Below are positions 1-64,000 of a DNA stretch of 64,000 nt, piece after piece (within the stretch, counting starts at the first letter, position 1; every line of letters starts with the position of its first letter). A program made the translations under genes and the position numbers. Origin of the DNA: Hyphomicrobiales bacterium (GTDB lineage Bacteria > Pseudomonadota > Alphaproteobacteria > Parvibaculales > Parvibaculaceae); the NCBI GenBank assembly GCA_016124805.1, contig WGND01000003.1, forward strand, positions 62,001 to 126,000, in the 5' to 3' direction. Under the pieces are notes generated by a model. That model saw only the letters and a program-made list of their open reading frames with translations, searched no databases and was not told the DNA's origin.

Positions 1-1
1 T

Positions 2-361
2 TTTCTGGCCAAAAACCTTTCAGATCACACTATTGTCGGGCGCGCGACTTTCAATGTGACGCCGGATGCGGCGGGGTATTATTTCAACAAGACGCAGTGT
101 TTCTGCTTTGAGCAGGAGAAGCTGGCACCCGGGGAAACCGCCCGCATGCCGGTGGTTTTCTATGTTGATCCGGAATTCATGCATGACATTGATTCCAAGG
201 GAATCACGGCGATTACGCTGTCCTATACCTTCTTTGAGCAGGATTCAGGGCAGGAGGCGGTTGAGGCCGCCCGTCCGCTGAAGAGTGCCTCGGCGGAGCA
301 GGAAGAAAAGCTCAAGACGGCTACCTCGGCTGAATTCAGCAATGAAGTGCACCGCAAATAG
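2..361 (+). CDS. ctaG: Cytochrome c oxidase assembly protein CtaG/Cox11, C-terminal part
   Basis: Only the last 119 residues are in the window; the start lies to the left. The Cox11 signature is clear: residues FNKTQCFCFEQEKLAPGE carry the CFCF copper-binding cysteine pair, followed by MPVVFYVDPEF and the beta-strand ITLSYTFFE typical of the periplasmic immunoglobulin-like domain. CtaG is an inner-membrane-anchored periplasmic copper chaperone that delivers copper to the CuB site of subunit I of aa3-type oxidases. The charged tail after TFFEQ is longer than I expect for many homologues. The next gene is not ctaE, so the usual cox operon order stops here. Confidence 0.93.
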   Translation, partial: FLAKNLSDHTIVGRATFNVTPDAAGYYFNKTQCFCFEQEKLAPGETARMPVVFYVDPEFMHDIDSKGITAITLSYTFFEQDSGQEAVEAARPLKSASAEQEEKLKTATSAEFSNEVHRK

Positions 362-403
362 ATTTCCGGGTGTCTGCCTGATTTCGATGCTTTTTGTGAA
401 GTT

Positions 404-418
404 GCCTAAATTTTAGGC
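404..418. promoter_or_regulatory. Perfect short palindrome upstream of the sigma-54 promoter
   Basis: GCCTAAA-T-TTTAGGC has perfect 7-base arms around one base. It lies about 85 bases upstream of the -24 element at 503, the usual distance for an enhancer-binding activator site. It does not match the NtrC consensus I know. It could also be the weak transcription end of ctaG, but no T-run follows. Confidence 0.35.
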
Positions 419-502
419 GCTGAAAATACCCCTGCTGCCCCCTTTGGATGCCAACTGACAGGTTTTTCTTCGGAAAAGCGCGGAATAAAGCGCTTGCCTT
501 GT

Positions 503-517
503 TGGCACAGCCTTTGC
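503..517 (+). promoter_or_regulatory. Sigma-54 (RpoN) -24/-12 promoter
   Basis: TGGCAC, five bases, then TTGC: GG at 504-505 and GC at 516-517 are separated by exactly 10 bases, matching the RpoN consensus TGGCAC-N5-TTGC without mismatch. The predicted transcript start (about 528-530) falls just before the guanidine riboswitch aptamer, which supports a genuine promoter. Sigma-54 control fits a nitrogen-assimilation operon, where NtrC-type activators are usual. Confidence 0.8.
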
Positions 518-532
518 GATTACTCAGTCAGG

Positions 533-640
533 CAGCGGCTAGGGTTCCGGCTCCGTGATCACGGGGTGCTGGTCCGAGAGCCGCAACCCGGTCGGTGAAC
601 AGCGGCCAGGGTACACGGCGGGACAAAAGCCCGGGAGAGC
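533..640 (+). promoter_or_regulatory. Guanidine-I riboswitch (ykkC class)
   Basis: The conserved ykkC/guanidine-I blocks appear in order: CTAGGGTTCCGG at 539-550, CTGGTCCGAGAG at 569-580, ACACGG at 613-618 and GGGACAAAAGCCCGGGAGA at 620-638. This RNA binds free guanidinium and normally turns genes on. It lies directly in front of urea-carboxylase-like genes, the classical context from which guanidine carboxylase function was inferred. No obvious intrinsic terminator with a T-run follows, so the expression platform is not clear; hairpins are present downstream. Confidence 0.95.
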
Positions 641-650
641 GACGTAATGC

Positions 651-689
651 GAGGATTGGCATTACCACCGCCTTGTCACGCCGATCCTC
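651..689 (+). other. Long hairpin in the leader after the riboswitch
   Basis: GAGGATTGGC at 651-660 pairs with GCCGATCCTC at 680-689 (ten pairs, one G-U) around a 19-base loop. A second hairpin, CCAATGC with GCATTGG, lies at about 769-788. They occupy the roughly 190-base leader between aptamer and first start codon and may form part of the expression platform. No T-run follows either stem. Confidence 0.4.
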
Positions 690-832
690 CACCTTGGATG
701 CCGCCATGTCGGGACGACCCGATATGGCTTCACAACCCCTCAGGGGCATTGCCTGGACGGCCAGGTCTCTCCCAATGCATTCGCGCATTGGCGCATGGCG
801 CATGCCATGTGATCGACGACAGGAGGCATGAG

Positions 833-1657
833 ATGACAGCGGCATCTCGACCCGATCCATACGCAGCCGAAAAGGCGCGCTATCAGGAACTTTATCAAAA
901 GGGAAAAGCAGCACGGCGTGACTTCAGTGAAGTGAAGCGCAATCCGGCTCAGATTGACGAGGCACTTATCGTCTCGCGTGAAACCGTGCCGGGCGGCTGG
1001 GGTCATTCGGTGCATCTCTCGCCCGGACAGACCCTGCGGCTGATCAACAAGACAAAAACCAAGGGCGTGAGCCTGCAGATTTTCAATGCGCATGACCGCA
1101 GTGAGCGTTTCAACGCGGGCGATACGGTGAAGCTGCAATGGAGCGCGCGCCTGCATCATGGCAAGCTTCTCTATTCAGACATGGGCCGCGTATTGGCGTC
1201 GATCAGCGATGATCGCTTCGGGCGCCATGATGCGCTGACCGGCGGCTCCACGGCGCAAACCAACGAAACCAAATATGGCGACAAGGCGCTTCGCAGCACG
1301 CGCGGCAATTTCATTCTTCTGGCCAGCAAGCACGGGCTGTCGCGGGCCGATATTGCTCCCTGCCTGACATTGTTTGCGCCGGTCATTGTCGATGACAAGG
1401 GCGTGCTCGTCTGGGAAGGGCCTGAGGCGGCGGCAGGTGACTATGTCGATCTGCGCGCCGAAATGGACATTCTCGTCTTTGTCTCCAACTGCCCCCATCC
1501 CCTGTCACCCGGCGGCTTTGATCCGGAGCCGATTGAGGCGCTGGTCTGGCGCTCAGGCGATGTACCGGCAGATGATTTCTGCCGCACCTCATGTGAGGAG
1601 GCGCGTCGCGGCTTTGACAATAATGAGGCCCTTCTGGCGACGGGAGGTGTGAAATGA
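833..1657 (+). CDS. DUF1989 protein, urea-carboxylase-associated protein 1 type; carboxyguanidine deiminase subunit
   Basis: A 274-residue DUF1989 protein, formerly called urea amidolyase-associated protein UAAP1. Established work shows the paired DUF1989 proteins next to guanidine carboxylase form carboxyguanidine deiminase (CgdAB), which turns carboxyguanidine into allophanate and ammonia. Family marks seen here: a GQTLRLIN motif, an RGNFILLASKHG segment and, near the end, AEMDILVFVSNCPHP. The chosen ATG has AGGAGG at 821-826 six bases upstream. An in-frame ATG at 647 would place coding sequence across the leader hairpins and is rejected. The stop overlaps the start of the next gene (ATGA), so the two subunits are translationally coupled. 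Confidence 0.9.
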   Translation: MTAASRPDPYAAEKARYQELYQKGKAARRDFSEVKRNPAQIDEALIVSRETVPGGWGHSVHLSPGQTLRLINKTKTKGVSLQIFNAHDRSERFNAGDTVKLQWSARLHHGKLLYSDMGRVLASISDDRFGRHDALTGGSTAQTNETKYGDKALRSTRGNFILLASKHGLSRADIAPCLTLFAPVIVDDKGVLVWEGPEAAAGDYVDLRAEMDILVFVSNCPHPLSPGGFDPEPIEALVWRSGDVPADDFCRTSCEEARRGFDNNEALLATGGVK

Positions 1658-2277
1658 GTGTCCGCAACCCGTCTGACGCTTTTTATGATTTCATTGTGCC
1701 TGCCAGGCAGCCCTGGTCCCATGTGCTGAAGGCCGGTCAGGTGCTGCGCATTGTCGATCTTGAGGGGCAGCAGGCCGTCGATACGCTGTTTTATGCCGCC
1801 GATGATCACGAGGAACGCTATAGCGCACAGGATACGATCCGCGCGCAGGGCACGCCCTATATCATTGCTGGAACGAAGCTCCTGTCGAGCGAGGGCCGCC
1901 TGATGGCGACCATGCTGGCGGACACGGCCGGCGGTCATGATACATCTGCCGGTGCCTGCAGTGCGGAAAGCAACACGGTGCGCTTCGGGCATGATAAGAA
2001 ATACATGCATAGCTGTCGGGACAATTTCGTCATGGAGCTGTCGCGCCACGGCATGACCAAGCGCGATCTGGTGAGCAATATCAACTTCTTCATGAATGTG
2101 CCGATTGAGCCGGATGGGACACTTGCCATTGTCGATGGCATGTCGAAGCCGGGGGATTATGTGGAGCTTCGGGCAGAGATGGATATTCTCTGCGTCATCT
2201 CCAATTGCCCGCAGGTCAATAATCCCTGCAATGGCTTTAACCCCACCCCCGTCCGCACTCTTATCTGGGAGGCATGA
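1654..2277 (+). CDS. DUF1989 protein, urea-carboxylase-associated protein 2 type; carboxyguanidine deiminase subunit
   Basis: A 207-residue paralogue of the preceding gene and the presumed second subunit of carboxyguanidine deiminase. It shares the core pattern: GQVLRIVDLEGQQAVDTLFY, SAQDT, a GACSAESN segment and AEMDILCVISNCPQ. Cysteines in GACSAESN and in the ISNC/NPCNG region are candidate metal or catalytic ligands, but I cannot assign them by sight. It starts inside the stop codon of the preceding gene and sits 28 bases before the carboxylase, so all three are one transcription unit under the guanidine riboswitch. Confidence 0.9.
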   Translation: MSVRNPSDAFYDFIVPARQPWSHVLKAGQVLRIVDLEGQQAVDTLFYAADDHEERYSAQDTIRAQGTPYIIAGTKLLSSEGRLMATMLADTAGGHDTSAGACSAESNTVRFGHDKKYMHSCRDNFVMELSRHGMTKRDLVSNINFFMNVPIEPDGTLAIVDGMSKPGDYVELRAEMDILCVISNCPQVNNPCNGFNPTPVRTLIWEA

Positions 2278-2305
2278 GGCCCGTCCTCATCCTTCGGAGC
2301 ATGTC

Positions 2306-5300
2306 ATGTTCAAGAAAGTATTGATTGCCAATCGGGGCGAAATCGCGCTGCGAGTTATCCGTACGCTGAAAAAGATGGGTGTCAAATCGGTCGCCATCTA
2401 TTCAGAGGCGGACCGCTTCGCTCCGCATGTGCTTCAGGCCGATGAAGCCTATTGCGTCGGACCGGCAAATGTTGCCGAGAGTTATCTGAATATCGACGCG
2501 ATCCTGCATGCAGTCCATCAATCCGGGGCAGAGGCGGTGCATCCGGGTTACGGGTTTTTAAGCGAGAATCCGGGCTTTGCCGAGGAGTTGGCGCGCGAAG
2601 GCGTGATGTTTATCGGGCCGACACCAGAGCATATGCAGCTCTTTGCGCTCAAGCACACGGCGCGCGATCTGGCAGAGAAGGGCGGCGTGCCCCTGTTGCC
2701 CGGCTCGGGGCTTGTGGCGGATCTTGATGAAGCGCTCGCTGAAGCCGACCGCATCGGCTATCCCGTCATGCTCAAGAGCACGGCGGGCGGGGGTGGTATC
2801 GGTTTGCAGCTCTGCCATTCGGCCGATGACCTGCCGCGCATCTATGAAACGGTGAAACGCCTGGCGCTTGCCAATTTCAAGGATGCCGGTCTCTTCATCG
2901 AAAAATATGTCGCGCGGGCGCGCCATATCGAGGTGCAGATATTTGGTGATCGCAAGGGCGGTGTGATCGCGCTTGGCGAACGCGACTGCTCGGCCCAGCG
3001 CCGTAACCAGAAGGTGGTGGAGGAAACACCGGCGCCAAATATCACCGATGACATGCGCAAGGCGCTGCATGAGGCCGCTGTCCGCCTGGGTGAGACGGTG
3101 GGTTACGCCTCGGCGGGCACGGTTGAGTTCATTTATGACGAGGATGAGAAGACATTCTACTTCCTTGAAGTGAATACCCGCCTGCAGGTTGAACATCCTG
3201 TGACGGAAGAAGTGACGGGGCTTGATCTGGTCGAGCTCATGGTGCGTGAAGCGGCTGGTGAGATTGACGATCTCTCTTTCTATGCGCGGCCCTCCAAAGG
3301 CCATGCCATTGAAGTGCGGCTCTATTCGGAAGATCCGGGCCGCAACTTCCAGCCCTGTTCGGGCCTGCTTACCGATGTGCATTTTCCGCCCGATGCGCGT
3401 GTTGATGGCTGGATCGCGACAGGCACGGAAGTCACGCCTTTCTATGATCCGATGCTGGCCAAGATTATCGTCAAGGGGACGACGCGCGAGGACGCCGTGG
3501 CGCGACTGGCCGAGGTGCTTGCCCAGTCGCGTGTCTATGGCATTGAGACGAATCTGGCCTATCTGCGCCAGATCGTGACGTCGGATGATTTTCGTAACGG
3601 CCGGATGCTGACCTCGACGCTTGCCGGTTTTTTATCGGTGGCGCCGGCCATTGATGTGCTGTCGGGTGGCGCCCAATCGAGTCTGCAGGACTATCCCGGG
3701 CGCATCGGCTATTGGGATGTGGGCGTGCCCCCTTCCGGGCCGATGGATGCCATGTCTTTTCGTCTGGCCAATCGTCTGGTCGGCAATGATGAGAGGGCAG
3801 CAGCCCTTGAAATGACCCTGACGGGGCCGTCGCTCTCGTTCCGGGCGGATAGCGTGATCGCGCTGACGGGCGCCTATATGCCGGCCATGATTGAGGAAGA
3901 ACCGGTACCCTATTGGGTGCCTGTGAAGGTCAAGGCCGGGCAGGTGCTGCATCTTGGACAGATCGAGGGCGCAGGGCAGCGGAGCTATTTGGCCATTCGC
4001 CATGGCTTTGATGCGCCGCTCTATCTTGGGTCGCGCTCGACCTTCACGCTTGGACGGTTTGGTGGCCATGCAACAGGTGCGCTGAAGACAGGTGACGTGT
4101 TGCGCGTGCTTGGTGAGGGGGCGACAGATGAACCGGTCTGGGCCGGCCTGCCCGAGGATCAGCGGCCGGTGCTTGCCCATGAGTGGGAAATTGCCGCCCT
4201 TTACGGGCCGCATGGCGCGCCTGACTATTTTCTCGAGGAAGATATCGAGACCCTGTTCAGCACCGCCTATGAGGTGCATTACAATTCTGCCCGCACAGGT
4301 GTTCGCCTGATCGGTCCCAAGCCCAAATGGGCGCGCAAGGATGGCGGCGAGGCGGGACTTCACCCTTCCAATATTCACGACAATGCCTATGCCGTCGGAA
4401 CGATCGATTTCACCGGTGACATGCCGATCATTCTGGGACCGGATGGCCCAAGTCTTGGCGGCTTTGTCTGCCCGGCGACGCTTGCCAAGGCCGATCTCTG
4501 GAAGATCGGTCAGCTGAAACCCGGTGACAAGGTTCGCTTTCGGCGTATTGGCGAGAATGAAGCCGATGCCCTGCGCGCGGAAGAAGAAGGCTGGGTGGCA
4601 ACGCTCAAGAAGCCGACGGTGACAACATTCACGCTGCCTGCGCATGACAGCGCGGTCCTGGGTCGCATTGATGATCTGGAGACGGCCGTCACCTATCGCC
4701 GGGCCGGTGATGATTATCTGCTCATCGAATATGGCCCGATGGTGCTGGATTTTGCATTGCGCTTCCGTGCCCATGCCATGATGGAAGCACTGATTGCCCG
4801 CAAGGTGCCGGGCATTCTGGAAATGACGCCGGGCGTGCGCTCGCTGCAGGTGCATTTCGCGCCGGAAATGATTTCGGCAGCGGCGCTGCTGGAACTTGTC
4901 GAAGAAGTGGAGCGGCAATTGCCCGCGACCTCGGATATCGAAGTGCCCAGCCGCATCGTGCATCTGCCGCTTTCATGGGATGATGCCGCCGCGCGTGAGG
5001 CCGTCCTCAAATATCAGACACTGGTGCGTCCGGATGCGCCGTGGTGCCCAAGCAATATCGAGTTTATCCGGCGTATCAACGGGCTTGAAAGCATTGAGGA
5101 TGTGAAGCGCATCATCTTCGATGCCGATTATATGGTGTTTGGTCTGGGTGATGTTTATCTCGGCGCGCCTCTGGCCACACCGCTTGATCCGCGCCACCGT
5201 CTTGTCACGACGAAATATAATCCGGCGCGCACCTGGACGCCTGAAAATGCCGTTGGCATTGGCGGCGCCTATATGTGCGTCTATGGCATGGAAGGGCCGG

Positions 5301-5911
5301 GCGGTTATCAGCTCTTTGGTCGGACCGTGCAGATGTGGAACACATGGCGGGCGACGGATAATTTTGAAAAGGGCAAGCCCTGGCTCTTGCGTTTCTTCGA
5401 CCGCATTCGTTTCTTCCCTGTGACGGCGGATGAATTGCTTGGGGCGCGCGCGCGGTTCCCGCATGGCGAATATGAGGTGCGGGTGGAGGAAGAGACATTC
5501 CGCCTTGCCGACTATCTGGCCTATCTCAAGGCCAATGAGACGGAGATCAGTGCCTTCCAGACACATCAGCGGGCGGCCTTTGAAGCCGAACGCCAGCAAT
5601 GGGAGCGCGATGGGCTGGCCATGGCCGGCGTGGAGCCGGATGCCCCGGCTCCCGATGTCATTGCCGAGCTGCCGCCCGGGGGCTGGCTTGTCGAGGCGAG
5701 CGTGCCCGGCAATGTCTGGGCGGTGAATGTGGCCGCGGGTGACGAGGTGGCAGCCAATGCCTCCCTGGTCATTCTGGAGTCGATGAAAATGGAAATCGAA
5801 GTCAAGACCGCACGGGCGGGGCGTGTTCACGAGGTGCATTGCGCACCGGGTAAAATGGTGCAGGCAGGCCAGGCCCTGATCACCATGGTGCCAGCCGGGG
5901 AAAAATCATGA
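2306..5911 (+). CDS. Biotin-dependent urea carboxylase-family enzyme, likely guanidine carboxylase
   Basis: 1201 residues, the full length of bacterial urea/guanidine carboxylases. Order of domains: biotin carboxylase (about 1-450; start MFKKVLIANRGEIALRVI, ATP-grasp STAGGGGIGLQ, and FLEVNTRLQVEHPVTEE), a KipA/KipI-like carboxyltransferase region (about 465-1000), and a C-terminal biotinyl domain with biotin attachment motif ESMKM (lysine near 1161). It carboxylates its substrate using ATP and bicarbonate. The riboswitch and deiminase genes point to guanidine rather than urea as the physiological substrate; the sequence alone does not prove this. ATG 2306 gives the canonical N-terminus with GGAG upstream. 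The stop overlaps the next start. Confidence 0.92.
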   Translation: MFKKVLIANRGEIALRVIRTLKKMGVKSVAIYSEADRFAPHVLQADEAYCVGPANVAESYLNIDAILHAVHQSGAEAVHPGYGFLSENPGFAEELAREGVMFIGPTPEHMQLFALKHTARDLAEKGGVPLLPGSGLVADLDEALAEADRIGYPVMLKSTAGGGGIGLQLCHSADDLPRIYETVKRLALANFKDAGLFIEKYVARARHIEVQIFGDRKGGVIALGERDCSAQRRNQKVVEETPAPNITDDMRKALHEAAVRLGETVGYASAGTVEFIYDEDEKTFYFLEVNTRLQVEHPVTEEVTGLDLVELMVREAAGEIDDLSFYARPSKGHAIEVRLYSEDPGRNFQPCSGLLTDVHFPPDARVDGWIATGTEVTPFYDPMLAKIIVKGTTREDAVARLAEVLAQSRVYGIETNLAYLRQIVTSDDFRNGRMLTSTLAGFLSVAPAIDVLSGGAQSSLQDYPGRIGYWDVGVPPSGPMDAMSFRLANRLVGNDERAAALEMTLTGPSLSFRADSVIALTGAYMPAMIEEEPVPYWVPVKVKAGQVLHLGQIEGAGQRSYLAIRHGFDAPLYLGSRSTFTLGRFGGHATGALKTGDVLRVLGEGATDEPVWAGLPEDQRPVLAHEWEIAALYGPHGAPDYFLEEDIETLFSTAYEVHYNSARTGVRLIGPKPKWARKDGGEAGLHPSNIHDNAYAVGTIDFTGDMPIILGPDGPSLGGFVCPATLAKADLWKIGQLKPGDKVRFRRIGENEADALRAEEEGWVATLKKPTVTTFTLPAHDSAVLGRIDDLETAVTYRRAGDDYLLIEYGPMVLDFALRFRAHAMMEALIARKVPGILEMTPGVRSLQVHFAPEMISAAALLELVEEVERQLPATSDIEVPSRIVHLPLSWDDAAAREAVLKYQTLVRPDAPWCPSNIEFIRRINGLESIEDVKRIIFDADYMVFGLGDVYLGAPLATPLDPRHRLVTTKYNPARTWTPENAVGIGGAYMCVYGMEGPGGYQLFGRTVQMWNTWRATDNFEKGKPWLLRFFDRIRFFPVTADELLGARARFPHGEYEVRVEEETFRLADYLAYLKANETEISAFQTHQRAAFEAERQQWERDGLAMAGVEPDAPAPDVIAELPPGGWLVEASVPGNVWAVNVAAGDEVAANASLVILESMKMEIEVKTARAGRVHEVHCAPGKMVQAGQALITMVPAGEKS

Positions 5912-7710
5912 AGGGCCATTCATTTGCGATATCCGCATTGCATGAATCCTATGCCAATGGGGTGCGTGTTGAAGATGTGATCAAGGAGTCGCTGGCACGT
6001 ATCGAGGCCTATGCCGACAAGGCCGTCTGGATTTCGCGCGTGCCCGAAGAGACGGTGCTGGAACGGGCGCGCGCGCTTGATGCCCTGTCGCCGGAAAAGA
6101 AGGCGCGCCTGCCTCTTTTCGGTCTGCCATTCGCGATCAAGGACAATATTGATCTGGCGGGCTTGCCGACAACGGCGGCGTGCCCGGCTTTTGCCTATGA
6201 GCCCGCCGAAAATGCCGTTGTTGTGGCGCGCTTGATGGCGGCAGGTGCCATTCCCATGGGCAAGACCAATCTTGATCAATTCGCAACGGGTCTTGTGGGC
6301 ACGCGCTCGCCCCATGGTGCGCCCCGCAGCGTCTTTAACAGCGATTATGTGTCGGGTGGGTCCTCCTCCGGATCGGCCGTGTCGGTGGCCGCCGGGCTTG
6401 TAACATTCGCCCTTGGGACAGATACGGCAGGGTCCGGCCGGGTGCCTGCCGCTTTCAACAATATTGTCGGGCTCAAGCCCTCGCGTGGCCTGCTGTCGAC
6501 ACGCGGCGTTGTGCCGGCCTGCCGCTCGCTTGATTGCGTCTCGATCTTTGCCCTGAGCGCGGAAGAGGCCACCACGATTTTCAATCAGGCAGCCTGCTTT
6601 GATGTGAGGGACGCCTATTCACGGGCGCGCATGCCGAGCGATCCGATTGTGCCGGGCGAATCTTTCACCTTTGCCGTGCCGCGCGCATCCGATCTCAGCT
6701 TTTTTGGTGATGGCGAGGCCGAGCGCCTTTTCAGCGAGGCCATTGAACGGCTTGAATCACTCGGCGGACGGGCCCGCCGGATCGATTTTGCGCCCTTCAA
6801 GGAAGTTGCGGCGCTGCTTTATGAAGGCCCTTGGGTCGCCGAACGCATGGCGGCTGTTGGTCGTTTCATTGCCGAACATCCCAAGGAAACAGATCCCGTG
6901 GTGGCGGAGATCATTCTCGCCGGTGCCAACAAAAAGGCCGTGGAAGCCTTTGAGAGCTTCTACCGCCTTGAGGAATTGCGGCGCGTTGTATCGACATTGA
7001 TGGCCGATATTGATGTCCTGGTGGTGCCGTCAGCACCGACAATCTATCGCGTCGATGAACTTGCCAAGGAACCCGTCAAACTGAATTCGCGCCTTGGCAC
7101 CTATACGAATTTCATGAACCTGCTCGATATGAGCGGCATTGCCGTGCCCGCCGGTATTGGCGCAAATGGTCTGCCATTTGGCGTCACGTTTGCGGGCCCC
7201 GCCTTTGGTGAGGCCCGTCTTGTGGAGCTTGCACGGCGTTTCGGGACGGCGCTCAATCTGGCGCCCGGCGCACCGGCCCTGAACCAGAAGATTGATGATG
7301 CCTCGAGCATCGAGGTCGTTGTGGTGGGCGCGCATATGTCCGGCCTGCCGCTCAATCACGAATTGACCTCGCGTGGCGCGATTTTCCTTGAGCGGACAAA
7401 GACACAGAGCTGCTACCGCTTTTATGCGCTGGCAGGCGGGCCTCCCTTCCGCCCGGGCCTTGTGCGGGTTGATGAAGGGGGTGGCGCTATTGAAGTGGAA
7501 ATCTGGCGCATGCCGCGCGTGCAGTTCGGCGGCTTCATGGCGGGCATTCCCTCGCCATTGGGCATCGGTACGCTCGAGATTGCCGGTGGCCGTCAGGTCA
7601 AGGGCTTCATTTGCGAGCCGAGTGGTCTTGCAGGGGCAGAGGACATCACAGCGCTTGGCGGCTGGCGGGCCTATATGGCGCAGAAGGCCAAAGCCGCCAA
7701 GGCGGGATAG
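5908..7710 (+). CDS. atzF: Allophanate hydrolase
   Basis: 600 residues: an amidase-signature domain (about 1-450) followed by the C-terminal domain typical of AtzF and urea amidolyase. The Ser-cisSer-Lys triad can be read as Lys78 in FAIKDN, a serine in GGSSSGSA (152-154) and Ser176 in GTDTAGSG. The enzyme hydrolyses allophanate to ammonia and CO2 and is the last step of the operon: guanidine to carboxyguanidine to allophanate to ammonium. It overlaps the carboxylase stop by four bases. No guanidine or urea transporter gene follows; the next gene is convergent after 3 bases. Confidence 0.94.
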   Translation: MKGHSFAISALHESYANGVRVEDVIKESLARIEAYADKAVWISRVPEETVLERARALDALSPEKKARLPLFGLPFAIKDNIDLAGLPTTAACPAFAYEPAENAVVVARLMAAGAIPMGKTNLDQFATGLVGTRSPHGAPRSVFNSDYVSGGSSSGSAVSVAAGLVTFALGTDTAGSGRVPAAFNNIVGLKPSRGLLSTRGVVPACRSLDCVSIFALSAEEATTIFNQAACFDVRDAYSRARMPSDPIVPGESFTFAVPRASDLSFFGDGEAERLFSEAIERLESLGGRARRIDFAPFKEVAALLYEGPWVAERMAAVGRFIAEHPKETDPVVAEIILAGANKKAVEAFESFYRLEELRRVVSTLMADIDVLVVPSAPTIYRVDELAKEPVKLNSRLGTYTNFMNLLDMSGIAVPAGIGANGLPFGVTFAGPAFGEARLVELARRFGTALNLAPGAPALNQKIDDASSIEVVVVGAHMSGLPLNHELTSRGAIFLERTKTQSCYRFYALAGGPPFRPGLVRVDEGGGAIEVEIWRMPRVQFGGFMAGIPSPLGIGTLEIAGGRQVKGFICEPSGLAGAEDITALGGWRAYMAQKAKAAKAG

Positions 7711-7713
7711 GTT

Positions 7714-8229
7714 CTAGTAGCTGCTGTGCATGTTGCGCAATGGCGGCATCTGCAGGGGGAGCTTGTAGTGTTCCCACCAATATAGCCTGACCTGATGCCC
7801 CTGAGGGGAGTAGCCGCCGAGATAGAAGCCGGCGGGCGTATAGGTCGCTTCGCCATAGCCGGCGGCAGTGATGATGAAGGCCGCGCCGGCAACATTCTGT
7901 TCCGGATGGTCGATGGACCACTGGCGCAGGTCTTCGCGGGCGGCGATGGTGAGCGGCACGGAAACGCCACCCTTCTCAAAATCGGGATGGATGAGGATGC
8001 GCAAAAAAGCAAAGAGCTGCCGAACCGGCTCATAATAATGGATGGTGGCTGTTGTGACACCAGCGAGCCGGTCACCCACATAGGCGACGCTTACGAGCTC
8101 GGCAGCGCGATCCTCGGGGGTGACATTCCGCGGCAGCATTTTGAGTTCTGTCCAAAGAGCAATGGCGTCCTTGGTGACTTTCGGATTTGGATTCTTCCAG
8201 ACATTCTCAAAGCGAATTTCGTCAACCAT
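7714..8229 (-). CDS. Small GNAT-like protein of unknown substrate
   Basis: 171 residues starting MVDEIRFENVWKNPNP. Segments such as LVSVAYVGDRLAGVTTATIHYY and LRILIHPDFEKGGVSVPLTIAARE resemble the beta4-beta5 core of N-acetyltransferases, where the conserved arginine/glycine CoA loop is poorly kept. The start has AGGGGG upstream; a longer in-frame version from 8376 would run into gmhB. It lies 70 bases after gmhB on the same strand and may be cotranscribed with it. Function unknown; the GNAT assignment is tentative. Confidence 0.6.
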   Translation of the reverse strand: MVDEIRFENVWKNPNPKVTKDAIALWTELKMLPRNVTPEDRAAELVSVAYVGDRLAGVTTATIHYYEPVRQLFAFLRILIHPDFEKGGVSVPLTIAAREDLRQWSIDHPEQNVAGAAFIITAAGYGEATYTPAGFYLGGYSPQGHQVRLYWWEHYKLPLQMPPLRNMHSSY

Positions 8230-8299
8230 GCATTTCCCCCTATTGTTGTTTGCATTTTTACGCTGTTTGGCCGCGTGAGGGCTAGTGCGGCAGCCTTTT

Positions 8300-8944
8300 T
8301 TATTTGCCGGTATGGGTGATCCTGAATTCGAGAATTTGCCTGGCTCCGAGCAGGTCAGGCGCGGCGAACACGTCAAAATGTTCTGTTTGCAGCTTTAAGG
8401 CGGCGTCTCGTTCGTCGCGACCATGCCCTGTTTCAAGATGGATGGCGCCGCGCAGACCCGCCTTGCGCGCGGCGTCAATGTCGCTTGCCTTGTCACCAAT
8501 CATCCAGCTTGCGGAAAGCTCTGCTCCTGTTTCACTTGCGATGAGGGTGAGCATGGCCGGGCCGGGCTTGCGCCATTTTTCTTCCTCTTTTGCTTGCGGG
8601 CCTGGGAAATCGGGATGAAAGGGGCAGGCGACCGTGAGGTCAAGCGTGCAGTTTTCCGTGGCGAGCTGGCGCGAAATTTCGGCCTCGACGTCCTCGAAGG
8701 CCGACCATGAAATCAGCCCGCGGGCGATGCCGGACTGGTTTGTAGCGCAGGCAACAACCATATCCAGCGACCGCGCCCAATGGATGATCCCGGTTGCCCC
8801 GGGGGCCAGCACCACATCGGCAGGCTCGCGGAGATAATGCACTTCCTCGACCAGAACGCCGTCCCTGTCGAGGATCAGGGCCGGTTTTCCGGGGCTCTGG
8901 CGCGGTGTGGCCGTGGAAACCCAGATTCCGTTGGGCAGGCGCAT
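8300..8944 (-). CDS. gmhB: D-glycero-D-manno-heptose 1,7-bisphosphate phosphatase (GmhB-like HAD)
   Basis: 214-residue HAD-superfamily phosphatase of the GmhB/HisB-N class. Motif I is DRDGV (nucleophile Asp26, acid/base Asp28), motif II is the T in ATNQSGIARG, the conserved lysine is in WRKPGPAM and motif IV is GDKASD. GmhB removes the 1- or 7-phosphate from heptose bisphosphate in ADP-heptose synthesis for the LPS inner core. It is divergent from hldE, which carries the kinase and adenylyltransferase steps of the same pathway. GmhA and HldD are not in the window. A cysteine cluster for zinc (CxH...C) is only partly visible (VACPFHP). Confidence 0.87.
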   Translation of the reverse strand: MRLPNGIWVSTATPRQSPGKPALILDRDGVLVEEVHYLREPADVVLAPGATGIIHWARSLDMVVACATNQSGIARGLISWSAFEDVEAEISRQLATENCTLDLTVACPFHPDFPGPQAKEEEKWRKPGPAMLTLIASETGAELSASWMIGDKASDIDAARKAGLRGAIHLETGHGRDERDAALKLQTEHFDVFAAPDLLGARQILEFRITHTGK

Positions 8945-9074
8945 TGAAATTCCTTAAAGAAAGCCCGGCAGGGATCGGCAGGGCGGCGTCTTTCGCATTA
9001 AGCTATCTTTTGTACCGTCATGTCACTCTGGGACGTGAAACCGAAACGTCGGCATTTGAGAACAAGGCCCGAAG

Positions 9075-10553
9075 ATGACAGAGAATAAGCGAAGCGCGTC
9101 CGATATGCAGCCACTGGTTGCCGATTTGGGGCGGCTGTCAAAGGCCCGGGTTCTCTGTCTGGGCGATGTCATGCTGGATCGCTTCATTTATGGCCATGTG
9201 GAGCGGATATCGCCGGAAGCCCCCATCCCCGTGCTGCGGGTTGATGATGAGCGCGCCATGCTGGGCGGTGTGGGCAATGTGGCGCGCAATCTTGCCGCTC
9301 TGGGCGCGCATGTGAGCTTTGCCTCGCTGGTGGGCGATGATGAGGCGGGCCACAGCGTCGCTGCCATGCTGGGCGGTATTCCCGGTCTTGATGCGGGGCT
9401 CGTTGTCGAGGCTGCCCGCGCCACGACGGTCAAGACACGCTATGTGTCGATGGGACAGCAGATTCTTCGGGCGGATCAGGAAACCACCAAGGCACTGAGC
9501 GATGATTCCCGCCGCGCCCTGATGGCGCATGTGGACTCCATGCTTTTCGATGTCGATGTGATGGTGGTCTCCGACTATGGCAAAGGCGTGCTGGCGCCTG
9601 CCCTCGTCCGGTCAGCCATTGAGGCGGGGCTCAAGCACAAGGTCCCGGTGATTGTCGATCCCAAGGGGCGTGACTATGCGCTTTATCGCGGGGCGGCTGT
9701 GGTGACCCCCAATCGCAAGGAACTGGGCGAGGCGAGCGGGCTTCCAGTCGGCTCGGATGACGAAGTGGTTGCCGCCGCTCAAAAACTGATGGCGGATTGT
9801 GGCATTGCGGCGGTGGTCGTCACGCGCAGCCAGGACGGAATGAGTGTGATTGAGAAGGGCTCTGTCACGCATCTCAAAGCCGAGGCGCGCGAGGTGTTTG
9901 ATGTCTCGGGTGCGGGCGACACGGTTGTGTCAGCGCTCGCCAGCGCGCTTGCGACCGGCTTTGATCTGGGGGATGCCGCGCGCATTGCCAATTCGGCCGC
10001 CGGCATTGTGGTGGGCAAGGTCGGCACCGCAGTGGTTCATCTTGATGAGCTTGAAGCCAAGCTGCATGAACATGATCTCAGCCATATCGAACGCAAGATT
10101 GTCACGCGCAGCGTGGCGCAGGATATTGTTGCCAACTGGCAAGCCAAGGGCCTGAAGGTTGGTTTCACCAATGGCTGTTTTGATCTCCTTCATCCAGGTC
10201 ATATCGCGCTTATCAGTGCGGCGCGGGCCCGTTGCGACCGACTGGTGATGGGCTTGAACAGCGATGCCTCCGTCAAACGCCTCAAGGGCGAGACGCGTCC
10301 TGTGCAGAGCGAACAGGCGCGCGCCACGGTGCTGGCTGCGTTGGCCCATGTTGATCTCGTGGTGCTGTTTGAAGAAGACACGCCCGAAGCGCTGATCAAG
10401 GCGCTTGCGCCCGATCTTCTGGTCAAGGGCGGTGATTACACGCTCGACCAGATCGTGGGCGCAGATTTTGTGATGGCCCATGGTGGCCGTGTCGAGATCA
10501 TTGATCTGGTGCCGGGCTTCAGCACCACCAGCACTGTCGCGCGCATGAAATGA
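9075..10553 (+). CDS. hldE: Bifunctional heptose 7-phosphate kinase / heptose 1-phosphate adenylyltransferase
   Basis: 492 residues, matching full-length HldE (RfaE). The N-terminal ribokinase-type domain (1-about 325) shows [14 protein letters not shown], the [16 protein letters not shown] substrate loop and the catalytic anion hole FDVSGAGDT. The C-terminal nucleotidyltransferase domain (about 350-492) shows [15 protein letters not shown] with the HxGH-type motif. It phosphorylates heptose 7-phosphate at position 1 and later transfers AMP to form ADP-heptose for the LPS core. It is divergent from gmhB and convergent with kdsD. Confidence 0.96.
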
Positions 10554-10576
10554 TTATGGGCTTGGTGTCGCCGGTC

Positions 10577-11554
10577 TCAGACGACGCCTGCGCGCAGGAA
10601 GTCGTGGATGTGAACAAGGCCGACGGGCTTGCCCTTTTCCACCACAAACATGCTCGTGATCTTGGCCGCATTCATGTGATTGAGCGCTTCTGAGGCAAGC
10701 ATGGCCGGTGTGATGGTTTTCGGGTTACGGGTCATGACATCTTCGACGCGTTTGCCGAGCAGGTTTTCGCCCATGTGACGTCGCAAATCGCCATCCGTCA
10801 CGATGCCTGTCAAATCGCCTGCTGCGTTCACGATGCCAAGGCAGCCGAAGCCCTTTTCCGACATGACAAGCAAAGCATCTGACATTTTGCGGTCGCCGGT
10901 CACGAGCGGCAACGCGTCGCCCTTATGCATCAGATCGGCAATATGCTGCAGGCTCGCGCCCAGTTTGCCGCCCGGATGGAAGATGCGGAAATCGCTGGCG
11001 CTGAACCCCTTCTGCTCCAGCAGTGCGACCGATATGGCGTCGCCGAGGGCGAGCTGCATGGTGGTCGAGGTGGTGGGCGCCAGACCATTGGGGCAGGCTT
11101 CTTCGGCACGCGGCAGCACGAGGGCGACATTGGCAGCACTGCCAAGGGCGCTTTCGCCATCTGATGTGATGGCAACGAGTGGTATCGAAAAGCGTTTGGC
11201 ATAAGCGATGATGGCGGCAAGTTCCGCTGTCTCTCCTGACCATGAGAGACCCAGAATGGCGTCTTCATTGGTGATCATGCCGAGGTCGCCATGGCCTGCT
11301 TCCGCTGGATGTACATATTGTGCCGGTGTGCCGGTGGAGGCGAGCGTGGCGGCAATCTTGCGGCCGACATGGCCGGATTTTCCCATGCCCGTCACGATGA
11401 CGCGTCCCCTGGCGGCGGCAAGCAGATCAACAGCTGCCGAAAAGGGGCCGTCAAGCGTGTCCAGAAGGGCCTGCAATCCCTGAATTTCAAGCGCAAGCGT
11501 GCGTCTGCCCGAGGTCAGATGATCGGTGGCATTTGGGCTTTTGGAGACGCTCAC
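10577..11554 (-). CDS. kdsD: Arabinose-5-phosphate isomerase (KdsD/KpsF family)
   Basis: 325 residues, full length. An N-terminal SIS domain (about 40-180; VTGMGKSGHVGRKIAATLASTGTPA and the histidine-containing HPAEAGHGDLGMI) is followed by a CBS pair (about 205-325). The enzyme makes D-arabinose 5-phosphate from ribulose 5-phosphate, the first step toward Kdo for lipid A-core. The start is a GTG at 11554 with a weak purine-rich upstream region. It sits end-to-end with hldE (23-base gap), so LPS core-sugar supply genes cluster here, though kdsA/B/C are absent. Confidence 0.95.
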   Translation of the reverse strand: MSVSKSPNATDHLTSGRRTLALEIQGLQALLDTLDGPFSAAVDLLAAARGRVIVTGMGKSGHVGRKIAATLASTGTPAQYVHPAEAGHGDLGMITNEDAILGLSWSGETAELAAIIAYAKRFSIPLVAITSDGESALGSAANVALVLPRAEEACPNGLAPTTSTTMQLALGDAISVALLEQKGFSASDFRIFHPGGKLGASLQHIADLMHKGDALPLVTGDRKMSDALLVMSEKGFGCLGIVNAAGDLTGIVTDGDLRRHMGENLLGKRVEDVMTRNPKTITPAMLASEALNHMNAAKITSMFVVEKGKPVGLVHIHDFLRAGVV

Positions 11555-11695
11555 TATCTTGTTCTTTCTTTTCGTCGGGGGCGCGTCTTCGATCCGCGCC
11601 CCAAATATCCCGACCGGGCCCGTTCCTTATATCTGAAAAGACTGATTTGCATCAAATGCGCTGCCGGATGGCCTGGTCAGCGCGGTTTCCATCAC

Positions 11696-12979
11696 TTATT
11701 CAAGATGGGCGTGCTCGAGTTCGTTTACCTCGATGCGCGAAGAGATGCCGGGAATCTGGTCAATGATTGGCAAGGGATAGACATAGCCCTTCAGTCGCTG
11801 CCCGCTCTCGTCATGGGCCTGATGCAACGCAAGCGTCTTGCGGGCATGCCCGTCTGCCGGGAGTTGATCAATCGCGGCCTTTGACGAGACGTAATGGATC
11901 AGACGCCAGTCGACATCACCGGCCAAGCCGTCCTTGCGGACCATATCCAGCAGTTTGCGGGCGGCATTCCGGCTGAGAAAATAACCGTCGCCACCAGCAG
12001 CCTGAATGTCAGCAGGCAGGTCCATCAGAAATTCATCTGCCGGCAGGGCGTTGTCCAGTTCGGTATGTCCGTCGGGGTTGAAGACCTGTGCCTGGATACG
12101 GCCGTTGACAAAGCAGAGATCGAAATCATTGTTCTCGATCCCCAGCGCGGCGGTGGAAGGTGGCAGGGGCATATTGAAAATGGCATCATCCTCAAGAATG
12201 AGGGCAAAGGCGTCCGGGCCCTCGGCGCAGGCCTCCCAGGCCCTTAGATGGGTCAGAAAGCAGCCGAGCGTACCTTTCATTTTGATGCTTTTGTCTTTTG
12301 TCAGCATCAGGGATGACAGGTCGGGCAGATAGGCGCCGGGCACCCCGGCGATACGTTCCCCAGCCATGTCCTTGGCTGCCAGCCTTGAATTGATCCGGCG
12401 CAGGCGGCCCTGATCCTTGTCGAGGTTGAGCACATAAATCCTGTAGTCGGGTGTCTGGGCTCTGGCGGCCCAGCTTGCCGCGACCACCGCCGATTGTGCC
12501 GCCAGTTTCGCCCGCCAGTGGAATTCTTCACAATTGGGCAGCCCGGCAAGCCGCGTAGCGATCTCGGCGGCTGTCGTGAAGTCTTCACGTGCAATGCAGA
12601 TGCGATAAGCGAGCTTCTCTGTTTCAACGGCATTGGGAAATTGTGCCAGGATGCGAGCATGCCGCGATGCTGCCAGCCGTGTATCACCGCGCAACAGGGC
12701 CAGTTCCGCCCATTTGACATGGAGCTCCAGGTGCCGGGGAAATCTCTGCAAAAGGCCGGGATAGAGATCTTCCAGTTCCTGATGGTCATTGCCGGCGAAA
12801 TATTGCCTGACCATTTGATAGGCTGCCGTGCGATCCTGCGGGTATCGCGCAAAGACATGCTTCCAGAAATGCAGGTTGGGCAATGTCAGGTTCAGGCGCT
12901 CTTCTTCGGCGGCCATGGCAATAATCTCGTTATCGCTCAATTGCTCATAGTCGGGTGCATTCTGCGATGGCATGCTCAT
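11696..12979 (-). CDS. Glycosyltransferase family 25 protein with helical-repeat N-terminus
   Basis: 427 residues. The first 165 or so look alpha-helical and TPR-like (AYQMVRQYF, LHVKWAELALLRGDTRLAA). The rest matches the GT25 / LPS beta-galactosyltransferase fold: IYVLNLDKDQGRLRRI, GTLGCFLTHLRAWE, the DXD-like LILEDDAIF and GYFLSRNAARKLLD. Such enzymes act on LPS or glycoprotein acceptors in the cytoplasm. It is divergent from the giant four-domain glycosyltransferase (166-base gap), so the two may modify the same glycan. An alternative start lies two codons in. Acceptor unknown. Confidence 0.85.
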   Translation of the reverse strand: MSMPSQNAPDYEQLSDNEIIAMAAEEERLNLTLPNLHFWKHVFARYPQDRTAAYQMVRQYFAGNDHQELEDLYPGLLQRFPRHLELHVKWAELALLRGDTRLAASRHARILAQFPNAVETEKLAYRICIAREDFTTAAEIATRLAGLPNCEEFHWRAKLAAQSAVVAASWAARAQTPDYRIYVLNLDKDQGRLRRINSRLAAKDMAGERIAGVPGAYLPDLSSLMLTKDKSIKMKGTLGCFLTHLRAWEACAEGPDAFALILEDDAIFNMPLPPSTAALGIENNDFDLCFVNGRIQAQVFNPDGHTELDNALPADEFLMDLPADIQAAGGDGYFLSRNAARKLLDMVRKDGLAGDVDWRLIHYVSSKAAIDQLPADGHARKTLALHQAHDESGQRLKGYVYPLPIIDQIPGISSRIEVNELEHAHLE

Positions 12980-13145
12980 CTCAACCTATCATCTGCCAAA
13001 ATCCTGTTTCGGGGGATGCCGTTCATGCCATATTGAAATGATCTGGCTCCCGCCTTCCGACCAGCTTAGATTAGAATTTCTGGTCGGCGTATCGCCTTAT
13101 TGACGATAACCCGATCTTGATCAACGCAGACGATTGCCAATTTGA

Positions 13146-16100
13146 ATGACGATACCAAGAATAATCCACCAGCTCTGGAAAGATATGACTGTTCCAGAGA
13201 AGTATCTGCCTTTGATTGACTCATGGAAACGCCATCATCCTGACTGGGAATATCGTTTCTGGACGGATGAACAGCTTCGCAATTTCGTCGCCGAAACCTA
13301 TCCCGCTTTCCTTGAGCGCTTTGACAGTTATCAGGATCCCATCAGCCGGGTCGATGCGGGCCGCTATCTGCTGCTGAAGCATTTTGGCGGGCTGTACGTC
13401 GATCTCGACATGGATTGTCTGCGGCCTCTGGATGATCTGCTGGCAAATGCAGGCTTCGTCGTCGGGCGCGAACCCGAGGCACATCTCCAGGAAAAGCCGA
13501 TCATCAAGAGCGGCGTCACGACGCTCTTGTGTCCTTCAGTCATTGCCTGCACGCCGGGGCACCCGTTCTGGGATCATGTGATTGCCCGTCTTGAAGCGGC
13601 GTCTTTGGAGGGAGAGGTTCTTGATGTGACGGGGCCGATCCTGCTGTCCAAGGCCTATGAGAGCTATCAGGACAAGGATCAGATCGAACTGCTTTCTTCA
13701 GACGTTTTCTACCCTCTGACGAAACGGGACTGCTGGACCGGGGCTGGTTTCAATCTGGAGTTCTGGGAACAGAAGACCGGCAATGCCTATGCGCTGCATT
13801 ACTGGGACGGCAGCTGGTTTCGTCATGACCATCGCCTGTTCCCTGTCATGCCGGCTGAAATTCAGTGTCGGGTGGTTACCGGAACGGGTGAACCACGACC
13901 TTCCGCTTTTCTGGGAATTGAAGGTGATCCGCTCGTCAGCTGCCTTATGGTGACGGCCAATCGCTATGACATGGCGCGTGTGGCGCTTTCGAGTTTTCTT
14001 CGTCAGACCTATGAAAACCGGGAACTGATTGTTCTGGATGACAGCGAAGATGGCCGGTTTGTCGCCTATCTGGAGGCGCTGGCTGATCCGCGTATCCGCA
14101 TTCTGCGCCCGGAGCCGGGCCTGCGGCTCGGCATGCTGCGCAATATGGCAGTGGCCGCGGCGCGAGGGACTTATATCTGCCAGTGGGATGATGACGACCA
14201 GAGCGATCCTGAACGTATCAGGGCCATGATGAAGGTTCTGAAAGAATCTGGCGCCAATGCAATCATGCTCAGCCGTGTCCTGATCTGGATGCCGGCTCAG
14301 CAGCGGCTGCAAATCTCGCAACAGCGCAGCTGGGAAGGAACCATGATTTGCGAAAAGGCGATCATGGTGCCTTTTCCGGATATGAAGGCGGGCGAAGACA
14401 CCAAAGTCGTCAATGCCATTTGCGCGCGCTACCGTGTGGCCTATCTGGATATGCCGCGGCTCTATCTCTACTGCTTTCACGGGCGCAATACATGGACCAG
14501 TGATCACTTCGAGGCCTTCTGGCAGAGGAGCACGGCGCGTTTTACCGGCCCGCGCTATCAGGCCATTCGTCAGGAATTGATGAAACGCTTTTCCATTGCC
14601 GAATATGAGGCGATCGTCATACGCGAGGAGGCTGCCACGACAGATGTCACGGCGATTGGCAGCCAACGCCCCTTTGGCATCAATGTTTATGGTCACCTGG
14701 GGCAGAATTTCGGTCTGGGCGCTGCCGGGCGCGGTACAGTAGCCGCCGTCTCGGCGCTGCGTGTTCCCTATCGGGCCGTTGATCTTGACGAGGCGGCGGG
14801 CCGTAAGCGCCGGGGTCTGCATTTTGATCCGGATCGTGAAGCGCCTTTCAGCGTCAATATTGTTTTCACAAACCCCGATCAGCTGCAAAAAGTCTTTGCG
14901 TCACAATTTGACACAGGCCTCGATCAACAGCTTTTTGAAGGCCGCTACAATATCGGGTACTGGGCGTGGGAAAGCGCCACGACACTTCCCGATGTCTGGC
15001 ACAAATGGTTGAGCCGGTTTGATGAGATCTGGGCGCCGAGCAACTATGCCGCGCAATGTCTCTCACAGCAGCTTGGCGTGCCTGTCCATGTTGTGCCGCT
15101 GGTTGTGCAGATGCGGCTCACGGGACTGTTGCGTCAACATATGGGGTTGCCGGAAGGCCGTTTCATTTTCCTGACCATGTTTGACGATATGAGCGGCTTT
15201 GAGCGCAAGAATCCCCTTGGCGTCATTGATGCCTATCGCAAGGCGTTTCCGCAGGATGACGGCACCACGATGCTTTTGATCAAATCGCGTCATCTAGTAT
15301 CCGAGAATTTGGAGCGGCTGAAGGCAGCCATGGCAGGGCGAGATGACATTCATCTGCGTGTCGTTGATGTGCCCCTTGAGCGCCTGTCAGGGTTTTACAA
15401 AAATTGCGATGCGCTCGTGTCATTGCATCGTTCCGAGGGGTTCGGCCTCACGATAGCCGAGGCCATGGAGCAGGGAACTCCCGTCATTGCGACGGGATTT
15501 TCGGGCAATCTCGACTTCACTACGCCGGATAACAGCTACCTTGTCCCCTATGAATTGACCCGCGTTGATTCCGCTCTTCGGAATTATCCCGAGGGTACCG
15601 AATGGGCGGAGCCTGATATTGACGCGGCGGCGCAGATGATGCGGGAAATCGTCGAGGCCCCTGCAATAGCGCATGCCCGCGGTGAAAAGGGCGCGGCGCT
15701 GATCCATCGGAATTATAATCCACTTGCCGTTTCCAGGGTCATGGAAGAACGCTTCAGGATGTTGAACGAGACGGGAAAGATCAGGTTTCATTTGCCCGGA
15801 GCCGAAGAAAAAATATCTGCACCGGCAGAGGAAATTGTCGTTGGGGCGGGCACTGATCATGCGACCGGCCACCAAGAGACCGTTCTTATTCTGACACCTG
15901 TTAAAAATGGCGCCCGACATTTGGCGCGATATTTTGAGCTTCTGGAAAGTCTTGACTATGACCCGTCGCTTGTTTCACTGGGCTTTCTTGTGAGTGATAG
16001 CGACGATGGCAGCTTTGAGGCGCTGGAGCGGCGCCTGCCCGAGCTTCGGGCCCGCTTTCATCGCGTGGATCTCATGCGTCATGACTTCGCGTTTCAACCG

Positions 16101-16640
16101 GAAACTCCGCGATGGCATGTCTCGCTTCAGCGCAGCCGCCGCGAGGTCCTCGCGCGCTCGCGCAATCGTCTTTTGATGGCGTGTCTTGAGGCTGAAGACT
16201 GGGTGCTGTGGCTGGATGTTGATCTGGTGGCCTATCCGTCAGACATCATCCAGCAGCTGAAATCCTCAGGGAAAGATATTGTGGTTCCCTGCTGTGTGCG
16301 ACCCGATGGCCGTGACTATGATTTGAACTCATTCCGCTTCGCGCGCGATCGCGCTGCATCGGAAGACCCCGATGATATCATTGACGGCATCTATCAGCCG
16401 GCCCGCGGAAAGGGACGCATTTATCTGTCCGAAATGGCAGACGAGCCCCTCGTCGAAATCGACTCCGTCGGCGGCACGGCATTGCTCATTCGTGCAAACC
16501 TGCATCGCGAAGGGCTCAATTTTCCGCCCTATGCTTATGATGGTTATATCGAAACCGAAGGTTTGGCGATGATGGCGCGGGAGATGGGGCATCGTTGCTG
16601 GGCCATGCCAAAATTGCGCATTGTCCACAGCGAAAAATAG
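13146..16640 (+). CDS. Four-domain glycosyltransferase (GT32/Och1-like, GT2, GT4, Anp1-like)
   Basis: 1164 residues with four recognisable units. Residues 1-245: GT32/Och1-type DXD sugar transferase (IPRIIHQLWKD, RVDAGRYLLLKHFGGLYVD, DLD at 86-88). Residues about 262-480: GT2 (VSCLMVTANRYDMARVALSS, DDS at 298-300, DDD at 348-350). Residues about 508-875: GT-B/GT4 (GLGAAGRG; E764-x7-E772 in SEGFGLTIAEAMEQGTPV). Residues about 912-1164: Anp1/GT62-like (LILTPVKNGARHL, LDVD at 1023-1026, IDSVGGTALLIR). Och1 and Anp1 are best known as fungal Golgi mannosyltransferases. No signal or membrane segment is seen, so it should be cytoplasmic. It probably builds several consecutive linkages of one glycan; donors and acceptor unknown. 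Confidence 0.88.
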   Translation: MTIPRIIHQLWKDMTVPEKYLPLIDSWKRHHPDWEYRFWTDEQLRNFVAETYPAFLERFDSYQDPISRVDAGRYLLLKHFGGLYVDLDMDCLRPLDDLLANAGFVVGREPEAHLQEKPIIKSGVTTLLCPSVIACTPGHPFWDHVIARLEAASLEGEVLDVTGPILLSKAYESYQDKDQIELLSSDVFYPLTKRDCWTGAGFNLEFWEQKTGNAYALHYWDGSWFRHDHRLFPVMPAEIQCRVVTGTGEPRPSAFLGIEGDPLVSCLMVTANRYDMARVALSSFLRQTYENRELIVLDDSEDGRFVAYLEALADPRIRILRPEPGLRLGMLRNMAVAAARGTYICQWDDDDQSDPERIRAMMKVLKESGANAIMLSRVLIWMPAQQRLQISQQRSWEGTMICEKAIMVPFPDMKAGEDTKVVNAICARYRVAYLDMPRLYLYCFHGRNTWTSDHFEAFWQRSTARFTGPRYQAIRQELMKRFSIAEYEAIVIREEAATTDVTAIGSQRPFGINVYGHLGQNFGLGAAGRGTVAAVSALRVPYRAVDLDEAAGRKRRGLHFDPDREAPFSVNIVFTNPDQLQKVFASQFDTGLDQQLFEGRYNIGYWAWESATTLPDVWHKWLSRFDEIWAPSNYAAQCLSQQLGVPVHVVPLVVQMRLTGLLRQHMGLPEGRFIFLTMFDDMSGFERKNPLGVIDAYRKAFPQDDGTTMLLIKSRHLVSENLERLKAAMAGRDDIHLRVVDVPLERLSGFYKNCDALVSLHRSEGFGLTIAEAMEQGTPVIATGFSGNLDFTTPDNSYLVPYELTRVDSALRNYPEGTEWAEPDIDAAAQMMREIVEAPAIAHARGEKGAALIHRNYNPLAVSRVMEERFRMLNETGKIRFHLPGAEEKISAPAEEIVVGAGTDHATGHQETVLILTPVKNGARHLARYFELLESLDYDPSLVSLGFLVSDSDDGSFEALERRLPELRARFHRVDLMRHDFAFQPETPRWHVSLQRSRREVLARSRNRLLMACLEAEDWVLWLDVDLVAYPSDIIQQLKSSGKDIVVPCCVRPDGRDYDLNSFRFARDRAASEDPDDIIDGIYQPARGKGRIYLSEMADEPLVEIDSVGGTALLIRANLHREGLNFPPYAYDGYIETEGLAMMAREMGHRCWAMPKLRIVHSEK

Positions 16641-16656
16641 TCCTTGCGGTTTTGGT

Positions 16657-17955
16657 CTATTCGTCTCCGCCCGGCACATGTGTCGCGCTGGCCTTGATAT
16701 GCACATCGCGCTGCGGGAAGGGGATTTCAATATTGTTTGCCTTGAAGAGATCCCATATGCGATAGAAAATATCGCTCTTCACATTCGAGACGCCCTCCTG
16801 CGGGTCATAGATCCAGGCGCGCAATTCATGGTCGATGGAGCTGTCGCCAAATCCCATGATCAGGCATCGCGGGGCGGGCTCCTTGAGGATGCGGGGATGA
16901 TCCTGCACGGCCTCGAGCAACAGCTTTTTGACCAGATGGACATCCGATCCGTAAGACACACCGATCGGTATATGCAGGCGCACCTTGCGGTCGCTATAGG
17001 ACCAGTTTTCCACGGTCTGGGTGATCAGGTTTTCGTTGGGGAGCAGATGTTCCTTGCCGTCGCGGGTGATGACGGAGACACAGCGCGCGCCGAGCGAATT
17101 CACCCAGCCATATGAATCGCCTACCACGATCACGTCGCCCGGTTTGATGGATTTATCCATCAGCAGAATGATGCCGCTGATGAGATTGGAGACAACCTTC
17201 TGCAGACCGAAGCCGATGCCGAGACCGAGGGCGCCACTGAAGACGGCAAGTGATGTAAGGTCAAGGCCGACAATATTGAGGCCAATGATGATCGCGACGG
17301 TATAGAGCGAGATGTTGGCAAGCTTGTTGAACAGCACCTGCTGGGAAGGTGTCAGCCCTGTGGCCTTGCGGAAGCTTCGCTCCAGAACGCTGGAGAAGAT
17401 ACGGACAAGCCAGAAGAGCACGCTATAGGCGATCAGGCTCTTGATCACAAGCAGCAGGGAGATGCGGATGGTGCCGACCGTGAAGGCGGCCCGGTCGGCG
17501 AGATCAATGGCAGGTGTCAGCCAGCCGAAAATGCTCAGCGCCGCCATGATCCAGAGCGTGACGGCAATGAGGCGCGACCAGAACCGGCTTTCGATCATGC
17601 TCGATGTGAAGCGGATGATGCCCCACGCAGTGGCGAGAATTGCGACTGTCTTCAAAATGGCATCGGGGAGCGCGGCCGCCTGTGCCGTCAGATTGGCGCA
17701 CCACAGCAGGCCCAGCATGAAGATCAGGAAGAAAATCTCCTGATAGGAGGCATGAATGCGAATGATGCCGAGGGGTTTGATGTGCTGCAGCTTCCGGCTC
17801 AGCCAGGCGGCGGCATGTTTGGAAAGAAATCGCGCCGCAACAATTGTCAGAACGATGCAGAGACCCTGCACGGCAGCGCCCCAGGAAAGGAGGTGCGCAT
17901 CAGCCCATTTCAACAGGGCAGCGCTTTGTGTTTCGATCCAGGTTACATATTGCAT
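16657..17955 (-). CDS. MscS-family mechanosensitive channel
   Basis: About 432 residues with five or six N-terminal hydrophobic segments, then the MscS pore and beta domain: LGLGIGFGLQKVVSNLISGIILLMDKSIKPGDVI is the pore helix and first beta-domain strand, followed by GWVNSLGARCVSVITRDGKEHLLPNENLI. It is an inner-membrane channel that opens on membrane tension to release solutes. ATG 17955 is chosen because GAGGA precedes it by ten bases; a GTG at 17979 would add eight residues. The gene converges on the four-domain glycosyltransferase and is divergent from egtB. Confidence 0.93.
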   Translation of the reverse strand: MQYVTWIETQSAALLKWADAHLLSWGAAVQGLCIVLTIVAARFLSKHAAAWLSRKLQHIKPLGIIRIHASYQEIFFLIFMLGLLWCANLTAQAAALPDAILKTVAILATAWGIIRFTSSMIESRFWSRLIAVTLWIMAALSIFGWLTPAIDLADRAAFTVGTIRISLLLVIKSLIAYSVLFWLVRIFSSVLERSFRKATGLTPSQQVLFNKLANISLYTVAIIIGLNIVGLDLTSLAVFSGALGLGIGFGLQKVVSNLISGIILLMDKSIKPGDVIVVGDSYGWVNSLGARCVSVITRDGKEHLLPNENLITQTVENWSYSDRKVRLHIPIGVSYGSDVHLVKKLLLEAVQDHPRILKEPAPRCLIMGFGDSSIDHELRAWIYDPQEGVSNVKSDIFYRIWDLFKANNIEIPFPQRDVHIKASATHVPGGDE

Positions 17956-18029
17956 GGTTGATAGATCCTCATCTGACACGGATTGTCATGAGAAATTGAT
18001 TTGTCTGTGGAGTATGGACAGTAGCGCGG

Positions 18030-18049
18030 TGATCACCAAATGGTGATCA
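18030..18049. promoter_or_regulatory. Perfect inverted repeat between mscS and egtB
   Basis: TGATCACC-AAAT-GGTGATCA: perfect 8-base arms with a 4-base centre, in the 229-base divergent spacer between the mscS-like gene and egtB. The form and place suit an operator for a dimeric repressor or activator serving one or both genes. No regulator gene is adjacent, and I do not recognise the motif. Confidence 0.45.
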
Positions 18050-18184
18050 GGCGATAATTTTCCCTTGTCTTTCTGGCTCAAACACCAATCTTTCTTCACA
18101 ATGCGCGTTGATCAGTGTTTTGATAGCGTGTTTCCCAAAAGCGGCCTTTCACACCGGATCTGACGAAATTTCAGGAGACAGATT

Positions 18185-19444
18185 TTGACACTCTTAGAGA
18201 CGTCTCGCCCGGATCCGTCAGGCATGGGGCTGGCTGACCGGTATCAGCGCATTCGGGCCAATACGGTGGCGGCGATAAAATCGCTTTCCGATTCGGATGC
18301 GACGGTGCAGTCCATGCCGGATGCCAGTCCGGCCAAATGGCATCTGGCACATACGAGCTGGTTCTTTGAGGAATTTCTGCTCGCACCTCGTTTCGGTGAT
18401 GCCATCCGCTTTGATCCTGCTTATGCCTATCTGTTCAATTCCTATTATGACGCCGTCGGCGCGCGTCATCAGCGTGACAGGCGCGGCATGCTCACGCGTC
18501 CCTCGCTTGACGAGGTGCTGGCCTATCGGGCCCATGTCGACTGTCATATGCAGGATCTTCTGGCAACGGATGATTTTGATGCAAGCCTTGTTGCGCTAGG
18601 CTTTGCCCATGAAGAACAGCATCAGGAATTGCTCTACACGGATATTCTGCATCTTTTTGCGCAGAACCCGCTGAAGCCCGCCTTGTGTCAGGATCTGCCT
18701 GCGGATGATGCCGACAAAGCAGCGCCGCTCAGCTGGCACTCATTTGCCGGTGGCATTGTTTCAATCGGTCATCAGGGAAAGAGTTTTGCCTTTGATTGCG
18801 AGGGGCCGAGGCATGATGCGCTTGTGCCTGATTTCAGGATTGCCAATCGAGCGGTGACCAATGCCGAATGGATCGCCTTCATGGCGGATGGGGGTTATCG
18901 CGATCCCCGCCTCTGGCTTGCGGATGGCTATGCGCTGCGGCAGGAAGAAGACTGGCAGGCACCGCTTTACTGGGAACGGCGTGACAATGAGTGGTGGCAG
19001 ATGACCCTGTTCGGTCTGCAGCCTGTGCGACTTGAAGCGCCTGTTACCCATATCAGTTTTTATGAGGCCGATGCCTATGCTGCGTGGGTGGGCGCGCGTC
19101 TGCCCACCGAGTTTGAATGGGAATATGCCGCTCAAACCGGTTCAGCGCCGCCCTCGCGCGCGCCTGCGCTTCTCCCCCGCATTCAATCGGGTGATGGATT
19201 GCTGGGTCTCTTTGATGATGTCTGGGAATGGACGGCCAGCGCCTATCGGCCCTATCCGGGCTTTACGGCGAGTGCTGATGCCGTTGGCGAATATAATGGC
19301 AAATTCATGAGTGGTCAGATGGTGCTGCGTGGCGGGTCTTGCGTGACCTCGCAGGATCATCAGCGCGCGAGCTATCGCAATTTCTTCCATCCCGGGAAGC
19401 GCTGGCAGTTTTCCGGCCTTCGACTGGCGAAAGATTCAGACTGA
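18185..19444 (+). CDS. egtB: Ergothioneine biosynthesis protein EgtB (iron-dependent sulfoxide synthase)
   Basis: 419 residues: an N-terminal DinB-like four-helix domain and a C-terminal formylglycine-generating-enzyme-like domain (from about 190; RLPTEFEWEYAAQTG, DVWEWTASAYRPYPGF, VLRGGSCVTS). Iron ligands are expected from KWHLAHTSWF (His53/His56) and HEEQHQE (His142, His146). EgtB joins hercynine to a thiol donor (gamma-Glu-Cys or Cys) with oxygen. The TTG start has AGGAG at 18173-18177, seven bases away. The stop overlaps egtD (TGATG), so both are coupled. Confidence 0.95.
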   Translation: MTLLETSRPDPSGMGLADRYQRIRANTVAAIKSLSDSDATVQSMPDASPAKWHLAHTSWFFEEFLLAPRFGDAIRFDPAYAYLFNSYYDAVGARHQRDRRGMLTRPSLDEVLAYRAHVDCHMQDLLATDDFDASLVALGFAHEEQHQELLYTDILHLFAQNPLKPALCQDLPADDADKAAPLSWHSFAGGIVSIGHQGKSFAFDCEGPRHDALVPDFRIANRAVTNAEWIAFMADGGYRDPRLWLADGYALRQEEDWQAPLYWERRDNEWWQMTLFGLQPVRLEAPVTHISFYEADAYAAWVGARLPTEFEWEYAAQTGSAPPSRAPALLPRIQSGDGLLGLFDDVWEWTASAYRPYPGFTASADAVGEYNGKFMSGQMVLRGGSCVTSQDHQRASYRNFFHPGKRWQFSGLRLAKDSD

Positions 19445-20403
19445 TGCAAGATACACAGACGATTTTCGCGTCCCGGTTTCTGGAGGACGTTGTGGATGGC
19501 TTGTCCGCACGGCCCAAAACGCTGCCCTGCAAATATTTTTATGATGAGCTTGGCTCCGATCTCTTCGAGCAGATTACAAAGACGCCGGAATATTATCCGA
19601 CGCGGACCGAGACAAGGCTGCTTGAAAGCCTGGCCGGTGATTTGGCCGCGCTTGTCGGGCCTCGCGCGCGGCTCGTCGAATATGGTGCCGGTGCGCTCTT
19701 GAAGACCCGCATTCTGCTCGATGCTTTTGAGGCCCCGGCGGCTTATGTGCCGATGGATGTGTCGGCCGCGTTCCTGCAGCAATCAGCCAGCGACCTTTCA
19801 GTGGAATATCCGGCACTTGAAGTCACACCTGTTGTCGGCAGTTTTCTCGATCCCGATCTGGCGATTGATATTCCCGGCGGACCGGGCAGGGCCCTGGGTT
19901 TTTTTCCGGGCTCGACCATTGGCAATCTTGATGATGCCGAGATCAATCTTTTCCTCCAAAAGGCGGGTGAGGATCTGGGGCCGGATGGCTGGTTTCTGCT
20001 GGGCGTTGATGTCAATCAGGACCCCTCAAGCCTGATCCCCGCCTATAATGACAAGGCGGGTGTGACGGCGGCCTTCAACAAGAATATCCTGAAGCGTATT
20101 CGCCATGAGCTTGGCGGCAGCCTCAATCTCGATGCGTTCCGCCATGAGGCCCGCTGGAATGCCGCCCAGTCGCGCATGGAAATGCATCTTGTCAGCCTGT
20201 CGGATCAGACGATCTCGGTGGCGGGACATCGTTTCAGCTTCCGGGAAGGCGAAAGCATCCATACCGAAAATTCGCGGAAATTTTCACTCAAGCAGATCAG
20301 GGCTCTTGCCCGTGATGCGGGCTGGGATGTGCATCATCTATGGCAGTCTCCTGATGACCGCTTTGCCGTGACACTTCTGGCGCGCGACGGCCAGATGCGG
20401 TAA
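19444..20403 (+). CDS. egtD: L-histidine N-alpha-methyltransferase EgtD
   Basis: 319 residues. SAM-dependent trimethylation of histidine to hercynine, the first step of ergothioneine synthesis. Family marks: YFYDELGSDLFEQITKTPEYYPTRTE, the SAM loop VEYGAGALLKTRILL, and FFPGSTIGNLDDAE. The start is taken at the ATG overlapping the egtB stop; an in-frame upstream ATG at 19339 lies inside egtB and is unlikely. No egtA, egtC or PLP C-S lyase (EgtE) is nearby, so the remaining steps must be encoded elsewhere or use cysteine directly. Confidence 0.95.
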   Translation: MQDTQTIFASRFLEDVVDGLSARPKTLPCKYFYDELGSDLFEQITKTPEYYPTRTETRLLESLAGDLAALVGPRARLVEYGAGALLKTRILLDAFEAPAAYVPMDVSAAFLQQSASDLSVEYPALEVTPVVGSFLDPDLAIDIPGGPGRALGFFPGSTIGNLDDAEINLFLQKAGEDLGPDGWFLLGVDVNQDPSSLIPAYNDKAGVTAAFNKNILKRIRHELGGSLNLDAFRHEARWNAAQSRMEMHLVSLSDQTISVAGHRFSFREGESIHTENSRKFSLKQIRALARDAGWDVHHLWQSPDDRFAVTLLARDGQMR

Positions 20404-20471
20404 GTCACGCGCGGCACCTCTGCACCGACATATGGGAGAGGCCCGTCAGGTCCCACAATAAGGAACAAAAA

Positions 20472-21350
20472 ATGGACGACTTTCAGGGCAAGACAGCTTT
20501 CATCACCGGCGGGGCGAGCGGCATCGGGCTTGCCATGGCCAAAGTCTTTGGCGCGGCAGGCATGAATGTCATGCTCGCCGATATCGAGAAAGAGCCGCTT
20601 GCCAAAGCCGTCGAGGAATTGCGCGAACACCAGATCAAGGTTGCCAGCGTTGAATGCGATGTGGCCGACAGGGCGTCCATGGCCGATGCGGCCAAAGCGA
20701 CAATTGAGGCTTTCGGCAAGGTGCATCTGGTTTGCAACAATGCCGGTGTGGGCGGTGGTGGCGTCATTGGTACGCTGAAACCGGCCGACTGGGACTGGAC
20801 CATCGGCGTCAATCTGATGGGTGTCATCTATGGCACGGAGGTTTTTCTGCCGCTGATCCGCGAACATGGCGAAGGCGGCCATTTCGTGAATACGGCTTCA
20901 ATGGCCGGCATGGTTTCGCCACCCGGCATGGAACCCTATTGCGCCACGAAATTTGCCGTCGTGGCCGTATCGGAAGGCTGGGCGGGGCAACTTGCCGAAG
21001 AGAATATCGGCGTTTCCGTTCTCTGCCCCGGCTTTGTGAAGACACGCATTCATGAAAGCGCGCGTACGCGGCAGGAACGCTTTGGTCCGGCTGAAGAAGC
21101 AGACAGCGAGATCGCCTCGATTGGCGCCCAGCTTGTTCAGTCCGGCATTCCCGCCGAAGTGGTGGCTGGTTGTGTTTTTGAAGCCGTGCGGGACAGGGAT
21201 TTCTATATTTTCACCCATCCCGACATGCGGCCTGCCGTGGCGCAGCGTTTTGCGCGCATCATGGAAGGCTTTGACAAGGCTGAAACACGTTCAGCCCTGA
21301 AAGATGTTCAGGCCCATTCACCGCAGGATGTCAAAATCCTCAAGGTTTAG
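20472..21350 (+). CDS. SDR-family NAD(P)-dependent oxidoreductase
   Basis: 292 residues. Classical short-chain dehydrogenase: cofactor motif TGGASGIG, NNAG at about 93-96, catalytic Ser in NTASMAGM and YxxxK in PYCATKFAV. The C-terminal part (about 190-292) is longer than a minimal SDR and contains SGIPAEVVAGCVFEAVRDRDFYIFTHPD, common in SDRs of lipid or steroid metabolism. It starts 68 bases after egtD on the same strand with AAGGA upstream. Substrate unknown; no sequence link to ergothioneine is visible. Confidence 0.9.
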   Translation: MDDFQGKTAFITGGASGIGLAMAKVFGAAGMNVMLADIEKEPLAKAVEELREHQIKVASVECDVADRASMADAAKATIEAFGKVHLVCNNAGVGGGGVIGTLKPADWDWTIGVNLMGVIYGTEVFLPLIREHGEGGHFVNTASMAGMVSPPGMEPYCATKFAVVAVSEGWAGQLAEENIGVSVLCPGFVKTRIHESARTRQERFGPAEEADSEIASIGAQLVQSGIPAEVVAGCVFEAVRDRDFYIFTHPDMRPAVAQRFARIMEGFDKAETRSALKDVQAHSPQDVKILKV

Positions 21351-21515
21351 GCGTTCAGGTGGCTACGCGCTGATCGGACCGGGGGAAATGTGATAGAAGG
21401 TCTGGTGGTGTCCGCATCGGTATTTTCATGCGGCATCTCAGGTGACCTGTTCGGGGGCTTGCATCTCAACCCTGTTGCGGCATGCTTGAGGTGAATTCAC
21501 TGAAAGAGGGTCTGT

Positions 21516-22325
21516 TTGTTCGGCGGTGTCATCGAAAAATTACGGCAAGCTGTGGCCGGGCGTCCGCAAGTCTCCGCCCGGGTGCCGGATAATCTGCGTC
21601 TTTATGCCGTTGGCGATATACACGGGCGCGACGACCTTCTTGCCCAGATTCTGGAGCAGATCGGGCGCGATGCTGCCGGGCTTGATCCAGACGTCAAACG
21701 GATCATCGTTTTTCTCGGTGACTATGTGGACCGGGGGCTTCAGTCGCGGCAGGTGATTGAGCGACTTCTCGCCGATCCCCTTCCCGGTTTCGAGACGGTT
21801 TTTCTCAAAGGCAATCACGAGCAGGCCATGCTCCAGTTTCTGGAGGATTCGGCCTTCGGCAAGACCTGGAAATATTATGGCGGGCTGGAAACACTACACT
21901 CTTACGGCGTCACCGAATTAACCCTGTCGGATGATCCGCGCGAATTTGAGCGCGCCCGGGAAAATTTTGAGTATGCGCTGCCCCAAACCCATCAGGACTT
22001 TCTGCGCTCGCTGCGCTCCTCCTATGAATGCGGAGATTATTTCTTCGCCCATGCCGGTATCCGGCCCGGCCTGCCGTTCTATCGGCAAATTGACGAAGAT
22101 TTATTGTGGATCAGGAACGAGTTTCTCGAATCTGACATGAATTTCGGCAAGGTTGTTGTCCACGGGCATACGCCCAGAGAAGAAGTGGAGTTTCGGGCCA
22201 ATCGTGTCGGTGTCGATACGGGCGCTTACATGACAGGCGTGCTGACGGCGCTGGTGCTGGAAGGGGGCGAGATGCGTCTTTTGCAGACCGGCCGGGAAAC
22301 GGCATCGCTGGCAGAAGCAAGTTGA
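21516..22325 (+). CDS. PPP-type metallophosphoesterase (serine/threonine phosphatase-like)
   Basis: 269 residues with the metallophosphatase motifs in order: GDIHGRDDLL, GDYVDRGLQS, FLKGNHEQAM, then histidines in FFAHAGIRPG and VVVHGHTP. This set is typical of bacterial PrpA/B-like protein phosphatases and of ApaH-like enzymes. A TTG start is used with AGAGGG five bases ahead; there is no convenient ATG before the first motif. It lies just upstream of the exopolysaccharide locus that includes a BY-kinase. That enzyme is a tyrosine kinase, so a functional link is only a guess. Confidence 0.9.
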   Translation: MFGGVIEKLRQAVAGRPQVSARVPDNLRLYAVGDIHGRDDLLAQILEQIGRDAAGLDPDVKRIIVFLGDYVDRGLQSRQVIERLLADPLPGFETVFLKGNHEQAMLQFLEDSAFGKTWKYYGGLETLHSYGVTELTLSDDPREFERARENFEYALPQTHQDFLRSLRSSYECGDYFFAHAGIRPGLPFYRQIDEDLLWIRNEFLESDMNFGKVVVHGHTPREEVEFRANRVGVDTGAYMTGVLTALVLEGGEMRLLQTGRETASLAEAS

Positions 22326-22344
22326 TCTGATATTTGGTTCTAAA

Positions 22345-22359
22345 TGGCCTGTCTTTTGC
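22345..22359 (+). promoter_or_regulatory. Sigma-54-like promoter of the polysaccharide export genes
   Basis: TGGCCT, five bases, TTGC then T: GG and GC are separated by exactly 10 bases as in RpoN promoters; two of the less strict positions after TGGC differ from the consensus. It lies 20 bases after the phosphatase stop and about 190 bases before the wza-like start. Confidence 0.5.
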
Positions 22360-22428
22360 TCCTCATTTCCTATTAGTCCCGTTTCGAGATCATGCTTTTC
22401 TTTTGAAGACTGCCAATATCTTGCCTAA

Positions 22429-22446
22429 ATCTATTGATTGATAGAT
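22429..22446. promoter_or_regulatory. Inverted repeat in the leader of the wza-like gene
   Basis: ATCTAT-TGATTG-ATAGAT: perfect 6-base arms with a 6-base centre, about 105 bases before the wza-like start and downstream of the sigma-54-like site. It could be an operator or a leader stem. Confidence 0.3.
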
Positions 22447-22551
22447 CGCGGTCCGCCTCATGGACCATACTGAAACAGGGGTTCGAATGTGATGCTGCCC
22501 GTCAAAACGGCGACAATTTCCGTTTGGGCAGATGTGAGAAAGAGGAAACTC

Positions 22552-23193
22552 GTGAATAACAAAGCCATTGCTGCCAAACCACTGATTTCGAACCGCCTCC
22601 TTCATGCCGCTTTTGCTGTTCTGGTCATTGCCACAGCCTGGTGGGCCATGGGCTTGTCCCGCGCTCATGCCGAGGACATGCCGGCCATGGACCTGCCGAT
22701 GCAGGCTGGCGTGAGCGATGCAGACCCTTCGGGCACGCTAGATTACAAGCTGGGATCCGGAGACAAGCTGCGCGTTAACGTGTTCGGCGAAGATGATTTA
22801 TCGGGCGAATTTGATGTGACCGGCACGGGCAAGGTCTCCCTGCCCCTGATCGGCCAGGTGCAGGCCATGGGCCTGACGCTTGATCAGTTCAGTGAAGAAG
22901 TCGCCAATAAATTGCGTGACGGTTACTTGACGAATCCCAAGGTCAGCGTCGAAGTTCTCAATTATCGGCCTTTCTATATTATCGGCGAAGTTACAACGCC
23001 GGGTCAGTATCCCTACACCAATGGCATGACGGTGCTCAATGCTGTCGCCGTTGCGGGCGGTTTTACCTATCGCGCCAATGAGGACAAGGTCCTGATTACA
23101 CGGGGTGATGCCAAGGAGGTTGAGTACAAGCTTACCCAGGCCGTCAAGGTTCTGCCCGGCGACATCGTTAAGATTCCGGAACGATTTTTCTGA
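22552..23193 (+). CDS. Polysaccharide export protein (Wza/GumB family)
   Basis: 213 residues from the chosen GTG. An N-terminal signal sequence (LLHAAFAVLVIATAWWAMGL, ending AHA before ED) leads into a Poly_export domain (YKLGSGDKLRVNVFGEDDLSGEF...VSLPLIGQV) and one SLBB domain (YIIGEVTTPGQYPYTNGMTVLNAVAVAGGF). Such periplasmic or outer-membrane proteins form the exit channel of Wzx/Wzy polysaccharide systems. GTG 22552 has AAGAGGA upstream and gives a standard signal peptide; a GTG/ATG pair at 22489/22492 is an alternative adding about 20 residues. No lipobox cysteine is seen at the cleavage site, as in short OPX proteins. Confidence 0.9.
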   Translation: MNNKAIAAKPLISNRLLHAAFAVLVIATAWWAMGLSRAHAEDMPAMDLPMQAGVSDADPSGTLDYKLGSGDKLRVNVFGEDDLSGEFDVTGTGKVSLPLIGQVQAMGLTLDQFSEEVANKLRDGYLTNPKVSVEVLNYRPFYIIGEVTTPGQYPYTNGMTVLNAVAVAGGFTYRANEDKVLITRGDAKEVEYKLTQAVKVLPGDIVKIPERFF

Positions 23194-23319
23194 ACAGGTT
23201 TAAGCCTTTAGATTAGTACCGATCTGACACAGGTGGGTGATTGAATCCATTTTGGAGGGCTGATTCCGCCTGAAATGGGCTTGTTCACAGGAAATGCCAG
23301 TTTTTGTGGGGCTGTGACT

Positions 23320-23335
23320 TGTGCTATGTTTCACA
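23320..23335. promoter_or_regulatory. Possible Crp-type binding site
   Basis: TGTGC-TATGTT-TCACA resembles the Crp site TGTGA-N6-TCACA with one mismatch. It is about 80 bases before the start of the small secreted protein gene. A Crp/Fnr-family regulator is encoded at 53457-54107, but a link is not shown. Confidence 0.35.
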
Positions 23336-23416
23336 TGGTGCAATGCGGTGGTGACCGCAGCAATCAGTAACCAGGGCAATGGTCGGCATCACGACATCTG
23401 CCAATGGGAGTGGATA

Positions 23417-23971
23417 ATGGCTAAGAATTTTGCCGCAGCTGCGCTGATGGGCGCGGCTCTCGTTTTCGGGACTGCCGGCATGGCCACTCAGGCTTTCGCT
23501 GCTGTCGAGGTTTCTGAGGCTGATCAGGCGGCATTTGACACCATGCAGGCTGCCATTGAGCAGCTGATTGTTGACAATGCGGGCGACGAGGCAGCGCTGG
23601 AAGCGGCAATTGAAGCCTATGTTGAAGGGGCCGATAATCCGGAACTCGCGGCCAAGGCGTCCATTGAAGCGGCGACCAATCCCAAAAGTGCTGCGGCCAA
23701 AGCGGCCATCCAGAACAATCCGGGGCTTGCTGCTGCTGCTGGGCGCGGCCTTGGCGCCGCCATTGCGACCATTTCCGTCACCAATCCGGAAGTTGCCACC
23801 AACATGCAGGCCTCGGTGACCAACTCTGGCAGCCCATCATTTGCCAGCGCGGTTCAGTCGGGCAATGTTACCAAGACGTCCTCGATCCAGCAGGCTTCAA
23901 AGTCGTCGAGTTCCACTTCTTCTGATAACCAGACGGGCAATACACCTGAAAATTCGGCCAGCGGCACCTGA
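23417..23971 (+). CDS. Small secreted Ala/Ser-rich protein of unknown function
   Basis: 184 residues. A clear Sec signal peptide (about 1-29, AAAALMGAALVFGTAG, ending AFA-A), then an acidic helical stretch (about 30-85), an Ala-rich stretch with AAKAAIQNNPGLAAAAG, a polar part with repeated VTN motifs and a Ser/Thr/Asn/Gln-rich low-complexity tail. No cysteines after the signal. ATG 23417 has GGGAG six bases ahead; an upstream in-frame start at 23321 is not preceded by a binding site. I recognise no family. Its place between the export protein and the outer-membrane barrel suggests a periplasmic or extracellular accessory of polysaccharide export. Confidence 0.8.
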   Translation: MAKNFAAAALMGAALVFGTAGMATQAFAAVEVSEADQAAFDTMQAAIEQLIVDNAGDEAALEAAIEAYVEGADNPELAAKASIEAATNPKSAAAKAAIQNNPGLAAAAGRGLGAAIATISVTNPEVATNMQASVTNSGSPSFASAVQSGNVTKTSSIQQASKSSSSTSSDNQTGNTPENSASGT

Positions 23972-24108
23972 CTTTGACGGTGTGGGGATAAATGTTCTCC
24001 GTTCCCAATTATCAAGCAGCGTTCATTTTTGATTGATCTGATTGTTCTACGTGTTGTGAAGATTCGTTCCATTAACCTGAATAAGTAACCTGAACAGGGG
24101 CTTCAAAT

Positions 24109-25377
24109 ATGTCTCGGCATTCCATTCTCAAAGCAGCTCTCACACTCTGCGTTGTCACAGGTGTTACAGGGGCTGCCCTTGCGGAGGAAGCCACCACAGA
24201 CCAGCGTGGTGTGAGCGTTAAGGAGCGCGCCCGTCCTGATTATGATGCCGCTGGCATTCGCGCCGGCAGTTTCATGGTTTATCCCACGGCAAGCGTCAGC
24301 GAGATTTATGACGATAATATCTATGCCGTCGATACGGGCGAGACGGACGACTTCATCACGAAGCTCGCCTCCAGTGTTGCTGTCAATTCCAACTGGAATC
24401 GTCATGCGCTGAACCTGAATGCCGGTCTGTCGCAGCTTCTCTATGCCGACAATACGGATGAAGACAATTTCAACTGGAATATCGGTGGAAGCGCGCGCCT
24501 TGATATCCTCCGCGACACCAATGTGTCGGTGAATGCCGGTTTCGCCCAGGCGCATGAGGATCGCGGCAGCCCCAGTTCGCCGGGTCTGGCTGCTGAACCA
24601 ACTGAATATTTCACGACCGATGCGGGCGTGACCTTCTTCCAGCGCTTCAATCGCCTCTTTGGCGAGCTCGGCGCAACTTACATGAAATATGACTACAAGG
24701 ATGTGGACGCCGTTGGCGGCGGTACAATCAACCAGGATCAGCGTGACCGTAACGAGTACACGCAGTCCCTGAAGCTTGGTTATTCCGTTTCGCCGGACAC
24801 AAGCCTCTATATTCGCGGCACGCTTAACCAGCGTGACTATCGCCTGCGCCCACCCAGCGTCGGCATCACGGTCGATCGCAACTCCAATGGTTATGAAGTG
24901 GTTGGCGGTTCGGATTTCAAGATTTCGAACATCATGCAGGGCGGCGTCTATGTCGGCTATCATGAGCAGGATTATGAGGCCGTGGGCCTTAGCAACGCTT
25001 CGGGTGTCGCATTCGGTGCCGATGTCGACTGGTTTATAACGCCTTTGACGACAATCAACCTGAATGCATCTTCTTCCATTCAGGAAACCACGACGGCTGG
25101 TGCCTCAGGTTATCAGAGCATGGGCGTTGGACTGACGGTTGATCATGAGCTTCTGCGCAATGTGATCCTGTCCGGCAATGTCGGTTACAGCAATGATGAT
25201 TACGACACCATCTCGCGTCAGGATGATTACATCAGTGCTGGCTTAGGCGTTGATTATCTGCTGAACCGGAATTTCGAACTCGGCCTGAAGTATGATTACA
25301 AAGACCGCAATTCGGATATTGTCGGGAATGACTATTCGCGCAACCAGCTTGGCCTGACGCTGACTGGCAAGCTCTAA
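24109..25377 (+). CDS. Outer-membrane beta-barrel protein of the polysaccharide locus
   Basis: 422 residues. Signal peptide (about 1-25, cleavage near AALA-EE) followed by alternating amphipathic strands rich in Tyr, Asn and Asp, typical of outer-membrane barrels (for example LYIRGTLNQRDYRLRPP, VYVGYHEQDYEAVGL). The protein ends in QLGLTLTGKL as a final strand. Similar barrels stand beside short OPX proteins in exopolysaccharide loci and are thought to give the outer-membrane pore. It lies between the secreted protein and the BY-kinase gene. The exact family is assigned by general appearance only. Confidence 0.8.
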   Translation: MSRHSILKAALTLCVVTGVTGAALAEEATTDQRGVSVKERARPDYDAAGIRAGSFMVYPTASVSEIYDDNIYAVDTGETDDFITKLASSVAVNSNWNRHALNLNAGLSQLLYADNTDEDNFNWNIGGSARLDILRDTNVSVNAGFAQAHEDRGSPSSPGLAAEPTEYFTTDAGVTFFQRFNRLFGELGATYMKYDYKDVDAVGGGTINQDQRDRNEYTQSLKLGYSVSPDTSLYIRGTLNQRDYRLRPPSVGITVDRNSNGYEVVGGSDFKISNIMQGGVYVGYHEQDYEAVGLSNASGVAFGADVDWFITPLTTINLNASSSIQETTTAGASGYQSMGVGLTVDHELLRNVILSGNVGYSNDDYDTISRQDDYISAGLGVDYLLNRNFELGLKYDYKDRNSDIVGNDYSRNQLGLTLTGKL

Positions 25378-25409
25378 GTCATCCTCACGTGAACGAATGC
25401 GTTCATCTT

Positions 25410-25456
25410 AAACGAAACAAGGGCAGGGCGGTTAACCGTTCCTGCTCTTGTCGTTT
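25410..25456 (+). terminator. Long GC-rich hairpin, likely terminator or attenuator
   Basis: AAACGA (25410-25415) pairs with TCGTTT (25451-25456) and ACAAGGGCAGG (25417-25427) with CCTGCTCTTG (25441-25450), capped by CGG-TTAA-CCG. This gives about 19 paired bases. It lies 33 bases after the barrel gene stop and 58 before the BY-kinase start. The 3' arm ends CGTTTGT, a weak U-tract, so it may reduce rather than stop transcription into the kinase gene. Confidence 0.55.
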
Positions 25457-25513
25457 GTGGACCTTGGAATTCATTTGTATTGTTGCAAATCACAGTTGCA
25501 GACGGAATTTCGC

Positions 25514-27775
25514 ATGAACGCCCCCATCAAATCTTCAAGTTCTCCCCAGATGTCCTCCGCCTATGGACAGGGTGGCATCCAGCCGGACGAGGCGGGATCT
25601 TTTGACTTCGATTTGATGGGCATCTATCGCGCGCTGAGAAAGCGGCTTGGCCTCATTCTGGCTGTGACATTCGGACTGACGGCTCTGGTGATGGTCTTCG
25701 TCCTGCAGCTGACGCCGCTCTATACAGCCGAAACACTGATCCTTCTCGACCAGCAGAAAACGCAGGTCGTCGATGTTGAATCCGTCATGTCGGGTCTGAC
25801 AGCCGACTCGCCCACCGTTGACAGCCAGGTCGAAATTCTGCGGTCTCGAAATGTCGCAAAACGCGTTGTCGAAGACCTGGACCTCGTAAATGACCCGGAA
25901 TTCAATGCCGCCCTCAGGGCGCCTTCTCCGTTGCGCTACGTCGATCCGCGTTATTGGCTGAGCCAGATTTTTGTTAGCGATGGAGCGGTGGATGAGGCGG
26001 CTGCCCGCGAGCGAACATTGCAGAGCGTTGTGGGCTCGATCGTCAGCAAGACCAGCGTGTCCCGTCGCGGATCGACCTATATCATGTCTCTCAAATTTAC
26101 GTCCGAGGACCCGGTCAAGGCCGCCAAAATTGCGAATGCGCTGGCTGACACCTATGTGCTGGATCAGCTTGAAGCGCGTTTTAATGCCACAAAGCAGGCA
26201 AATGAATGGCTCTCCAAGCGGCTGGCTGATCTCCGGATTCAGGTTCAGGATTCGGAGCGCGCGGCCGAGATCTTCCGGACCCAGAACGGTCTGGAGAGTG
26301 CTGGCGGGACGACCATCAATGACCAGCAGCTCTCCGAATTGAATGCCCAGCTCATTCTTGCCAAGACAAATCTGGCTGAAAAACAGGCCAAATATTCACG
26401 TGCCAAGCAGATATTGGCCTCCGGTGGCAGCATCGAGTCAGTCGCGGATGTGCTGCAGTCGCAGACCATTACGCAGTTGCGGGCAAGCGAAGCGGAGTTG
26501 GCGCGGCAACAGGCCGATCTCTCAACAAAATACGGACCCCGCCATCCCGCCATTTTGAATATCGACGCGCAGCGCAAGGATATTCAGAAACAGATCGGCC
26601 GCGAAGTTCAACGCATCGTGGGGAGCATTCAGAATGAAGCGGCGATCGCCCAGTCGCGCGTGGACTCGCTCCAGAAAAGTTTGAATGAACTCAAGGGCAC
26701 ATCGAACGAGAATAATCAGGCCTTTATTCAGCTTCGCGAGCTTGAACGTGAAGCGGAGGCGAACCGGTCTGTATACGAATCCTTTCTGAACCGCTTCAAA
26801 GAGACGTCTCAGCAGAGCGACCTCCAGACGACAGATGCGCGTATCATATCGCCAGCCATTCGTCCGGGCGGGTCGTCCTTTCCAAATATCCCCATCTTTG
26901 CTGTCCTTGCGCTGATGCTCTCAGGTGCCTTGGGGGTCGGTATCGCGCTGCTTCTGGAGATGCTGGACAGCGGGCTGCGTACCGGACAGGAGATTGAAGA
27001 TGCGCTGGGCCTTGCCCATCTGGTCTCGCTGCCACTTGTGCCGGATGAGAAAGGTGCTGATGGGCGCATCATGCTGGCGCAGGAATATCTTCTGGCCAAG
27101 CCGCTTTCAGCCTATTCGGAATCACTGCGCAGCCTGAGAAGCGCTCTTGCCCTCTCGAATGTGGATTCACCGCCAAAACTGGTGATGTTTACATCGGCAC
27201 TGCCCAAAGAAGGCAAAACGACATCTGCCGTCAGTTTCGCCCGTGCCGCGGCACAGTCCGGCCTGCAGGTGCTGCTGATCGATTGCGACCTTCGTCATCC
27301 TTCCGTCCATAAGGCTTTCCGGATGCCGAGCCCCAAGGCGGGCCTGGTCGAGCTTCTGGCGGGTAATGTGAAGCTTGAGGATGTTCTGCTTGTCGACGAA
27401 GCGTCCGCCCTTGATTTCCTGCCGATTGCCTCCGGTTCGGCAAACCCGCCGGATGTTCTGGGGTCGGGCCAGATGAAGCGTCTGCTGGCTGACATGCGCG
27501 ACAGATATGATCTTGTTGTTCTGGATTCAGCGCCGGTGCTGCCGGTCTCGGATTCCCGCGTCCTGTCACGCATTGTGGACAAGACCCTGTTTGTCGTGCG
27601 CTGGGCGGAGACGCCAAAGGATGCTGCCGCCAGTGCCGTCAAAGAGCTCCGAAATTACGGGGCGGATATTGCAGGGGTTGTGCTGAGCATTGTTGATACC
27701 AACAAGCAGGCCAAATATGGCTATGGCGATGGCGGCTATTATTATCGTCGTTACAGCCGCTATTACGTCAACTAG
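25514..27775 (+). CDS. Wzc/ExoP-like polysaccharide co-polymerase with BY-kinase domain
   Basis: 753 residues. Wzz domain with TM1 (about 35-57) and TM2 (about 455-480) around a long periplasmic coiled-coil region (about 220-430), then a cytoplasmic tyrosine autokinase: Walker A SALPKEGKTT (Lys568), Walker A' LLIDCDLRHPS, Walker B LVVLDSAPV. The C-terminus is a tyrosine cluster (YGYGDGGYYYRRYSRYY), the usual autophosphorylation tail. It controls chain length and export in Wzy-dependent pathways. ATG 25514 is preferred over the upstream start at 25448, which falls next to the 25410-25456 hairpin. The next gene follows after six bases. Confidence 0.95.
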   Translation: MNAPIKSSSSPQMSSAYGQGGIQPDEAGSFDFDLMGIYRALRKRLGLILAVTFGLTALVMVFVLQLTPLYTAETLILLDQQKTQVVDVESVMSGLTADSPTVDSQVEILRSRNVAKRVVEDLDLVNDPEFNAALRAPSPLRYVDPRYWLSQIFVSDGAVDEAAARERTLQSVVGSIVSKTSVSRRGSTYIMSLKFTSEDPVKAAKIANALADTYVLDQLEARFNATKQANEWLSKRLADLRIQVQDSERAAEIFRTQNGLESAGGTTINDQQLSELNAQLILAKTNLAEKQAKYSRAKQILASGGSIESVADVLQSQTITQLRASEAELARQQADLSTKYGPRHPAILNIDAQRKDIQKQIGREVQRIVGSIQNEAAIAQSRVDSLQKSLNELKGTSNENNQAFIQLRELEREAEANRSVYESFLNRFKETSQQSDLQTTDARIISPAIRPGGSSFPNIPIFAVLALMLSGALGVGIALLLEMLDSGLRTGQEIEDALGLAHLVSLPLVPDEKGADGRIMLAQEYLLAKPLSAYSESLRSLRSALALSNVDSPPKLVMFTSALPKEGKTTSAVSFARAAAQSGLQVLLIDCDLRHPSVHKAFRMPSPKAGLVELLAGNVKLEDVLLVDEASALDFLPIASGSANPPDVLGSGQMKRLLADMRDRYDLVVLDSAPVLPVSDSRVLSRIVDKTLFVVRWAETPKDAAASAVKELRNYGADIAGVVLSIVDTNKQAKYGYGDGGYYYRRYSRYYVN

Positions 27776-27781
27776 CACTGC

Positions 27782-28498
27782 ATGACAGGTTTCAGACACG
27801 TCACCCCCTATGTGGTCTGTCTTCTGGGGCTCACTTTGGTCCTCTGCGCCGGCTACCGTTCCTGGGGGCTTGGCCAACTTGTCCATGATCGTCCGGCGGG
27901 CCTTGTTCAATCTCTCAATCAGGGTACGGACCTGGATAGCGTAGAGATCGATCAGGGGATCGAGGCCTATCGCTCAGCCGTCGCTACCCTGCCTCATATG
28001 TCTGATGCTTTTATACAGCTCGGGCGTTTAATGCTTCGCCGTGCCATCTATCTGGATGGACAGCTGCGTGATGATGCCCTGCGCGCGGCCGCCGGGTATT
28101 TTGAGCAGGCTATCGCCGCCTCACCATCGGAACCTTTTGGCTGGAGCCTCTTGGCCCTGTCGCAGGATCAGATGGCGAGTCCCGAGCCCCAAATCATCTC
28201 CCTGATCAGATATTCCCATTATCTGGGGCCGCAGGAGGCATCCAGCATTCTGATCAGGGTGCCGGTTGGATTGCGCCATTGGGATGGCATGCCCGCCGAT
28301 CTGCAGGAAAGCCTGCGTCAGGACATGCGGCGCTGGTGGCGATATCCGGCGCTGCAGCCTGATATGATTTCGCTATATCTCGGCTCGTCTCTGACAGAAC
28401 GGATCATCATCCGGAAGGCCATTCTGACATCTCCGGAGCTGCAAAAGAAATTTGACAGGCTGCTTATTGAGGATACCGGTCTGAAAAGGCGGCGCTGA
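27782..28498 (+). CDS. Membrane-anchored TPR-like protein of unknown function
   Basis: 238 residues. One N-terminal hydrophobic segment (about 8-26, PYVVCLLGLTLVLCAG) and a helical body with TPR-like spacing (IEAYRSAVATLPHMSDAFIQLGRLML; AAGYFEQAIAASPSEPFGWSLLALSQ). The domain call is by pattern, not by strong match. It follows the BY-kinase after six bases and ends one base from the convergent O-antigen-ligase-like gene, so it is the last gene of the export transcription unit. A periplasmic scaffold role in polysaccharide assembly is plausible. Confidence 0.75.
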   Translation: MTGFRHVTPYVVCLLGLTLVLCAGYRSWGLGQLVHDRPAGLVQSLNQGTDLDSVEIDQGIEAYRSAVATLPHMSDAFIQLGRLMLRRAIYLDGQLRDDALRAAAGYFEQAIAASPSEPFGWSLLALSQDQMASPEPQIISLIRYSHYLGPQEASSILIRVPVGLRHWDGMPADLQESLRQDMRRWWRYPALQPDMISLYLGSSLTERIIIRKAILTSPELQKKFDRLLIEDTGLKRRR

Positions 28499-28499
28499 C

Positions 28500-29933
28500 T
28501 TATCTGTCTTTTCTTTGGCGCGACCATGACTGACTGACGGCTATGCCGAGGATAAAGGCATAGAAAACGGCAACAGCCGGCATTTGCAGGCTGAAATCGA
28601 CGGTTGAATGCAGGCCGACGAGTGCCGTTGCGCAGAGGCCAAGGGCGGGCCAGAGCCAACCCCTCTGACGGTCCCATGTGCCGCGCCAGCTGCGCCAGGC
28701 CAGCAGCGCGATAGCCAGATTCAGGGCAAGAGCGGCTGGCAGGCCCAGCTCAAGCGCGTTTTCAAGATAGGTATTATGCGCCTTGTCCCATTTGGTCAGG
28801 ATCGAGCTATCGATCGTTCGATAGGCCGGTATGACATTCTCAAATGTGCCAAACCCTGTGCCGGTCCATGGCGCGGATTTCAGTGCCGAAAGGGTGTAGG
28901 ACCAAACTTCAAGGCGACCCTGTCCGCTCTCAACGATAAAGCGGGATTCATAGCGTTGGACGAGTGTTTGTGATCCGAGAAAATAGGCCAGCGCCGATAT
29001 TCCTGTAATGACCAGGAAAATGGCTGACAGATTTTTTACTGAAAGCTTTTTCCCTATCAGGAAGATACCACCCAGGATGAGAAGGGCGGCAGCCGTTGAT
29101 GCGATTCCGGCACGCGAGCCTGTCAGCATGAGGGCGACAAGCGTCACCAGGAAACAGGCCGTCAGCCAAACTGAATCAACCAGCAAATGTTCTATCAGGC
29201 GTGCGATACGCTGCTGCAGGGGCCAGTTCAGGGACAGTGTTTGACGCACGCCCATCAGCAGGCGGGCCGTGATGAGGAGAAGGCCGAGACCGGCAAATGT
29301 TGCGTAAGAGTTCCGATTGACGAATGTGCTGCTGAGCGATGTCTGATAGGTCCATTTTTTGTAAAATAGGAGCCATTCATTGCCGGCGAGATATATGCAA
29401 AGGCCATAGGCGGCATAGGCCACACTTATGAGTGTGATCGCGCGCAGCGCCTGGTCGGCGCGTTTTGCCGTATAACCCAATTGCAGGCTGAGCCAGAAAA
29501 TGGCGCCATAGCAAATCAGCCGCAACAGGCCTGCAAGTGTCTCGTCCGGATTGACGCTGATGCGGGACGACAGATCCTGCCCTGTGACCTCGGCAGCGAT
29601 GCGCCAGACCGGATCGCCGATGCCAAGAGGAAGCCATTGAATGAATATCCAGACGCAGGTCATGGCATAGAGCAGAAGGGGCAGCCAAATGCGGCGGGGT
29701 GAAACCGGCATGGGTCCACCGCCTAGATTTCTGGCAGCCCAAAGTATAAGGAGCAGACCTGCAGAGAGGCAAAGCAGTGCAGCGGGCAGGGGGCGGTTGC
29801 TGCCCAGGGGCAATGGGGCCAGGGCAATCATTGCCAATAGCGCAAGGAAGAGGCCCTGATCCCAGATGCCTGACGGCCTTTCGCCCGACCGTTGCTGGCC
29901 GGCACTGATCATCTCTGAATTGAGGCCGGGCAT
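28500..29933 (-). CDS. O-antigen ligase/polymerase-family membrane protein (Wzy_C)
   Basis: 477 residues with about eleven hydrophobic segments and a larger periplasmic loop. Family marks: LTGSRAGIASTAAALL, the loop TGTGFGTFENVIPAYR and KAHNTYLENALELGLPAAL, where the AHNTYLE histidine is conserved in WaaL and Wzy_C proteins. It joins or polymerises lipid-linked glycans in the periplasm. It is encoded on the strand opposite to the export genes. A second, unrelated polymerase-like protein is encoded at 34657-36234, so one of the two may act as ligase or serve a different glycan. Confidence 0.85.
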   Translation of the reverse strand: MPGLNSEMISAGQQRSGERPSGIWDQGLFLALLAMIALAPLPLGSNRPLPAALLCLSAGLLLILWAARNLGGGPMPVSPRRIWLPLLLYAMTCVWIFIQWLPLGIGDPVWRIAAEVTGQDLSSRISVNPDETLAGLLRLICYGAIFWLSLQLGYTAKRADQALRAITLISVAYAAYGLCIYLAGNEWLLFYKKWTYQTSLSSTFVNRNSYATFAGLGLLLITARLLMGVRQTLSLNWPLQQRIARLIEHLLVDSVWLTACFLVTLVALMLTGSRAGIASTAAALLILGGIFLIGKKLSVKNLSAIFLVITGISALAYFLGSQTLVQRYESRFIVESGQGRLEVWSYTLSALKSAPWTGTGFGTFENVIPAYRTIDSSILTKWDKAHNTYLENALELGLPAALALNLAIALLAWRSWRGTWDRQRGWLWPALGLCATALVGLHSTVDFSLQMPAVAVFYAFILGIAVSQSWSRQRKDR

Positions 29934-30112
29934 TTTTCACCAGAAGGGTTTGGGCGCGATAACGATGTTGGCCGGTTTCATCTGTTGTCAGAATGGTCTG
30001 TCTTGGAATTGTTGAAATAGCTATCTAGGGTATAAATATACATCTAAACAAGTCCTCAGAAACTGAACGCATTGCAGTCTTCGTCCTTCGACATGAAAGC
30101 GGAAGTCATCCT

Positions 30113-30214
30113 ATGAAAGTTGTCGCCTTTCTGCCCGCAAAGGGGACCAGCTCCCGGGTTCAGAACAAGAATACTGAAATCTTTTTCGGCAAACTGATAC
30201 AATTCTCTCCATAG
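30113..30214 (+). pseudogene. Truncated acylneuraminate cytidylyltransferase-like remnant
   Basis: An ATG with GGAAG upstream opens 33 residues, MKVVAFLPAKGTSSRVQNKN and then a different sequence, ending at TAG. The first 20 residues match the nucleotide-binding N-terminus of CMP-sialic acid synthetase-type enzymes (LPAKGxSxRxxxKN); everything after is lost. It lies in the 400-base spacer where base composition shifts to A+T-rich before the flippase gene. This looks like the scar of a deletion or recombination. The rest of the spacer (29934-30112 and 30215-30333) shows no other gene; the 11-base word TAAATATACAT occurs at 30033 and 30298. Confidence 0.75.
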
Positions 30215-30333
30215 GCGTGATCATTTCGGTTTTCTAAGTTTATCTCACTATTCGACGTTGCCTGCTCTAGCCGGAGCATGTGCGCTAGAAAACATTGTAA
30301 ATATACATTTCGAAAATTGAGGGTTTTTTCAGC

Positions 30334-31794
30334 ATGCTGAAGAGTGCAAGTCTTTTTCAGCGCGTGCTGGGAGCCATCATGTGGGCTCTTAGTGGGCAAA
30401 TCACGTCCATGATCCTGCGATTGGTTGGGCTGGCATACTTGGCTCGCTTGCTAGCCCCCTCCGATTATGGCGCATTTGGCGCTGCTTTTCTGTGCGCGAA
30501 TATTCTTGCCTCTATTGGCAGGGAGACGGTGATCGGCTCTCTAGTTAACCATCGCCAACCGCTTCCTCATCATATTAGTTCAGCCTTCACACTTTCGGTT
30601 GCTGTTGGGTGTTTAGGATATATTTTTCTCTGGGCCATTGGCCCCCTTATTGGTTCATTCTTTCATAGCCAAGATGTGGAAGCGCTTATTCCTGTTCTCG
30701 GACTTATAGTTCCGGTTTCAATTCTTTCTGCGACCGCGACAGGTCTCCTCCAGTCACGCTTCGGCTTCCAAAAGCTTGCTGGTGCAGAAGTTGTTGCGCA
30801 ACTCCTCAATACCGCCGCATCCATACTTTTAGCAACTTATGGATGGGGCTATTGGGCGCTGGCATGGGGGCAGATTATTGCGGCTGTGTATCTGTTGGCC
30901 ACCAGCTATTTTTTATCGCCGCACAATCTCAAGCTCACGCTCCGATGGCATGAGCACAAGGAAATTATTAAGTATTCATCGGGTTATTCCCTCACCCAAC
31001 TTAGTAATAATCTAGGCCGAAATCTTGACAATATAATTGTTGGCATTTCTCTTGGTCAAACAGCGTTGGGAGTCTATGGGCGAGCATTCAATCTATTCAC
31101 GCTGCCTGTTACGACGCTGGGCCTTGTGATTGGCCGTGTTCTTTTTCCAGCTTTCGCAGAGGCAAAAAATGACGTTGGGCGGCTTAAACGCGGCTATCTG
31201 GGAGGTATTGCAATATGTTCCTTGCTACTGACACCAGCATCTGTCGCTCTTTGGTTTTCCGCGCATGACATCGTCTCTGTCATATTAGGTGGCCAATGGG
31301 TGGGTGCAGGTGAGCCGCTGAAGTACCTTTCAATAGCCTTGTTGCCGCGGTTTTCTTACAAGATAACAGAGACGCTTTCCTTTTCATTAGGCGCTGTATA
31401 TGGCACAGCGTTGCGACAAACCCTATATGCCATTCTCGTGCTTGTCGCATCGCTCGTTGGTTCTCTATATGGCCTTGAAGGTGTGTCGATCGGTGTTTCC
31501 TTGGCTATTTTTGTTTTTTATTTTTTGTCAGCAGGTTTGGCTAACCAACTCGTTGGTGTCCAGTGGCGCGAATTTTTTGCAGCTCATATAGGCGGCTTGA
31601 TTATCGCGGCTACTCTTGGTTTTGGACTCGGTATATTTGAATTCCAATTGGAGCAAGTGGCTCTTTCATCCATATTGAGGCTTTTAGGAATTGCAGCCAT
31701 TACGCTTATCACTTATGCCGTGATGCTTGGGCTATTTGCCAGATTCATATTGGGTAATTCAGCGAAAAGCATCATTATGAGATTGAAAAAGTAG
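30334..31794 (+). CDS. Wzx-type lipopolysaccharide/exopolysaccharide flippase
   Basis: 486 residues, about 12-14 transmembrane segments, MOP/polysaccharide-transport superfamily of the WzxC kind. Visible marks: an N-terminal LARLLAPSDYGAFGAAF, the central GYSLTQLSNNLGRNLDNIIVG (typical RNLDNxxVG of this family) and LPVTTLGLVIGRVLFPAFAE. It would flip undecaprenyl-linked repeat units to the periplasm. The gene is clearly richer in A+T than the genes on both sides, as are the next two, which suggests recent exchange of the repeat-unit module. Confidence 0.9.
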   Translation: MLKSASLFQRVLGAIMWALSGQITSMILRLVGLAYLARLLAPSDYGAFGAAFLCANILASIGRETVIGSLVNHRQPLPHHISSAFTLSVAVGCLGYIFLWAIGPLIGSFFHSQDVEALIPVLGLIVPVSILSATATGLLQSRFGFQKLAGAEVVAQLLNTAASILLATYGWGYWALAWGQIIAAVYLLATSYFLSPHNLKLTLRWHEHKEIIKYSSGYSLTQLSNNLGRNLDNIIVGISLGQTALGVYGRAFNLFTLPVTTLGLVIGRVLFPAFAEAKNDVGRLKRGYLGGIAICSLLLTPASVALWFSAHDIVSVILGGQWVGAGEPLKYLSIALLPRFSYKITETLSFSLGAVYGTALRQTLYAILVLVASLVGSLYGLEGVSIGVSLAIFVFYFLSAGLANQLVGVQWREFFAAHIGGLIIAATLGFGLGIFEFQLEQVALSSILRLLGIAAITLITYAVMLGLFARFILGNSAKSIIMRLKK

Positions 31795-31868
31795 CGATTT
31801 AAATATTGAGGTCTTAACCTAACCGTTCACTCTGTCGCCAATTTTTTGTTCAAAATCAGGAGGCTGAA

Positions 31869-32543
31869 TTGAGGCCAAGTGAAGCAAAATTCATTTTCAA
31901 ATTATTGAAAGATTTCCCCGTTACTGAAATTACTCCGTGCTTAAACCTTGGTTCTTCCACCGGGAATTTCAGGACGATCCATCAACCTCATATCCAAGAA
32001 CAACTTATTGGACCCTTGGAGGATATGGGGGTTAAATTTCTGCACTCGGACTTTAAGGAAGCTGAAGGTGTCGACATCGCTGGAGACATCTATGACAATG
32101 CGGTGCTCACTGAGATCAAGTCTAGAAATATTCGTTCAGTTCTTTGCTGCAATATGTTTGAGCATGTTATCGAAAGAGACAGGTTAGCTGCCATCATATC
32201 GGATATTGTGCCGAAGGGGGGCTTGCTTCTAGTAAGCGTACCTTATTCATATCCTTTGCATTACGATCCTATAGACACCTATTTTCGTCCGTCCCCTGAG
32301 GAAATTGCTAAGCTCTTTCCGGAATTCAGAATAGAAAAATCTGGTATTGTAAGTGATATTACTTTTTCAGAGGAGCTCTATGCAAGTTTTGGCATTGCAG
32401 GTTTCATTTGGCATGTGCTTAAAAGCGCTATCAAGTTCTTTATGTTTTGGCGTGGTGCGGAAAAATGGAAAGGGCACATGCATCGATATTTATGGCTTTT
32501 CAGGCCATATCAAAGTTCATGTGCCGTACTTCGAAAGCAATAA
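31869..32543 (+). CDS. SAM-dependent methyltransferase (class I, diverged)
   Basis: 224 residues. A TTG start with a perfect AGGAGG at 31858-31863. The segments LNLGSSTGNFRTI (motif I), LCCNMFEHVIERDRLAAIISDIVPKGGLLLVSVPYSYPLHYDPIDTYFRPS follow the class I pattern seen in polysaccharide-locus methyltransferases. A hydrophobic segment (about 178-196) lies near the C-terminus. A+T-rich like the flippase gene and probably acquired with it. Likely methylates a sugar of the repeat unit or the chain end; target unknown. Confidence 0.8.
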   Translation: MRPSEAKFIFKLLKDFPVTEITPCLNLGSSTGNFRTIHQPHIQEQLIGPLEDMGVKFLHSDFKEAEGVDIAGDIYDNAVLTEIKSRNIRSVLCCNMFEHVIERDRLAAIISDIVPKGGLLLVSVPYSYPLHYDPIDTYFRPSPEEIAKLFPEFRIEKSGIVSDITFSEELYASFGIAGFIWHVLKSAIKFFMFWRGAEKWKGHMHRYLWLFRPYQSSCAVLRKQ

Positions 32544-32554
32544 ATTGGATTTTT

Positions 32555-33232
32555 CTACTTAACACCAGTGACGATGGTGTTATAGAGCCCTGTTCGGAGC
32601 GCCTTGTAATGCATAAGCAGCTTGCGAAAGGGATGATTGGTTGGAAGTTTGCGCCCAAAGCGACCACCTTGTGAACCAGGCTGACATGTCCCATTCACGA
32701 TATCCAATCCGCAGACGGACATCAGATTGCCAAGGCTCAAGGGCGTCCATGAGTTCAGATGCATGTCCGTGTCATTGGCTGTCCAGACTCTGTGCCGCTT
32801 CAGGAGCAATGGCATTTCGCACGGCACTACAATTCGTATCAGCCCGCCCGGCTTCAGGACACGATATAACTCTCTGATTGTGTGGGCAGGGTTTTCGACA
32901 TGCTCCATGGCGTGATTGCTGATAATCAAATCCACGGACTGATCGGCAATTTTTGAAATATCCGGAACGACGAGATCCAGTTTGGCTTGAGCGACTTCGC
33001 TTGCGACCGGGTTCACCTCCACGCCGATTCGTTTTGAGGCAGGCAGCGCGCTGAGGACGCCACCGGTGCCACATCCAAAATCCAGAATGGTGATGTGCTC
33101 CGAGGCAAGGTCCTCAAACAATCGGGCCCTTTGTATCTGGATGGCGGTGGAGCGGGCTGAGCTTCTCTGCTCATGATATTGCTTGCCCTTTTCGCCCTGA
33201 TAAAGGTCTACAGCTGGCATGGCGGAATCCAT
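32555..33232 (-). CDS. Class I SAM-dependent methyltransferase
   Basis: 225 residues: ITILDFGCGTGGVLSALPASKRIGVEVNP is SAM motif I, followed by VDLIISNHAMEHVENPAHTIRELYRVLKPGG, the pattern of the Methyltransf_11 group. Convergent with the preceding methyltransferase (11-base gap). Composition is closer to the GC-rich genes than that of 31869-32543. An ATG four codons further in (33220) is an alternative start. Likely another sugar methylation activity; acceptor unknown. Confidence 0.88.
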   Translation of the reverse strand: MDSAMPAVDLYQGEKGKQYHEQRSSARSTAIQIQRARLFEDLASEHITILDFGCGTGGVLSALPASKRIGVEVNPVASEVAQAKLDLVVPDISKIADQSVDLIISNHAMEHVENPAHTIRELYRVLKPGGLIRIVVPCEMPLLLKRHRVWTANDTDMHLNSWTPLSLGNLMSVCGLDIVNGTCQPGSQGGRFGRKLPTNHPFRKLLMHYKALRTGLYNTIVTGVK

Positions 33233-33442
33233 TTACTAAGATTGAAGTCATCTAAATGCAATAATGATGCGAAGCACATAGCACGCAGATGACAATATCT
33301 ACTTGAAGACAAAAATACACGCTAATCGATTGATAAAACAAGCCAGTTTGGTGATTCTGTCTGATTGTCTGGGATGGATTTAAGTCTTATTGTGAATGCT
33401 GTTTCGTTATCCTCCTTCTCTATTATTTGATCGTAGCTGCTT

Positions 33443-34660
33443 ATGGACCCGCAACCCGATGTCATTTTTGTGATCCATCAGATCGGCAGCGGGGCCGATG
33501 GCGGGATACAGAGCATCAGTGAACTGATTGCTCACACACCTATGCTGAAAAAGCAGATCATCACCAATATAGAGACGGCTGCCTCAGCGCGATGGGCCCG
33601 TCACGGGACGGTGACGATCTGGCCCAGTCAGGAAGACCTTCATGGCGCACGCGGGCGTGGGGTTCGCCATCGTTTCAGGCAGATTGCCTATCGGTTGCGC
33701 AACAATCTTCGTATGTTCTTGTTGCTTCGTGCCACAGGCGCACGGGTGGTTCATTGCAATGACCGGCGGGCCTTTCTCAGCGTGGCTTTTGGTGCGCGGC
33801 TTGCCGGGGCTCGTGTGATCCTGAATGTGCGTGACACATTGCATGTCGGCTCGCGCTCCACAGGGCTTTGGCGGCTGTCGCTTCGGCTCTCGTCGCTTTT
33901 TCTGGTTCTCTCCCAGGAGATGAAGGCTGCCTGGATGAAGGCACTGCTACCGACCTCTGATGAGCCGGACCAGCGTCGGAAATTTGCCTATCTCTACAGC
34001 ATTGTTGATACAGAGATTTGCCAGCCCGTGACCGGGGCTGCCCGCGCCGATTTACGCCGGGCGCTGGGCATGCCGGAGGCGGCTTTTGCTCTCAGTTATG
34101 TGGCGCGTGTGGACCACAAGAAGGCGCAACTGGCCTTCATTCAGCAGGCGTTGCCGGGTCTGGTGGCGACAATTCCTTCTCTCTCGGTGCATTTTGTCGG
34201 GGATTTCCAACCCGGGACGGATCCTTATTGTGCGGAATGTGCCAAGGCTGTCGAGGCTTTGGGTCTTGGTCACGTCGTTCATTTTGAGGGCTATAGTCCC
34301 ACGCCGGCACATTGGTATGCCGCGTCAGATATCGTGGCGCTTGCTTCTGTACGCGAGGGACTGCCCCGTGCCGTGATTGAGGGGCTGGCCTGCGGCGCGA
34401 GCGTGGTTTCTTTTGATGTCTGCTCCGTCCGGGAAATCCTGGAAGGACATGATTGCGGGCGTGCTGTGCCCTCAGGCGATTATGATGCCTTTGTGAAGGC
34501 GGTCGTGGCGCTTTACCAGGACGAGGCAGAGCGGGCCCGTCTCGCCGGACATGGCGTGGAGATTGCAAGACAGCTTTTCCGATCAGATGTTGCAGGGCGT
34601 GCCTATAGCGATATCATCAGGGAATTATCGGGCCGGAAGGGCTTGGGGGCGCTGTCATGA
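33443..34660 (+). CDS. Glycosyltransferase family 4
   Basis: 405 residues, GT-B fold. N-terminal half: HQIGSGADGGIQSISELI and HCNDRRAFLSVAFGARLAGARVILNVRDT. C-terminal nucleotide-sugar half: FALSYVARVDHKKAQLAFI, HFVGDFQPG, and VREGLPRAVIEGLACGASVVSFDVCSVREIL, the E-x7-E motif of GT4. It is the first gene of a coupled set: its stop overlaps the Wzy-like start (ATGA). Donor sugar unknown. Confidence 0.9.
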   Translation: MDPQPDVIFVIHQIGSGADGGIQSISELIAHTPMLKKQIITNIETAASARWARHGTVTIWPSQEDLHGARGRGVRHRFRQIAYRLRNNLRMFLLLRATGARVVHCNDRRAFLSVAFGARLAGARVILNVRDTLHVGSRSTGLWRLSLRLSSLFLVLSQEMKAAWMKALLPTSDEPDQRRKFAYLYSIVDTEICQPVTGAARADLRRALGMPEAAFALSYVARVDHKKAQLAFIQQALPGLVATIPSLSVHFVGDFQPGTDPYCAECAKAVEALGLGHVVHFEGYSPTPAHWYAASDIVALASVREGLPRAVIEGLACGASVVSFDVCSVREILEGHDCGRAVPSGDYDAFVKAVVALYQDEAERARLAGHGVEIARQLFRSDVAGRAYSDIIRELSGRKGLGALS

Positions 34661-36234
34661 GCACTAGCGGGGAATTATACAATCCTGTTCCATCCGGGCC
34701 TTCGTCTGCGTTGAAGGGGTCACCCTTCGTTACGATTCCGATGGGATTCCGGCTTCTCGTGATCGGCTATGTCCTGCTCTATCACCTCATTTTTCCGGGT
34801 ATTGACGCGGCCACCTCGCTAACGATGGAGCCATCGCTGCTGGTGCCGCGTTTTCTGGCGGAATGTCTCTATACTTTTCTGGTTCTCCTGCCCTTTATCT
34901 TCTACCGGTCATCCTATGGCTGGCTTCATCCCATGATGTTTCCTTTTCTGCTGTCACTACTTAAGACATTCTTCAAGCAGCCGATGCACCTCATCGCGCC
35001 ATTCAAGTTGCCTATCGCCAGTTTTGATCCCACGACCTATAGCTATGCAATTGTTCTTCGCTATCTTCCGCTGGAAGATTTGGCTATGGAGCGACTGCAG
35101 ATGACGTTGCTGCTTTCCTTCTTCCTTGTGATCTATTATCTGGCATTTTTTTTCTATCGTCCTGCTGTGCCAAAGCAGCATTTCGCAACACCGCACCTCG
35201 GGCGCCTGTGGATTGTATGTGCTGCCGCGATGAGCATAAGCATTCTTACAGCTGTGATATTTATTCTGATGAACGGAGGGCTGACCAAGCATCTTCAGCT
35301 TTTAACGGGTGGCCGATATGAGGCGCTGGGTGGCAGTGGTCAATATATTGAAATCGTCGGCGCGGGTGTCATCGCACTGATGCTGCTCGCGGCTTATAAC
35401 AAGCGAATATGGACCAATCTCTTTTTTTTGGGCTTCGGTACATTGCTCTTTGTTTTTTCAATTCTTGTATCCGGCTCACGTAGTTCAGGCGTCTATCTGA
35501 TCATGATGATGGGGATGGTCTTCATGTTTCAGCAACGCACCATTCCATGGCGGTTCGTCATCATTGGCGCCATGGTAGGCTTTATTGTTTTCGGTGCTTT
35601 TGGCATGCTGAGGAAACAGCATAATTCGAGAGATCTTGACTGGTCCGTGGTGACGTCGCTGGATGTTGAGAGCTGGGTCGATGCGGCAGCTGATGAATCA
35701 TTGAAGCGATTGAATGAGGAGTCTTCGTTCGCTGCCTTCGTGGGGACGGGGCAGTATGGATTGCTGGGCGGCAAGACTTACATCGCCGCTTTGTTTTTCT
35801 GGGTGCCGCGGGCGCTCTGGCACGATAAGCCGCGTGGTGCAGGCGCTTACAATAATTATCAGAATTTTTCCGGACGGACATTGGATACCGATGAGATACC
35901 AACCGTAGGCGGTCGACCTGTCGGGGCTGAAGTTGAAGCTTACTGGAATTTCTGGATATTTGGGGTGGTCGTTCTGGCCCTTTTCGTCGGTATGCTGCAT
36001 AAATGGCTGGCGACGTTGATATTGATTTATCCGCGTGAACCGCTCTATTGGGTTCTCTACATCACGATCATCACGTCGTTTTCCGGTACAGCTTTGTCGA
36101 TCGTTGGAACGGCCCGCTCTCTGGCTGTTCTGGCGGTTCTTGTTGTACTGGCCGGCATCGTTCAATTCAGGCAGAGACATGTGGCATCGCGTTCCCGGCG
36201 CGGTGTGGCATTTTCAGACGAGGCGACAGGATGA
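34657..36234 (+). CDS. Wzy-like polysaccharide polymerase (multi-pass membrane protein)
   Basis: 525 residues with about 10-12 hydrophobic segments and a long loop between the later ones (about 325-415; VLPRALWHDKPRG-like segment WVPRALWHDKPRG). The motif ILVSGSRSSGVYLIMMMG is typical of oligosaccharide repeat-unit polymerases. These proteins share little sequence, so the call rests on topology, this motif and position between a glycosyltransferase and two sulfotransferases in a locus with Wzx and Wzc. Overlaps both neighbours by four bases. Confidence 0.8.
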   Translation: MSTSGELYNPVPSGPSSALKGSPFVTIPMGFRLLVIGYVLLYHLIFPGIDAATSLTMEPSLLVPRFLAECLYTFLVLLPFIFYRSSYGWLHPMMFPFLLSLLKTFFKQPMHLIAPFKLPIASFDPTTYSYAIVLRYLPLEDLAMERLQMTLLLSFFLVIYYLAFFFYRPAVPKQHFATPHLGRLWIVCAAAMSISILTAVIFILMNGGLTKHLQLLTGGRYEALGGSGQYIEIVGAGVIALMLLAAYNKRIWTNLFFLGFGTLLFVFSILVSGSRSSGVYLIMMMGMVFMFQQRTIPWRFVIIGAMVGFIVFGAFGMLRKQHNSRDLDWSVVTSLDVESWVDAAADESLKRLNEESSFAAFVGTGQYGLLGGKTYIAALFFWVPRALWHDKPRGAGAYNNYQNFSGRTLDTDEIPTVGGRPVGAEVEAYWNFWIFGVVVLALFVGMLHKWLATLILIYPREPLYWVLYITIITSFSGTALSIVGTARSLAVLAVLVVLAGIVQFRQRHVASRSRRGVAFSDEATG

Positions 36235-37166
36235 CGCTCTGGCTCCCCAATTTCGTGATCGCCGGTGCACCCCGCTGCAGTACATCGGCCGCATTTTCAT
36301 ATTTTGTCGCACATCCGCAGGTGGTCGGCTCATCGGTGAAAGAAGTCCAGTATTTTATGGATCGTACCTCCGCGCTCTTTCATCCTGAAGCCAATTCACA
36401 GGATTTTGGTCTGGAGCGATATTCCCGCTTTTTTGAAGACGGCATGAAAAGGAAGCCGAACGCGATCATCCGCATGGAGGCAACCCCCGGTTATCTGTTC
36501 CAGACCGAGGCCTTGATGAAATTGCCTGACCTGGAAACTTCCCCCCGTTTTCTCTTTCTCGTGCGGCGCCCTTCGCAACAGCTTTACTCAAGCTATCTCT
36601 ACTCGCGCAATCAGGCCGCCAATCTGCCGCTTGATGTCAGCTTTGAGGAATTTGCGTTTGGCTCACCACGCATGGACAAGGCCCGCAATGAGTTTCATCG
36701 CTACGCACTTGACTATGTGCGCTACGTCAATTTTCTCGAGAAGTGGCGCGCGCGCTGTCCGGATGACCGGATGCGCGTGTTGGTCTTTGAGCAGTTCAGC
36801 GACAACCTTTCAGAAAATATGTCGTCTCTTTCGACGTGGCTTGGTATCGACCCGGGCTTTTACGAGAACTTTGTCTTCCGGCGTGAAAATGCGAATATTC
36901 AGGTTCGAAGTGCTGCCGTTCATCGCGCTGCGCGCCTTGTGCGGCAGCTGCTTCCTGCCTCTGTAAGAGGCGCTGCAAAGGGGCTATATGCGCGCGCCAA
37001 TTCTTCAAGTTTTGATCCGAGCGCAGACCGACCACTTGATGTCATGGCGGCCATTGATCAAGCCGTCGCTTCTGATAGCGAAAGACTGGCTGCTTCATTT
37101 GATCTTGACCTGTCAGATTGGTTTCTGCCGGTCAAGCAACGTCGACCTGAGATGGCTACCACATGA
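36231..37166 (+). CDS. Sulfotransferase (PAPS-dependent), first of a pair
   Basis: 311 residues. The 5'-phosphosulfate loop is near the start, FVIAGAPRCSTSAAF, and the 3'-phosphate-binding region follows in FLFLVRRPSQQLYSSYLYSRN (RxP...S). These are the two PAPS sites of sulfotransferase-family proteins. It likely sulfates a sugar of the polysaccharide. ATG 36231 overlaps the polymerase stop; the longer in-frame version from 36048 lies inside the polymerase gene. Its own stop overlaps the start of the second sulfotransferase. Confidence 0.88.
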   Translation: MTLWLPNFVIAGAPRCSTSAAFSYFVAHPQVVGSSVKEVQYFMDRTSALFHPEANSQDFGLERYSRFFEDGMKRKPNAIIRMEATPGYLFQTEALMKLPDLETSPRFLFLVRRPSQQLYSSYLYSRNQAANLPLDVSFEEFAFGSPRMDKARNEFHRYALDYVRYVNFLEKWRARCPDDRMRVLVFEQFSDNLSENMSSLSTWLGIDPGFYENFVFRRENANIQVRSAAVHRAARLVRQLLPASVRGAAKGLYARANSSSFDPSADRPLDVMAAIDQAVASDSERLAASFDLDLSDWFLPVKQRRPEMATT

Positions 37167-37945
37167 GTCTTGTTGATCGCGTCAGAAAAATTCAACCAGC
37201 CATTATCAGGGCACTGACGGGGCATCCCGTTATATTTCATCATATCCCCAAATGCGGGGGAACGTCGCTTGGCCGTGCCCTGCGTATGCGCTACCTGCTG
37301 TCGCAAAAAACGGTTCATCCGCTGCATAGCTATGCGGCGGTCTCCGCATTTTGTCCTGATGCGAGTTTGCAGGATCAGATGAATGCAATGCGCGAATTCA
37401 GAGAGCAGATGCTTTGCTATTTGATTTCAGAGAGAGTGGTCTGCATATCGGCGCATGTGCATTACAGCAATGCTGCGCAGAAGATGACAGATGGTCGTTA
37501 TCGGTTCATCACGCTACTGCGCGATCCGGTGCAGCGTTTCATTTCTCATTATTATCACAGCTATAACCGACCGGATTATTCGCGCATTACATTGCCATTG
37601 GAGGCTTTCCTTGAGACGCCGCAGGCAATTGAGCTGGGGGCAACCTATTCCGAATATCTTTCCGGATTGTCCGCGGGCGCAGATTTTTCGGATCGTGGAG
37701 CCGTCGCTGCTTCAATTTCCAACCTCGAGAAATTTGATGCCATTGGACATTTGCATGACCTCAACGGTTTTGAGGAAAGGCTCAAGACCATTCTCGGTGT
37801 ACGCATTCGCATTGGTCATGAAAATGCGGGTATGCAAAAGGGGCGTGACTATCGCGAATGCATTGCGCCGGAACTCATGAAGAAAATTGAGGCGCTTTGT
37901 GCACCTGATGTCGAAATCTATCAGGCAACATTGCCACGGAAATGA
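37163..37945 (+). CDS. Sulfotransferase family protein, second of a pair
   Basis: 260 residues. PAPS 5' loop FHHIPKCGGTSLGRAL is the signature of the Sulfotransfer_2-type carbohydrate sulfotransferases, and FITLLRDPVQRFISHYYH is the 3'-phosphate site. Distinct in type from the preceding sulfotransferase, so probably a different sugar position. Translationally coupled to it by a 4-base overlap. Convergent with the acyltransferase gene. Confidence 0.9.
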   Translation: MSLVDRVRKIQPAIIRALTGHPVIFHHIPKCGGTSLGRALRMRYLLSQKTVHPLHSYAAVSAFCPDASLQDQMNAMREFREQMLCYLISERVVCISAHVHYSNAAQKMTDGRYRFITLLRDPVQRFISHYYHSYNRPDYSRITLPLEAFLETPQAIELGATYSEYLSGLSAGADFSDRGAVAASISNLEKFDAIGHLHDLNGFEERLKTILGVRIRIGHENAGMQKGRDYRECIAPELMKKIEALCAPDVEIYQATLPRK

Positions 37946-37963
37946 GCCTTTGTGATTCCCGAT

Positions 37964-40000
37964 CTATTTTGACAGCGGTTTTGGCTGCAAGCTGTCAAGG
38001 ATGGGCATGAGGCGGTCATCCAGTATGGGAGCGAGGGAGCGCGAATAGGTTTGCGTCACATGCTGACGGTCGCGCCAGACGATGACATTGCCGATCACGG
38101 CCGGACAGTTCTGATCGGGACAGAAAAAACGATCCAGATCAATCAGGGTCACTGAGGCAACCTCATGGGCAGCGTTGATAATGGGGTCTGCCTTCCAAGT
38201 TGGATCAAAGGGAATCTTGCAATGTCTGTCTCTGAAGAGGCAGACATCCGGGTCTACCGGCCAAATGGGCGTATCGGCAATGGCAACAATCCGGGCGCCT
38301 GTGGCTTCGATGATTTTCCATTCTGCCTTGAGGCCTGCTTCGATGGTGACTGGCTCTGCTGCGCCGGGCTTCTGCGCTAGACCTTTCGTCCGGGATTGCG
38401 TGATGATCACCAGATCGGGTTTTTCCCGCCGGATCAGGTCATTCATTTTCTGTCCCCATTCAAAACACGCCCTATAGGGGCGATCATCTCGCGTGGTCAG
38501 AATCGGCATAAGGCCACAGGCAGACTTGGTATAACTTGTCGCGTTCCACTCATGTTTCTGCGCCAGAATCCTGAACGCGGGAACCCAGTTTACCGCATGG
38601 GAATCGCCAATCAGAAAGACCTTCAGTGTTCCTGCCGGATTGCCATAATGGCATCCCACAGGTTCATTCTCGTTGTCGGCAAGATGGCAGCCATTGGTAT
38701 AGACAGCTGCCTTGTCGAAGCGGGACATGGCCATAGGTGGCGACAGGTATTTTGCAGATACCGTTGCAGCGTCGGGCAACAAGGCCATGGCACCGGGATA
38801 GGCCTCCGGATGGGCCCGAATATATGCCTTTTGTTCTGACACCTGATGGAAAGACCATCCCCAGAGGATGAAGGGGAGTGGCAGAAAAATCAGGAAGGGC
38901 ATCGCCCTGCGCCACCATTGGAATGTCATCACAGGATGACGGAATTTGTCTTCAACAAATCTCTTGCTCAGTACCGACAGCACAAGTGTGAGGGCAAGCA
39001 AACCCATACCTGTCGGTATGCCGATTTCGTCGCTGACAGACATCCGGTAAAAAATGACGATCGGCCAGTGCCATAGATAGATCGAATAGGATCTGTCGCC
39101 CAGCCATTGGAAGGGCTTTTGTTTGAGCAGCGTATAAGCGCTTGTCCATGATTGGGTTGCGCCGGCTTGAATGACCAGCACCGTGCCGAGCGTAGGCAAT
39201 AATGCTGCATAGCCAGGAAATGGCGTTGTCCCGGAAAATAGAAAAATGGCAAGGCCAATGGCGAAGAGGCCGACCAAGCTGGCGAGCATGTTGAGTGTTT
39301 CGCTTGTTCTGTGTTTCTGCGAGGGCAGCACGGACAGGCAGCCGCCCAACCCCAATTCCCAGATCCTGGTTTGCGTAAGGAAATAGCCGCTGCTGCTTCC
39401 ATCCCATGATAGAAGGATGGAGATCAGCAGAGACACTGCGGAAAAGGCCAAAATCACGAGTGTGAGATTCCTGATGAATGACTGTTCCCATTTTTTTGAG
39501 ACCCAATAGGTCAGCATGATCAGGGCGGGCCAGAAGATATAGAACTGCTCTTCGATGGAGAGCGACCAGTAATGCTGGAGCGGGCTTGGGGCATCTTCGG
39601 CTGCGAGATAGTCCACCGACATGGCGGCAAGTTGCCAGTTTTGAAAGTAGAATGCGCTTGAAATGCTCTCAATGGCGACCTGTTTCCATTGTGAAGGTGG
39701 CAGGAGGAGCGGCGTTAAAACGCCAACAGCAAAAATAACAAAAAGCGCAACGGGAAGAAGGCGCCACAAACGACGCCAGTAAAATGTTCCGAGATGTATT
39801 TTCCCTGTTTGCCGTGTCTCTCTGATGAGAAGCGATGTGATGAGAAATCCTGAAATCACAAAGAAGACATCAACACCGACATAGCCGCCGGGCGCAAAAT
39901 GTGGCCATATATGGAAGACAACAACAGCCATGGCGGCAATTGCGCGCAAGCCCTGAATTTCGGGTCGGATGCCTGCGCCTATTGCGGGTGACTTTTCCAT
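37964..40000 (-). CDS. Membrane acyltransferase with SGNH domain (OafA/YrhL family)
   Basis: 678 residues: an N-terminal acyltransferase-3 domain with about ten transmembrane segments (EIQGLRAIAAMAVVVFHIWP; GVDVFFVISGFLITSLLIRE; the WSLSIEEQFYIFWP motif) and a C-terminal periplasmic SGNH hydrolase-like domain (about 440-678; FLIGDSHAVNW is the GDSH block). Such two-domain proteins O-acetylate LPS or exopolysaccharide in the periplasm. Last gene of the minus-strand operon starting with ugd, 41 bases after a glycosyltransferase gene. Confidence 0.93.
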   Translation of the reverse strand: MEKSPAIGAGIRPEIQGLRAIAAMAVVVFHIWPHFAPGGYVGVDVFFVISGFLITSLLIRETRQTGKIHLGTFYWRRLWRLLPVALFVIFAVGVLTPLLLPPSQWKQVAIESISSAFYFQNWQLAAMSVDYLAAEDAPSPLQHYWSLSIEEQFYIFWPALIMLTYWVSKKWEQSFIRNLTLVILAFSAVSLLISILLSWDGSSSGYFLTQTRIWELGLGGCLSVLPSQKHRTSETLNMLASLVGLFAIGLAIFLFSGTTPFPGYAALLPTLGTVLVIQAGATQSWTSAYTLLKQKPFQWLGDRSYSIYLWHWPIVIFYRMSVSDEIGIPTGMGLLALTLVLSVLSKRFVEDKFRHPVMTFQWWRRAMPFLIFLPLPFILWGWSFHQVSEQKAYIRAHPEAYPGAMALLPDAATVSAKYLSPPMAMSRFDKAAVYTNGCHLADNENEPVGCHYGNPAGTLKVFLIGDSHAVNWVPAFRILAQKHEWNATSYTKSACGLMPILTTRDDRPYRACFEWGQKMNDLIRREKPDLVIITQSRTKGLAQKPGAAEPVTIEAGLKAEWKIIEATGARIVAIADTPIWPVDPDVCLFRDRHCKIPFDPTWKADPIINAAHEVASVTLIDLDRFFCPDQNCPAVIGNVIVWRDRQHVTQTYSRSLAPILDDRLMPILDSLQPKPLSK

Positions 40001-40041
40001 TTTAAGCTCATGTGCTCGTGCTGGCGGACGTGATCTTCAAA

Positions 40042-41229
40042 TCACTTCTTCATTTCGCGCAACCCATTTTCCTTCAGGAATGACTGCCAAAAGGTCCTGC
40101 GATTTTCGTTAAGAAGCTCCGGGAAGTATTTTTTTGCCACTTCAAAATTTTCACGCGCCAGTAATCTGCGGGTCTCTGGTCGCTGCAATTCTATCATCTG
40201 GGTCGCCAGTCCTTTCACATCGCCGGGCTTGTGTCGCCAATCTGCGGAAACGAGTTCATCGCTGCCGCCCGCTTCAGAGGCAAGGGCTGGCGTGGCGCGG
40301 CTCAGGGCTTCGATAAGCGCCCGGGGCAAACCTTCCTGGAAACTCGTCTGGATATAGGCATCAACAGTGTCGATCCATGAGAAGAGCCTTTCGCCATGGG
40401 GCAATACGCCCATGAATTTTACCCGATCCCCCACGCCAAGTTTATTTGCCAATTCGCGAAGACCCGATGTGTCGCCCGCGCCCACGACTTCCAGTTTCAG
40501 GGCGGGGCTGGATTGAATTGCGAGAGCCAGAGCCTTGATCGCGATGTCCACGCGCTTCTCATTATGGAACATGGCGGCGATCATGCCGAATGTTAGCGAT
40601 GTTTTGTTGTTTGCAATGGAAGCGAGCCGCCTGTCCAGGATGGCGGAATCATGTGGGGCAATCTCCACGTCGGAGATACCCATCTGGTGGCCCGTGGTTG
40701 GATAGCGGTTCTGTAAAAAATGCTGCGTCACATAGAGGGCCCACTGGCTCTTTGAAACAGATCGGCGCATGCGGGCATAGGCAACAGGTGCATAGAGCCT
40801 TGCAACCAGTGAGCCGTGACTAAGAAGGCCATCCCAAACACATGCCACCACTTCCACCAGTAGCGGTTTGTTGTGCCGCCTTGCGATGTCTGCCGCCATC
40901 ATGCCGATCTCGCTTGGTAAACGCACAACGACGACATCTACGGCCATAATGGCTTGTGCAAGCTTGGCTACGGCCTTCTGATCCTTGATTAACAGTGATC
41001 GCAGCGACGAGAGGTTGGGAATTGAGACAAAGCGGCTTGAATCCGGTTGCAGTAAATTTAACCGACCAGCCAATGCAGCCGTATAGGGTTGCTCTCTGCC
41101 CGCAATATAGAGGTCACCAAAAGCCGACTCATATCGTGCCATGATGTCGCCGCTGTACTGGCCAGTTGAATATACCCGACCCTCATGGTCCCGGACAAAG
41201 CGGTGGTCGTGGACAAATAGAACACTCAT
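40042..41229 (-). CDS. Glycosyltransferase family 4-like
   Basis: 395 residues, GT-B fold: N-terminal MSVLFVHDHRFVRDHEGRVYS and a C-terminal donor half with TFGMIAAMFHNEKRVDIAIKAL, EVVGAGDTSGLRELA and FQEGLPRALIEALSRATPALASEAGG (E-x7-E). The start ATG overlaps the stop of the preceding gene (ATGA) and matches the family N-terminus; a longer in-frame start at 41268 is inside that gene. Donor and acceptor unknown. Confidence 0.9.
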   Translation of the reverse strand: MSVLFVHDHRFVRDHEGRVYSTGQYSGDIMARYESAFGDLYIAGREQPYTAALAGRLNLLQPDSSRFVSIPNLSSLRSLLIKDQKAVAKLAQAIMAVDVVVVRLPSEIGMMAADIARRHNKPLLVEVVACVWDGLLSHGSLVARLYAPVAYARMRRSVSKSQWALYVTQHFLQNRYPTTGHQMGISDVEIAPHDSAILDRRLASIANNKTSLTFGMIAAMFHNEKRVDIAIKALALAIQSSPALKLEVVGAGDTSGLRELANKLGVGDRVKFMGVLPHGERLFSWIDTVDAYIQTSFQEGLPRALIEALSRATPALASEAGGSDELVSADWRHKPGDVKGLATQMIELQRPETRRLLARENFEVAKKYFPELLNENRRTFWQSFLKENGLREMKK

Positions 41230-42332
41230 GATGGGTCCGTTCCGTGGCTGCGGGGAGGGTGTGGGCAAGTCTGCTGATAGATGTCGTCGATCTGTCTGAA
41301 CATCCGCTCTGCGGCGAAATGCGTTTCAAATCGTTGTCGGCCCATGATGCCCAGTTCGCGAGCATTCAGATTTGAAAGGCGGCGTACACCCTCAATGAGG
41401 GCTTCGCTTGCGTCTGGACGGCACAGGACGCCGGTTACCCCATCGATGACAATTTCAGACAGCCCGCCAACATTTGAGGCGACGACAGGTCGTCCTGCAC
41501 GCATCGCCTCTGCGGCGACAAACCCGAACCCCTCCCATCGGGAGGGTATGATGATGGCATCGGCCGCATTCATTTCTGTCTGGACGGTTGCCGAGTCCTG
41601 CCAGCCAAGATCAATGATTTCTTCAGGAAAATCATCAATCAGCGGTTTGCCAATGATGGATCCGCCAATGGTCCTGAGTGAAAAGCCCTCTCTGGAAAGC
41701 GTTTTCATGGCGCTCAGGAGATGGTCGATCCCTTTTTGCTTATCATAGCGGCCGACAAAGAGCAGCCGACAAGCTCGCCTATTTTCGGGGAGTGGCTCCC
41801 ATGCTGCATCTTTTATCCCATTATATATGGTGTGGCATTTGTCTTGAGGGATACCGGCCCATCGTGACAAGTCGGCTTCATTTTCGGAAATATTGATAAT
41901 TGCATCGGTGCGTAGCGCAAGAAGGCGCTCAATGAGTGCATAGGCATTCTTCTTTATTTTTGAGATATCCATGGCGAAAGCCCATCCTCGAGCACAATAG
42001 ACGATGGGTGTCTCTCGGGTGTTGCGGGTGAGCCGTCCAACGAATCCTGCAAAAGAGGAATGGAGATGGATGATGTCGTATTGGTGCGTGGCGAGATGGG
42101 CTTTCCACTGCCTGTAAAGGCTCAAAAGGCCACTGGGAGAGCGGTCAGTATCGGCAAAGGGAATAATCTGCACGCCTTCCACGTCAATGAGATGGGCATG
42201 ACGCTCGGGACAGAACACTGAGACGGAATCATAGGCATCGACCTGAAACGGCAACAGTTGATTGAGATGCGTTGCAGGCCCCCCTATCAGCGTTTCGGCA
42301 AAGTGAATGACTCGCATGGCGTGGCTCTGCAC
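41226..42332 (-). CDS. Glycosyltransferase family 4
   Basis: 368 residues. RVIHFAETLIGGPATHLNQLL is the GT4 glycine-rich N-terminus; YDIIHLHSSFAGFVGRL, RLLFVGRYDKQKGIDHLLSAM and RWEGFGFVAAEAMRAGRPVVASNVGG (E-x7-E) complete the pattern. The GTG at 42332 has GGGGG about ten bases upstream; an ATG five codons in (42317) is an alternative. In the middle of the ugd-led operon. Resembles enzymes adding galactose or glucuronic acid in capsules, but the donor cannot be told from sequence. Confidence 0.9.
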   Translation of the reverse strand: MQSHAMRVIHFAETLIGGPATHLNQLLPFQVDAYDSVSVFCPERHAHLIDVEGVQIIPFADTDRSPSGLLSLYRQWKAHLATHQYDIIHLHSSFAGFVGRLTRNTRETPIVYCARGWAFAMDISKIKKNAYALIERLLALRTDAIINISENEADLSRWAGIPQDKCHTIYNGIKDAAWEPLPENRRACRLLFVGRYDKQKGIDHLLSAMKTLSREGFSLRTIGGSIIGKPLIDDFPEEIIDLGWQDSATVQTEMNAADAIIIPSRWEGFGFVAAEAMRAGRPVVASNVGGLSEIVIDGVTGVLCRPDASEALIEGVRRLSNLNARELGIMGRQRFETHFAAERMFRQIDDIYQQTCPHPPRSHGTDPS

Positions 42333-42373
42333 ATCAATCGATCCCCCGTCTCTGGTGAAGGTTGATCTGCTCC

Positions 42374-43510
42374 TCAGTTCGTTTGGGTTTGCGGTGGCAG
42401 CAAGATTTTCAGATAGGCATCAGCGATGGCGTCAATTCCAAAGTCGTTGCCGCGCATCATGAGCATCGATTTATCCCATGATGTGGAAAGAGCCTGATCC
42501 ATCGCTGCGGCCAGAGCCGCGGGATCGGCCATGGGCGCGAGGATGCCAAACTCGCCATTCTTGAGAATTTCAGCGGGACCACTTGGGCAATCCGTGCTGA
42601 CCACCGGCGTACCACAGGCAAGCGCCTCGGCGATCACATTTGCAAGTCCTTCCCAGCGTGAGGTCAGGACGAAGAGGTCGGCAGCTTTCATCCAGGCATA
42701 GGGGTTTGAAACAAATCCCACAAACTCGACGTCGTCTTTCAGGCCGAGTTCGCGGACCATGTTTTCAAGCTCTGCCCGTAGCTCGCCATCGCCAAGAATG
42801 AGCAGGCGGGCGTCGCGCCGCTTTTTCAATAATGCAAATGCAGCCAGCATGGTCGGATAGTCTTTTTGTACATTGAGACGACCGACAGCGATGAGAACAG
42901 GTGCGGTGCTCTTGTCGAACCATTTGTGCTCTATCGTTTTGCTCACCTGTGCATAAAAATGCGGTGTCACGACGGGATTGTTGATGACGGTTGGGTGGAG
43001 TTTTCCACCTGTGAGTTGACGCAGATCTTCGGCAACACCCTGGGAGATGGCAACGACAGAGTCAGTAAACCTGTAGACTGTGCGAACAAACAAAGGCCAG
43101 TAACGTTCAATCCACAAAGCCGATTTTCCGGCATTTGCCGTTGGCGTGTTTTGAACACTCAGGACCAGCCGTGTCGGCCAGCGGTAGAGAAGCTTGCCGA
43201 CAATGGCGATGATATGTGTATGTGCCAAAGCCGGCATGAGAACGGCCGGTTTTTCAAGGCGCATATAGTCGTTGAGAGGGGCCAGTGATTTCATCATCCG
43301 CTTGACGCCAAGGTCGAATATTTTGACCCGGGGATCGAGCAATTCGAGATAGGGGCCTTCCCTGCGCCCCAGCACCATATGCGTTTCGAGGCCGAGCTCT
43401 GCAAACCGGTTGGCCAGATTGACCATGGCGCGTTCAGCGCCACCGCCACTCAGCGCGGAAAGAAATATGGCGACGGGTCCTTTTGATGACAGGTTCACAC
43501 GCTCAGCCAT
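42374..43510 (-). CDS. Glycosyltransferase family 4
   Basis: 378 residues. [27 protein letters not shown] is the GGGAE-type acceptor loop seen in many lipopolysaccharide N-acetylhexosaminyltransferases, and [20 protein letters not shown] with [26 protein letters not shown] (E-x7-E) gives the donor site. The start overlaps the end of the upstream UDP-xylose synthase gene by eight bases. Third glycosyltransferase of the operon in order of transcription: first. Confidence 0.92.
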
Positions 43511-44471
43511 TCTTCAGAAGGTCGTCAAAATAGATGATGGTGCGTTTCAATCCATCCTCAAGCTGGATGGTGGGTTCCCAGCCAAGTTTGGCGCGGGCGA
43601 GCGAAATGTCCGGGCAGCGCTGCTTCGGGTCATCGGCCGGCAGGGGTTTGCGAACCAGCGTCGACCCTGTGCCTGTCAGTTCAATGACTTTTTCGGCGAG
43701 TTGCAGAATGGTGAACTCACCCGGATTGCCGAGATTAACGGGCCCGGTGACATCATCATCTGTTGCCATAAGGCGGATGAAGCCCTCCACCAGATCATCG
43801 GCATAGCAGAAGGATCGCGTTTGCGAGCCGTCGCCATAGATGGTGATGTCTTCGCCCTTCAGCGCCTGAACGATGAAGTTGGAAACGACGCGGCCATCAT
43901 TGGGGTGCATGCGTGGCCCATAGGTGTTGAAGATGCGCGCCACCTTGATGTTGAGACCGTGCTGGCGGTGATAGTCGAAGAAGAGCGTCTCCGCCGCGCG
44001 CTTGCCTTCGTCATAGCAGGAACGGATACCGAGCGGATTGACATTTCCCCAATAATCTTCCTTCTGCGGATGAACGGAAGGGTCGCCATAAACCTCTGAA
44101 GTCGATGCCTGAAAAATCGGAATACGCAGACGTTTTGCCAGGCCCAGCATATTGATGGCGCCATGCACGCTGGTCTTGAGTGTTTGGACGGGGTCATTCT
44201 GATAATGGATCGGTGAAGCCGGGCAGGCGAGATTATAAATTGCGTCGGCTTCGATGTAGAGCGGGAAGGTCACATCATGGCGGATGAGCTCAAATCGAGG
44301 ATGCGCCAGCAGGTGGGAAATGTTTCTTTTGCTGCCTGTATAGAAATTGTCCAGGCAGAGCACTTCATGGCCGGCCGCGATCAGGCGATCGCAGAGATGT
44401 GAACCCAGAAATCCTGCGCCGCCAGTTACCAATATGCGGCTTGAGCCAATATTCATTGCCTTATCCATCAT
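43503..44471 (-). CDS. UDP-glucuronate decarboxylase (UDP-xylose synthase)
   Basis: 322 residues, extended SDR. Cofactor motif [11 protein letters not shown], then [28 protein letters not shown] and the catalytic YDEGKR, the exact set of UXS enzymes. It converts UDP-glucuronate, made by the preceding ugd product, to UDP-xylose. ATG 44471 starts two bases past the ugd stop; an internal ATG at 44456 is also possible. The pairing with ugd in one operon makes the pathway assignment strong. Confidence 0.93.
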
Positions 44472-44472
44472 T

Positions 44473-45780
44473 CTAACCAATGCCGACGCCGTCATAGGCA
44501 AAGCCTGCGGCTTTCATTTCCGAGGGCTTGTAGATGTTGCGCAGATCTACCAGAACCTTTTCTTTCATCGTTTTGGACAGGCGTTCAAAATCGAGCGCGC
44601 GGTACTCGTTCCATTCGGTGATGATGACAAGCGCTGCGGCATCCTTGGCGGTTGCATATGGGTTGTCGCAATAGGCGACCTCCTTCGGCAGCATGTGCTT
44701 TGCCTCTTTCACGCCCTGCGGATCATGGGCCTGAACCCTGGCGCCTTTGGCGATGAGACCCGGCACGATATCAAGTGAGGGTGAATCCCGCATGTCATCG
44801 GTATCCGGCTTGAATGTCAGGCCAAGTACGCCGATGGTCTTGCCGTCGACGGAGCCGCCACAGGCTTCAACCACCTTGTCGACCATTCGCAACTTGCGCG
44901 CGTTATTGACGGCAACCACGGCCTCCACGATGCGGGTCGGCGCGCCATATTGCTGGGCAGTGCGGACAAGAGCCAGCGTGTCCTTGGGAAAGCAGGAACC
45001 ACCATAGCCGGGGCCTGCGTGAAGGAATTTCTTGCCGATGCGGCCGTCGAGCCCGATGCCGCGGGCCACGTCCTGCACATTGCCGCCCGCCTTTTCGCAG
45101 AGATCGGCGATCTCGTTGATAAAGGTGATCTTGGTAGCAAGGAAGGCATTGGCCGCATATTTGATGATCTCGGCGGTGCGGCGGCTGGTGAAGACGATCG
45201 GAGTCTCATTAATATAAAGCGGGCGATAAAGCGCGCGCAGCACCTCGCGGGCGCGTTCATCCTCAGCTCCACAGACCACACGGTCGGGCCGCTTGAAATC
45301 ATCAATGGCCGCACCCTCGCGCAGAAATTCCGGGTTGGAGGCAACGGAGAAGTCGCCATCGGGCCGGGTCTTGCGAATAATGGCTTCAACTTCGTCAGCC
45401 GTGCCGACAGGCACCGTCGATTTGGTGACGATGACCGTATAGCCTTGCATATGGGCGGCGATCTCTTCGGCGGCGGCATAAACATAAGAGAGGTCGGCAT
45501 GGCCGTCGCCGCGTCGGGTCGGTGTGCCCACGGCAATGAAAACGGCATCGACATCTTTGACGGCTTCAGCCAGATCGGTTGTAAAAGAGAGGCGGCCTGA
45601 AAAGCGGTTGCCATTTACCAGCACATCAAGGCCGGGTTCATAGATCGGAATCTCGCCACGCAGCAGGGCCTCGATTTTCTCCTCATTTTTGTCCACGCAA
45701 ATGACTTCATGGCCGAAATCAGCAAAACAGGCACCAGAGACAAGGCCGACATATCCAGAACCGATCATCGCAACGCGCAT
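44473..45780 (-). CDS. ugd: UDP-glucose 6-dehydrogenase
   Basis: 435 residues. NAD-binding N-terminus [26 protein letters not shown], central [13 protein letters not shown] with the catalytic cysteine, and [17 protein letters not shown] at the C-terminal domain. It oxidises UDP-glucose to UDP-glucuronate, feeding UDP-xylose synthase downstream and the UDP-glucuronate 4-epimerase encoded divergently. First gene of a six-gene minus-strand operon. UDP-glucose comes from galU at 60261-61157. Confidence 0.97.
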
Positions 45781-46012
45781 TGAGAATACCTATCGAAGGG
45801 GAGTTGGTGGGTGAGGCAGGTTTGACTGTCTAACAGTCCGATTCAGAGGAACTAATAAAAGACTTATCCTCAAACTATGACATTCTCAGATAATTATGAC
45901 ACAGACTATCTTCTCCAATCATGTCGTAAAATCGGCTTCTATGTTAAGCAATAATATTGAGAATGGATGAACCGGCGCGGTTTTGGCGGGTTAGAGTTTC
46001 TGTGAGGGGTAA

Positions 46013-46987
46013 ATGACCATTCTTGTGACAGGGGCTGCCGGTTTTATCGGCAGTCATGTTTGTCAGGCACTTCTGGATCGTGGTGATCGTGTCGTGGGGA
46101 TTGATGATCTCAATCCCTATTATGATCCCGCCCTCAAGCAGGCGCGGCTGGACAGGCTTCTGCCGCGCAATGGATTCAGTTTCTATCAGGGCGATATCGC
46201 GGAAACCGCTGCCATCGCGGCTGCGGTCAAAGACCGGGAGATCACCGGTGTGGTACATCTTGCGGCGCAGGCCGGCGTGCGCTACTCGCTTGAGAACCCG
46301 CGCGCCTATGTGCGATCCAATCTGATGGGCCATCTTGAGATTCTGGAACTGTGCCGGCATCTGGGCACGGTCAATCACCTTGTCTATGCCTCCTCAAGCT
46401 CCGTCTATGGTGGCAATGAGAAGGTGCCTTTCAGCGAATCTGATCCGGTGGATCATCCCGTTTCGCTTTATGCGGTCACAAAGAAGGCCGATGAGCTTAT
46501 GAGCCATGCCTATGCGCATCTCTATGGCATCGCCCAGACAGGCCTTCGCTATTTCACGGTCTATGGCCCCTGGGGCCGTCCTGACATGGCCTATTGGATT
46601 TTTACCAAGGCCATGCTGGCAGGTGAGCCCATCAAGCTCTTCAATCAGGGTGAGATGTGGCGCGACTTTACCTATATCGACGACATTGTGGCCGGTACGA
46701 TTGCGGCCCTCGACAATCCCCCGTCGGCCCAAGCCGGCGTGCCGCACCGAATCTATAATATCGGCCACAACCAGCCTGAACATCTGGGTCATTTCGTCGA
46801 TATTCTGGAGGATGTGCTGGGCGTGAAGGCCGTGCGTCAGCTTGAGCCCATGCAGCCGGGTGATGTGGTTCGGACCTATGCTGACATCACGGATATCAGC
46901 CGCGATCTCGGGTTTTCACCCAAGACCAGCCTGAAAGAGGGTCTATCCAGCTTTGCCGACTGGTATCGGGGCTACTTCAAGCCCTGA
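46013..46987 (+). CDS. UDP-glucuronate 4-epimerase-like NAD-dependent epimerase
   Basis: 324 residues, extended SDR: VTGAAGFIGSHVCQALLDRG, HLAAQAGVRYSLENPRAYV, YASSSSVYGGNEKVPFSE and SLYAVTKKADELM with catalytic Tyr and Lys. AAQAGVRYS and FTVYGPWGRPDMA are characteristic of UDP-GlcA 4-epimerases (GAE/LpsL type), which produce UDP-galacturonate. Divergent from ugd with a 232-base spacer, fitting use of the same UDP-glucuronate pool. The spacer holds no other recognised signal. Confidence 0.9.
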   Translation: MTILVTGAAGFIGSHVCQALLDRGDRVVGIDDLNPYYDPALKQARLDRLLPRNGFSFYQGDIAETAAIAAAVKDREITGVVHLAAQAGVRYSLENPRAYVRSNLMGHLEILELCRHLGTVNHLVYASSSSVYGGNEKVPFSESDPVDHPVSLYAVTKKADELMSHAYAHLYGIAQTGLRYFTVYGPWGRPDMAYWIFTKAMLAGEPIKLFNQGEMWRDFTYIDDIVAGTIAALDNPPSAQAGVPHRIYNIGHNQPEHLGHFVDILEDVLGVKAVRQLEPMQPGDVVRTYADITDISRDLGFSPKTSLKEGLSSFADWYRGYFKP

Positions 46988-47089
46988 ATATCAAACAGGC
47001 ACTTGCCAAGCGGTTATTTATGCTCATTCTGACACGAAATTTTTGTGCCAGACCTTGAGGGTTTGGCCAGCTGGGAAGGATCCGGGCCT

Positions 47090-48157
47090 TTGTCGTCATC
47101 AGGACGTATTGCACTCATCACAGGCATCACAGGCCAGGACGGGGCCTATCTGGCCCGGCTTCTTCTCGACAAGGGTTATATTGTCCATGGCATCAAGCGC
47201 CGCTCTTCCTCCTTCAATACCGCCCGCATTGACGATCTCTATCAGGACCCGCATATCGATAATGCGCGGCTCTTTCTTCATTATGGCGATCTGACGGATT
47301 CAACAGGCCTCATCCGCATCGTGCAGGAAACCAAGCCCGACGAGCTTTATAATCTGGCGGCCCAGTCCCATGTGCAGGTCAGTTTCGAGACACCGGAATA
47401 TACGGCCAATGCGGATGCGATCGGCACGCTGCGGCTGCTCGAAGCCATTCGCATTCTCGGTATGGAGAAGACCTGTCGCTTCTATCAGGCCTCGACCTCT
47501 GAGCTATATGGCAAGGCGCAGGAAACGCCCCAGCGTGAGACGACGCCCTTCTATCCCCGAAGCCCCTATGCGGCGGCCAAGCTCTATGCCTATTGGATGA
47601 CGGTGAATTACCGTGAAGCCTATGGCATGCATGCCTCCAACGGCATTCTCTTCAATCATGAGAGCCCCATGCGCGGTGAGACCTTTGTGACGCGCAAGAT
47701 CACGCGCGCCGTGGCCTCCATTGAGGTCGGGCAGCAGGAGGTTCTTTATCTGGGCAATCTGGATGCCAAGCGCGACTGGGGCCATGCGCGGGACTATGTC
47801 GACGGCATGTGGCGCATGCTGCAGCAGGATGTGGCGGATGACTATGTCCTCGCGACCGGCGAGACCCATTCGGTGCGTGAATTTGTCGAACGGGCCTTTG
47901 CCGAGGTAGGCCGCCATATTGTCTGGTCCGGCCAGGGGGCCGATGAAATCGGTACGGATGCAGCGACAAACAAGGTTCGGGTGCGTATCGATCCACGCTA
48001 TTTCAGGCCGACGGAAGTTGACCTTCTGATCGGGGATCCGAGCAAGGCCTTTGAGAAGCTTGGCTGGAAGCATACGACCAACTTCGAGCAGCTCGTGTCT
48101 GAAATGATGGCATTTGATCTCAAACTGCTTTCGGCCGTGGCCAATCTCAAGAGCTGA
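47090..48157 (+). CDS. gmd: GDP-mannose 4,6-dehydratase
   Basis: 355 residues from the chosen TTG. All GMD marks are present: [38 protein letters not shown] (NADP phosphate and tetramer loop), [45 protein letters not shown] and [17 protein letters not shown]. It makes GDP-4-keto-6-deoxymannose, precursor of fucose, rhamnose or perosamine. The TTG has GAAGGA nine bases ahead; a GTG at 47045 would add 15 residues. GDP-mannose is provided by manC at 62493. Confidence 0.95.
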
Positions 48158-48300
48158 GCGTTGCATTTTTGCACGGGGTATAGCTTATGAGCCGGTCAGT
48201 GGTCTGAATCTGGTGCGCCCTTCTTGCCATTCCATGTGTATCTCGGCACGATCTTCACTCTGCATACGGATGTATGTCAGTGGGCTTGATCGGGGGGCAC

Positions 48301-49041
48301 ATGGATATTTCGCAGGTGACGGTCTGGGCGCAGCAGTTCACAGATGACCTCAGCTATTTCCTGTCGCATTTGCCGGCATGGCTCTCTTCGCCTTTTGCCC
48401 TTTTCATCTATAGCTGGCTCTTTCTTCTGGTCCTCATACTGGGATCGGCAATATTGGGATATCGTCAGCTCAAGGTGCTCAAGGCCTTTAACGAGGCTGA
48501 TCTTGTGCGCCGCAGGCCGGGACCTCTGGCCCGCCGTATGGATTCCATCCGCCGAGACATCCGTGAGCTGGATGCATTTGCTGCGGCCAAGATGAAAAAC
48601 ATTCTCGGGATGACGGCAGGCCTTCTCGCGGCCGGGATCATCATTCCCGGCGTCGCGCTTGCCCTGATTGCCTATTATCAGCAATGGTTCCTGCCGGGAC
48701 CGCCAGCCCTTCTTCTGCAAACAGATGCCGGTGCACAGGTCGCTTCCCAACCATTGCAGCTTCTCTATTTCATCGTCGATCAGAGCCTGAAGGGCGGACT
48801 GAGCGATACGTTCGAGGTCTTTAATCTCGCCATTACGCGGGTCACAAATAATCCGGAAAATGTTGTCTATTCCGGCTTTGTGCTTTTCTACCGCATCATT
48901 GCGGGGGCCGTTGTCATTACCATTATTTATGCCAATGCGCGGATGATCCTCGGCTTGCGCCATGTGAAGGAGGCGACAAAGAAGCTCAAGGAGCAACTCG
49001 CTGTCGCCGAGGTGGAGGCCAAGCTGGTCGCGGCCCGCTAA
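48301..49041 (+). CDS. Uncharacterised membrane protein
   Basis: 246 residues with three likely transmembrane segments (about 32-55 SSPFALFIYSWLFLLVLILG; about 100-123 LGMTAGLLAAGIIIPGVALA; about 195-217 FYRIIAGAVVITIIYANARM) and a basic, charged C-terminal coiled-coil (HVKEATKKLKEQLAVAEVEAKL). ATG 48301 has a run of six G just upstream; an earlier in-frame ATG at 48274 is possible. I recognise no family. It lies between two gmd paralogues and is followed at once by a 26-base tandem repeat. Confidence 0.75.
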   Translation: MDISQVTVWAQQFTDDLSYFLSHLPAWLSSPFALFIYSWLFLLVLILGSAILGYRQLKVLKAFNEADLVRRRPGPLARRMDSIRRDIRELDAFAAAKMKNILGMTAGLLAAGIIIPGVALALIAYYQQWFLPGPPALLLQTDAGAQVASQPLQLLYFIVDQSLKGGLSDTFEVFNLAITRVTNNPENVVYSGFVLFYRIIAGAVVITIIYANARMILGLRHVKEATKKLKEQLAVAEVEAKLVAAR

Positions 49042-49048
49042 GCCCTCA

Positions 49049-49178
49049 TGCCTCTTTGAGCCATTTGTTATTGATGCCTCTTTGAGCCATTTGTTATTGA
49101 TGCCTCTTTGAGCCATTTGTTATTGATGCCTCTTTGAGCCATTTGTTATTGATGCCTCTTTGAGCCATTTGTTATTGA
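49049..49178. repeat. 26-bp tandem repeat, five perfect copies
   Basis: The unit TGCCTCTTTGAGCCATTTGT plus TATTGA is repeated five times without a mismatch, and a decayed sixth copy begins at 49179. It starts eight bases after the stop of the membrane-protein gene and ends about 80 bases before the CoA-transferase start. Every unit carries stop codons, so it is not coding. There are no spacers, which excludes CRISPR. Confidence 0.97.
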
Positions 49179-49259
49179 TGCCGCTCTGCGCCATGATGTT
49201 TTCAACTCAAGGCTGCCTCAGACAGCCGGTAGCCAATAAAAAGAAGACAGGAAATGGCC

Positions 49260-50465
49260 ATGGAGAAGGGTGTTTTCAGCGATCTGCTGGTGATTGACTG
49301 TGCGAGCTTCATTGCTGGGCCGGCAGCGGCCACGATCCTCTCGGATTTTGGGGCCCGTGTGATCAAGATCGAGCCCCCTGAAATAGGCGACAGCTATCGC
49401 CAGCTCAGACATATTCCTGGCATGCCCAGGGCCGAACAGGACTATTTCTGGATTCTCGATAACCGGAACAAGGAGAGCCTGGCGCTCGACCTGAAACATC
49501 CCGATGCCCGCACCGTTCTGGAAGATCTTGTGGCGAGGGCAGATGTCTTCATCACCAATTTTCCCGGGCCCATACGTAAGCGCCTGAGGCTGCGGGCCGA
49601 AGACATATTGCCGCTCAATGACCGTCTGATCTATGCCTCGCTGACGCCTTATGGCGAGACCGGGCCCGAAAAGGACAGGACCGGCTATGATGCGACGGCC
49701 TATTGGGCGCGCTCCGGCCTGATGGATGCCGTGCGCCCGAACCAGCAGATTGAACCCGCGATCTCGGTGCCTGGCATGGGCGACCATCCGACGGCTGTGG
49801 CGCTCTACAGCGCCATTGTCACGGCGCTTTATCGGCGCGAGCGGACAGGCAGGGGCGGGGCTGTCTCAACGTCATTGCTGGCCAATGGTCTCTGGGCCAA
49901 CGCCGCCCATGTGCAGGCATCAATTGTGGATGCGGATTTTTCCATTCGCCTGCAGCGCGGACAGCGCGGCGCGCTGACCGAGCTTTATGAATGCAGGGAC
50001 GGACGATGGTTCATGTTTGCCATGCTGAATTATCAGCGGGAGTGGCCCCTGCTTGCGGAGGCCATTGGCAAGCCGGAATGGCTGCGTGACAAGCGGTTTG
50101 AGAGCCATGAGGCCCGTAGCGCCCATACCGCTGAGCTTGTGGCGCTGCTGTCAGAGGTTTTTCTGACGCGGGACTGGCGGGAATGGCGGGCGATTTTTCA
50201 GGCGGCGGGCCTCACCTATGGGCCGATTTCGCGCCCCGAGGACCAGATGCTCTGCCCGCAGGTGGCGGCCAATGGCTATCTGCCTGAAATTGCAGGCAGT
50301 GGCGGCATGAAGACGGTCGACAGCCCGGTTCACATGGCCGGCGAGGTCAAGCGCATCCCCGGGATTGCACCTGAAATCGGCGAACATAGCCGCACAATCC
50401 TGGCATTCATGGGCTATGAAGACGAGGTGATTGATCGGCTGATGACAAGTGGGGCGGTAGCCTAG
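49260..50465 (+). CDS. CaiB/BaiF (class III) CoA-transferase
   Basis: 401 residues. Family III CoA-transferase pattern: LLVIDCASFIAGPAAATILSDFGARVIKIE at the start, DNRNKESLALDLKHPDAR, and the catalytic aspartate in PGMGDHPTAV (Asp175). These enzymes move CoA between carboxylic acids such as formate, oxalate, carnitine, succinate or mesaconate; substrate unknown here. ATG 49260 is preferred because AGGA lies seven bases upstream; the ATG at 49254 is too close. A metabolic CoA-transferase among nucleotide-sugar genes is unusual; it might supply an acyl group or be a bystander. Confidence 0.9.
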   Translation: MEKGVFSDLLVIDCASFIAGPAAATILSDFGARVIKIEPPEIGDSYRQLRHIPGMPRAEQDYFWILDNRNKESLALDLKHPDARTVLEDLVARADVFITNFPGPIRKRLRLRAEDILPLNDRLIYASLTPYGETGPEKDRTGYDATAYWARSGLMDAVRPNQQIEPAISVPGMGDHPTAVALYSAIVTALYRRERTGRGGAVSTSLLANGLWANAAHVQASIVDADFSIRLQRGQRGALTELYECRDGRWFMFAMLNYQREWPLLAEAIGKPEWLRDKRFESHEARSAHTAELVALLSEVFLTRDWREWRAIFQAAGLTYGPISRPEDQMLCPQVAANGYLPEIAGSGGMKTVDSPVHMAGEVKRIPGIAPEIGEHSRTILAFMGYEDEVIDRLMTSGAVA

Positions 50466-50512
50466 GACGCGCAAATAGGCCATTGTCCGGCTTTTGGGGC
50501 CGCCACATTCCG

Positions 50513-51598
50513 ATGCCGAAACAGATATTCAGCGAGCAACACCGAACCGCGCTCATCACAGGTGTGACGGGGCAGGACGGGGGGTATCTCGCGGCGCTGC
50601 TGTTGAAAAAAGGCTATCTCATTCACGGTCTGGCGCGAGACCCGGCAAGCCTCGCCATGGACCGTTTTGCGGGTATCCCTGATGTCGCGACACGATTGAT
50701 CCTGCATCGGGCGGATATGGCCGATGGTGACCGGCTTCGCGCGCTGGTGGATGATATCCGACCTGACGAGATCTATAATCTCGCCGCGCAATCCCATGTT
50801 CAGGCAAGCTTTGACGATCCCGCCCATACGGCCGAGGTCAATGCGGCCGGTCCTCTCCATCTTCTTCAGGCCCTTCATGAGCTTGATGCCGGTCGTCGCA
50901 TCCGTTTCTGTCAGGCCTCGAGTTCGGAGATGTTCGGCGAGGCAAAAGGCCTGCAGGACGAGATGGCGCCGCTGCATCCTGCCAACCCCTATGCGGCGGC
51001 CAAATGCGCAGCCTTTGAGGCTGTGATCCGGTTTCGCGAGGCTCATGGCCTGCATGCCTCCAACGCCATTCTCTTCAATCATGAGAGCCCCTATCGCCAT
51101 GAGCGCTTCGTGACGCGCAAGATATCCATGGCCGTTGCGGGTTTTTATTTTGGACAGGGGCGATGTCTTCGACTGGGCAATCTCGACACGCGACGTGACT
51201 GGGGCCATGCCCGCGACTATGTCGCCGGCATGTGGCTGATGCTGCAGCAGGCAACGCCCGGTGATTATGTTTTTGCAACCGGACAGAACCATTCGGTGCG
51301 GGACTTTGTGGAACGGGCCTTTGCCGAGATCGGGCGCGAGATTGTCTGGGAGGGTGCAGCTGTGAACGAGGTTGGTCGCGATGCCCGCTCCGGTGAAGTG
51401 CTTGTGATGGTTGATGCCGAATATTTCCGGCCAACCGATCTTCAGTCGTCGCTCGGCGATGCCAGCAAGGCCCGCCGCCTTCTCGGATGGCATATTGATA
51501 TTGATTTTAATTCGCTGGTCCGTGAAATGGTGGCGGCAGATATTGCGCGCCTTGAGGCGGAGCACCCGGACTTTACGCGTGAGACAATCTGCGACTAA
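50513..51598 (+). CDS. GDP-mannose 4,6-dehydratase paralogue
   Basis: 361 residues, clearly GMD-like: [68 protein letters not shown] and FNHESPYRHERFVTRKI. Unlike the first GMD, the [15 protein letters not shown] loop is replaced by LARDPASLAMDRFAGI, so cofactor phosphate binding and tetramer contacts may differ. It could be a diverged dehydratase, or have another GDP-sugar substrate. ATG 50513 is chosen; a TTG at 50483 is an in-frame alternative. It closely follows the CoA-transferase (about 47 bases). Confidence 0.88.
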   Translation: MPKQIFSEQHRTALITGVTGQDGGYLAALLLKKGYLIHGLARDPASLAMDRFAGIPDVATRLILHRADMADGDRLRALVDDIRPDEIYNLAAQSHVQASFDDPAHTAEVNAAGPLHLLQALHELDAGRRIRFCQASSSEMFGEAKGLQDEMAPLHPANPYAAAKCAAFEAVIRFREAHGLHASNAILFNHESPYRHERFVTRKISMAVAGFYFGQGRCLRLGNLDTRRDWGHARDYVAGMWLMLQQATPGDYVFATGQNHSVRDFVERAFAEIGREIVWEGAAVNEVGRDARSGEVLVMVDAEYFRPTDLQSSLGDASKARRLLGWHIDIDFNSLVREMVAADIARLEAEHPDFTRETICD

Positions 51599-51605
51599 CG
51601 CCTTG

Positions 51606-51662
51606 TCCCGCCAAATTCCGCAAAATCTCCCGCCAAATTCCGCAAAATCCCGCCAAATCCCG
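51606..51662. repeat. Short imperfect direct repeats after the second gmd
   Basis: TCCCGCCAAATTCCGCAAAA occurs at 51606-51625 and 51628-51647, followed by the partial third copy TCCCGCCAAATCCCG at 51648-51662. The array starts eight bases past the gmd-paralogue stop. The rest of the roughly 300-base spacer up to 51897 has a sigma-54-like site at 51843 and no recognised gene. Confidence 0.85.
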
Positions 51663-51842
51663 GTGCGCGATCAGTCCCGTTGCGGCACAATCATGTCCCG
51701 AACTGAAAACATTCGTTTTCTTCAAATTGGCGACAGGCTAGGCTTTCGAGTGTATTCGGGCCTTTTTGGAGCTTTCTTCTTCTTCGGCTCGGTCTTAAAA
51801 ATGTATTCCTGTCGCCATATGGTTCAAACGGGTCATGACAAC

Positions 51843-51857
51843 TGGCCCGGGACTTGC
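51843..51857 (+). promoter_or_regulatory. Sigma-54-like promoter of the initiating sugar transferase
   Basis: TGGCCC, five bases, TTGC then T: GG at 51844-51845 and GC at 51856-51857 are exactly 10 bases apart. The predicted transcript start is near 51869, about 30 bases before the coding start. The same form is found before the wza-like gene at 22345. Confidence 0.55.
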
Positions 51858-51897
51858 TGAAATCTCAATATTGCTCAGTTTGAGATGTTTCTGAACG

Positions 51898-53424
51898 GTG
51901 GGGGTTATGCAGGGTACGGGGGTAGAGTCAGCTGAAACTTTTGGTCAGCATATCGGCCAGGGAGCCGCGCCATCGGCTGTCGCGGATATGATGAAGTCGA
52001 TGCCGCCTCAATTTGGGTCTCCGGGTGTCGTCACCGAGCGTGCCTCGCAGCAGGTGCTGGCTGATCTTTGTGCTGCCTTTGATTTCCTGACCGTATTGGC
52101 CTGCGCCATTGTCGCCAAATATTTTTACATCGACGCGTATTTGGACAGGGCGACGCCCCTACCCGAATATCTCATCATCGGCCTGATTGGCGCGAGCGTT
52201 GCCACCTTTATTCTGCGTCGGCAGGGGGCCTATTCGATTGATGTTCTCGGCAGTACGCGCGGCTATGTCAGGCGTGCCCTGATTGCCATTCTTGTCGCCG
52301 CCTTCTTCCTGTTTGGCGTTGGCTATTTTCTGAAAATGTCTCAGTCCTATTCGCGTGGCTGGATCATCAGCTGGTTTGCCCTTTCATTTCTTGTACTGAT
52401 TGCCAACCGGTTCCTGACCTCCCTTTATCTGAAGCGCTGGATATCGAAGGGGATATTTGCCAAGCAGGTCGCCATTTTCGGCAGCGGCATGATTGCTAAA
52501 TATCTGCTGACACATCTCAGGCAGGACACCTCACGCATGAATGTGGTGGGTGTGTTTGATGATGCCTATGGTTCTACTACGTCAGCTGTTCCCGCGTCTG
52601 GCGGCCTGTCGGAGCTCATTCGTCTGGCACAGCGAACACGCATCGACGAGGTTGTGATCGCCTTGCCGCTCTCGGAAACCCAGCGCATTGAGAAGCTGTT
52701 TGCTGAGCTCTCGATTCTGCCGAGCGCCATTTCCCTCTGCCCGGATATTGTGGCTTTCCGTCTGCGTCCCAAGCGCATGGTGGATCACAATGGTGTCATG
52801 CTGATGGAACTTGCCGGACGTCCGCTGGACGACTGGAGCCCGATTATCAAGTCACTGGAGGATAAAATCATTGCCGGCTTGCTGCTGACATTTGCAGCCC
52901 CCTTGATGATCCTGATTGCCGCGATGATCAAGCTCGACAGCCCGGGCCCGTTCTTTTTCCGGCAGCGGCGCCATGGTTTCAACCATGAAGTGATTTCCGT
53001 TCTGAAATTCAGGACCATGCGGGTGGCGGAAGACGGCCCGCAGGTGACCCAGGCCCAGAAGAATGATCCGCGCGTGACGCGGGTCGGGCGTTTTCTACGC
53101 CGGACGAGCCTTGATGAATTGCCGCAGCTCATCAATGTGTTGATGGGCACCATGTCGCTGGTGGGGCCGCGTCCCCACGCCCTTGCCCATAATGAATATT
53201 ATGCCGCCACGCTGGAGCGCTATGCCGCCCGCCACAAGGTCAAGCCGGGTATCACCGGCTGGGCACAGATCAATGGTTTCCGGGGCGAAACCGATACGCC
53301 GGAAAAAATGCGCAAGCGTGTCGAATATGATCTCTACTACATTGAGAACTGGTCGATCTGGCTGGATATCAAGATCATTCTGCTGACACCCTTTCTCGGC
53401 CTCATTGGCAAGAATGCGTTTTGA
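51898..53424 (+). CDS. Undecaprenyl-phosphate sugar-1-phosphate transferase (WcaJ-like)
   Basis: 508 residues: four N-terminal transmembrane segments, a Rossmann CoA_binding_3 domain (about 195-310, VAIFGSGMIAKYLLTHL), a fifth membrane helix and the C-terminal bacterial sugar transferase domain (IKLDSPGPFFFRQRRHGFNHEVISVLKFRTM; RRTSLDELPQLINVLMGTMSLVGPRPHA). It starts repeat-unit synthesis by loading a sugar phosphate, usually glucose or galactose, on undecaprenyl phosphate. GTG 51898 or ATG 51907 may be the start; neither has an ideal binding site. No other initiating transferase is in the window. Confidence 0.94.
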   Translation: MGVMQGTGVESAETFGQHIGQGAAPSAVADMMKSMPPQFGSPGVVTERASQQVLADLCAAFDFLTVLACAIVAKYFYIDAYLDRATPLPEYLIIGLIGASVATFILRRQGAYSIDVLGSTRGYVRRALIAILVAAFFLFGVGYFLKMSQSYSRGWIISWFALSFLVLIANRFLTSLYLKRWISKGIFAKQVAIFGSGMIAKYLLTHLRQDTSRMNVVGVFDDAYGSTTSAVPASGGLSELIRLAQRTRIDEVVIALPLSETQRIEKLFAELSILPSAISLCPDIVAFRLRPKRMVDHNGVMLMELAGRPLDDWSPIIKSLEDKIIAGLLLTFAAPLMILIAAMIKLDSPGPFFFRQRRHGFNHEVISVLKFRTMRVAEDGPQVTQAQKNDPRVTRVGRFLRRTSLDELPQLINVLMGTMSLVGPRPHALAHNEYYAATLERYAARHKVKPGITGWAQINGFRGETDTPEKMRKRVEYDLYYIENWSIWLDIKIILLTPFLGLIGKNAF

Positions 53425-53456
53425 CGTTCACGCTTTCCAATCGATAGATTTTTCTC

Positions 53457-54107
53457 TTAGTTTGACAGTTGCTCGGGGCGGAGGATTTCAATCTTTCGGT
53501 AGCCGCGGCGAATGATCCCCGCCTTCTCCAACTGCTCGAGAAGCTTTCCCAGCGTGATACGGCTCACACCAATCGTGTAAGCGAGTTCGGTTTGCAGCGC
53601 CTGGACATAAAGCCCCCCTTCCTCCGACCCGATGACGCTTTCGCGTAGAAGCGTTTTCAGGCGTTCCAAGGGACGCTTTTGACGGAAATCATCCATCATG
53701 GATAGCGACCGATGCAATCGTGCTGCCAGCATCCGCAGAAGCACATGGCTAAGGACCGGCATGGTGTCGAGCAATTCCCGGGTCTTGGGGGCTGATATCT
53801 GGAGCACTTTTGCAGGCTCCAGGGCGGTGACGTCATAGGTTCGCGGCAGGTCGATCAGGACAGTCATCTCGCCAAATGATTGGCCGGGCCCGATCTCCAG
53901 CAGCGTTATCAGGGCACCATCCTGGGTGTAGTTGCCGATGCGGAGCCTGCCTTCGACCAATACGGACAGGCCCGGCTTTTGATCCCCGCGGCTCTGAACA
54001 AGACAACCAGCTGGATAGGCAACCACTCTCCCTGCCCGGAAGAGCATGGCCTGTTCGCTGTCTGACAGCTGCTGGAGCAGCGGGAAGTCCGGGCGGTCGA
54101 TCTCCAT
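53457..54107 (-). CDS. Crp/Fnr-family transcription regulator
   Basis: 216 residues. Cyclic-nucleotide-binding fold (about 10-125; VVAYPAGCLVQSRGD, LEIGPGQSFGEMTVLIDLPRTYDVTAL) and a C-terminal winged helix (VQALQTELAYTIGVSRITLGKLLEQLEKAGIIRRGYRKIEIL). No cysteine cluster for Fe-S, so not a classical Fnr. ATG 54107 starts where the domain begins; a TTG at 54143 would add 12 residues. Convergent with the sugar transferase and divergent from the hydroxylase gene. Possible regulator of either; a Crp-like site lies at 23320. Confidence 0.9.
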   Translation of the reverse strand: MEIDRPDFPLLQQLSDSEQAMLFRAGRVVAYPAGCLVQSRGDQKPGLSVLVEGRLRIGNYTQDGALITLLEIGPGQSFGEMTVLIDLPRTYDVTALEPAKVLQISAPKTRELLDTMPVLSHVLLRMLAARLHRSLSMMDDFRQKRPLERLKTLLRESVIGSEEGGLYVQALQTELAYTIGVSRITLGKLLEQLEKAGIIRRGYRKIEILRPEQLSN

Positions 54108-54207
54108 AATTTCAAATGTTAATAAGTTTGCATTTTGAAGCAAGGCCGAATGCTACCTTCCGCGCGGCTTCACAAATGAATGCCTCAGAGAAAATTGGGA
54201 GGGTCCA

Positions 54208-55038
54208 ATGAAACCGGAAATCATAGCAGCATTTGCTATCTTGCTAGGGTTTGTCTTGCTTGAAATTTTCTTCACCCGCTTTTTTTCAAAGGCAGGGCAG
54301 AAGAGAAGTGACGCGATTGTCGAAATCATCTCGACGAGCGTTTTGCTGCTTGTTACGCAGCCTGCTGTTCTCATGCTCTCCGCGCTTGGGATGGCGATGT
54401 TGTTCCCTGAGGCGAGGGGCGTGATTTCTGATTGGCCTGTATGGTCCAAAGTACTTCTTCTGCTCGTTTTTGACGACATGATGCAATATTGGTGGCACCG
54501 TTTTTCACATATGACGCCGTGGCTCTACAAGCTGCATCGGCCCCACCACAATGCCGAATATCTCTCCATTCGTGTCGTCTATCGGAACAATATTTTTTAC
54601 TACGCGCTCCTGCCGGGCCTCTGGTGTTCCGGCATCCTGCTCTATCTCGGTGTCGGCTGGGTTTATGCCGTCTATCTGGTCATAAAACTCACCGTCATCT
54701 ATGGCGCTCATAGTGATGTGCGCTGGGACGCGCCCCTTTACAAAATCAAGTGGCTTTCGCCAGTCATGTGGGTGGTGGAGCGCACCATATCGACCCCGGC
54801 CACACATGGCGCGCATCACGGTCGGCATGCCGCCGATGGCGTGACCAATTACCACGGCAATTTTGGCAATCTGCTGTTCTTCTGGGATGTGCTTTTTGGG
54901 ACGGCCAAGATAACGCGCCGTTACCCGGAAGAGATGGGTGTTGAAAATCTCCCGGACACCTCGATAGGTGAGCAATTGCTCTGGCCGCTGATCTCAACAG
55001 AGCGCTCACGCAAAGCGACATCCGGCATCGTGGCCTAG
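54208..55038 (+). CDS. Sterol desaturase / fatty acid hydroxylase family protein
   Basis: 276 residues, integral membrane protein with the three histidine boxes of the FA_hydroxylase family: HRFSH, HRPHH and the distal THGAHHGRHAAD. These bind a di-iron centre that hydroxylates or desaturates lipids. GGAGGG stands just ahead of the ATG. Divergent from the Crp/Fnr gene. In bacteria such proteins modify fatty acids, hopanoids, carotenoids or sphingolipids; substrate unknown. The HD/dioxygenase gene follows after 160 bases on the same strand. Confidence 0.92.
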   Translation: MKPEIIAAFAILLGFVLLEIFFTRFFSKAGQKRSDAIVEIISTSVLLLVTQPAVLMLSALGMAMLFPEARGVISDWPVWSKVLLLLVFDDMMQYWWHRFSHMTPWLYKLHRPHHNAEYLSIRVVYRNNIFYYALLPGLWCSGILLYLGVGWVYAVYLVIKLTVIYGAHSDVRWDAPLYKIKWLSPVMWVVERTISTPATHGAHHGRHAADGVTNYHGNFGNLLFFWDVLFGTAKITRRYPEEMGVENLPDTSIGEQLLWPLISTERSRKATSGIVA

Positions 55039-55060
55039 TCCTGGCTACGGTCTGATGGCT

Positions 55061-55089
55061 GACAATAAGGGGAGGCAACATTTATTGTC
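55061..55089. other. Hairpin between the hydroxylase and the HD-dioxygenase gene
   Basis: GACAATAA at 55061-55068 pairs perfectly with TTATTGTC at 55082-55089 across a 13-base loop. It lies 23 bases after the hydroxylase stop. Without a T-run it is a weak terminator candidate or a regulator site. Confidence 0.35.
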
Positions 55090-55198
55090 TCCCATAAATC
55101 TTCTGAGCCATGTTTCATCTCTTTGTCCAAAAGATGAGGCAGGGTAAACTTGCCCCCGCGCGGAGCGTTTGCGGGACATGGCTCAGGAGTTTCGATAG

Positions 55199-56620
55199 AT
55201 GATACATCCAGACAATGGTCTTGCCCGGGAAATCATCGAGATTTATGACGCGCGCGGCAGGCAGCGTTATGGCCTTGAAGATATCAGCCAGCTTCAGCAT
55301 GCCCTTCAGACAGCGGCGCTGCTTGAAAAGGCGGGCGCGACACCGGCGCTTGTCCTTGCCGGCCTGCTCCATGATGTGGGCCATATGATTCACAAGCTGG
55401 GTGAGAACCCGGCAGGGGACGGGATCGACGATCGCCATGAAATCCTTGGGGCGAAATGGCTCGCCAAACGCCTTCCCGCCTCTGTTGCAGAACCTGTTCG
55501 TCTCCATGTTGAGGCCAAGCGCTATCTCTGTGGAACAGACCCCGACTATGCCAGCCGATTGGCGCCTGATTCCGTTCTCAGTCTGAAGCTGCAGGGCGGC
55601 CCCATGGCGCCTGATGAAGCGGCAGGCTTTCTGGAAAAGCCCTTTGCGTCCGATGCCGTTTTGCTGCGGCGACTTGATGATGAGGCCAAAGATCCGGACG
55701 CCTGCACCCCGCCGCTTGCCTATTTTCTCTCGCTCTTGCCGCTCGTTCCCATTGATGAGGCGGCGCGGGATGTTTTTGCGCGAGAGGGGGTGCTGGTGCT
55801 GCGGGGTTTCTTTTCGGATGATGACGTTGCCGCTCTGCAGGCCTTTTCGCACGACATGGGCACGCGTGCCCAATCACTGCTGACGGCGGCCCTCCATCAG
55901 GGCTTGTCTTCCGGTGATCTGCTTCAAAGATATCCCGATGACCTCATTCCGGTCGCCGAAGCATCCGACCCGGCCTTGCTCTGTCGCTTTGAATATCTTA
56001 TCGGGTCGCATCCCCGCTTTGCCGATCTTGTGACGGATCGCATTGCGCCCGCCATTTCATGCCTCACGGGTGAGAGCTTTATTCCTTTCAAGGACAAGGA
56101 GAATGAAAAGCTTCCCGGTGGCGGTGCCTTCGGGCCGCATCAGGATTTTGCCGCCTATCAGGCTTTTGGGCCGCGCTATAATGTGACGGCGATGGTGTCG
56201 ATTGACGCGGCGACGAGAGAAAATGGCTGTCTGGAATTTGCGACGGACTGGCGAGCCTATGCCGCGCGCCATCCTGAGGCCGTTGAAATGAGTATCGAAG
56301 ATCGACCGCTGCTGCGTTTTGAAAAGGGTGGTCCCAAAAATGGGGACATTGCGCCTGAGATCGCAGCGTCACTCACATGGCAACATGTCGAGACGGGACC
56401 AGCTGACCTTGTGCTTTTTGATTCATTCGCCCCGCATCGCTCGGCGTCCAATCAGAGTGCGGCGGCACGCCGCGCGATGTTTCTCACCTTCAATGCCGCG
56501 CGCGAGGGTGACTGGTATGCGCGCTATTATCAGGAAAAGCGGGCGCATTATGATGATCCCAAATTCCACGTCTCAACACCGACCCTTCATGCGGGCAGCG
56601 TGACTGAAGACAGGAACTGA
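55199..56620 (+). CDS. Fusion of PhnZ-like HD oxygenase and PhyH/PhnY-like 2-oxoglutarate dioxygenase
   Basis: 473 residues. Residues 1-180 form an HD domain with the residues I recall for the mixed-valence di-iron oxygenase PhnZ at nearly the same positions: Tyr24, Glu27, His34, His58-Asp59, His80, His103 and Asp160. Residues about 185-473 form a phytanoyl-CoA dioxygenase domain with HxD (His314, Asp316), distal His413 and an arginine pair (about 424) for 2-oxoglutarate. PhnY hydroxylates 2-aminoethylphosphonate at C1 and PhnZ then cleaves the C-P bond, so this chain may do both steps. TmpA/TmpB act likewise on trimethylaminoethylphosphonate. AGGAG lies nine bases before the ATG. Substrate unproved; no phosphonate transporter nearby. 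Confidence 0.88.
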   Translation: MIHPDNGLAREIIEIYDARGRQRYGLEDISQLQHALQTAALLEKAGATPALVLAGLLHDVGHMIHKLGENPAGDGIDDRHEILGAKWLAKRLPASVAEPVRLHVEAKRYLCGTDPDYASRLAPDSVLSLKLQGGPMAPDEAAGFLEKPFASDAVLLRRLDDEAKDPDACTPPLAYFLSLLPLVPIDEAARDVFAREGVLVLRGFFSDDDVAALQAFSHDMGTRAQSLLTAALHQGLSSGDLLQRYPDDLIPVAEASDPALLCRFEYLIGSHPRFADLVTDRIAPAISCLTGESFIPFKDKENEKLPGGGAFGPHQDFAAYQAFGPRYNVTAMVSIDAATRENGCLEFATDWRAYAARHPEAVEMSIEDRPLLRFEKGGPKNGDIAPEIAASLTWQHVETGPADLVLFDSFAPHRSASNQSAAARRAMFLTFNAAREGDWYARYYQEKRAHYDDPKFHVSTPTLHAGSVTEDRN

Positions 56621-58410
56621 TCAATTTCGCCAAGGATCTCTGACGTAGAGAGATTTATGAGCGTTTTCCCGCTGAGCGCCCCCAACAGGGCCTGCGCCCA
56701 TGTCGCGTGTGGGCTTGCGTCACCGGGCGCCACAACGAGTCTGTCGATGTGGTCGAGCCCCAGACCATTTTCGTAGATATCATCGGCATCAAGTTCGATC
56801 AGGGCGGCGGTGCTTGTGGGTTCGCTGCAGGCCCTCTGCGCGCCGACAAGATTGTCGTGTCGGCCTTTGGTGGCCAGATGACCGGCAGCGAAGAAGCCCT
56901 CTCGTGATGCCCAGGTGAAATCGGGATGACGTGATGCCAGTTTCGCAGCGATCTGAGTGGCGAGCGCTCCATCATCGCCGATTACGCCAATGGTCGGGAT
57001 GCGTCCGCTGGCCCCACGCGGGAACCAGCTCTCGATAATGTCGGCCTCTTCACCCAGGATGAGACCGGGATTGACATTGAGTTCGCAAAATCCGCCGCCG
57101 ATATCGAGATAGGATTTCGAGATGTCGGTTGTCATGAAATCCAGTCCGGCCAGATCGATCCCGAAAAGCGCTGCTGCCCGGATGCCCAGGCGAATATTGT
57201 CGGGATGGGTGATGTCGGTGACCAATTCGATCGTGCCGCCTGCGGCGCGATTGGCCTGGCTCTTGAGGATAATCTTTTCGCCCTTGGTGGGGACTGACTC
57301 AGGCGTGAGATTTTGTCGCGCAAGAAGAAATTCTGTTTCTTCGTTGAGCGCAATGGGTTTCATGCGGACGTCACTTCGATCCTGCGCCCGTTCCCTGTTG
57401 GTGGCCTCAATCAGTTGACGGATGGAAAGAGCGCCGTCCCCGATAATATGGGCAGGCGAAAGACGTCTGACGGAGAGGACTTTGCCGTTCAAAATCGTAA
57501 TGCGATGGCTGTCGCCCGGCAGGAAGGTTTCAACGATGACCTTGCCGAAAGCCGAGGCGATTCTGTAAGCGCGTTTGACGTCTGCATCCGTCGTCAGATT
57601 CGTGCTGACACCATTGCCATAGTCGGAGGCAAGCGGCTTTACGACCACCGGGAACCGGAGGCGGCGGGCGGCATTGACCGCCTCATTTTCGTTGCGTGCC
57701 AGATATTGCATGGGCGCTGGAAGGCCCTGGGCCCGCAGCGTGGCACCGGTTGCATATTTGTTGGAGGAGAGCGCGGTCGAAATATGGCTTGTGGCATCTG
57801 TAAAGCTTAAGGACGATCTTTGCCGATGGATGCCCTGACCCAGAGAGAGGGGGCGTGCTTCATGTGTGACAGCTGACCACGGGATGCGGCGCTCTTCCGC
57901 AATCCGGATATAGTGAGATGTTCCCAACACATAGGTATTGTTTTCGACAAATTTTTCGATGGCATTCCGGGCCGGGGTCAGGCTTTTCCCGTCAGGTACG
58001 TGAAGCAGACATTCCGTGACATAGCTCGCCAGTTGCCCCGCAGCTGTTGCGATGTTGCTCAGGCGATATTCAAAAAAAAGCCTGTTGGCGGCATTTTCCC
58101 CCTCGTCATTCGGCAATCCGCAAAAGACAACCGGCATACCCGCCCAGCGCTGGAACCGGATGATGGCGCTTGCGAGGACGTCATTGATGCTTTGAGGTGG
58201 TTGCGTAGTGGAAAGGGCAGGAAGTGCTTTCAGATTCTGCACAACATGGGAGGGGCATGTCTCTTCCAGCAGATCCTCTATGCGACGTGCCAGCAGGGGC
58301 AGGTCGCTTGCCGGACTCTGCGGGAGATCGTGGCTGGCGAGCATAACAGGTTTGAGATAATACCGGTTTGGGCCCCGAAAGCGTTTCAAGACCTTCAAAC
58401 TGTTTCCCAT
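56587..58410 (-). CDS. Cyanophycin-synthetase-like ATP-grasp protein lacking a functional Mur domain (copy B)
   Basis: 607 residues, against about 870 for CphA1. The N-terminus (KVLKRFRGPNRYYLKPVML) and a cyanophycin synthetase ATP-grasp region (about 200-470: FPVVVKPLASDYGNGVSTN; RRLSPAHIIGDGALSIRQLIE; VPTKGEKIILKSQANRAAGG; LDIGGGFCELNVNPGLILG) are well kept. The following Mur-ligase-like part is short and its P-loop, TGTNGKTTT in CphA1, is replaced by VIGDDGALATQ. ATG 58410 is chosen for homology and a GGGGAAA upstream; ATG 58446 is an alternative. It ends overlapping the convergent HD-dioxygenase gene by 34 bases. Ligase substrate unknown. Confidence 0.85.
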   Translation of the reverse strand: MGNSLKVLKRFRGPNRYYLKPVMLASHDLPQSPASDLPLLARRIEDLLEETCPSHVVQNLKALPALSTTQPPQSINDVLASAIIRFQRWAGMPVVFCGLPNDEGENAANRLFFEYRLSNIATAAGQLASYVTECLLHVPDGKSLTPARNAIEKFVENNTYVLGTSHYIRIAEERRIPWSAVTHEARPLSLGQGIHRQRSSLSFTDATSHISTALSSNKYATGATLRAQGLPAPMQYLARNENEAVNAARRLRFPVVVKPLASDYGNGVSTNLTTDADVKRAYRIASAFGKVIVETFLPGDSHRITILNGKVLSVRRLSPAHIIGDGALSIRQLIEATNRERAQDRSDVRMKPIALNEETEFLLARQNLTPESVPTKGEKIILKSQANRAAGGTIELVTDITHPDNIRLGIRAAALFGIDLAGLDFMTTDISKSYLDIGGGFCELNVNPGLILGEEADIIESWFPRGASGRIPTIGVIGDDGALATQIAAKLASRHPDFTWASREGFFAAGHLATKGRHDNLVGAQRACSEPTSTAALIELDADDIYENGLGLDHIDRLVVAPGDASPHATWAQALLGALSGKTLINLSTSEILGEIDQFLSSVTLPA

Positions 58411-58461
58411 ACTTGTTGCTTTCCCCGCGGCGATCCCTTGACCCATCTTATAGTGGAAGTA

Positions 58462-60264
58462 TCAGTTTGTGGGGGCTGTCAAAAGGGCTTCAAGCTTTTT
58501 GCGGGCATCATCGGGGCCGGTCACTTCAATGACCCGGCTGCTGAGTGATTTGAGGAGACCGGTTGCGGCGGCTGTTTCGGGCCCATCCCCGTCGGATTTG
58601 TTGACCAGAACAAGTACCGCCAGCCGGTCAATACCGAGCCCATGCCGTGCGATATCCTGCGTGTTCAGTTCCATCAGTGCTGCGGTGCTGGATGGTTCGC
58701 TCCAGGCCCGCTGCGTGCCTGCGAAATTGTCCTGTGGCTCCTTGGCGGCCAAACTGCCATCGACATAAAAACCCTGCTTTGAAGCCCAGCTAAAATGTGG
58801 ATGGGTTTGCAACATCTGTGCAGCAATCTCTGAAGCGATGGTGCCGCCATCATTGAGAATGCCGATCGTCAGGATGCGGCCTTGATGGGGGCCGGGAAAC
58901 CATTTATCGAAAAGATATTCGCGCTCGTCAAACATGAAGGCGGGGGTGACATTGATTTCGCAAAAGCCACCGCCCACTTCCAGATAGGATTTGGCAATGT
59001 CGGGACAGAGAAAATCCAGACCCGCCACATCAATGCCCATCACATGGGTAGCGCGCTCGGCAAGCCATTTGTTGTCGGGATGCATAATGTCGGTCACGAT
59101 CTCATAGCTGCCGCCGAGTACCAAATTGCTCTGGCTGCGTAAGGCTACTTTCTGCTCGTCGACAGGAATGCTGGTTCGGGTCAGACCGGCGTTTTTAATG
59201 AAGTCGTCCGTCATCTGATCAAGCTGAATGGGCCAGAGGTTCTGACCGGCCCGTGCCCTGTTGGCGCCCGCTACAAGACCGGTGATGTCCGTCTTGCCGT
59301 CGCCGATGACGTGGGCAGGAATCTGATGGCGGGCGGTATGCAATTTGCCGTCGATGACCGTCAGGCGATAATGCTCGCCCGGCAGATGCGTTTCCACGAG
59401 GACGGGGCCATGTGCGCGTGCAGCATTATAGGCTTGTTTGACTGCTGCTTCATTCATCAGGCCGGTGCTGACAGCTGTCCCCTTGTCGGTGCCCAGTGGT
59501 TTGATAACGACGGGATAGCCAAGCGCGCGGGCGGCCTGGATCGCGGCCTCCAGTGTCGCAACAACATGCTGATGGGGCGCCGGAATGCCATGGCTTTGGA
59601 GAATCCGGGCGGCGGCATTCTTGTTCGTCGAGAGGCTGGCGCTGATGGTGCTGGTTCTGTCGGTAAAGTTTCCATAGACGCGCTGCGCCAGATGCCCTTC
59701 ACCGAAAGAGAGAAAATGCCCATCCTGCCGCAGGTCGCGCCAAGGAATATTGAGGCGTCGCGCCAGCCGCAGATAGGTTGCGACATTTCGCAAATCCATG
59801 CTTTTTGCCGTGAACTGGCCAATAGCCTTTGCAGCCTGCCTGTCGGCATGGGGGATGCCAGGGTCACTCAGCTCATAAAGGTGCAGGGCCAGTGCCAGCG
59901 CATTGATAGTGACGGGCTTGACCGCATATTCAATGGCAATCGTTTCGGCGGTTTCACGCGTGCTCACCACAGCCCAGTGGCTGACAGGGAAGCCGATCCA
60001 GCGCTGCAGCGTGACGACCATGCCGGCGATGAGGCGTCCGGTTGTCAGTGGTGCATCTGACGCCGGGCGTGTCGGCAGGTCCGGCTCGAAAAAGTCAGCA
60101 CCCGACGGACGGCATTGGGCAAGAATATGATGGAGACGCGCCTCGCGTTCTTTCAAGGTTTCTTCGGACTCTCTTACATGACCAAGTTCAGCATGCATCA
60201 TCGGTCGCGGGCTTTGGAGAGAGGGGCCTGCAATCCAAAACTGCTTCTGAAGTGTTGGCTTCAT
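58462..60264 (-). CDS. Cyanophycin-synthetase-like ATP-grasp protein lacking a functional Mur domain (copy A)
   Basis: 600 residues, diverged paralogue of the next gene. ATP-grasp region about 225-470: YPVVIKPLGTDKGTAVSTG, HQIPAHVIGDGKTDITGLV, IPVDEQKVALRSQSNLVLGG, LEVGGGFCEINVTPAFMF. As in copy B, the Mur-like part begins at ILTIGILNDGGTIA where the P-loop should be, keeps GFYVDG and the SSTAALMELNTQDIARHGLGIDR strand, then stops. This plan matches CphA2, which polymerises beta-Asp-Arg dipeptides with the ATP-grasp domain alone. The N-terminal 100 residues are more diverged than in copy B. Its ATG overlaps the galU stop, so it is cotranslated with galU. Confidence 0.85.
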   Translation of the reverse strand: MKPTLQKQFWIAGPSLQSPRPMMHAELGHVRESEETLKEREARLHHILAQCRPSGADFFEPDLPTRPASDAPLTTGRLIAGMVVTLQRWIGFPVSHWAVVSTRETAETIAIEYAVKPVTINALALALHLYELSDPGIPHADRQAAKAIGQFTAKSMDLRNVATYLRLARRLNIPWRDLRQDGHFLSFGEGHLAQRVYGNFTDRTSTISASLSTNKNAAARILQSHGIPAPHQHVVATLEAAIQAARALGYPVVIKPLGTDKGTAVSTGLMNEAAVKQAYNAARAHGPVLVETHLPGEHYRLTVIDGKLHTARHQIPAHVIGDGKTDITGLVAGANRARAGQNLWPIQLDQMTDDFIKNAGLTRTSIPVDEQKVALRSQSNLVLGGSYEIVTDIMHPDNKWLAERATHVMGIDVAGLDFLCPDIAKSYLEVGGGFCEINVTPAFMFDEREYLFDKWFPGPHQGRILTIGILNDGGTIASEIAAQMLQTHPHFSWASKQGFYVDGSLAAKEPQDNFAGTQRAWSEPSSTAALMELNTQDIARHGLGIDRLAVLVLVNKSDGDGPETAAATGLLKSLSSRVIEVTGPDDARKKLEALLTAPTN

Positions 60265-61157
60265 GGATGAGACGACTTTGTCAACCGATCAAGAATGGGC
60301 CGAAAAGCCGGGGCGAGATCGGGGCGGTCCAGCGCATAGGCCACATTTGCCGAGAGATAGCCCACCTTGTCGCCGCAATCATAGGTCGTGCCGTCAAATT
60401 TATAGGCTGAGAAATTCTGTTCCCCCAGAAGCGAGATCATGCTGTCGGTGAGCTGGATCTCGCCACCGGCACCGGGTTTCTGTTTTTCGAGATGGGCAAA
60501 AATTTCAGGCTGCAGAATGTAACGCCCTGAAATGATCAGATTGGAGGGCGCATCCTCGATCTTCGGTTTTTCGACCATGCCAGTGATGGCGTGGGTTCGT
60601 TCGTTGAAAGTTTCGCCCAGTGCGCAGACGCCATAACGATTGACATGTTCATGCGGGACTTCCTCAACGGCGACCACATTGCCGCCCCGCGCATTATAGG
60701 TCTCGATCATCTGCGCCATGCAGCCGGGCTTTGACTGGATGAGCATGTCGGGCAGTGACAGGGCGAAGGGCTCAGCGCCAATAATTTCACGTGCGCACCA
60801 GACGGCGTGGCCGAGCCCCAGCGGTTCCTGCTGGCGCACGAAGCTTGCCGCCCCTGCCGGTGGCCGACTTCCTTCCAGCATTTCGAAGGACGCTGTTTTC
60901 CCGCGCGCCTTGAGCGTTGATTCAAGTTCGAAGGCCATATCGAAGTGATCTTCAATGGCCCCTTTGCCGCGACCCGTCACAAAGACGAAATGCTCAATGC
61001 CTGCTTCGATGGCTTCTTCGACGGCATACTGGATGACCGGCTTGTCAACAACAGTGAGCATCTCCTTCGGGATGACCTTGGTCGCGGGCAGGAAGCGTGT
61101 GCCGAGGCCTGCGACGGGGAAGACGATTTTGCGGATTTTACGCGGTGCGGTGGTCAT
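60261..61157 (-). CDS. galU: UTP-glucose-1-phosphate uridylyltransferase
   Basis: 298 residues. KIVFPVAGLGTRFLPATKVIPKEMLTVVDKP is the nucleotidyltransferase signature; RQQEPLGLGHAVWCAREI and GMVEKPKIEDAPSNLIISGRYIL are typical of GalU. It makes UDP-glucose, the source of UDP-glucuronate, UDP-xylose and UDP-galacturonate for the locus at 40-47 kb. First gene of an operon with the two ATP-grasp genes, overlapping the first by four bases. Confidence 0.97.
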   Translation of the reverse strand: MTTAPRKIRKIVFPVAGLGTRFLPATKVIPKEMLTVVDKPVIQYAVEEAIEAGIEHFVFVTGRGKGAIEDHFDMAFELESTLKARGKTASFEMLEGSRPPAGAASFVRQQEPLGLGHAVWCAREIIGAEPFALSLPDMLIQSKPGCMAQMIETYNARGGNVVAVEEVPHEHVNRYGVCALGETFNERTHAITGMVEKPKIEDAPSNLIISGRYILQPEIFAHLEKQKPGAGGEIQLTDSMISLLGEQNFSAYKFDGTTYDCGDKVGYLSANVAYALDRPDLAPAFRPILDRLTKSSHP

Positions 61158-61243
61158 GATGATAATCGCCCTGTTGCGGACGTCTCCCTGACTGTTGATG
61201 CAACTTACCGGGAAGTGGGAAGGTCTCTAGGTGTCTCACATTT

Positions 61244-61258
61244 TGGCATCTGGTGCCA
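61244..61258. promoter_or_regulatory. Inverted repeat upstream of galU
   Basis: TGGCA-TCTGG-TGCCA: perfect 5-base arms, in the 153-base spacer between galU and the third sulfotransferase gene, about 87 bases before the galU start. Possible operator; motif not recognised. Confidence 0.3.
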
Positions 61259-61310
61259 GACATGCGCCCGGGAATTGCCGATTTATACGTCGTGACCGGA
61301 TGGATTTTTT

Positions 61311-62183
61311 CTAGACGTCAAATCCCCAGGCTTTCACATCAATCCCGTATTCGTGATGGAGCTGCTTCATGTCATCCTTCAGGGCGTCATGGATCTGAGA
61401 CAAATTGGCAGGCGTCAAAGTATAGAGCGTGGCGGCTGCTTTCAGCAGGGCGACGCGACGGTCGTCTGGCATGGCGTTGACAAAACGGGTCAAGACGTCT
61501 GCAGGCGCTTTGCTTATTTCATTACCTGCCGCATTCAGCAAAGCCCGGATATAGGGCAGCAAATAGAGTTTGTCGCTTTCATGGCTTTGGCGCGGTTCAA
61601 GCGGCACATTGTCATCAATGTCCAGATGCTGCAGCACCTCTCTGAATGTTTCGTTTGGGTGCGCTTTGAGCTGTTCGGCTGCCAGGACCAGAATTTGGTC
61701 CTTGCTGAAATGGCGCCGGTAGAGTGCAAGCTGATAATAATACTGGCTGACTGTGAGCGCGTGCTCATCGACATGTTCGCTTAATGGCGTGATGGCCCAC
61801 CCCTTGACGATCGACATCTGATATTGACTGCGGATGCGGTCATAAGGGTTGCGAACGAGATAGATCAGACGGGCACCCGGATTGAAGGCGTGGATTTTTT
61901 CTGCCGCATCGGGAAATATTGGTGCCTTGGTGTAATGCGTGCTTGCATCAATGGCGATGCGATGTCTGCCGGGTGCCCATTCGGTCCAGCGATCCAGATA
62001 GGTGTCAATCTCGCCGGGTGCGATTTCCTCGCAGCTAAAAATGCCCGGCTCCTTGTCGGCGCAGGGGCAGACATCGGGGTGGAGAACGAGGCTGTTGTAA
62101 AGCGCTGTGGTGCCGGCTTTCATGGCGCCGATGATGAAGTGCACATTATGGGGGGCGGGTCTTGATGTGTCGGGATGCGTCAT
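61311..62183 (-). CDS. Sulfotransferase domain protein, third in the window
   Basis: 290 residues. PAPS 5' loop FIIGAMKAGTTALYNSL and 3' site LIYLVRNPYDRIRSQY, the Sulfotransfer_1 pattern of heparan/N-deacetylase-sulfotransferase-like enzymes; EPGIFSCEE precedes a segment common in this group. It probably sulfates the polysaccharide or a lipid. Divergent from manC and on the galU strand, with a separate spacer of its own, so it may be transcribed alone or with galU. Confidence 0.9.
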   Translation of the reverse strand: MTHPDTSRPAPHNVHFIIGAMKAGTTALYNSLVLHPDVCPCADKEPGIFSCEEIAPGEIDTYLDRWTEWAPGRHRIAIDASTHYTKAPIFPDAAEKIHAFNPGARLIYLVRNPYDRIRSQYQMSIVKGWAITPLSEHVDEHALTVSQYYYQLALYRRHFSKDQILVLAAEQLKAHPNETFREVLQHLDIDDNVPLEPRQSHESDKLYLLPYIRALLNAAGNEISKAPADVLTRFVNAMPDDRRVALLKAAATLYTLTPANLSQIHDALKDDMKQLHHEYGIDVKAWGFDV

Positions 62184-62492
62184 CTTTTCCGGAAACCTTG
62201 GGGCTTTTGTTATTTTGCAGGCAAACTACCTGTTTGGATCGCCCTGAGGCTTGGTAGGGGCATGATTGGTCAATGTTTTGGCCATTGTTTCAAGGGCGAA
62301 TTCGAGGCGGCTTTCCTGAAAATCAGGTGGGGTCTACCCGATTCCCCTCTTTTTTGCCTCGTAACCATGATTTGGGCCGACATGTCTTGTATCATGCTGG
62401 AAAAAGGGCAGGGGTGCCAAGATGGCGGGTTCTCTCCCTTCTCAATTTACGGCATATCTTGCGCAGAGTAATGAGCGCTGGGGACCTATCTG
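62184..62492. other. Divergent spacer between sulfotransferase and manC genes
   Basis: About 309 bases without a supported gene. Small reading frames here lack binding sites and family features. No clear sigma-54 pair with a 10-base GG-GC spacing was found. It presumably holds the promoters of the two divergent genes. Confidence 0.6.
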
Positions 62493-63926
62493 ATGATCTA
62501 TCCTGTTATCCTTTCAGGCGGTGTGGGATCGCGGCTCTGGCCGACATCCCGCTCCGTCTACCCCAAGCAGCTGCTGCCGATCGTGTCGGACCGGGCCATG
62601 CTGATCGAGACGGCCGAACGTGTTTCCGATGCTGACCGCTTTGCGCGGCCCCTGATCATTTCCAATGACGAACATCGCTTTATCATTGCCCAGTTGATGT
62701 CAGAGGCCGGTCTTACCTCACTGGCGCATATGCTCGAACCAATGGGACGCAATACGGCGCCCGCAGCGGCTGCGGCGGCTGCCTTCATTCAGGCGCAGGA
62801 TGCCAAAGGCATTCTGCTTATTCTGCCCGCGGACCATCACATTACGAATATGGCCGCCTTTGACCGCGCCGTGGCTCAAGGCGCGCAGCTGGCCGCGCAG
62901 GGGCGGCTTGTAACATTCGGCATCCGGCCCAGCGCGCCTGAGACAGGCTATGGCTATATCGAACGCGGGCCGGCGCTTGATGCGGATGGCGCCTATGAGG
63001 TCGCGCGTTTTGTCGAGAAGCCGGATGCCGCTACTGCCGCCACCTATCTGGCCCATGGCGGCTATGACTGGAATGCGGGCATCTTCATGTTTCGTGTTGA
63101 CATGATTCTGGATGAGATGCGCCAGCATTGCCCCGAGATTGTGGCGCGGGCGACCGAGGCCGTTGTCAAGGCGCATCGCGATCTTGATTTCGTCCGCCTG
63201 CAGAAGGAGGCTTTTTCCGCGTCGCCCTCCGACTCGATTGACTATGCCGTGATGGAGCATACCGACAAGGCCGCCGTTATTCCCGTCGATATGGGATGGA
63301 GCGATATCGGTTCCTGGTCGGCGCTTTGGGATATTGGTGAGAAAGACGCCAATGCCAATGTCATTGTCGGCGACGTGATGACGGAATCGACGACGGACTG
63401 TTTTATCCGTGCCGAGAACGGACTGGTCGCCACGCTGGGGTTGAAAGATCTCGTGATTGTGCAGACCGATGATGTGACGCTGGTGGCTGATCGCAACCGG
63501 GTTCAGGATGTGAAGCTGCTGGTGGAGCGGGTGGCCGCCGCCGGACGCGATGAACACAAGCTGCATGCCCGTGTTTACCGCCCCTGGGGATATTTCGAGA
63601 GTCTGGATGCGGGCCCCCGTCATCAGGTCAAGCATCTGATGGTGCATCCAGGCGCGCAGCTTTCCCTGCAGCTTCATCACAAGCGTGCCGAGCATTGGGT
63701 GGTTGTGAAGGGGCAGGCGCGGGTGACGATTGGCGAGCAGGTCACGCTGCTGGGCGAAAATGCCTCGACCTATATTCCCATTGGTACGAAGCATCGGTTA
63801 GAAAATCCGGGCCCTGAGCCGCTCAGCATCATTGAGGTGCAGTCAGGTGATTATCTCGGTGAGGATGATATTGTCCGTTTCGACGATATCTATGGACGTG
63901 ATGTCAAAAATCCGGCGGCTGAATAA
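62493..63926 (+). CDS. manC: Mannose-1-phosphate guanylyltransferase / mannose-6-phosphate isomerase
   Basis: 477 residues, type II bifunctional enzyme. N-terminal guanylyltransferase: YPVILSGGVGSRLWPTSRSVYPKQLLPIV with the GTP loop, FVEKPDAATAATYLAHGGYDWNAGIFMF. C-terminal cupin isomerase (about 350-477): RPWGYFESLDAG, HPGAQLSLQLHHKRAEHWVVVKG. It supplies GDP-mannose to the two GMDs and perhaps to the Och1/Anp1-like domains at 13146-16640. Another reading frame starts within its last 26 bases. Confidence 0.95.
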   Translation: MIYPVILSGGVGSRLWPTSRSVYPKQLLPIVSDRAMLIETAERVSDADRFARPLIISNDEHRFIIAQLMSEAGLTSLAHMLEPMGRNTAPAAAAAAAFIQAQDAKGILLILPADHHITNMAAFDRAVAQGAQLAAQGRLVTFGIRPSAPETGYGYIERGPALDADGAYEVARFVEKPDAATAATYLAHGGYDWNAGIFMFRVDMILDEMRQHCPEIVARATEAVVKAHRDLDFVRLQKEAFSASPSDSIDYAVMEHTDKAAVIPVDMGWSDIGSWSALWDIGEKDANANVIVGDVMTESTTDCFIRAENGLVATLGLKDLVIVQTDDVTLVADRNRVQDVKLLVERVAAAGRDEHKLHARVYRPWGYFESLDAGPRHQVKHLMVHPGAQLSLQLHHKRAEHWVVVKGQARVTIGEQVTLLGENASTYIPIGTKHRLENPGPEPLSIIEVQSGDYLGEDDIVRFDDIYGRDVKNPAAE

Positions 63927-64000
63927 CGAGGCTACCTATTTCCGCCTGCCCGATGGCTTGGTGCCGCCTTCCGGTTTTTCACCCGACGGGTTTTTCGAGT
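63901..64000 (+). CDS. Start of an unidentified gene, cut by the window end
   Basis: An open frame begins at ATG 63901 (or in-frame ATG 63892) overlapping the manC stop by 26 bases and stays open to the window end: SKIRRLNNEATYFRLPDG and onward. About 33 residues are visible, too few to place in a family. Overlap with manC suggests coupling, but the start is uncertain. Confidence 0.4.
   Translation, partial: MSKIRRLNNEATYFRLPDGLVPPSGFSPDGFFE

Follow-up and report, generated by a model that had tools for sequence, protein, structure and literature searches.

The closest described relatives of the proteins reported here are the cyanophycin synthetases. The portions of the CphA1 literature drawn on here describe an enzyme that works as dimers and tetramers (PMC9427784, PMC9262961) and whose N domain carries HxxEH, the primer-making motif (PMC9262961). 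In TeCphA1, according to the relevant sections of PMC9427784, stabilisation of the acyl-phosphate is attributed to H267 and R309, R323 lies near the γ-phosphate and the β-carboxylate of the incoming Asp, and S396 adjoins that Asp. CphA2 is described in the same sections as having neither the Mur P-loop nor the Mur lid. The part of PMC11915815 used here treats CphA as one group, cyanophycin is not mentioned in PMC8939145, and no title on CphA-like proteins outside cyanophycin appears among the matches listed from CC-licensed PMC papers. A further precedent is an ATP-grasp domain from Campylobacter, Cj1438C, which amidates the C6 carboxylate of glucuronate in the capsule (PMC11800379, in extract).

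The stretch of DNA analysed (the window, 64,000 nucleotides from a Hyphomicrobiales bacterium) contains two CphA-like genes, ligase A and ligase B, behind galU (Table 1). The three genes lie on the minus strand as a tight unit in the order galU, ligase A, ligase B. The galU stop codon and the ATG of ligase A share 4 bases (ATGA), ligase B follows ligase A after a gap of 15 bases, and the ligase pair is probably translated together with galU. Ligase B also shares 34 bases with the 3′ end of an HD-PhyH gene that runs towards it. Promoter-like and terminator-like matches in the region are weak consensus matches only. Since the GC contents of ligase A (57.5%), ligase B (56.9%) and galU (57.0%) are alike, composition shows no sign of recent import. 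In the predicted structure of ligase B the first 12 residues have pLDDT below 50, and the true start may for this reason be Met13. A sequence-only reading of the window had proposed exactly this unit, and the reading frames, their order and the overlap all bear it out.

Table 1. Features of the window discussed in the text, in order of position.
Feature	Position	Strand	Match or remark
Export/assembly part of exopolysaccharide locus	22489..37945		
OPX protein	22489		
Porin	24109		
Wzz-kinase	25448		
Wzy/ligase	28500	-	
Wzx	30334		
Glycosyltransferase	33443		
Polymerase-like	34657		28.2 bits, below the cut-off of 40
Sulfotransferase, weak match	36048		under cut-off
Sulfotransferase	37163		over Pfam cut-off
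UDP-glucose 6-dehydrogenase type enzyme	44473..45780	-	PF03721 226.6 bits; TIGR03026 473.9 bits, over cut-off; TuaD 529.2 bits, below cut-off 700
WcaJ-type undecaprenyl-phosphate glucose phosphotransferase	51898..53424	+	TIGR03023 507.2 bits, cut-off 410.75
Ligase B, 619 aa	56587..58446	-	A paralogue, same architecture
Ligase A, 600 aa	58462..60264	-	N and ATP-grasp G domains; Mur remnant truncated, P-loop absent
galU, UTP-glucose-1-phosphate uridylyltransferase	60261..61157	-	TIGR01099 349.3 bits, cut-off 326.8
Sulfotransferase	61311..62183	-	PF13469 66.3 bits, cut-off 27; 153 bases upstream of galU
ManC, mannose-1-phosphate guanylyltransferase / isomerase	62493..63926	+	TIGR01479 661.4 bits, cut-off 372.95

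Ligases A and B are 38% identical over the whole protein (global alignment score 961; maximum among 50 shuffles −62), in keeping with the diverged tandem paralogues of about 600 residues described by the sequence-only reading. By domain the identity is 24% (N), 45% (G) and 41% (Mur remnant); because the value for the remnant is close to that of the G domain and above that of the N domain, the remnant looks maintained. Both proteins match cyanophycin-synthetase models along roughly the first 570 of 862–871 positions, at scores far below the cut-offs [TIGR02068: A 248.5 and B 273.7 bits, cut-off 850; PRK14016: A 284.9 and B 316.3 bits, cut-off 877], and Pfam and NCBIfam return for each an ATP-grasp domain plus a partial, sub-threshold cyanophycin synthetase. 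The loss of the Mur P-loop in both, claimed by that reading, is real and no P-loop had been missed: GTNGKT of CphA1 is NDGGTI in A and GDDGAL in B. The Mur lid is missing from both, and so is HxxEH, which occurs in 85 of 102 CphA1-type sequences, 1 of 45 other P-loop-less sequences and none of 10 cyanobacterial CphA2-type sequences.

Searches of PDB sequences with A and B place CphA1 chains first and CphA2 second. AlphaFold models built from alignments of 30 sequences are confident (A: pLDDT 89.0, pTM 0.83; B: pLDDT 86.7, pTM 0.82), and the predicted folds match CphA1 and CphA2 end to end. Predicted A aligns with CphA1 [7wae_C, VIA Z 29.9, 583 residues, rmsd 4.6] and with CphA2 [7ta5, VIA Z 27.1, 544 residues, rmsd 4.3]; predicted B gives Foldseek TM values by query of 0.79 to 7lgm_A and 0.71 to 7ta5. 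In layout (N-G-M, about 600–640 residues, Mur P-loop and lid absent, ATP-grasp residues retained) A and B thus resemble CphA2 (7ta5, 8fxh/8fxi), and the CphA2-like architecture first read from the sequence holds. A and B, at 600 and 619 residues, compare with 636–644 in the CphA2-type proteins used below. PADLOC matched none of A, B, the sulfotransferase and the HD-PhyH protein.

The 154 sequences sorted for comparison of active sites comprised 98 that have a P-loop, 53 that lack it (among them A and B) and 3 fragments. In the residue counts L056, L101, L110 and L063, which have contig-cut or variant P-loops, were moved to the CphA1-type set and two sequences were left out (L033, a fragment, and L011, of NAGGN synthetase type), giving 102 CphA1-type and 45 P-loop-less sequences besides A and B. 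The CphA2-type set consists of 10 proteins fetched from 21 CphA2-sized cyanobacterial matches, the CphA2 label being deduced from their occurrence as a second, shorter homologue in genomes of that order. Residues are numbered as in TeCphA1 (PMC9427784, in part), transferred by eye via an alignment and then read from a MAFFT alignment.

All six ATP-grasp residues checked (K220, K261, R309, D431, E450 and N452) are kept in both ligases; a loss of such residues, which would have counted against the sequence-only reading, is not seen among them. The ATP-grasp superfamily residues for ATP, Mg and acyl-phosphate are present in A and B with the exception of H267. On the substrate side, E215 is Ser in A and Ala in B. 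Within the CphA1 set for Asp and primer recognition (R323, N394, S396, R458 and H267) only N394 is retained in the two proteins. R323 is replaced by Gln in A and Leu in B, S396 by Val and Ala, R458 by Met and Ile, and H267 by Lys and Tyr, respectively. R323, N394, S396 and R458 are each found in 102 of 102 CphA1-type sequences, where position 267 is His in 85, Gln in 11, Lys in 5 and Phe in 1. The CphA2-type proteins have R323, N394, S396 and K267 in 10 of 10, with Phe, Asn or Tyr at position 458. Among the 45 other P-loop-less sequences, position 323 is Arg in 35, position 396 Ser in 23 and position 458 Arg in 6. The informative losses are therefore R323 and S396, which are conserved in both CphA1-type and CphA2-type sequences; those of H267 and R458 say little about substrate, since CphA2 is also without both. 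Loss of His267 as a bar to CphA2 activity was considered and dropped because CphA2-type proteins carry Lys there. Given the roles of H267 and R323 at the acyl-phosphate and γ-phosphate, their loss could mean weak or no activity. Lys267 is, however, usual in CphA2-type proteins (as in A), and GshF carries Tyr or Phe at this position (as in B; PMC9427784, in part), so neither change need kill the engine.

The genomic setting also differs from that of cyanophycin synthesis. CphA1 has no match above the cut-off in the organism's own genome and cyanophycinase has none in 40 genomes of the family, own included, which extends to whole genomes the earlier remark that neither lies nearby. With a seed taken from a Sphingobium plasmid locus that belongs to neither set, a cyanophycinase-like ORF was found within 6 kb at 33 of 35 CphA1-type loci (the exceptions are L063 and L102) versus 0 of 37 P-loop-less loci; both sets were chosen by us among the fetched loci and are not independent (6 of the 37 come from genome G425), one of the 37 is a fragment (L136) and another has a P-loop-bearing gene as well (L088), and for 11 of them the sequence ends within 6 kb on one side (within 1 kb for L136, L226 and L229). 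Cyanophycinase is not strictly defining, as many CphA1 genomes are without it according to the part of PMC10206079 consulted. With P-loop, model scores, pocket residues and cyanophycinase all failing, A and B are, on this evidence, not CphA1, with which they share homologous N and G domains, a Mur core and the ATP-binding residues.

The whole-length tree, built from 50 chosen rows, joins A and B as sisters (100/99) and places L051/L053 beside them (98/97), followed by L175 (98/87); CphA1 proper (16 rows, 100/98) and CphA2 (4 rows, 100/100) form clades separate from A/B. Forcing A and B together with CphA2 is rejected (p-AU 3e-7), as is forcing them with CphA1 (p-AU 1.2e-5). A quick tree of the G domain only (90 rows) does not reject a grouping of A, B and CphA2 (p 0.41), and in it arrangements with A or B beside L051–L053 scored above the tree first found. 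The sister relation of A and B comes from the whole-length tree, the quick trees having settled neither it nor the relation to CphA2. To judge from their sequences, A and B are products of tandem duplication.

These results bear on whether A and B are a true CphA2-type system that polymerises β-aspartyl dipeptides into cyanophycin or a related polyamide. The common architecture, the fold match to 7ta5, the Lys267 of ligase A and the G-domain tree fit such a system, but both ligases have lost R323 and S396 (A has Gln, Val and Lys, and B Leu, Ala and Tyr, where CphA2 has R323, S396 and K267), no CphA1 or cyanophycinase was found in the genome to supply dipeptides, and the whole-length tree rejects the grouping; we regard it as very improbable. 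As judged by their residues A and B are not CphA2, the tree test being mixed. The CphA2 likeness seen by the sequence-only reading thus stands for architecture and is not supported for family membership, with the G-domain tree dissenting.

A and B are the only proteins of this type in their genome, where 14 further model matches are partial and cover the ATP-grasp or Mur part only. The pair occurs in this genome alone among 27 of the same genus and in 1 of 40 family genomes, so coupling to galU, which the sequence-only reading had drawn attention to, is not conserved. At E 1e-40 or better 3 of the 40 family genomes give a match, own included; the other two have one more distant gene each, of 608 or 638 residues, beside a GT25-like glycosyltransferase (by eye). 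Wider samples gave matches in 20 of 385 genomes of the class (1e-50), 9 of 398 of the phylum (1e-75) and 14 of 293 of the order of G420 (1e-50), and among them, with at most 3–4 candidates scored per genome, no further locus was seen that carries two A/B-subgroup members. A scan of genome contigs, from which the best 80 of at least 542 relatives were retained, places nearest among the matches listed three loci of marine Gammaproteobacteria, L051–L053 (E 4e-101 to 1e-85; the next is at 1e-61). A single-protein scan of genome contigs gave no match, and a scan of viral contigs no relative of A/B. The L051–L053 proteins are P-loop-less, 36–38% identical to A and B, and have likewise lost Arg323 (to Gln); they differ in being encoded by a single gene, in keeping Ser396 and in lying outside a polysaccharide locus. 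Their neighbours, named by eye, are a permease, an aminotransferase and a dehydrogenase, with no sugar genes.

Pairing recurs elsewhere: 6 of the 37 short-homologue loci (L088, L140, L147, L226, L227 and L228) hold at least two CphA-like genes, although in L147 one partner is weak (54 bits) and in L088 one is P-loop-bearing. Together with the tandem adjacency of A and B and the dimers and tetramers of CphA1 (PMC9427784 and PMC9262961, both in part), this is what an obligate heteromer would lead one to expect, with catalysis in one subunit, a structural role for the other and an amino-acid polymer as product. Such a division sits poorly with the retention of the ATP-grasp residues checked in both proteins, and we consider it improbable.

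A sulfotransferase, glycosyltransferase or type I phosphodiesterase is near 7 of the 37 short loci (L139, L141, L144, L150, L168, L169 and L227), a count made with seeds that came from the window and those same loci and were mostly first noticed by eye; without matches inside a seed's own locus 4 are left (L139, L144, L150 and L168). Sulfotransferases are found at 3 of 37 short versus 0 of 35 CphA1-type loci and type I phosphodiesterases likewise at 3 of 37 versus 0 of 35, but the recount among the 37 leaves 3 glycosyltransferases, 3 phosphodiesterases and no sulfotransferase. A general link of short CphA-like genes with sugar genes was rejected: glycosyltransferases are found at 4 of 37 short loci versus 12 of 35 CphA1-type ones, and as a whole the 37 show no enrichment in sugar genes. 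The expectation that homologues would occur in pairs and with sugar genes is thus borne out by individual loci and not as a rule.

Single loci differ in their surroundings. At L227 two short genes lie amid four sulfotransferases and a GT2; at L228 an AMP-binding enzyme fused to a CphA-like part adjoins the short gene L175; type I secretion genes occur at L226 (named by eye) and at the Microvirga plasmid locus L021 (as annotated). The CphA-like family seems to have several uses outside cyanophycin. A link to phosphonates was tried and dropped: the two seeds, the HD-PhyH neighbour and a protein near L036 that we take to be DUF1045-like, matched only their own places.

The surroundings of the pair itself are those of a polysaccharide region, as first described: the window carries a nearly complete Wzx/Wzy exopolysaccharide locus, with genes for OPX, porin, Wzz-kinase, Wzy/ligase, Wzx, glycosyltransferases, an acyltransferase, UDP-glucose dehydrogenase, epimerases, two GDP-mannose dehydratases, WcaJ and ManC. 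Two sulfotransferases exceed the Pfam cut-offs and a third match is weaker (Table 1). The expected product of the UDP-glucose 6-dehydrogenase type enzyme is UDP-glucuronate, a carboxylate donor, and we infer from its genes that the exopolysaccharide would be acidic and sulfated. galU behaves as a single-copy gene (a single match in each of 36 of 40 genomes of the family and none in the remaining 4). ManC, the usual other flank, lies within 1.2 kb of galU in 10 of 14 same-genus regions, and a WcaJ homologue is beside it in 5. The gene that follows galU in the same orientation encodes UDP-glucose dehydrogenase in five of these regions (L234, L237, L242, L244 and L245) and Wzy in one (L236); A and B are in none. 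The slot after galU is thus variable and is filled by pathway genes in 6 of 14, which supports, without proving, a role of A and B in polysaccharide.

We infer the enzyme activity, the substrate, the link to the polysaccharide and the division of work between A and B from these features together. The kept residues and the chemistry of the CphA family (PMC9427784, in part) suggest an acyl-phosphate/amine ligase: ATP would phosphorylate a carboxylate to an acyl-phosphate, which would then react with the amine of an amino acid or peptide bound by the altered pocket of the G domain. The Mur remnant and the N domain would do no more than stabilise the fold or bind the acceptor. The substrate pocket would have left Asp and cyanophycin. 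The gene pair fills the variable slot behind core galU, in a Wzx/Wzy exopolysaccharide locus whose product is probably acidic and sulfated. Its most likely role would be to amidate a carboxylate of the exopolysaccharide pathway (e.g. glucuronate) or to make an amino-acid piece attached there, A and B acting on two different substrates in sequence or as one heteromer. Glucuronate or an exopolysaccharide precursor is suggested as acceptor by the locus and by the Campylobacter capsule precedent (PMC11800379, in extract). Cj1438 resembles A and B in enzyme type and differs in that its C-terminal amidoligase is a TupA-like ATP-grasp fused to a GT2 domain; fold searches with A and B have no TupA-like entry or capsule amidoligase among the matches listed, an absence that is no evidence either way.

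Against a polysaccharide role, the nearest relatives, L051–L053, are not by sugar genes, and sugar or sulfate neighbours are a minority among short homologues, glycosyltransferases being commoner at CphA1-type loci. A and B might instead make a small peptide or osmolyte-like amide, comparable to the product of N-acetylglutaminylglutamine synthetase, apart from polysaccharide; the galU site would then be a landing accident, and an accidental insertion behind a core gene could indeed produce it. The ATP-grasp parts of A and B resemble the NAGGN synthetase model (128.2 and 131.7 bits, respectively, cut-off 569), their nearest relatives lie away from sugar genes, and other short homologues accompany type I secretion (L226, L021) or the AMP-binding/CphA-like fusion (L228). 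The ATGA overlap with galU, the site within the exopolysaccharide locus and the occupation of the same slot by UDP-glucose dehydrogenase or Wzy in related genomes speak against it, and we hold this explanation to be somewhat unlikely. We give slightly less than an even chance to the reading that we prefer, in which A and B are retargeted, tandem-duplicated ATP-grasp amide ligases, their Mur half dead, that probably act in the exopolysaccharide pathway.

The cyanophycin synthetases are commonly regarded as making a single product. Among the genomes sampled there are many relatives without a P-loop, most of them from Proteobacteria, that have altered substrate pockets and, at the loci examined, no cyanophycinase nearby. 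A more specific proposal, possible though doubtful in our view, is that A and B belong to a glycan-modifying branch, in which a gene that had lost its Mur half was duplicated and the resulting pair taken over for adding amino acids or a short polyamide to exopolysaccharide. This branch would stand beside a wide range of other P-loop-less CphA-like ligases in Proteobacteria that lie outside cyanophycin metabolism. The galU pair is a defined case where such ligases may modify an exopolysaccharide and, if this is true, it would represent an extra route to amino-acid-decorated glycans and a source of new amide-bond-forming enzymes.

The interval between galU and the gene of the WcaJ-type undecaprenyl-phosphate glucose phosphotransferase brings together a Crp-like regulator (recognized by eye), a fatty-acid hydroxylase with weak similarity to OlsE and the two CphA (cyanophycin synthetase)-like ligases, an interval missing from all five same-genus regions that have WcaJ beside galU. 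Next to ligase B, a phosphonate-degradation HD domain, matched below the model cut-off, is joined to a PhyH oxygenase; from its domain composition the protein looks like a fused form of the PhnZ-PhnY-type phosphonate oxidation enzymes. Two further gene groups lie in the window: a pair that we take to be EgtB/EgtD-like (ergothioneine), and a set resembling a urea carboxylase cluster in its gene content.

Gene groups in the window and at two loci with CphA-like genes
Location	Strand	Genes	Basis
Window 647-7710	+	Two DUF1989 proteins, biotin/carboxyltransferase protein, allophanate hydrolase	
Window 18185-20403	+	FGE-sulfatase/DinB protein, then histidine-specific methyltransferase	PF10017 (methyltransferase)
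Window 53457-55038		Crp-like regulator, fatty-acid hydroxylase	By eye; weakly OlsE-like
Window 55199-56620	+	HD + PhyH fusion	TIGR03276, 204 bits (cut-off 214.6)
L227 (G919) 3422-13327		Two P-loop-less CphA-like genes, four sulfotransferases, one GT2 glycosyltransferase	
L228 (G732) 4258-9761		AMP-binding enzyme fused to CphA-like part, P-loop-less CphA-like gene, thiamine-pyrophosphate enzyme	

Short CphA-like genes lacking the Mur P-loop account for six of the seven CphA-like matches (L063, L164-L169) in one betaproteobacterial genome (G425, Caenimonas sp.). A type I phosphodiesterase adjoins such a gene at L139, L144 and L168, in separate genomes, with a GT2 glycosyltransferase also nearby at the latter two. 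At L227 the sulfotransferases and the glycosyltransferase surround both P-loop-less genes. The fusion at L228 adjoins the other two genes listed, a set that might yield a new sort of amide product.
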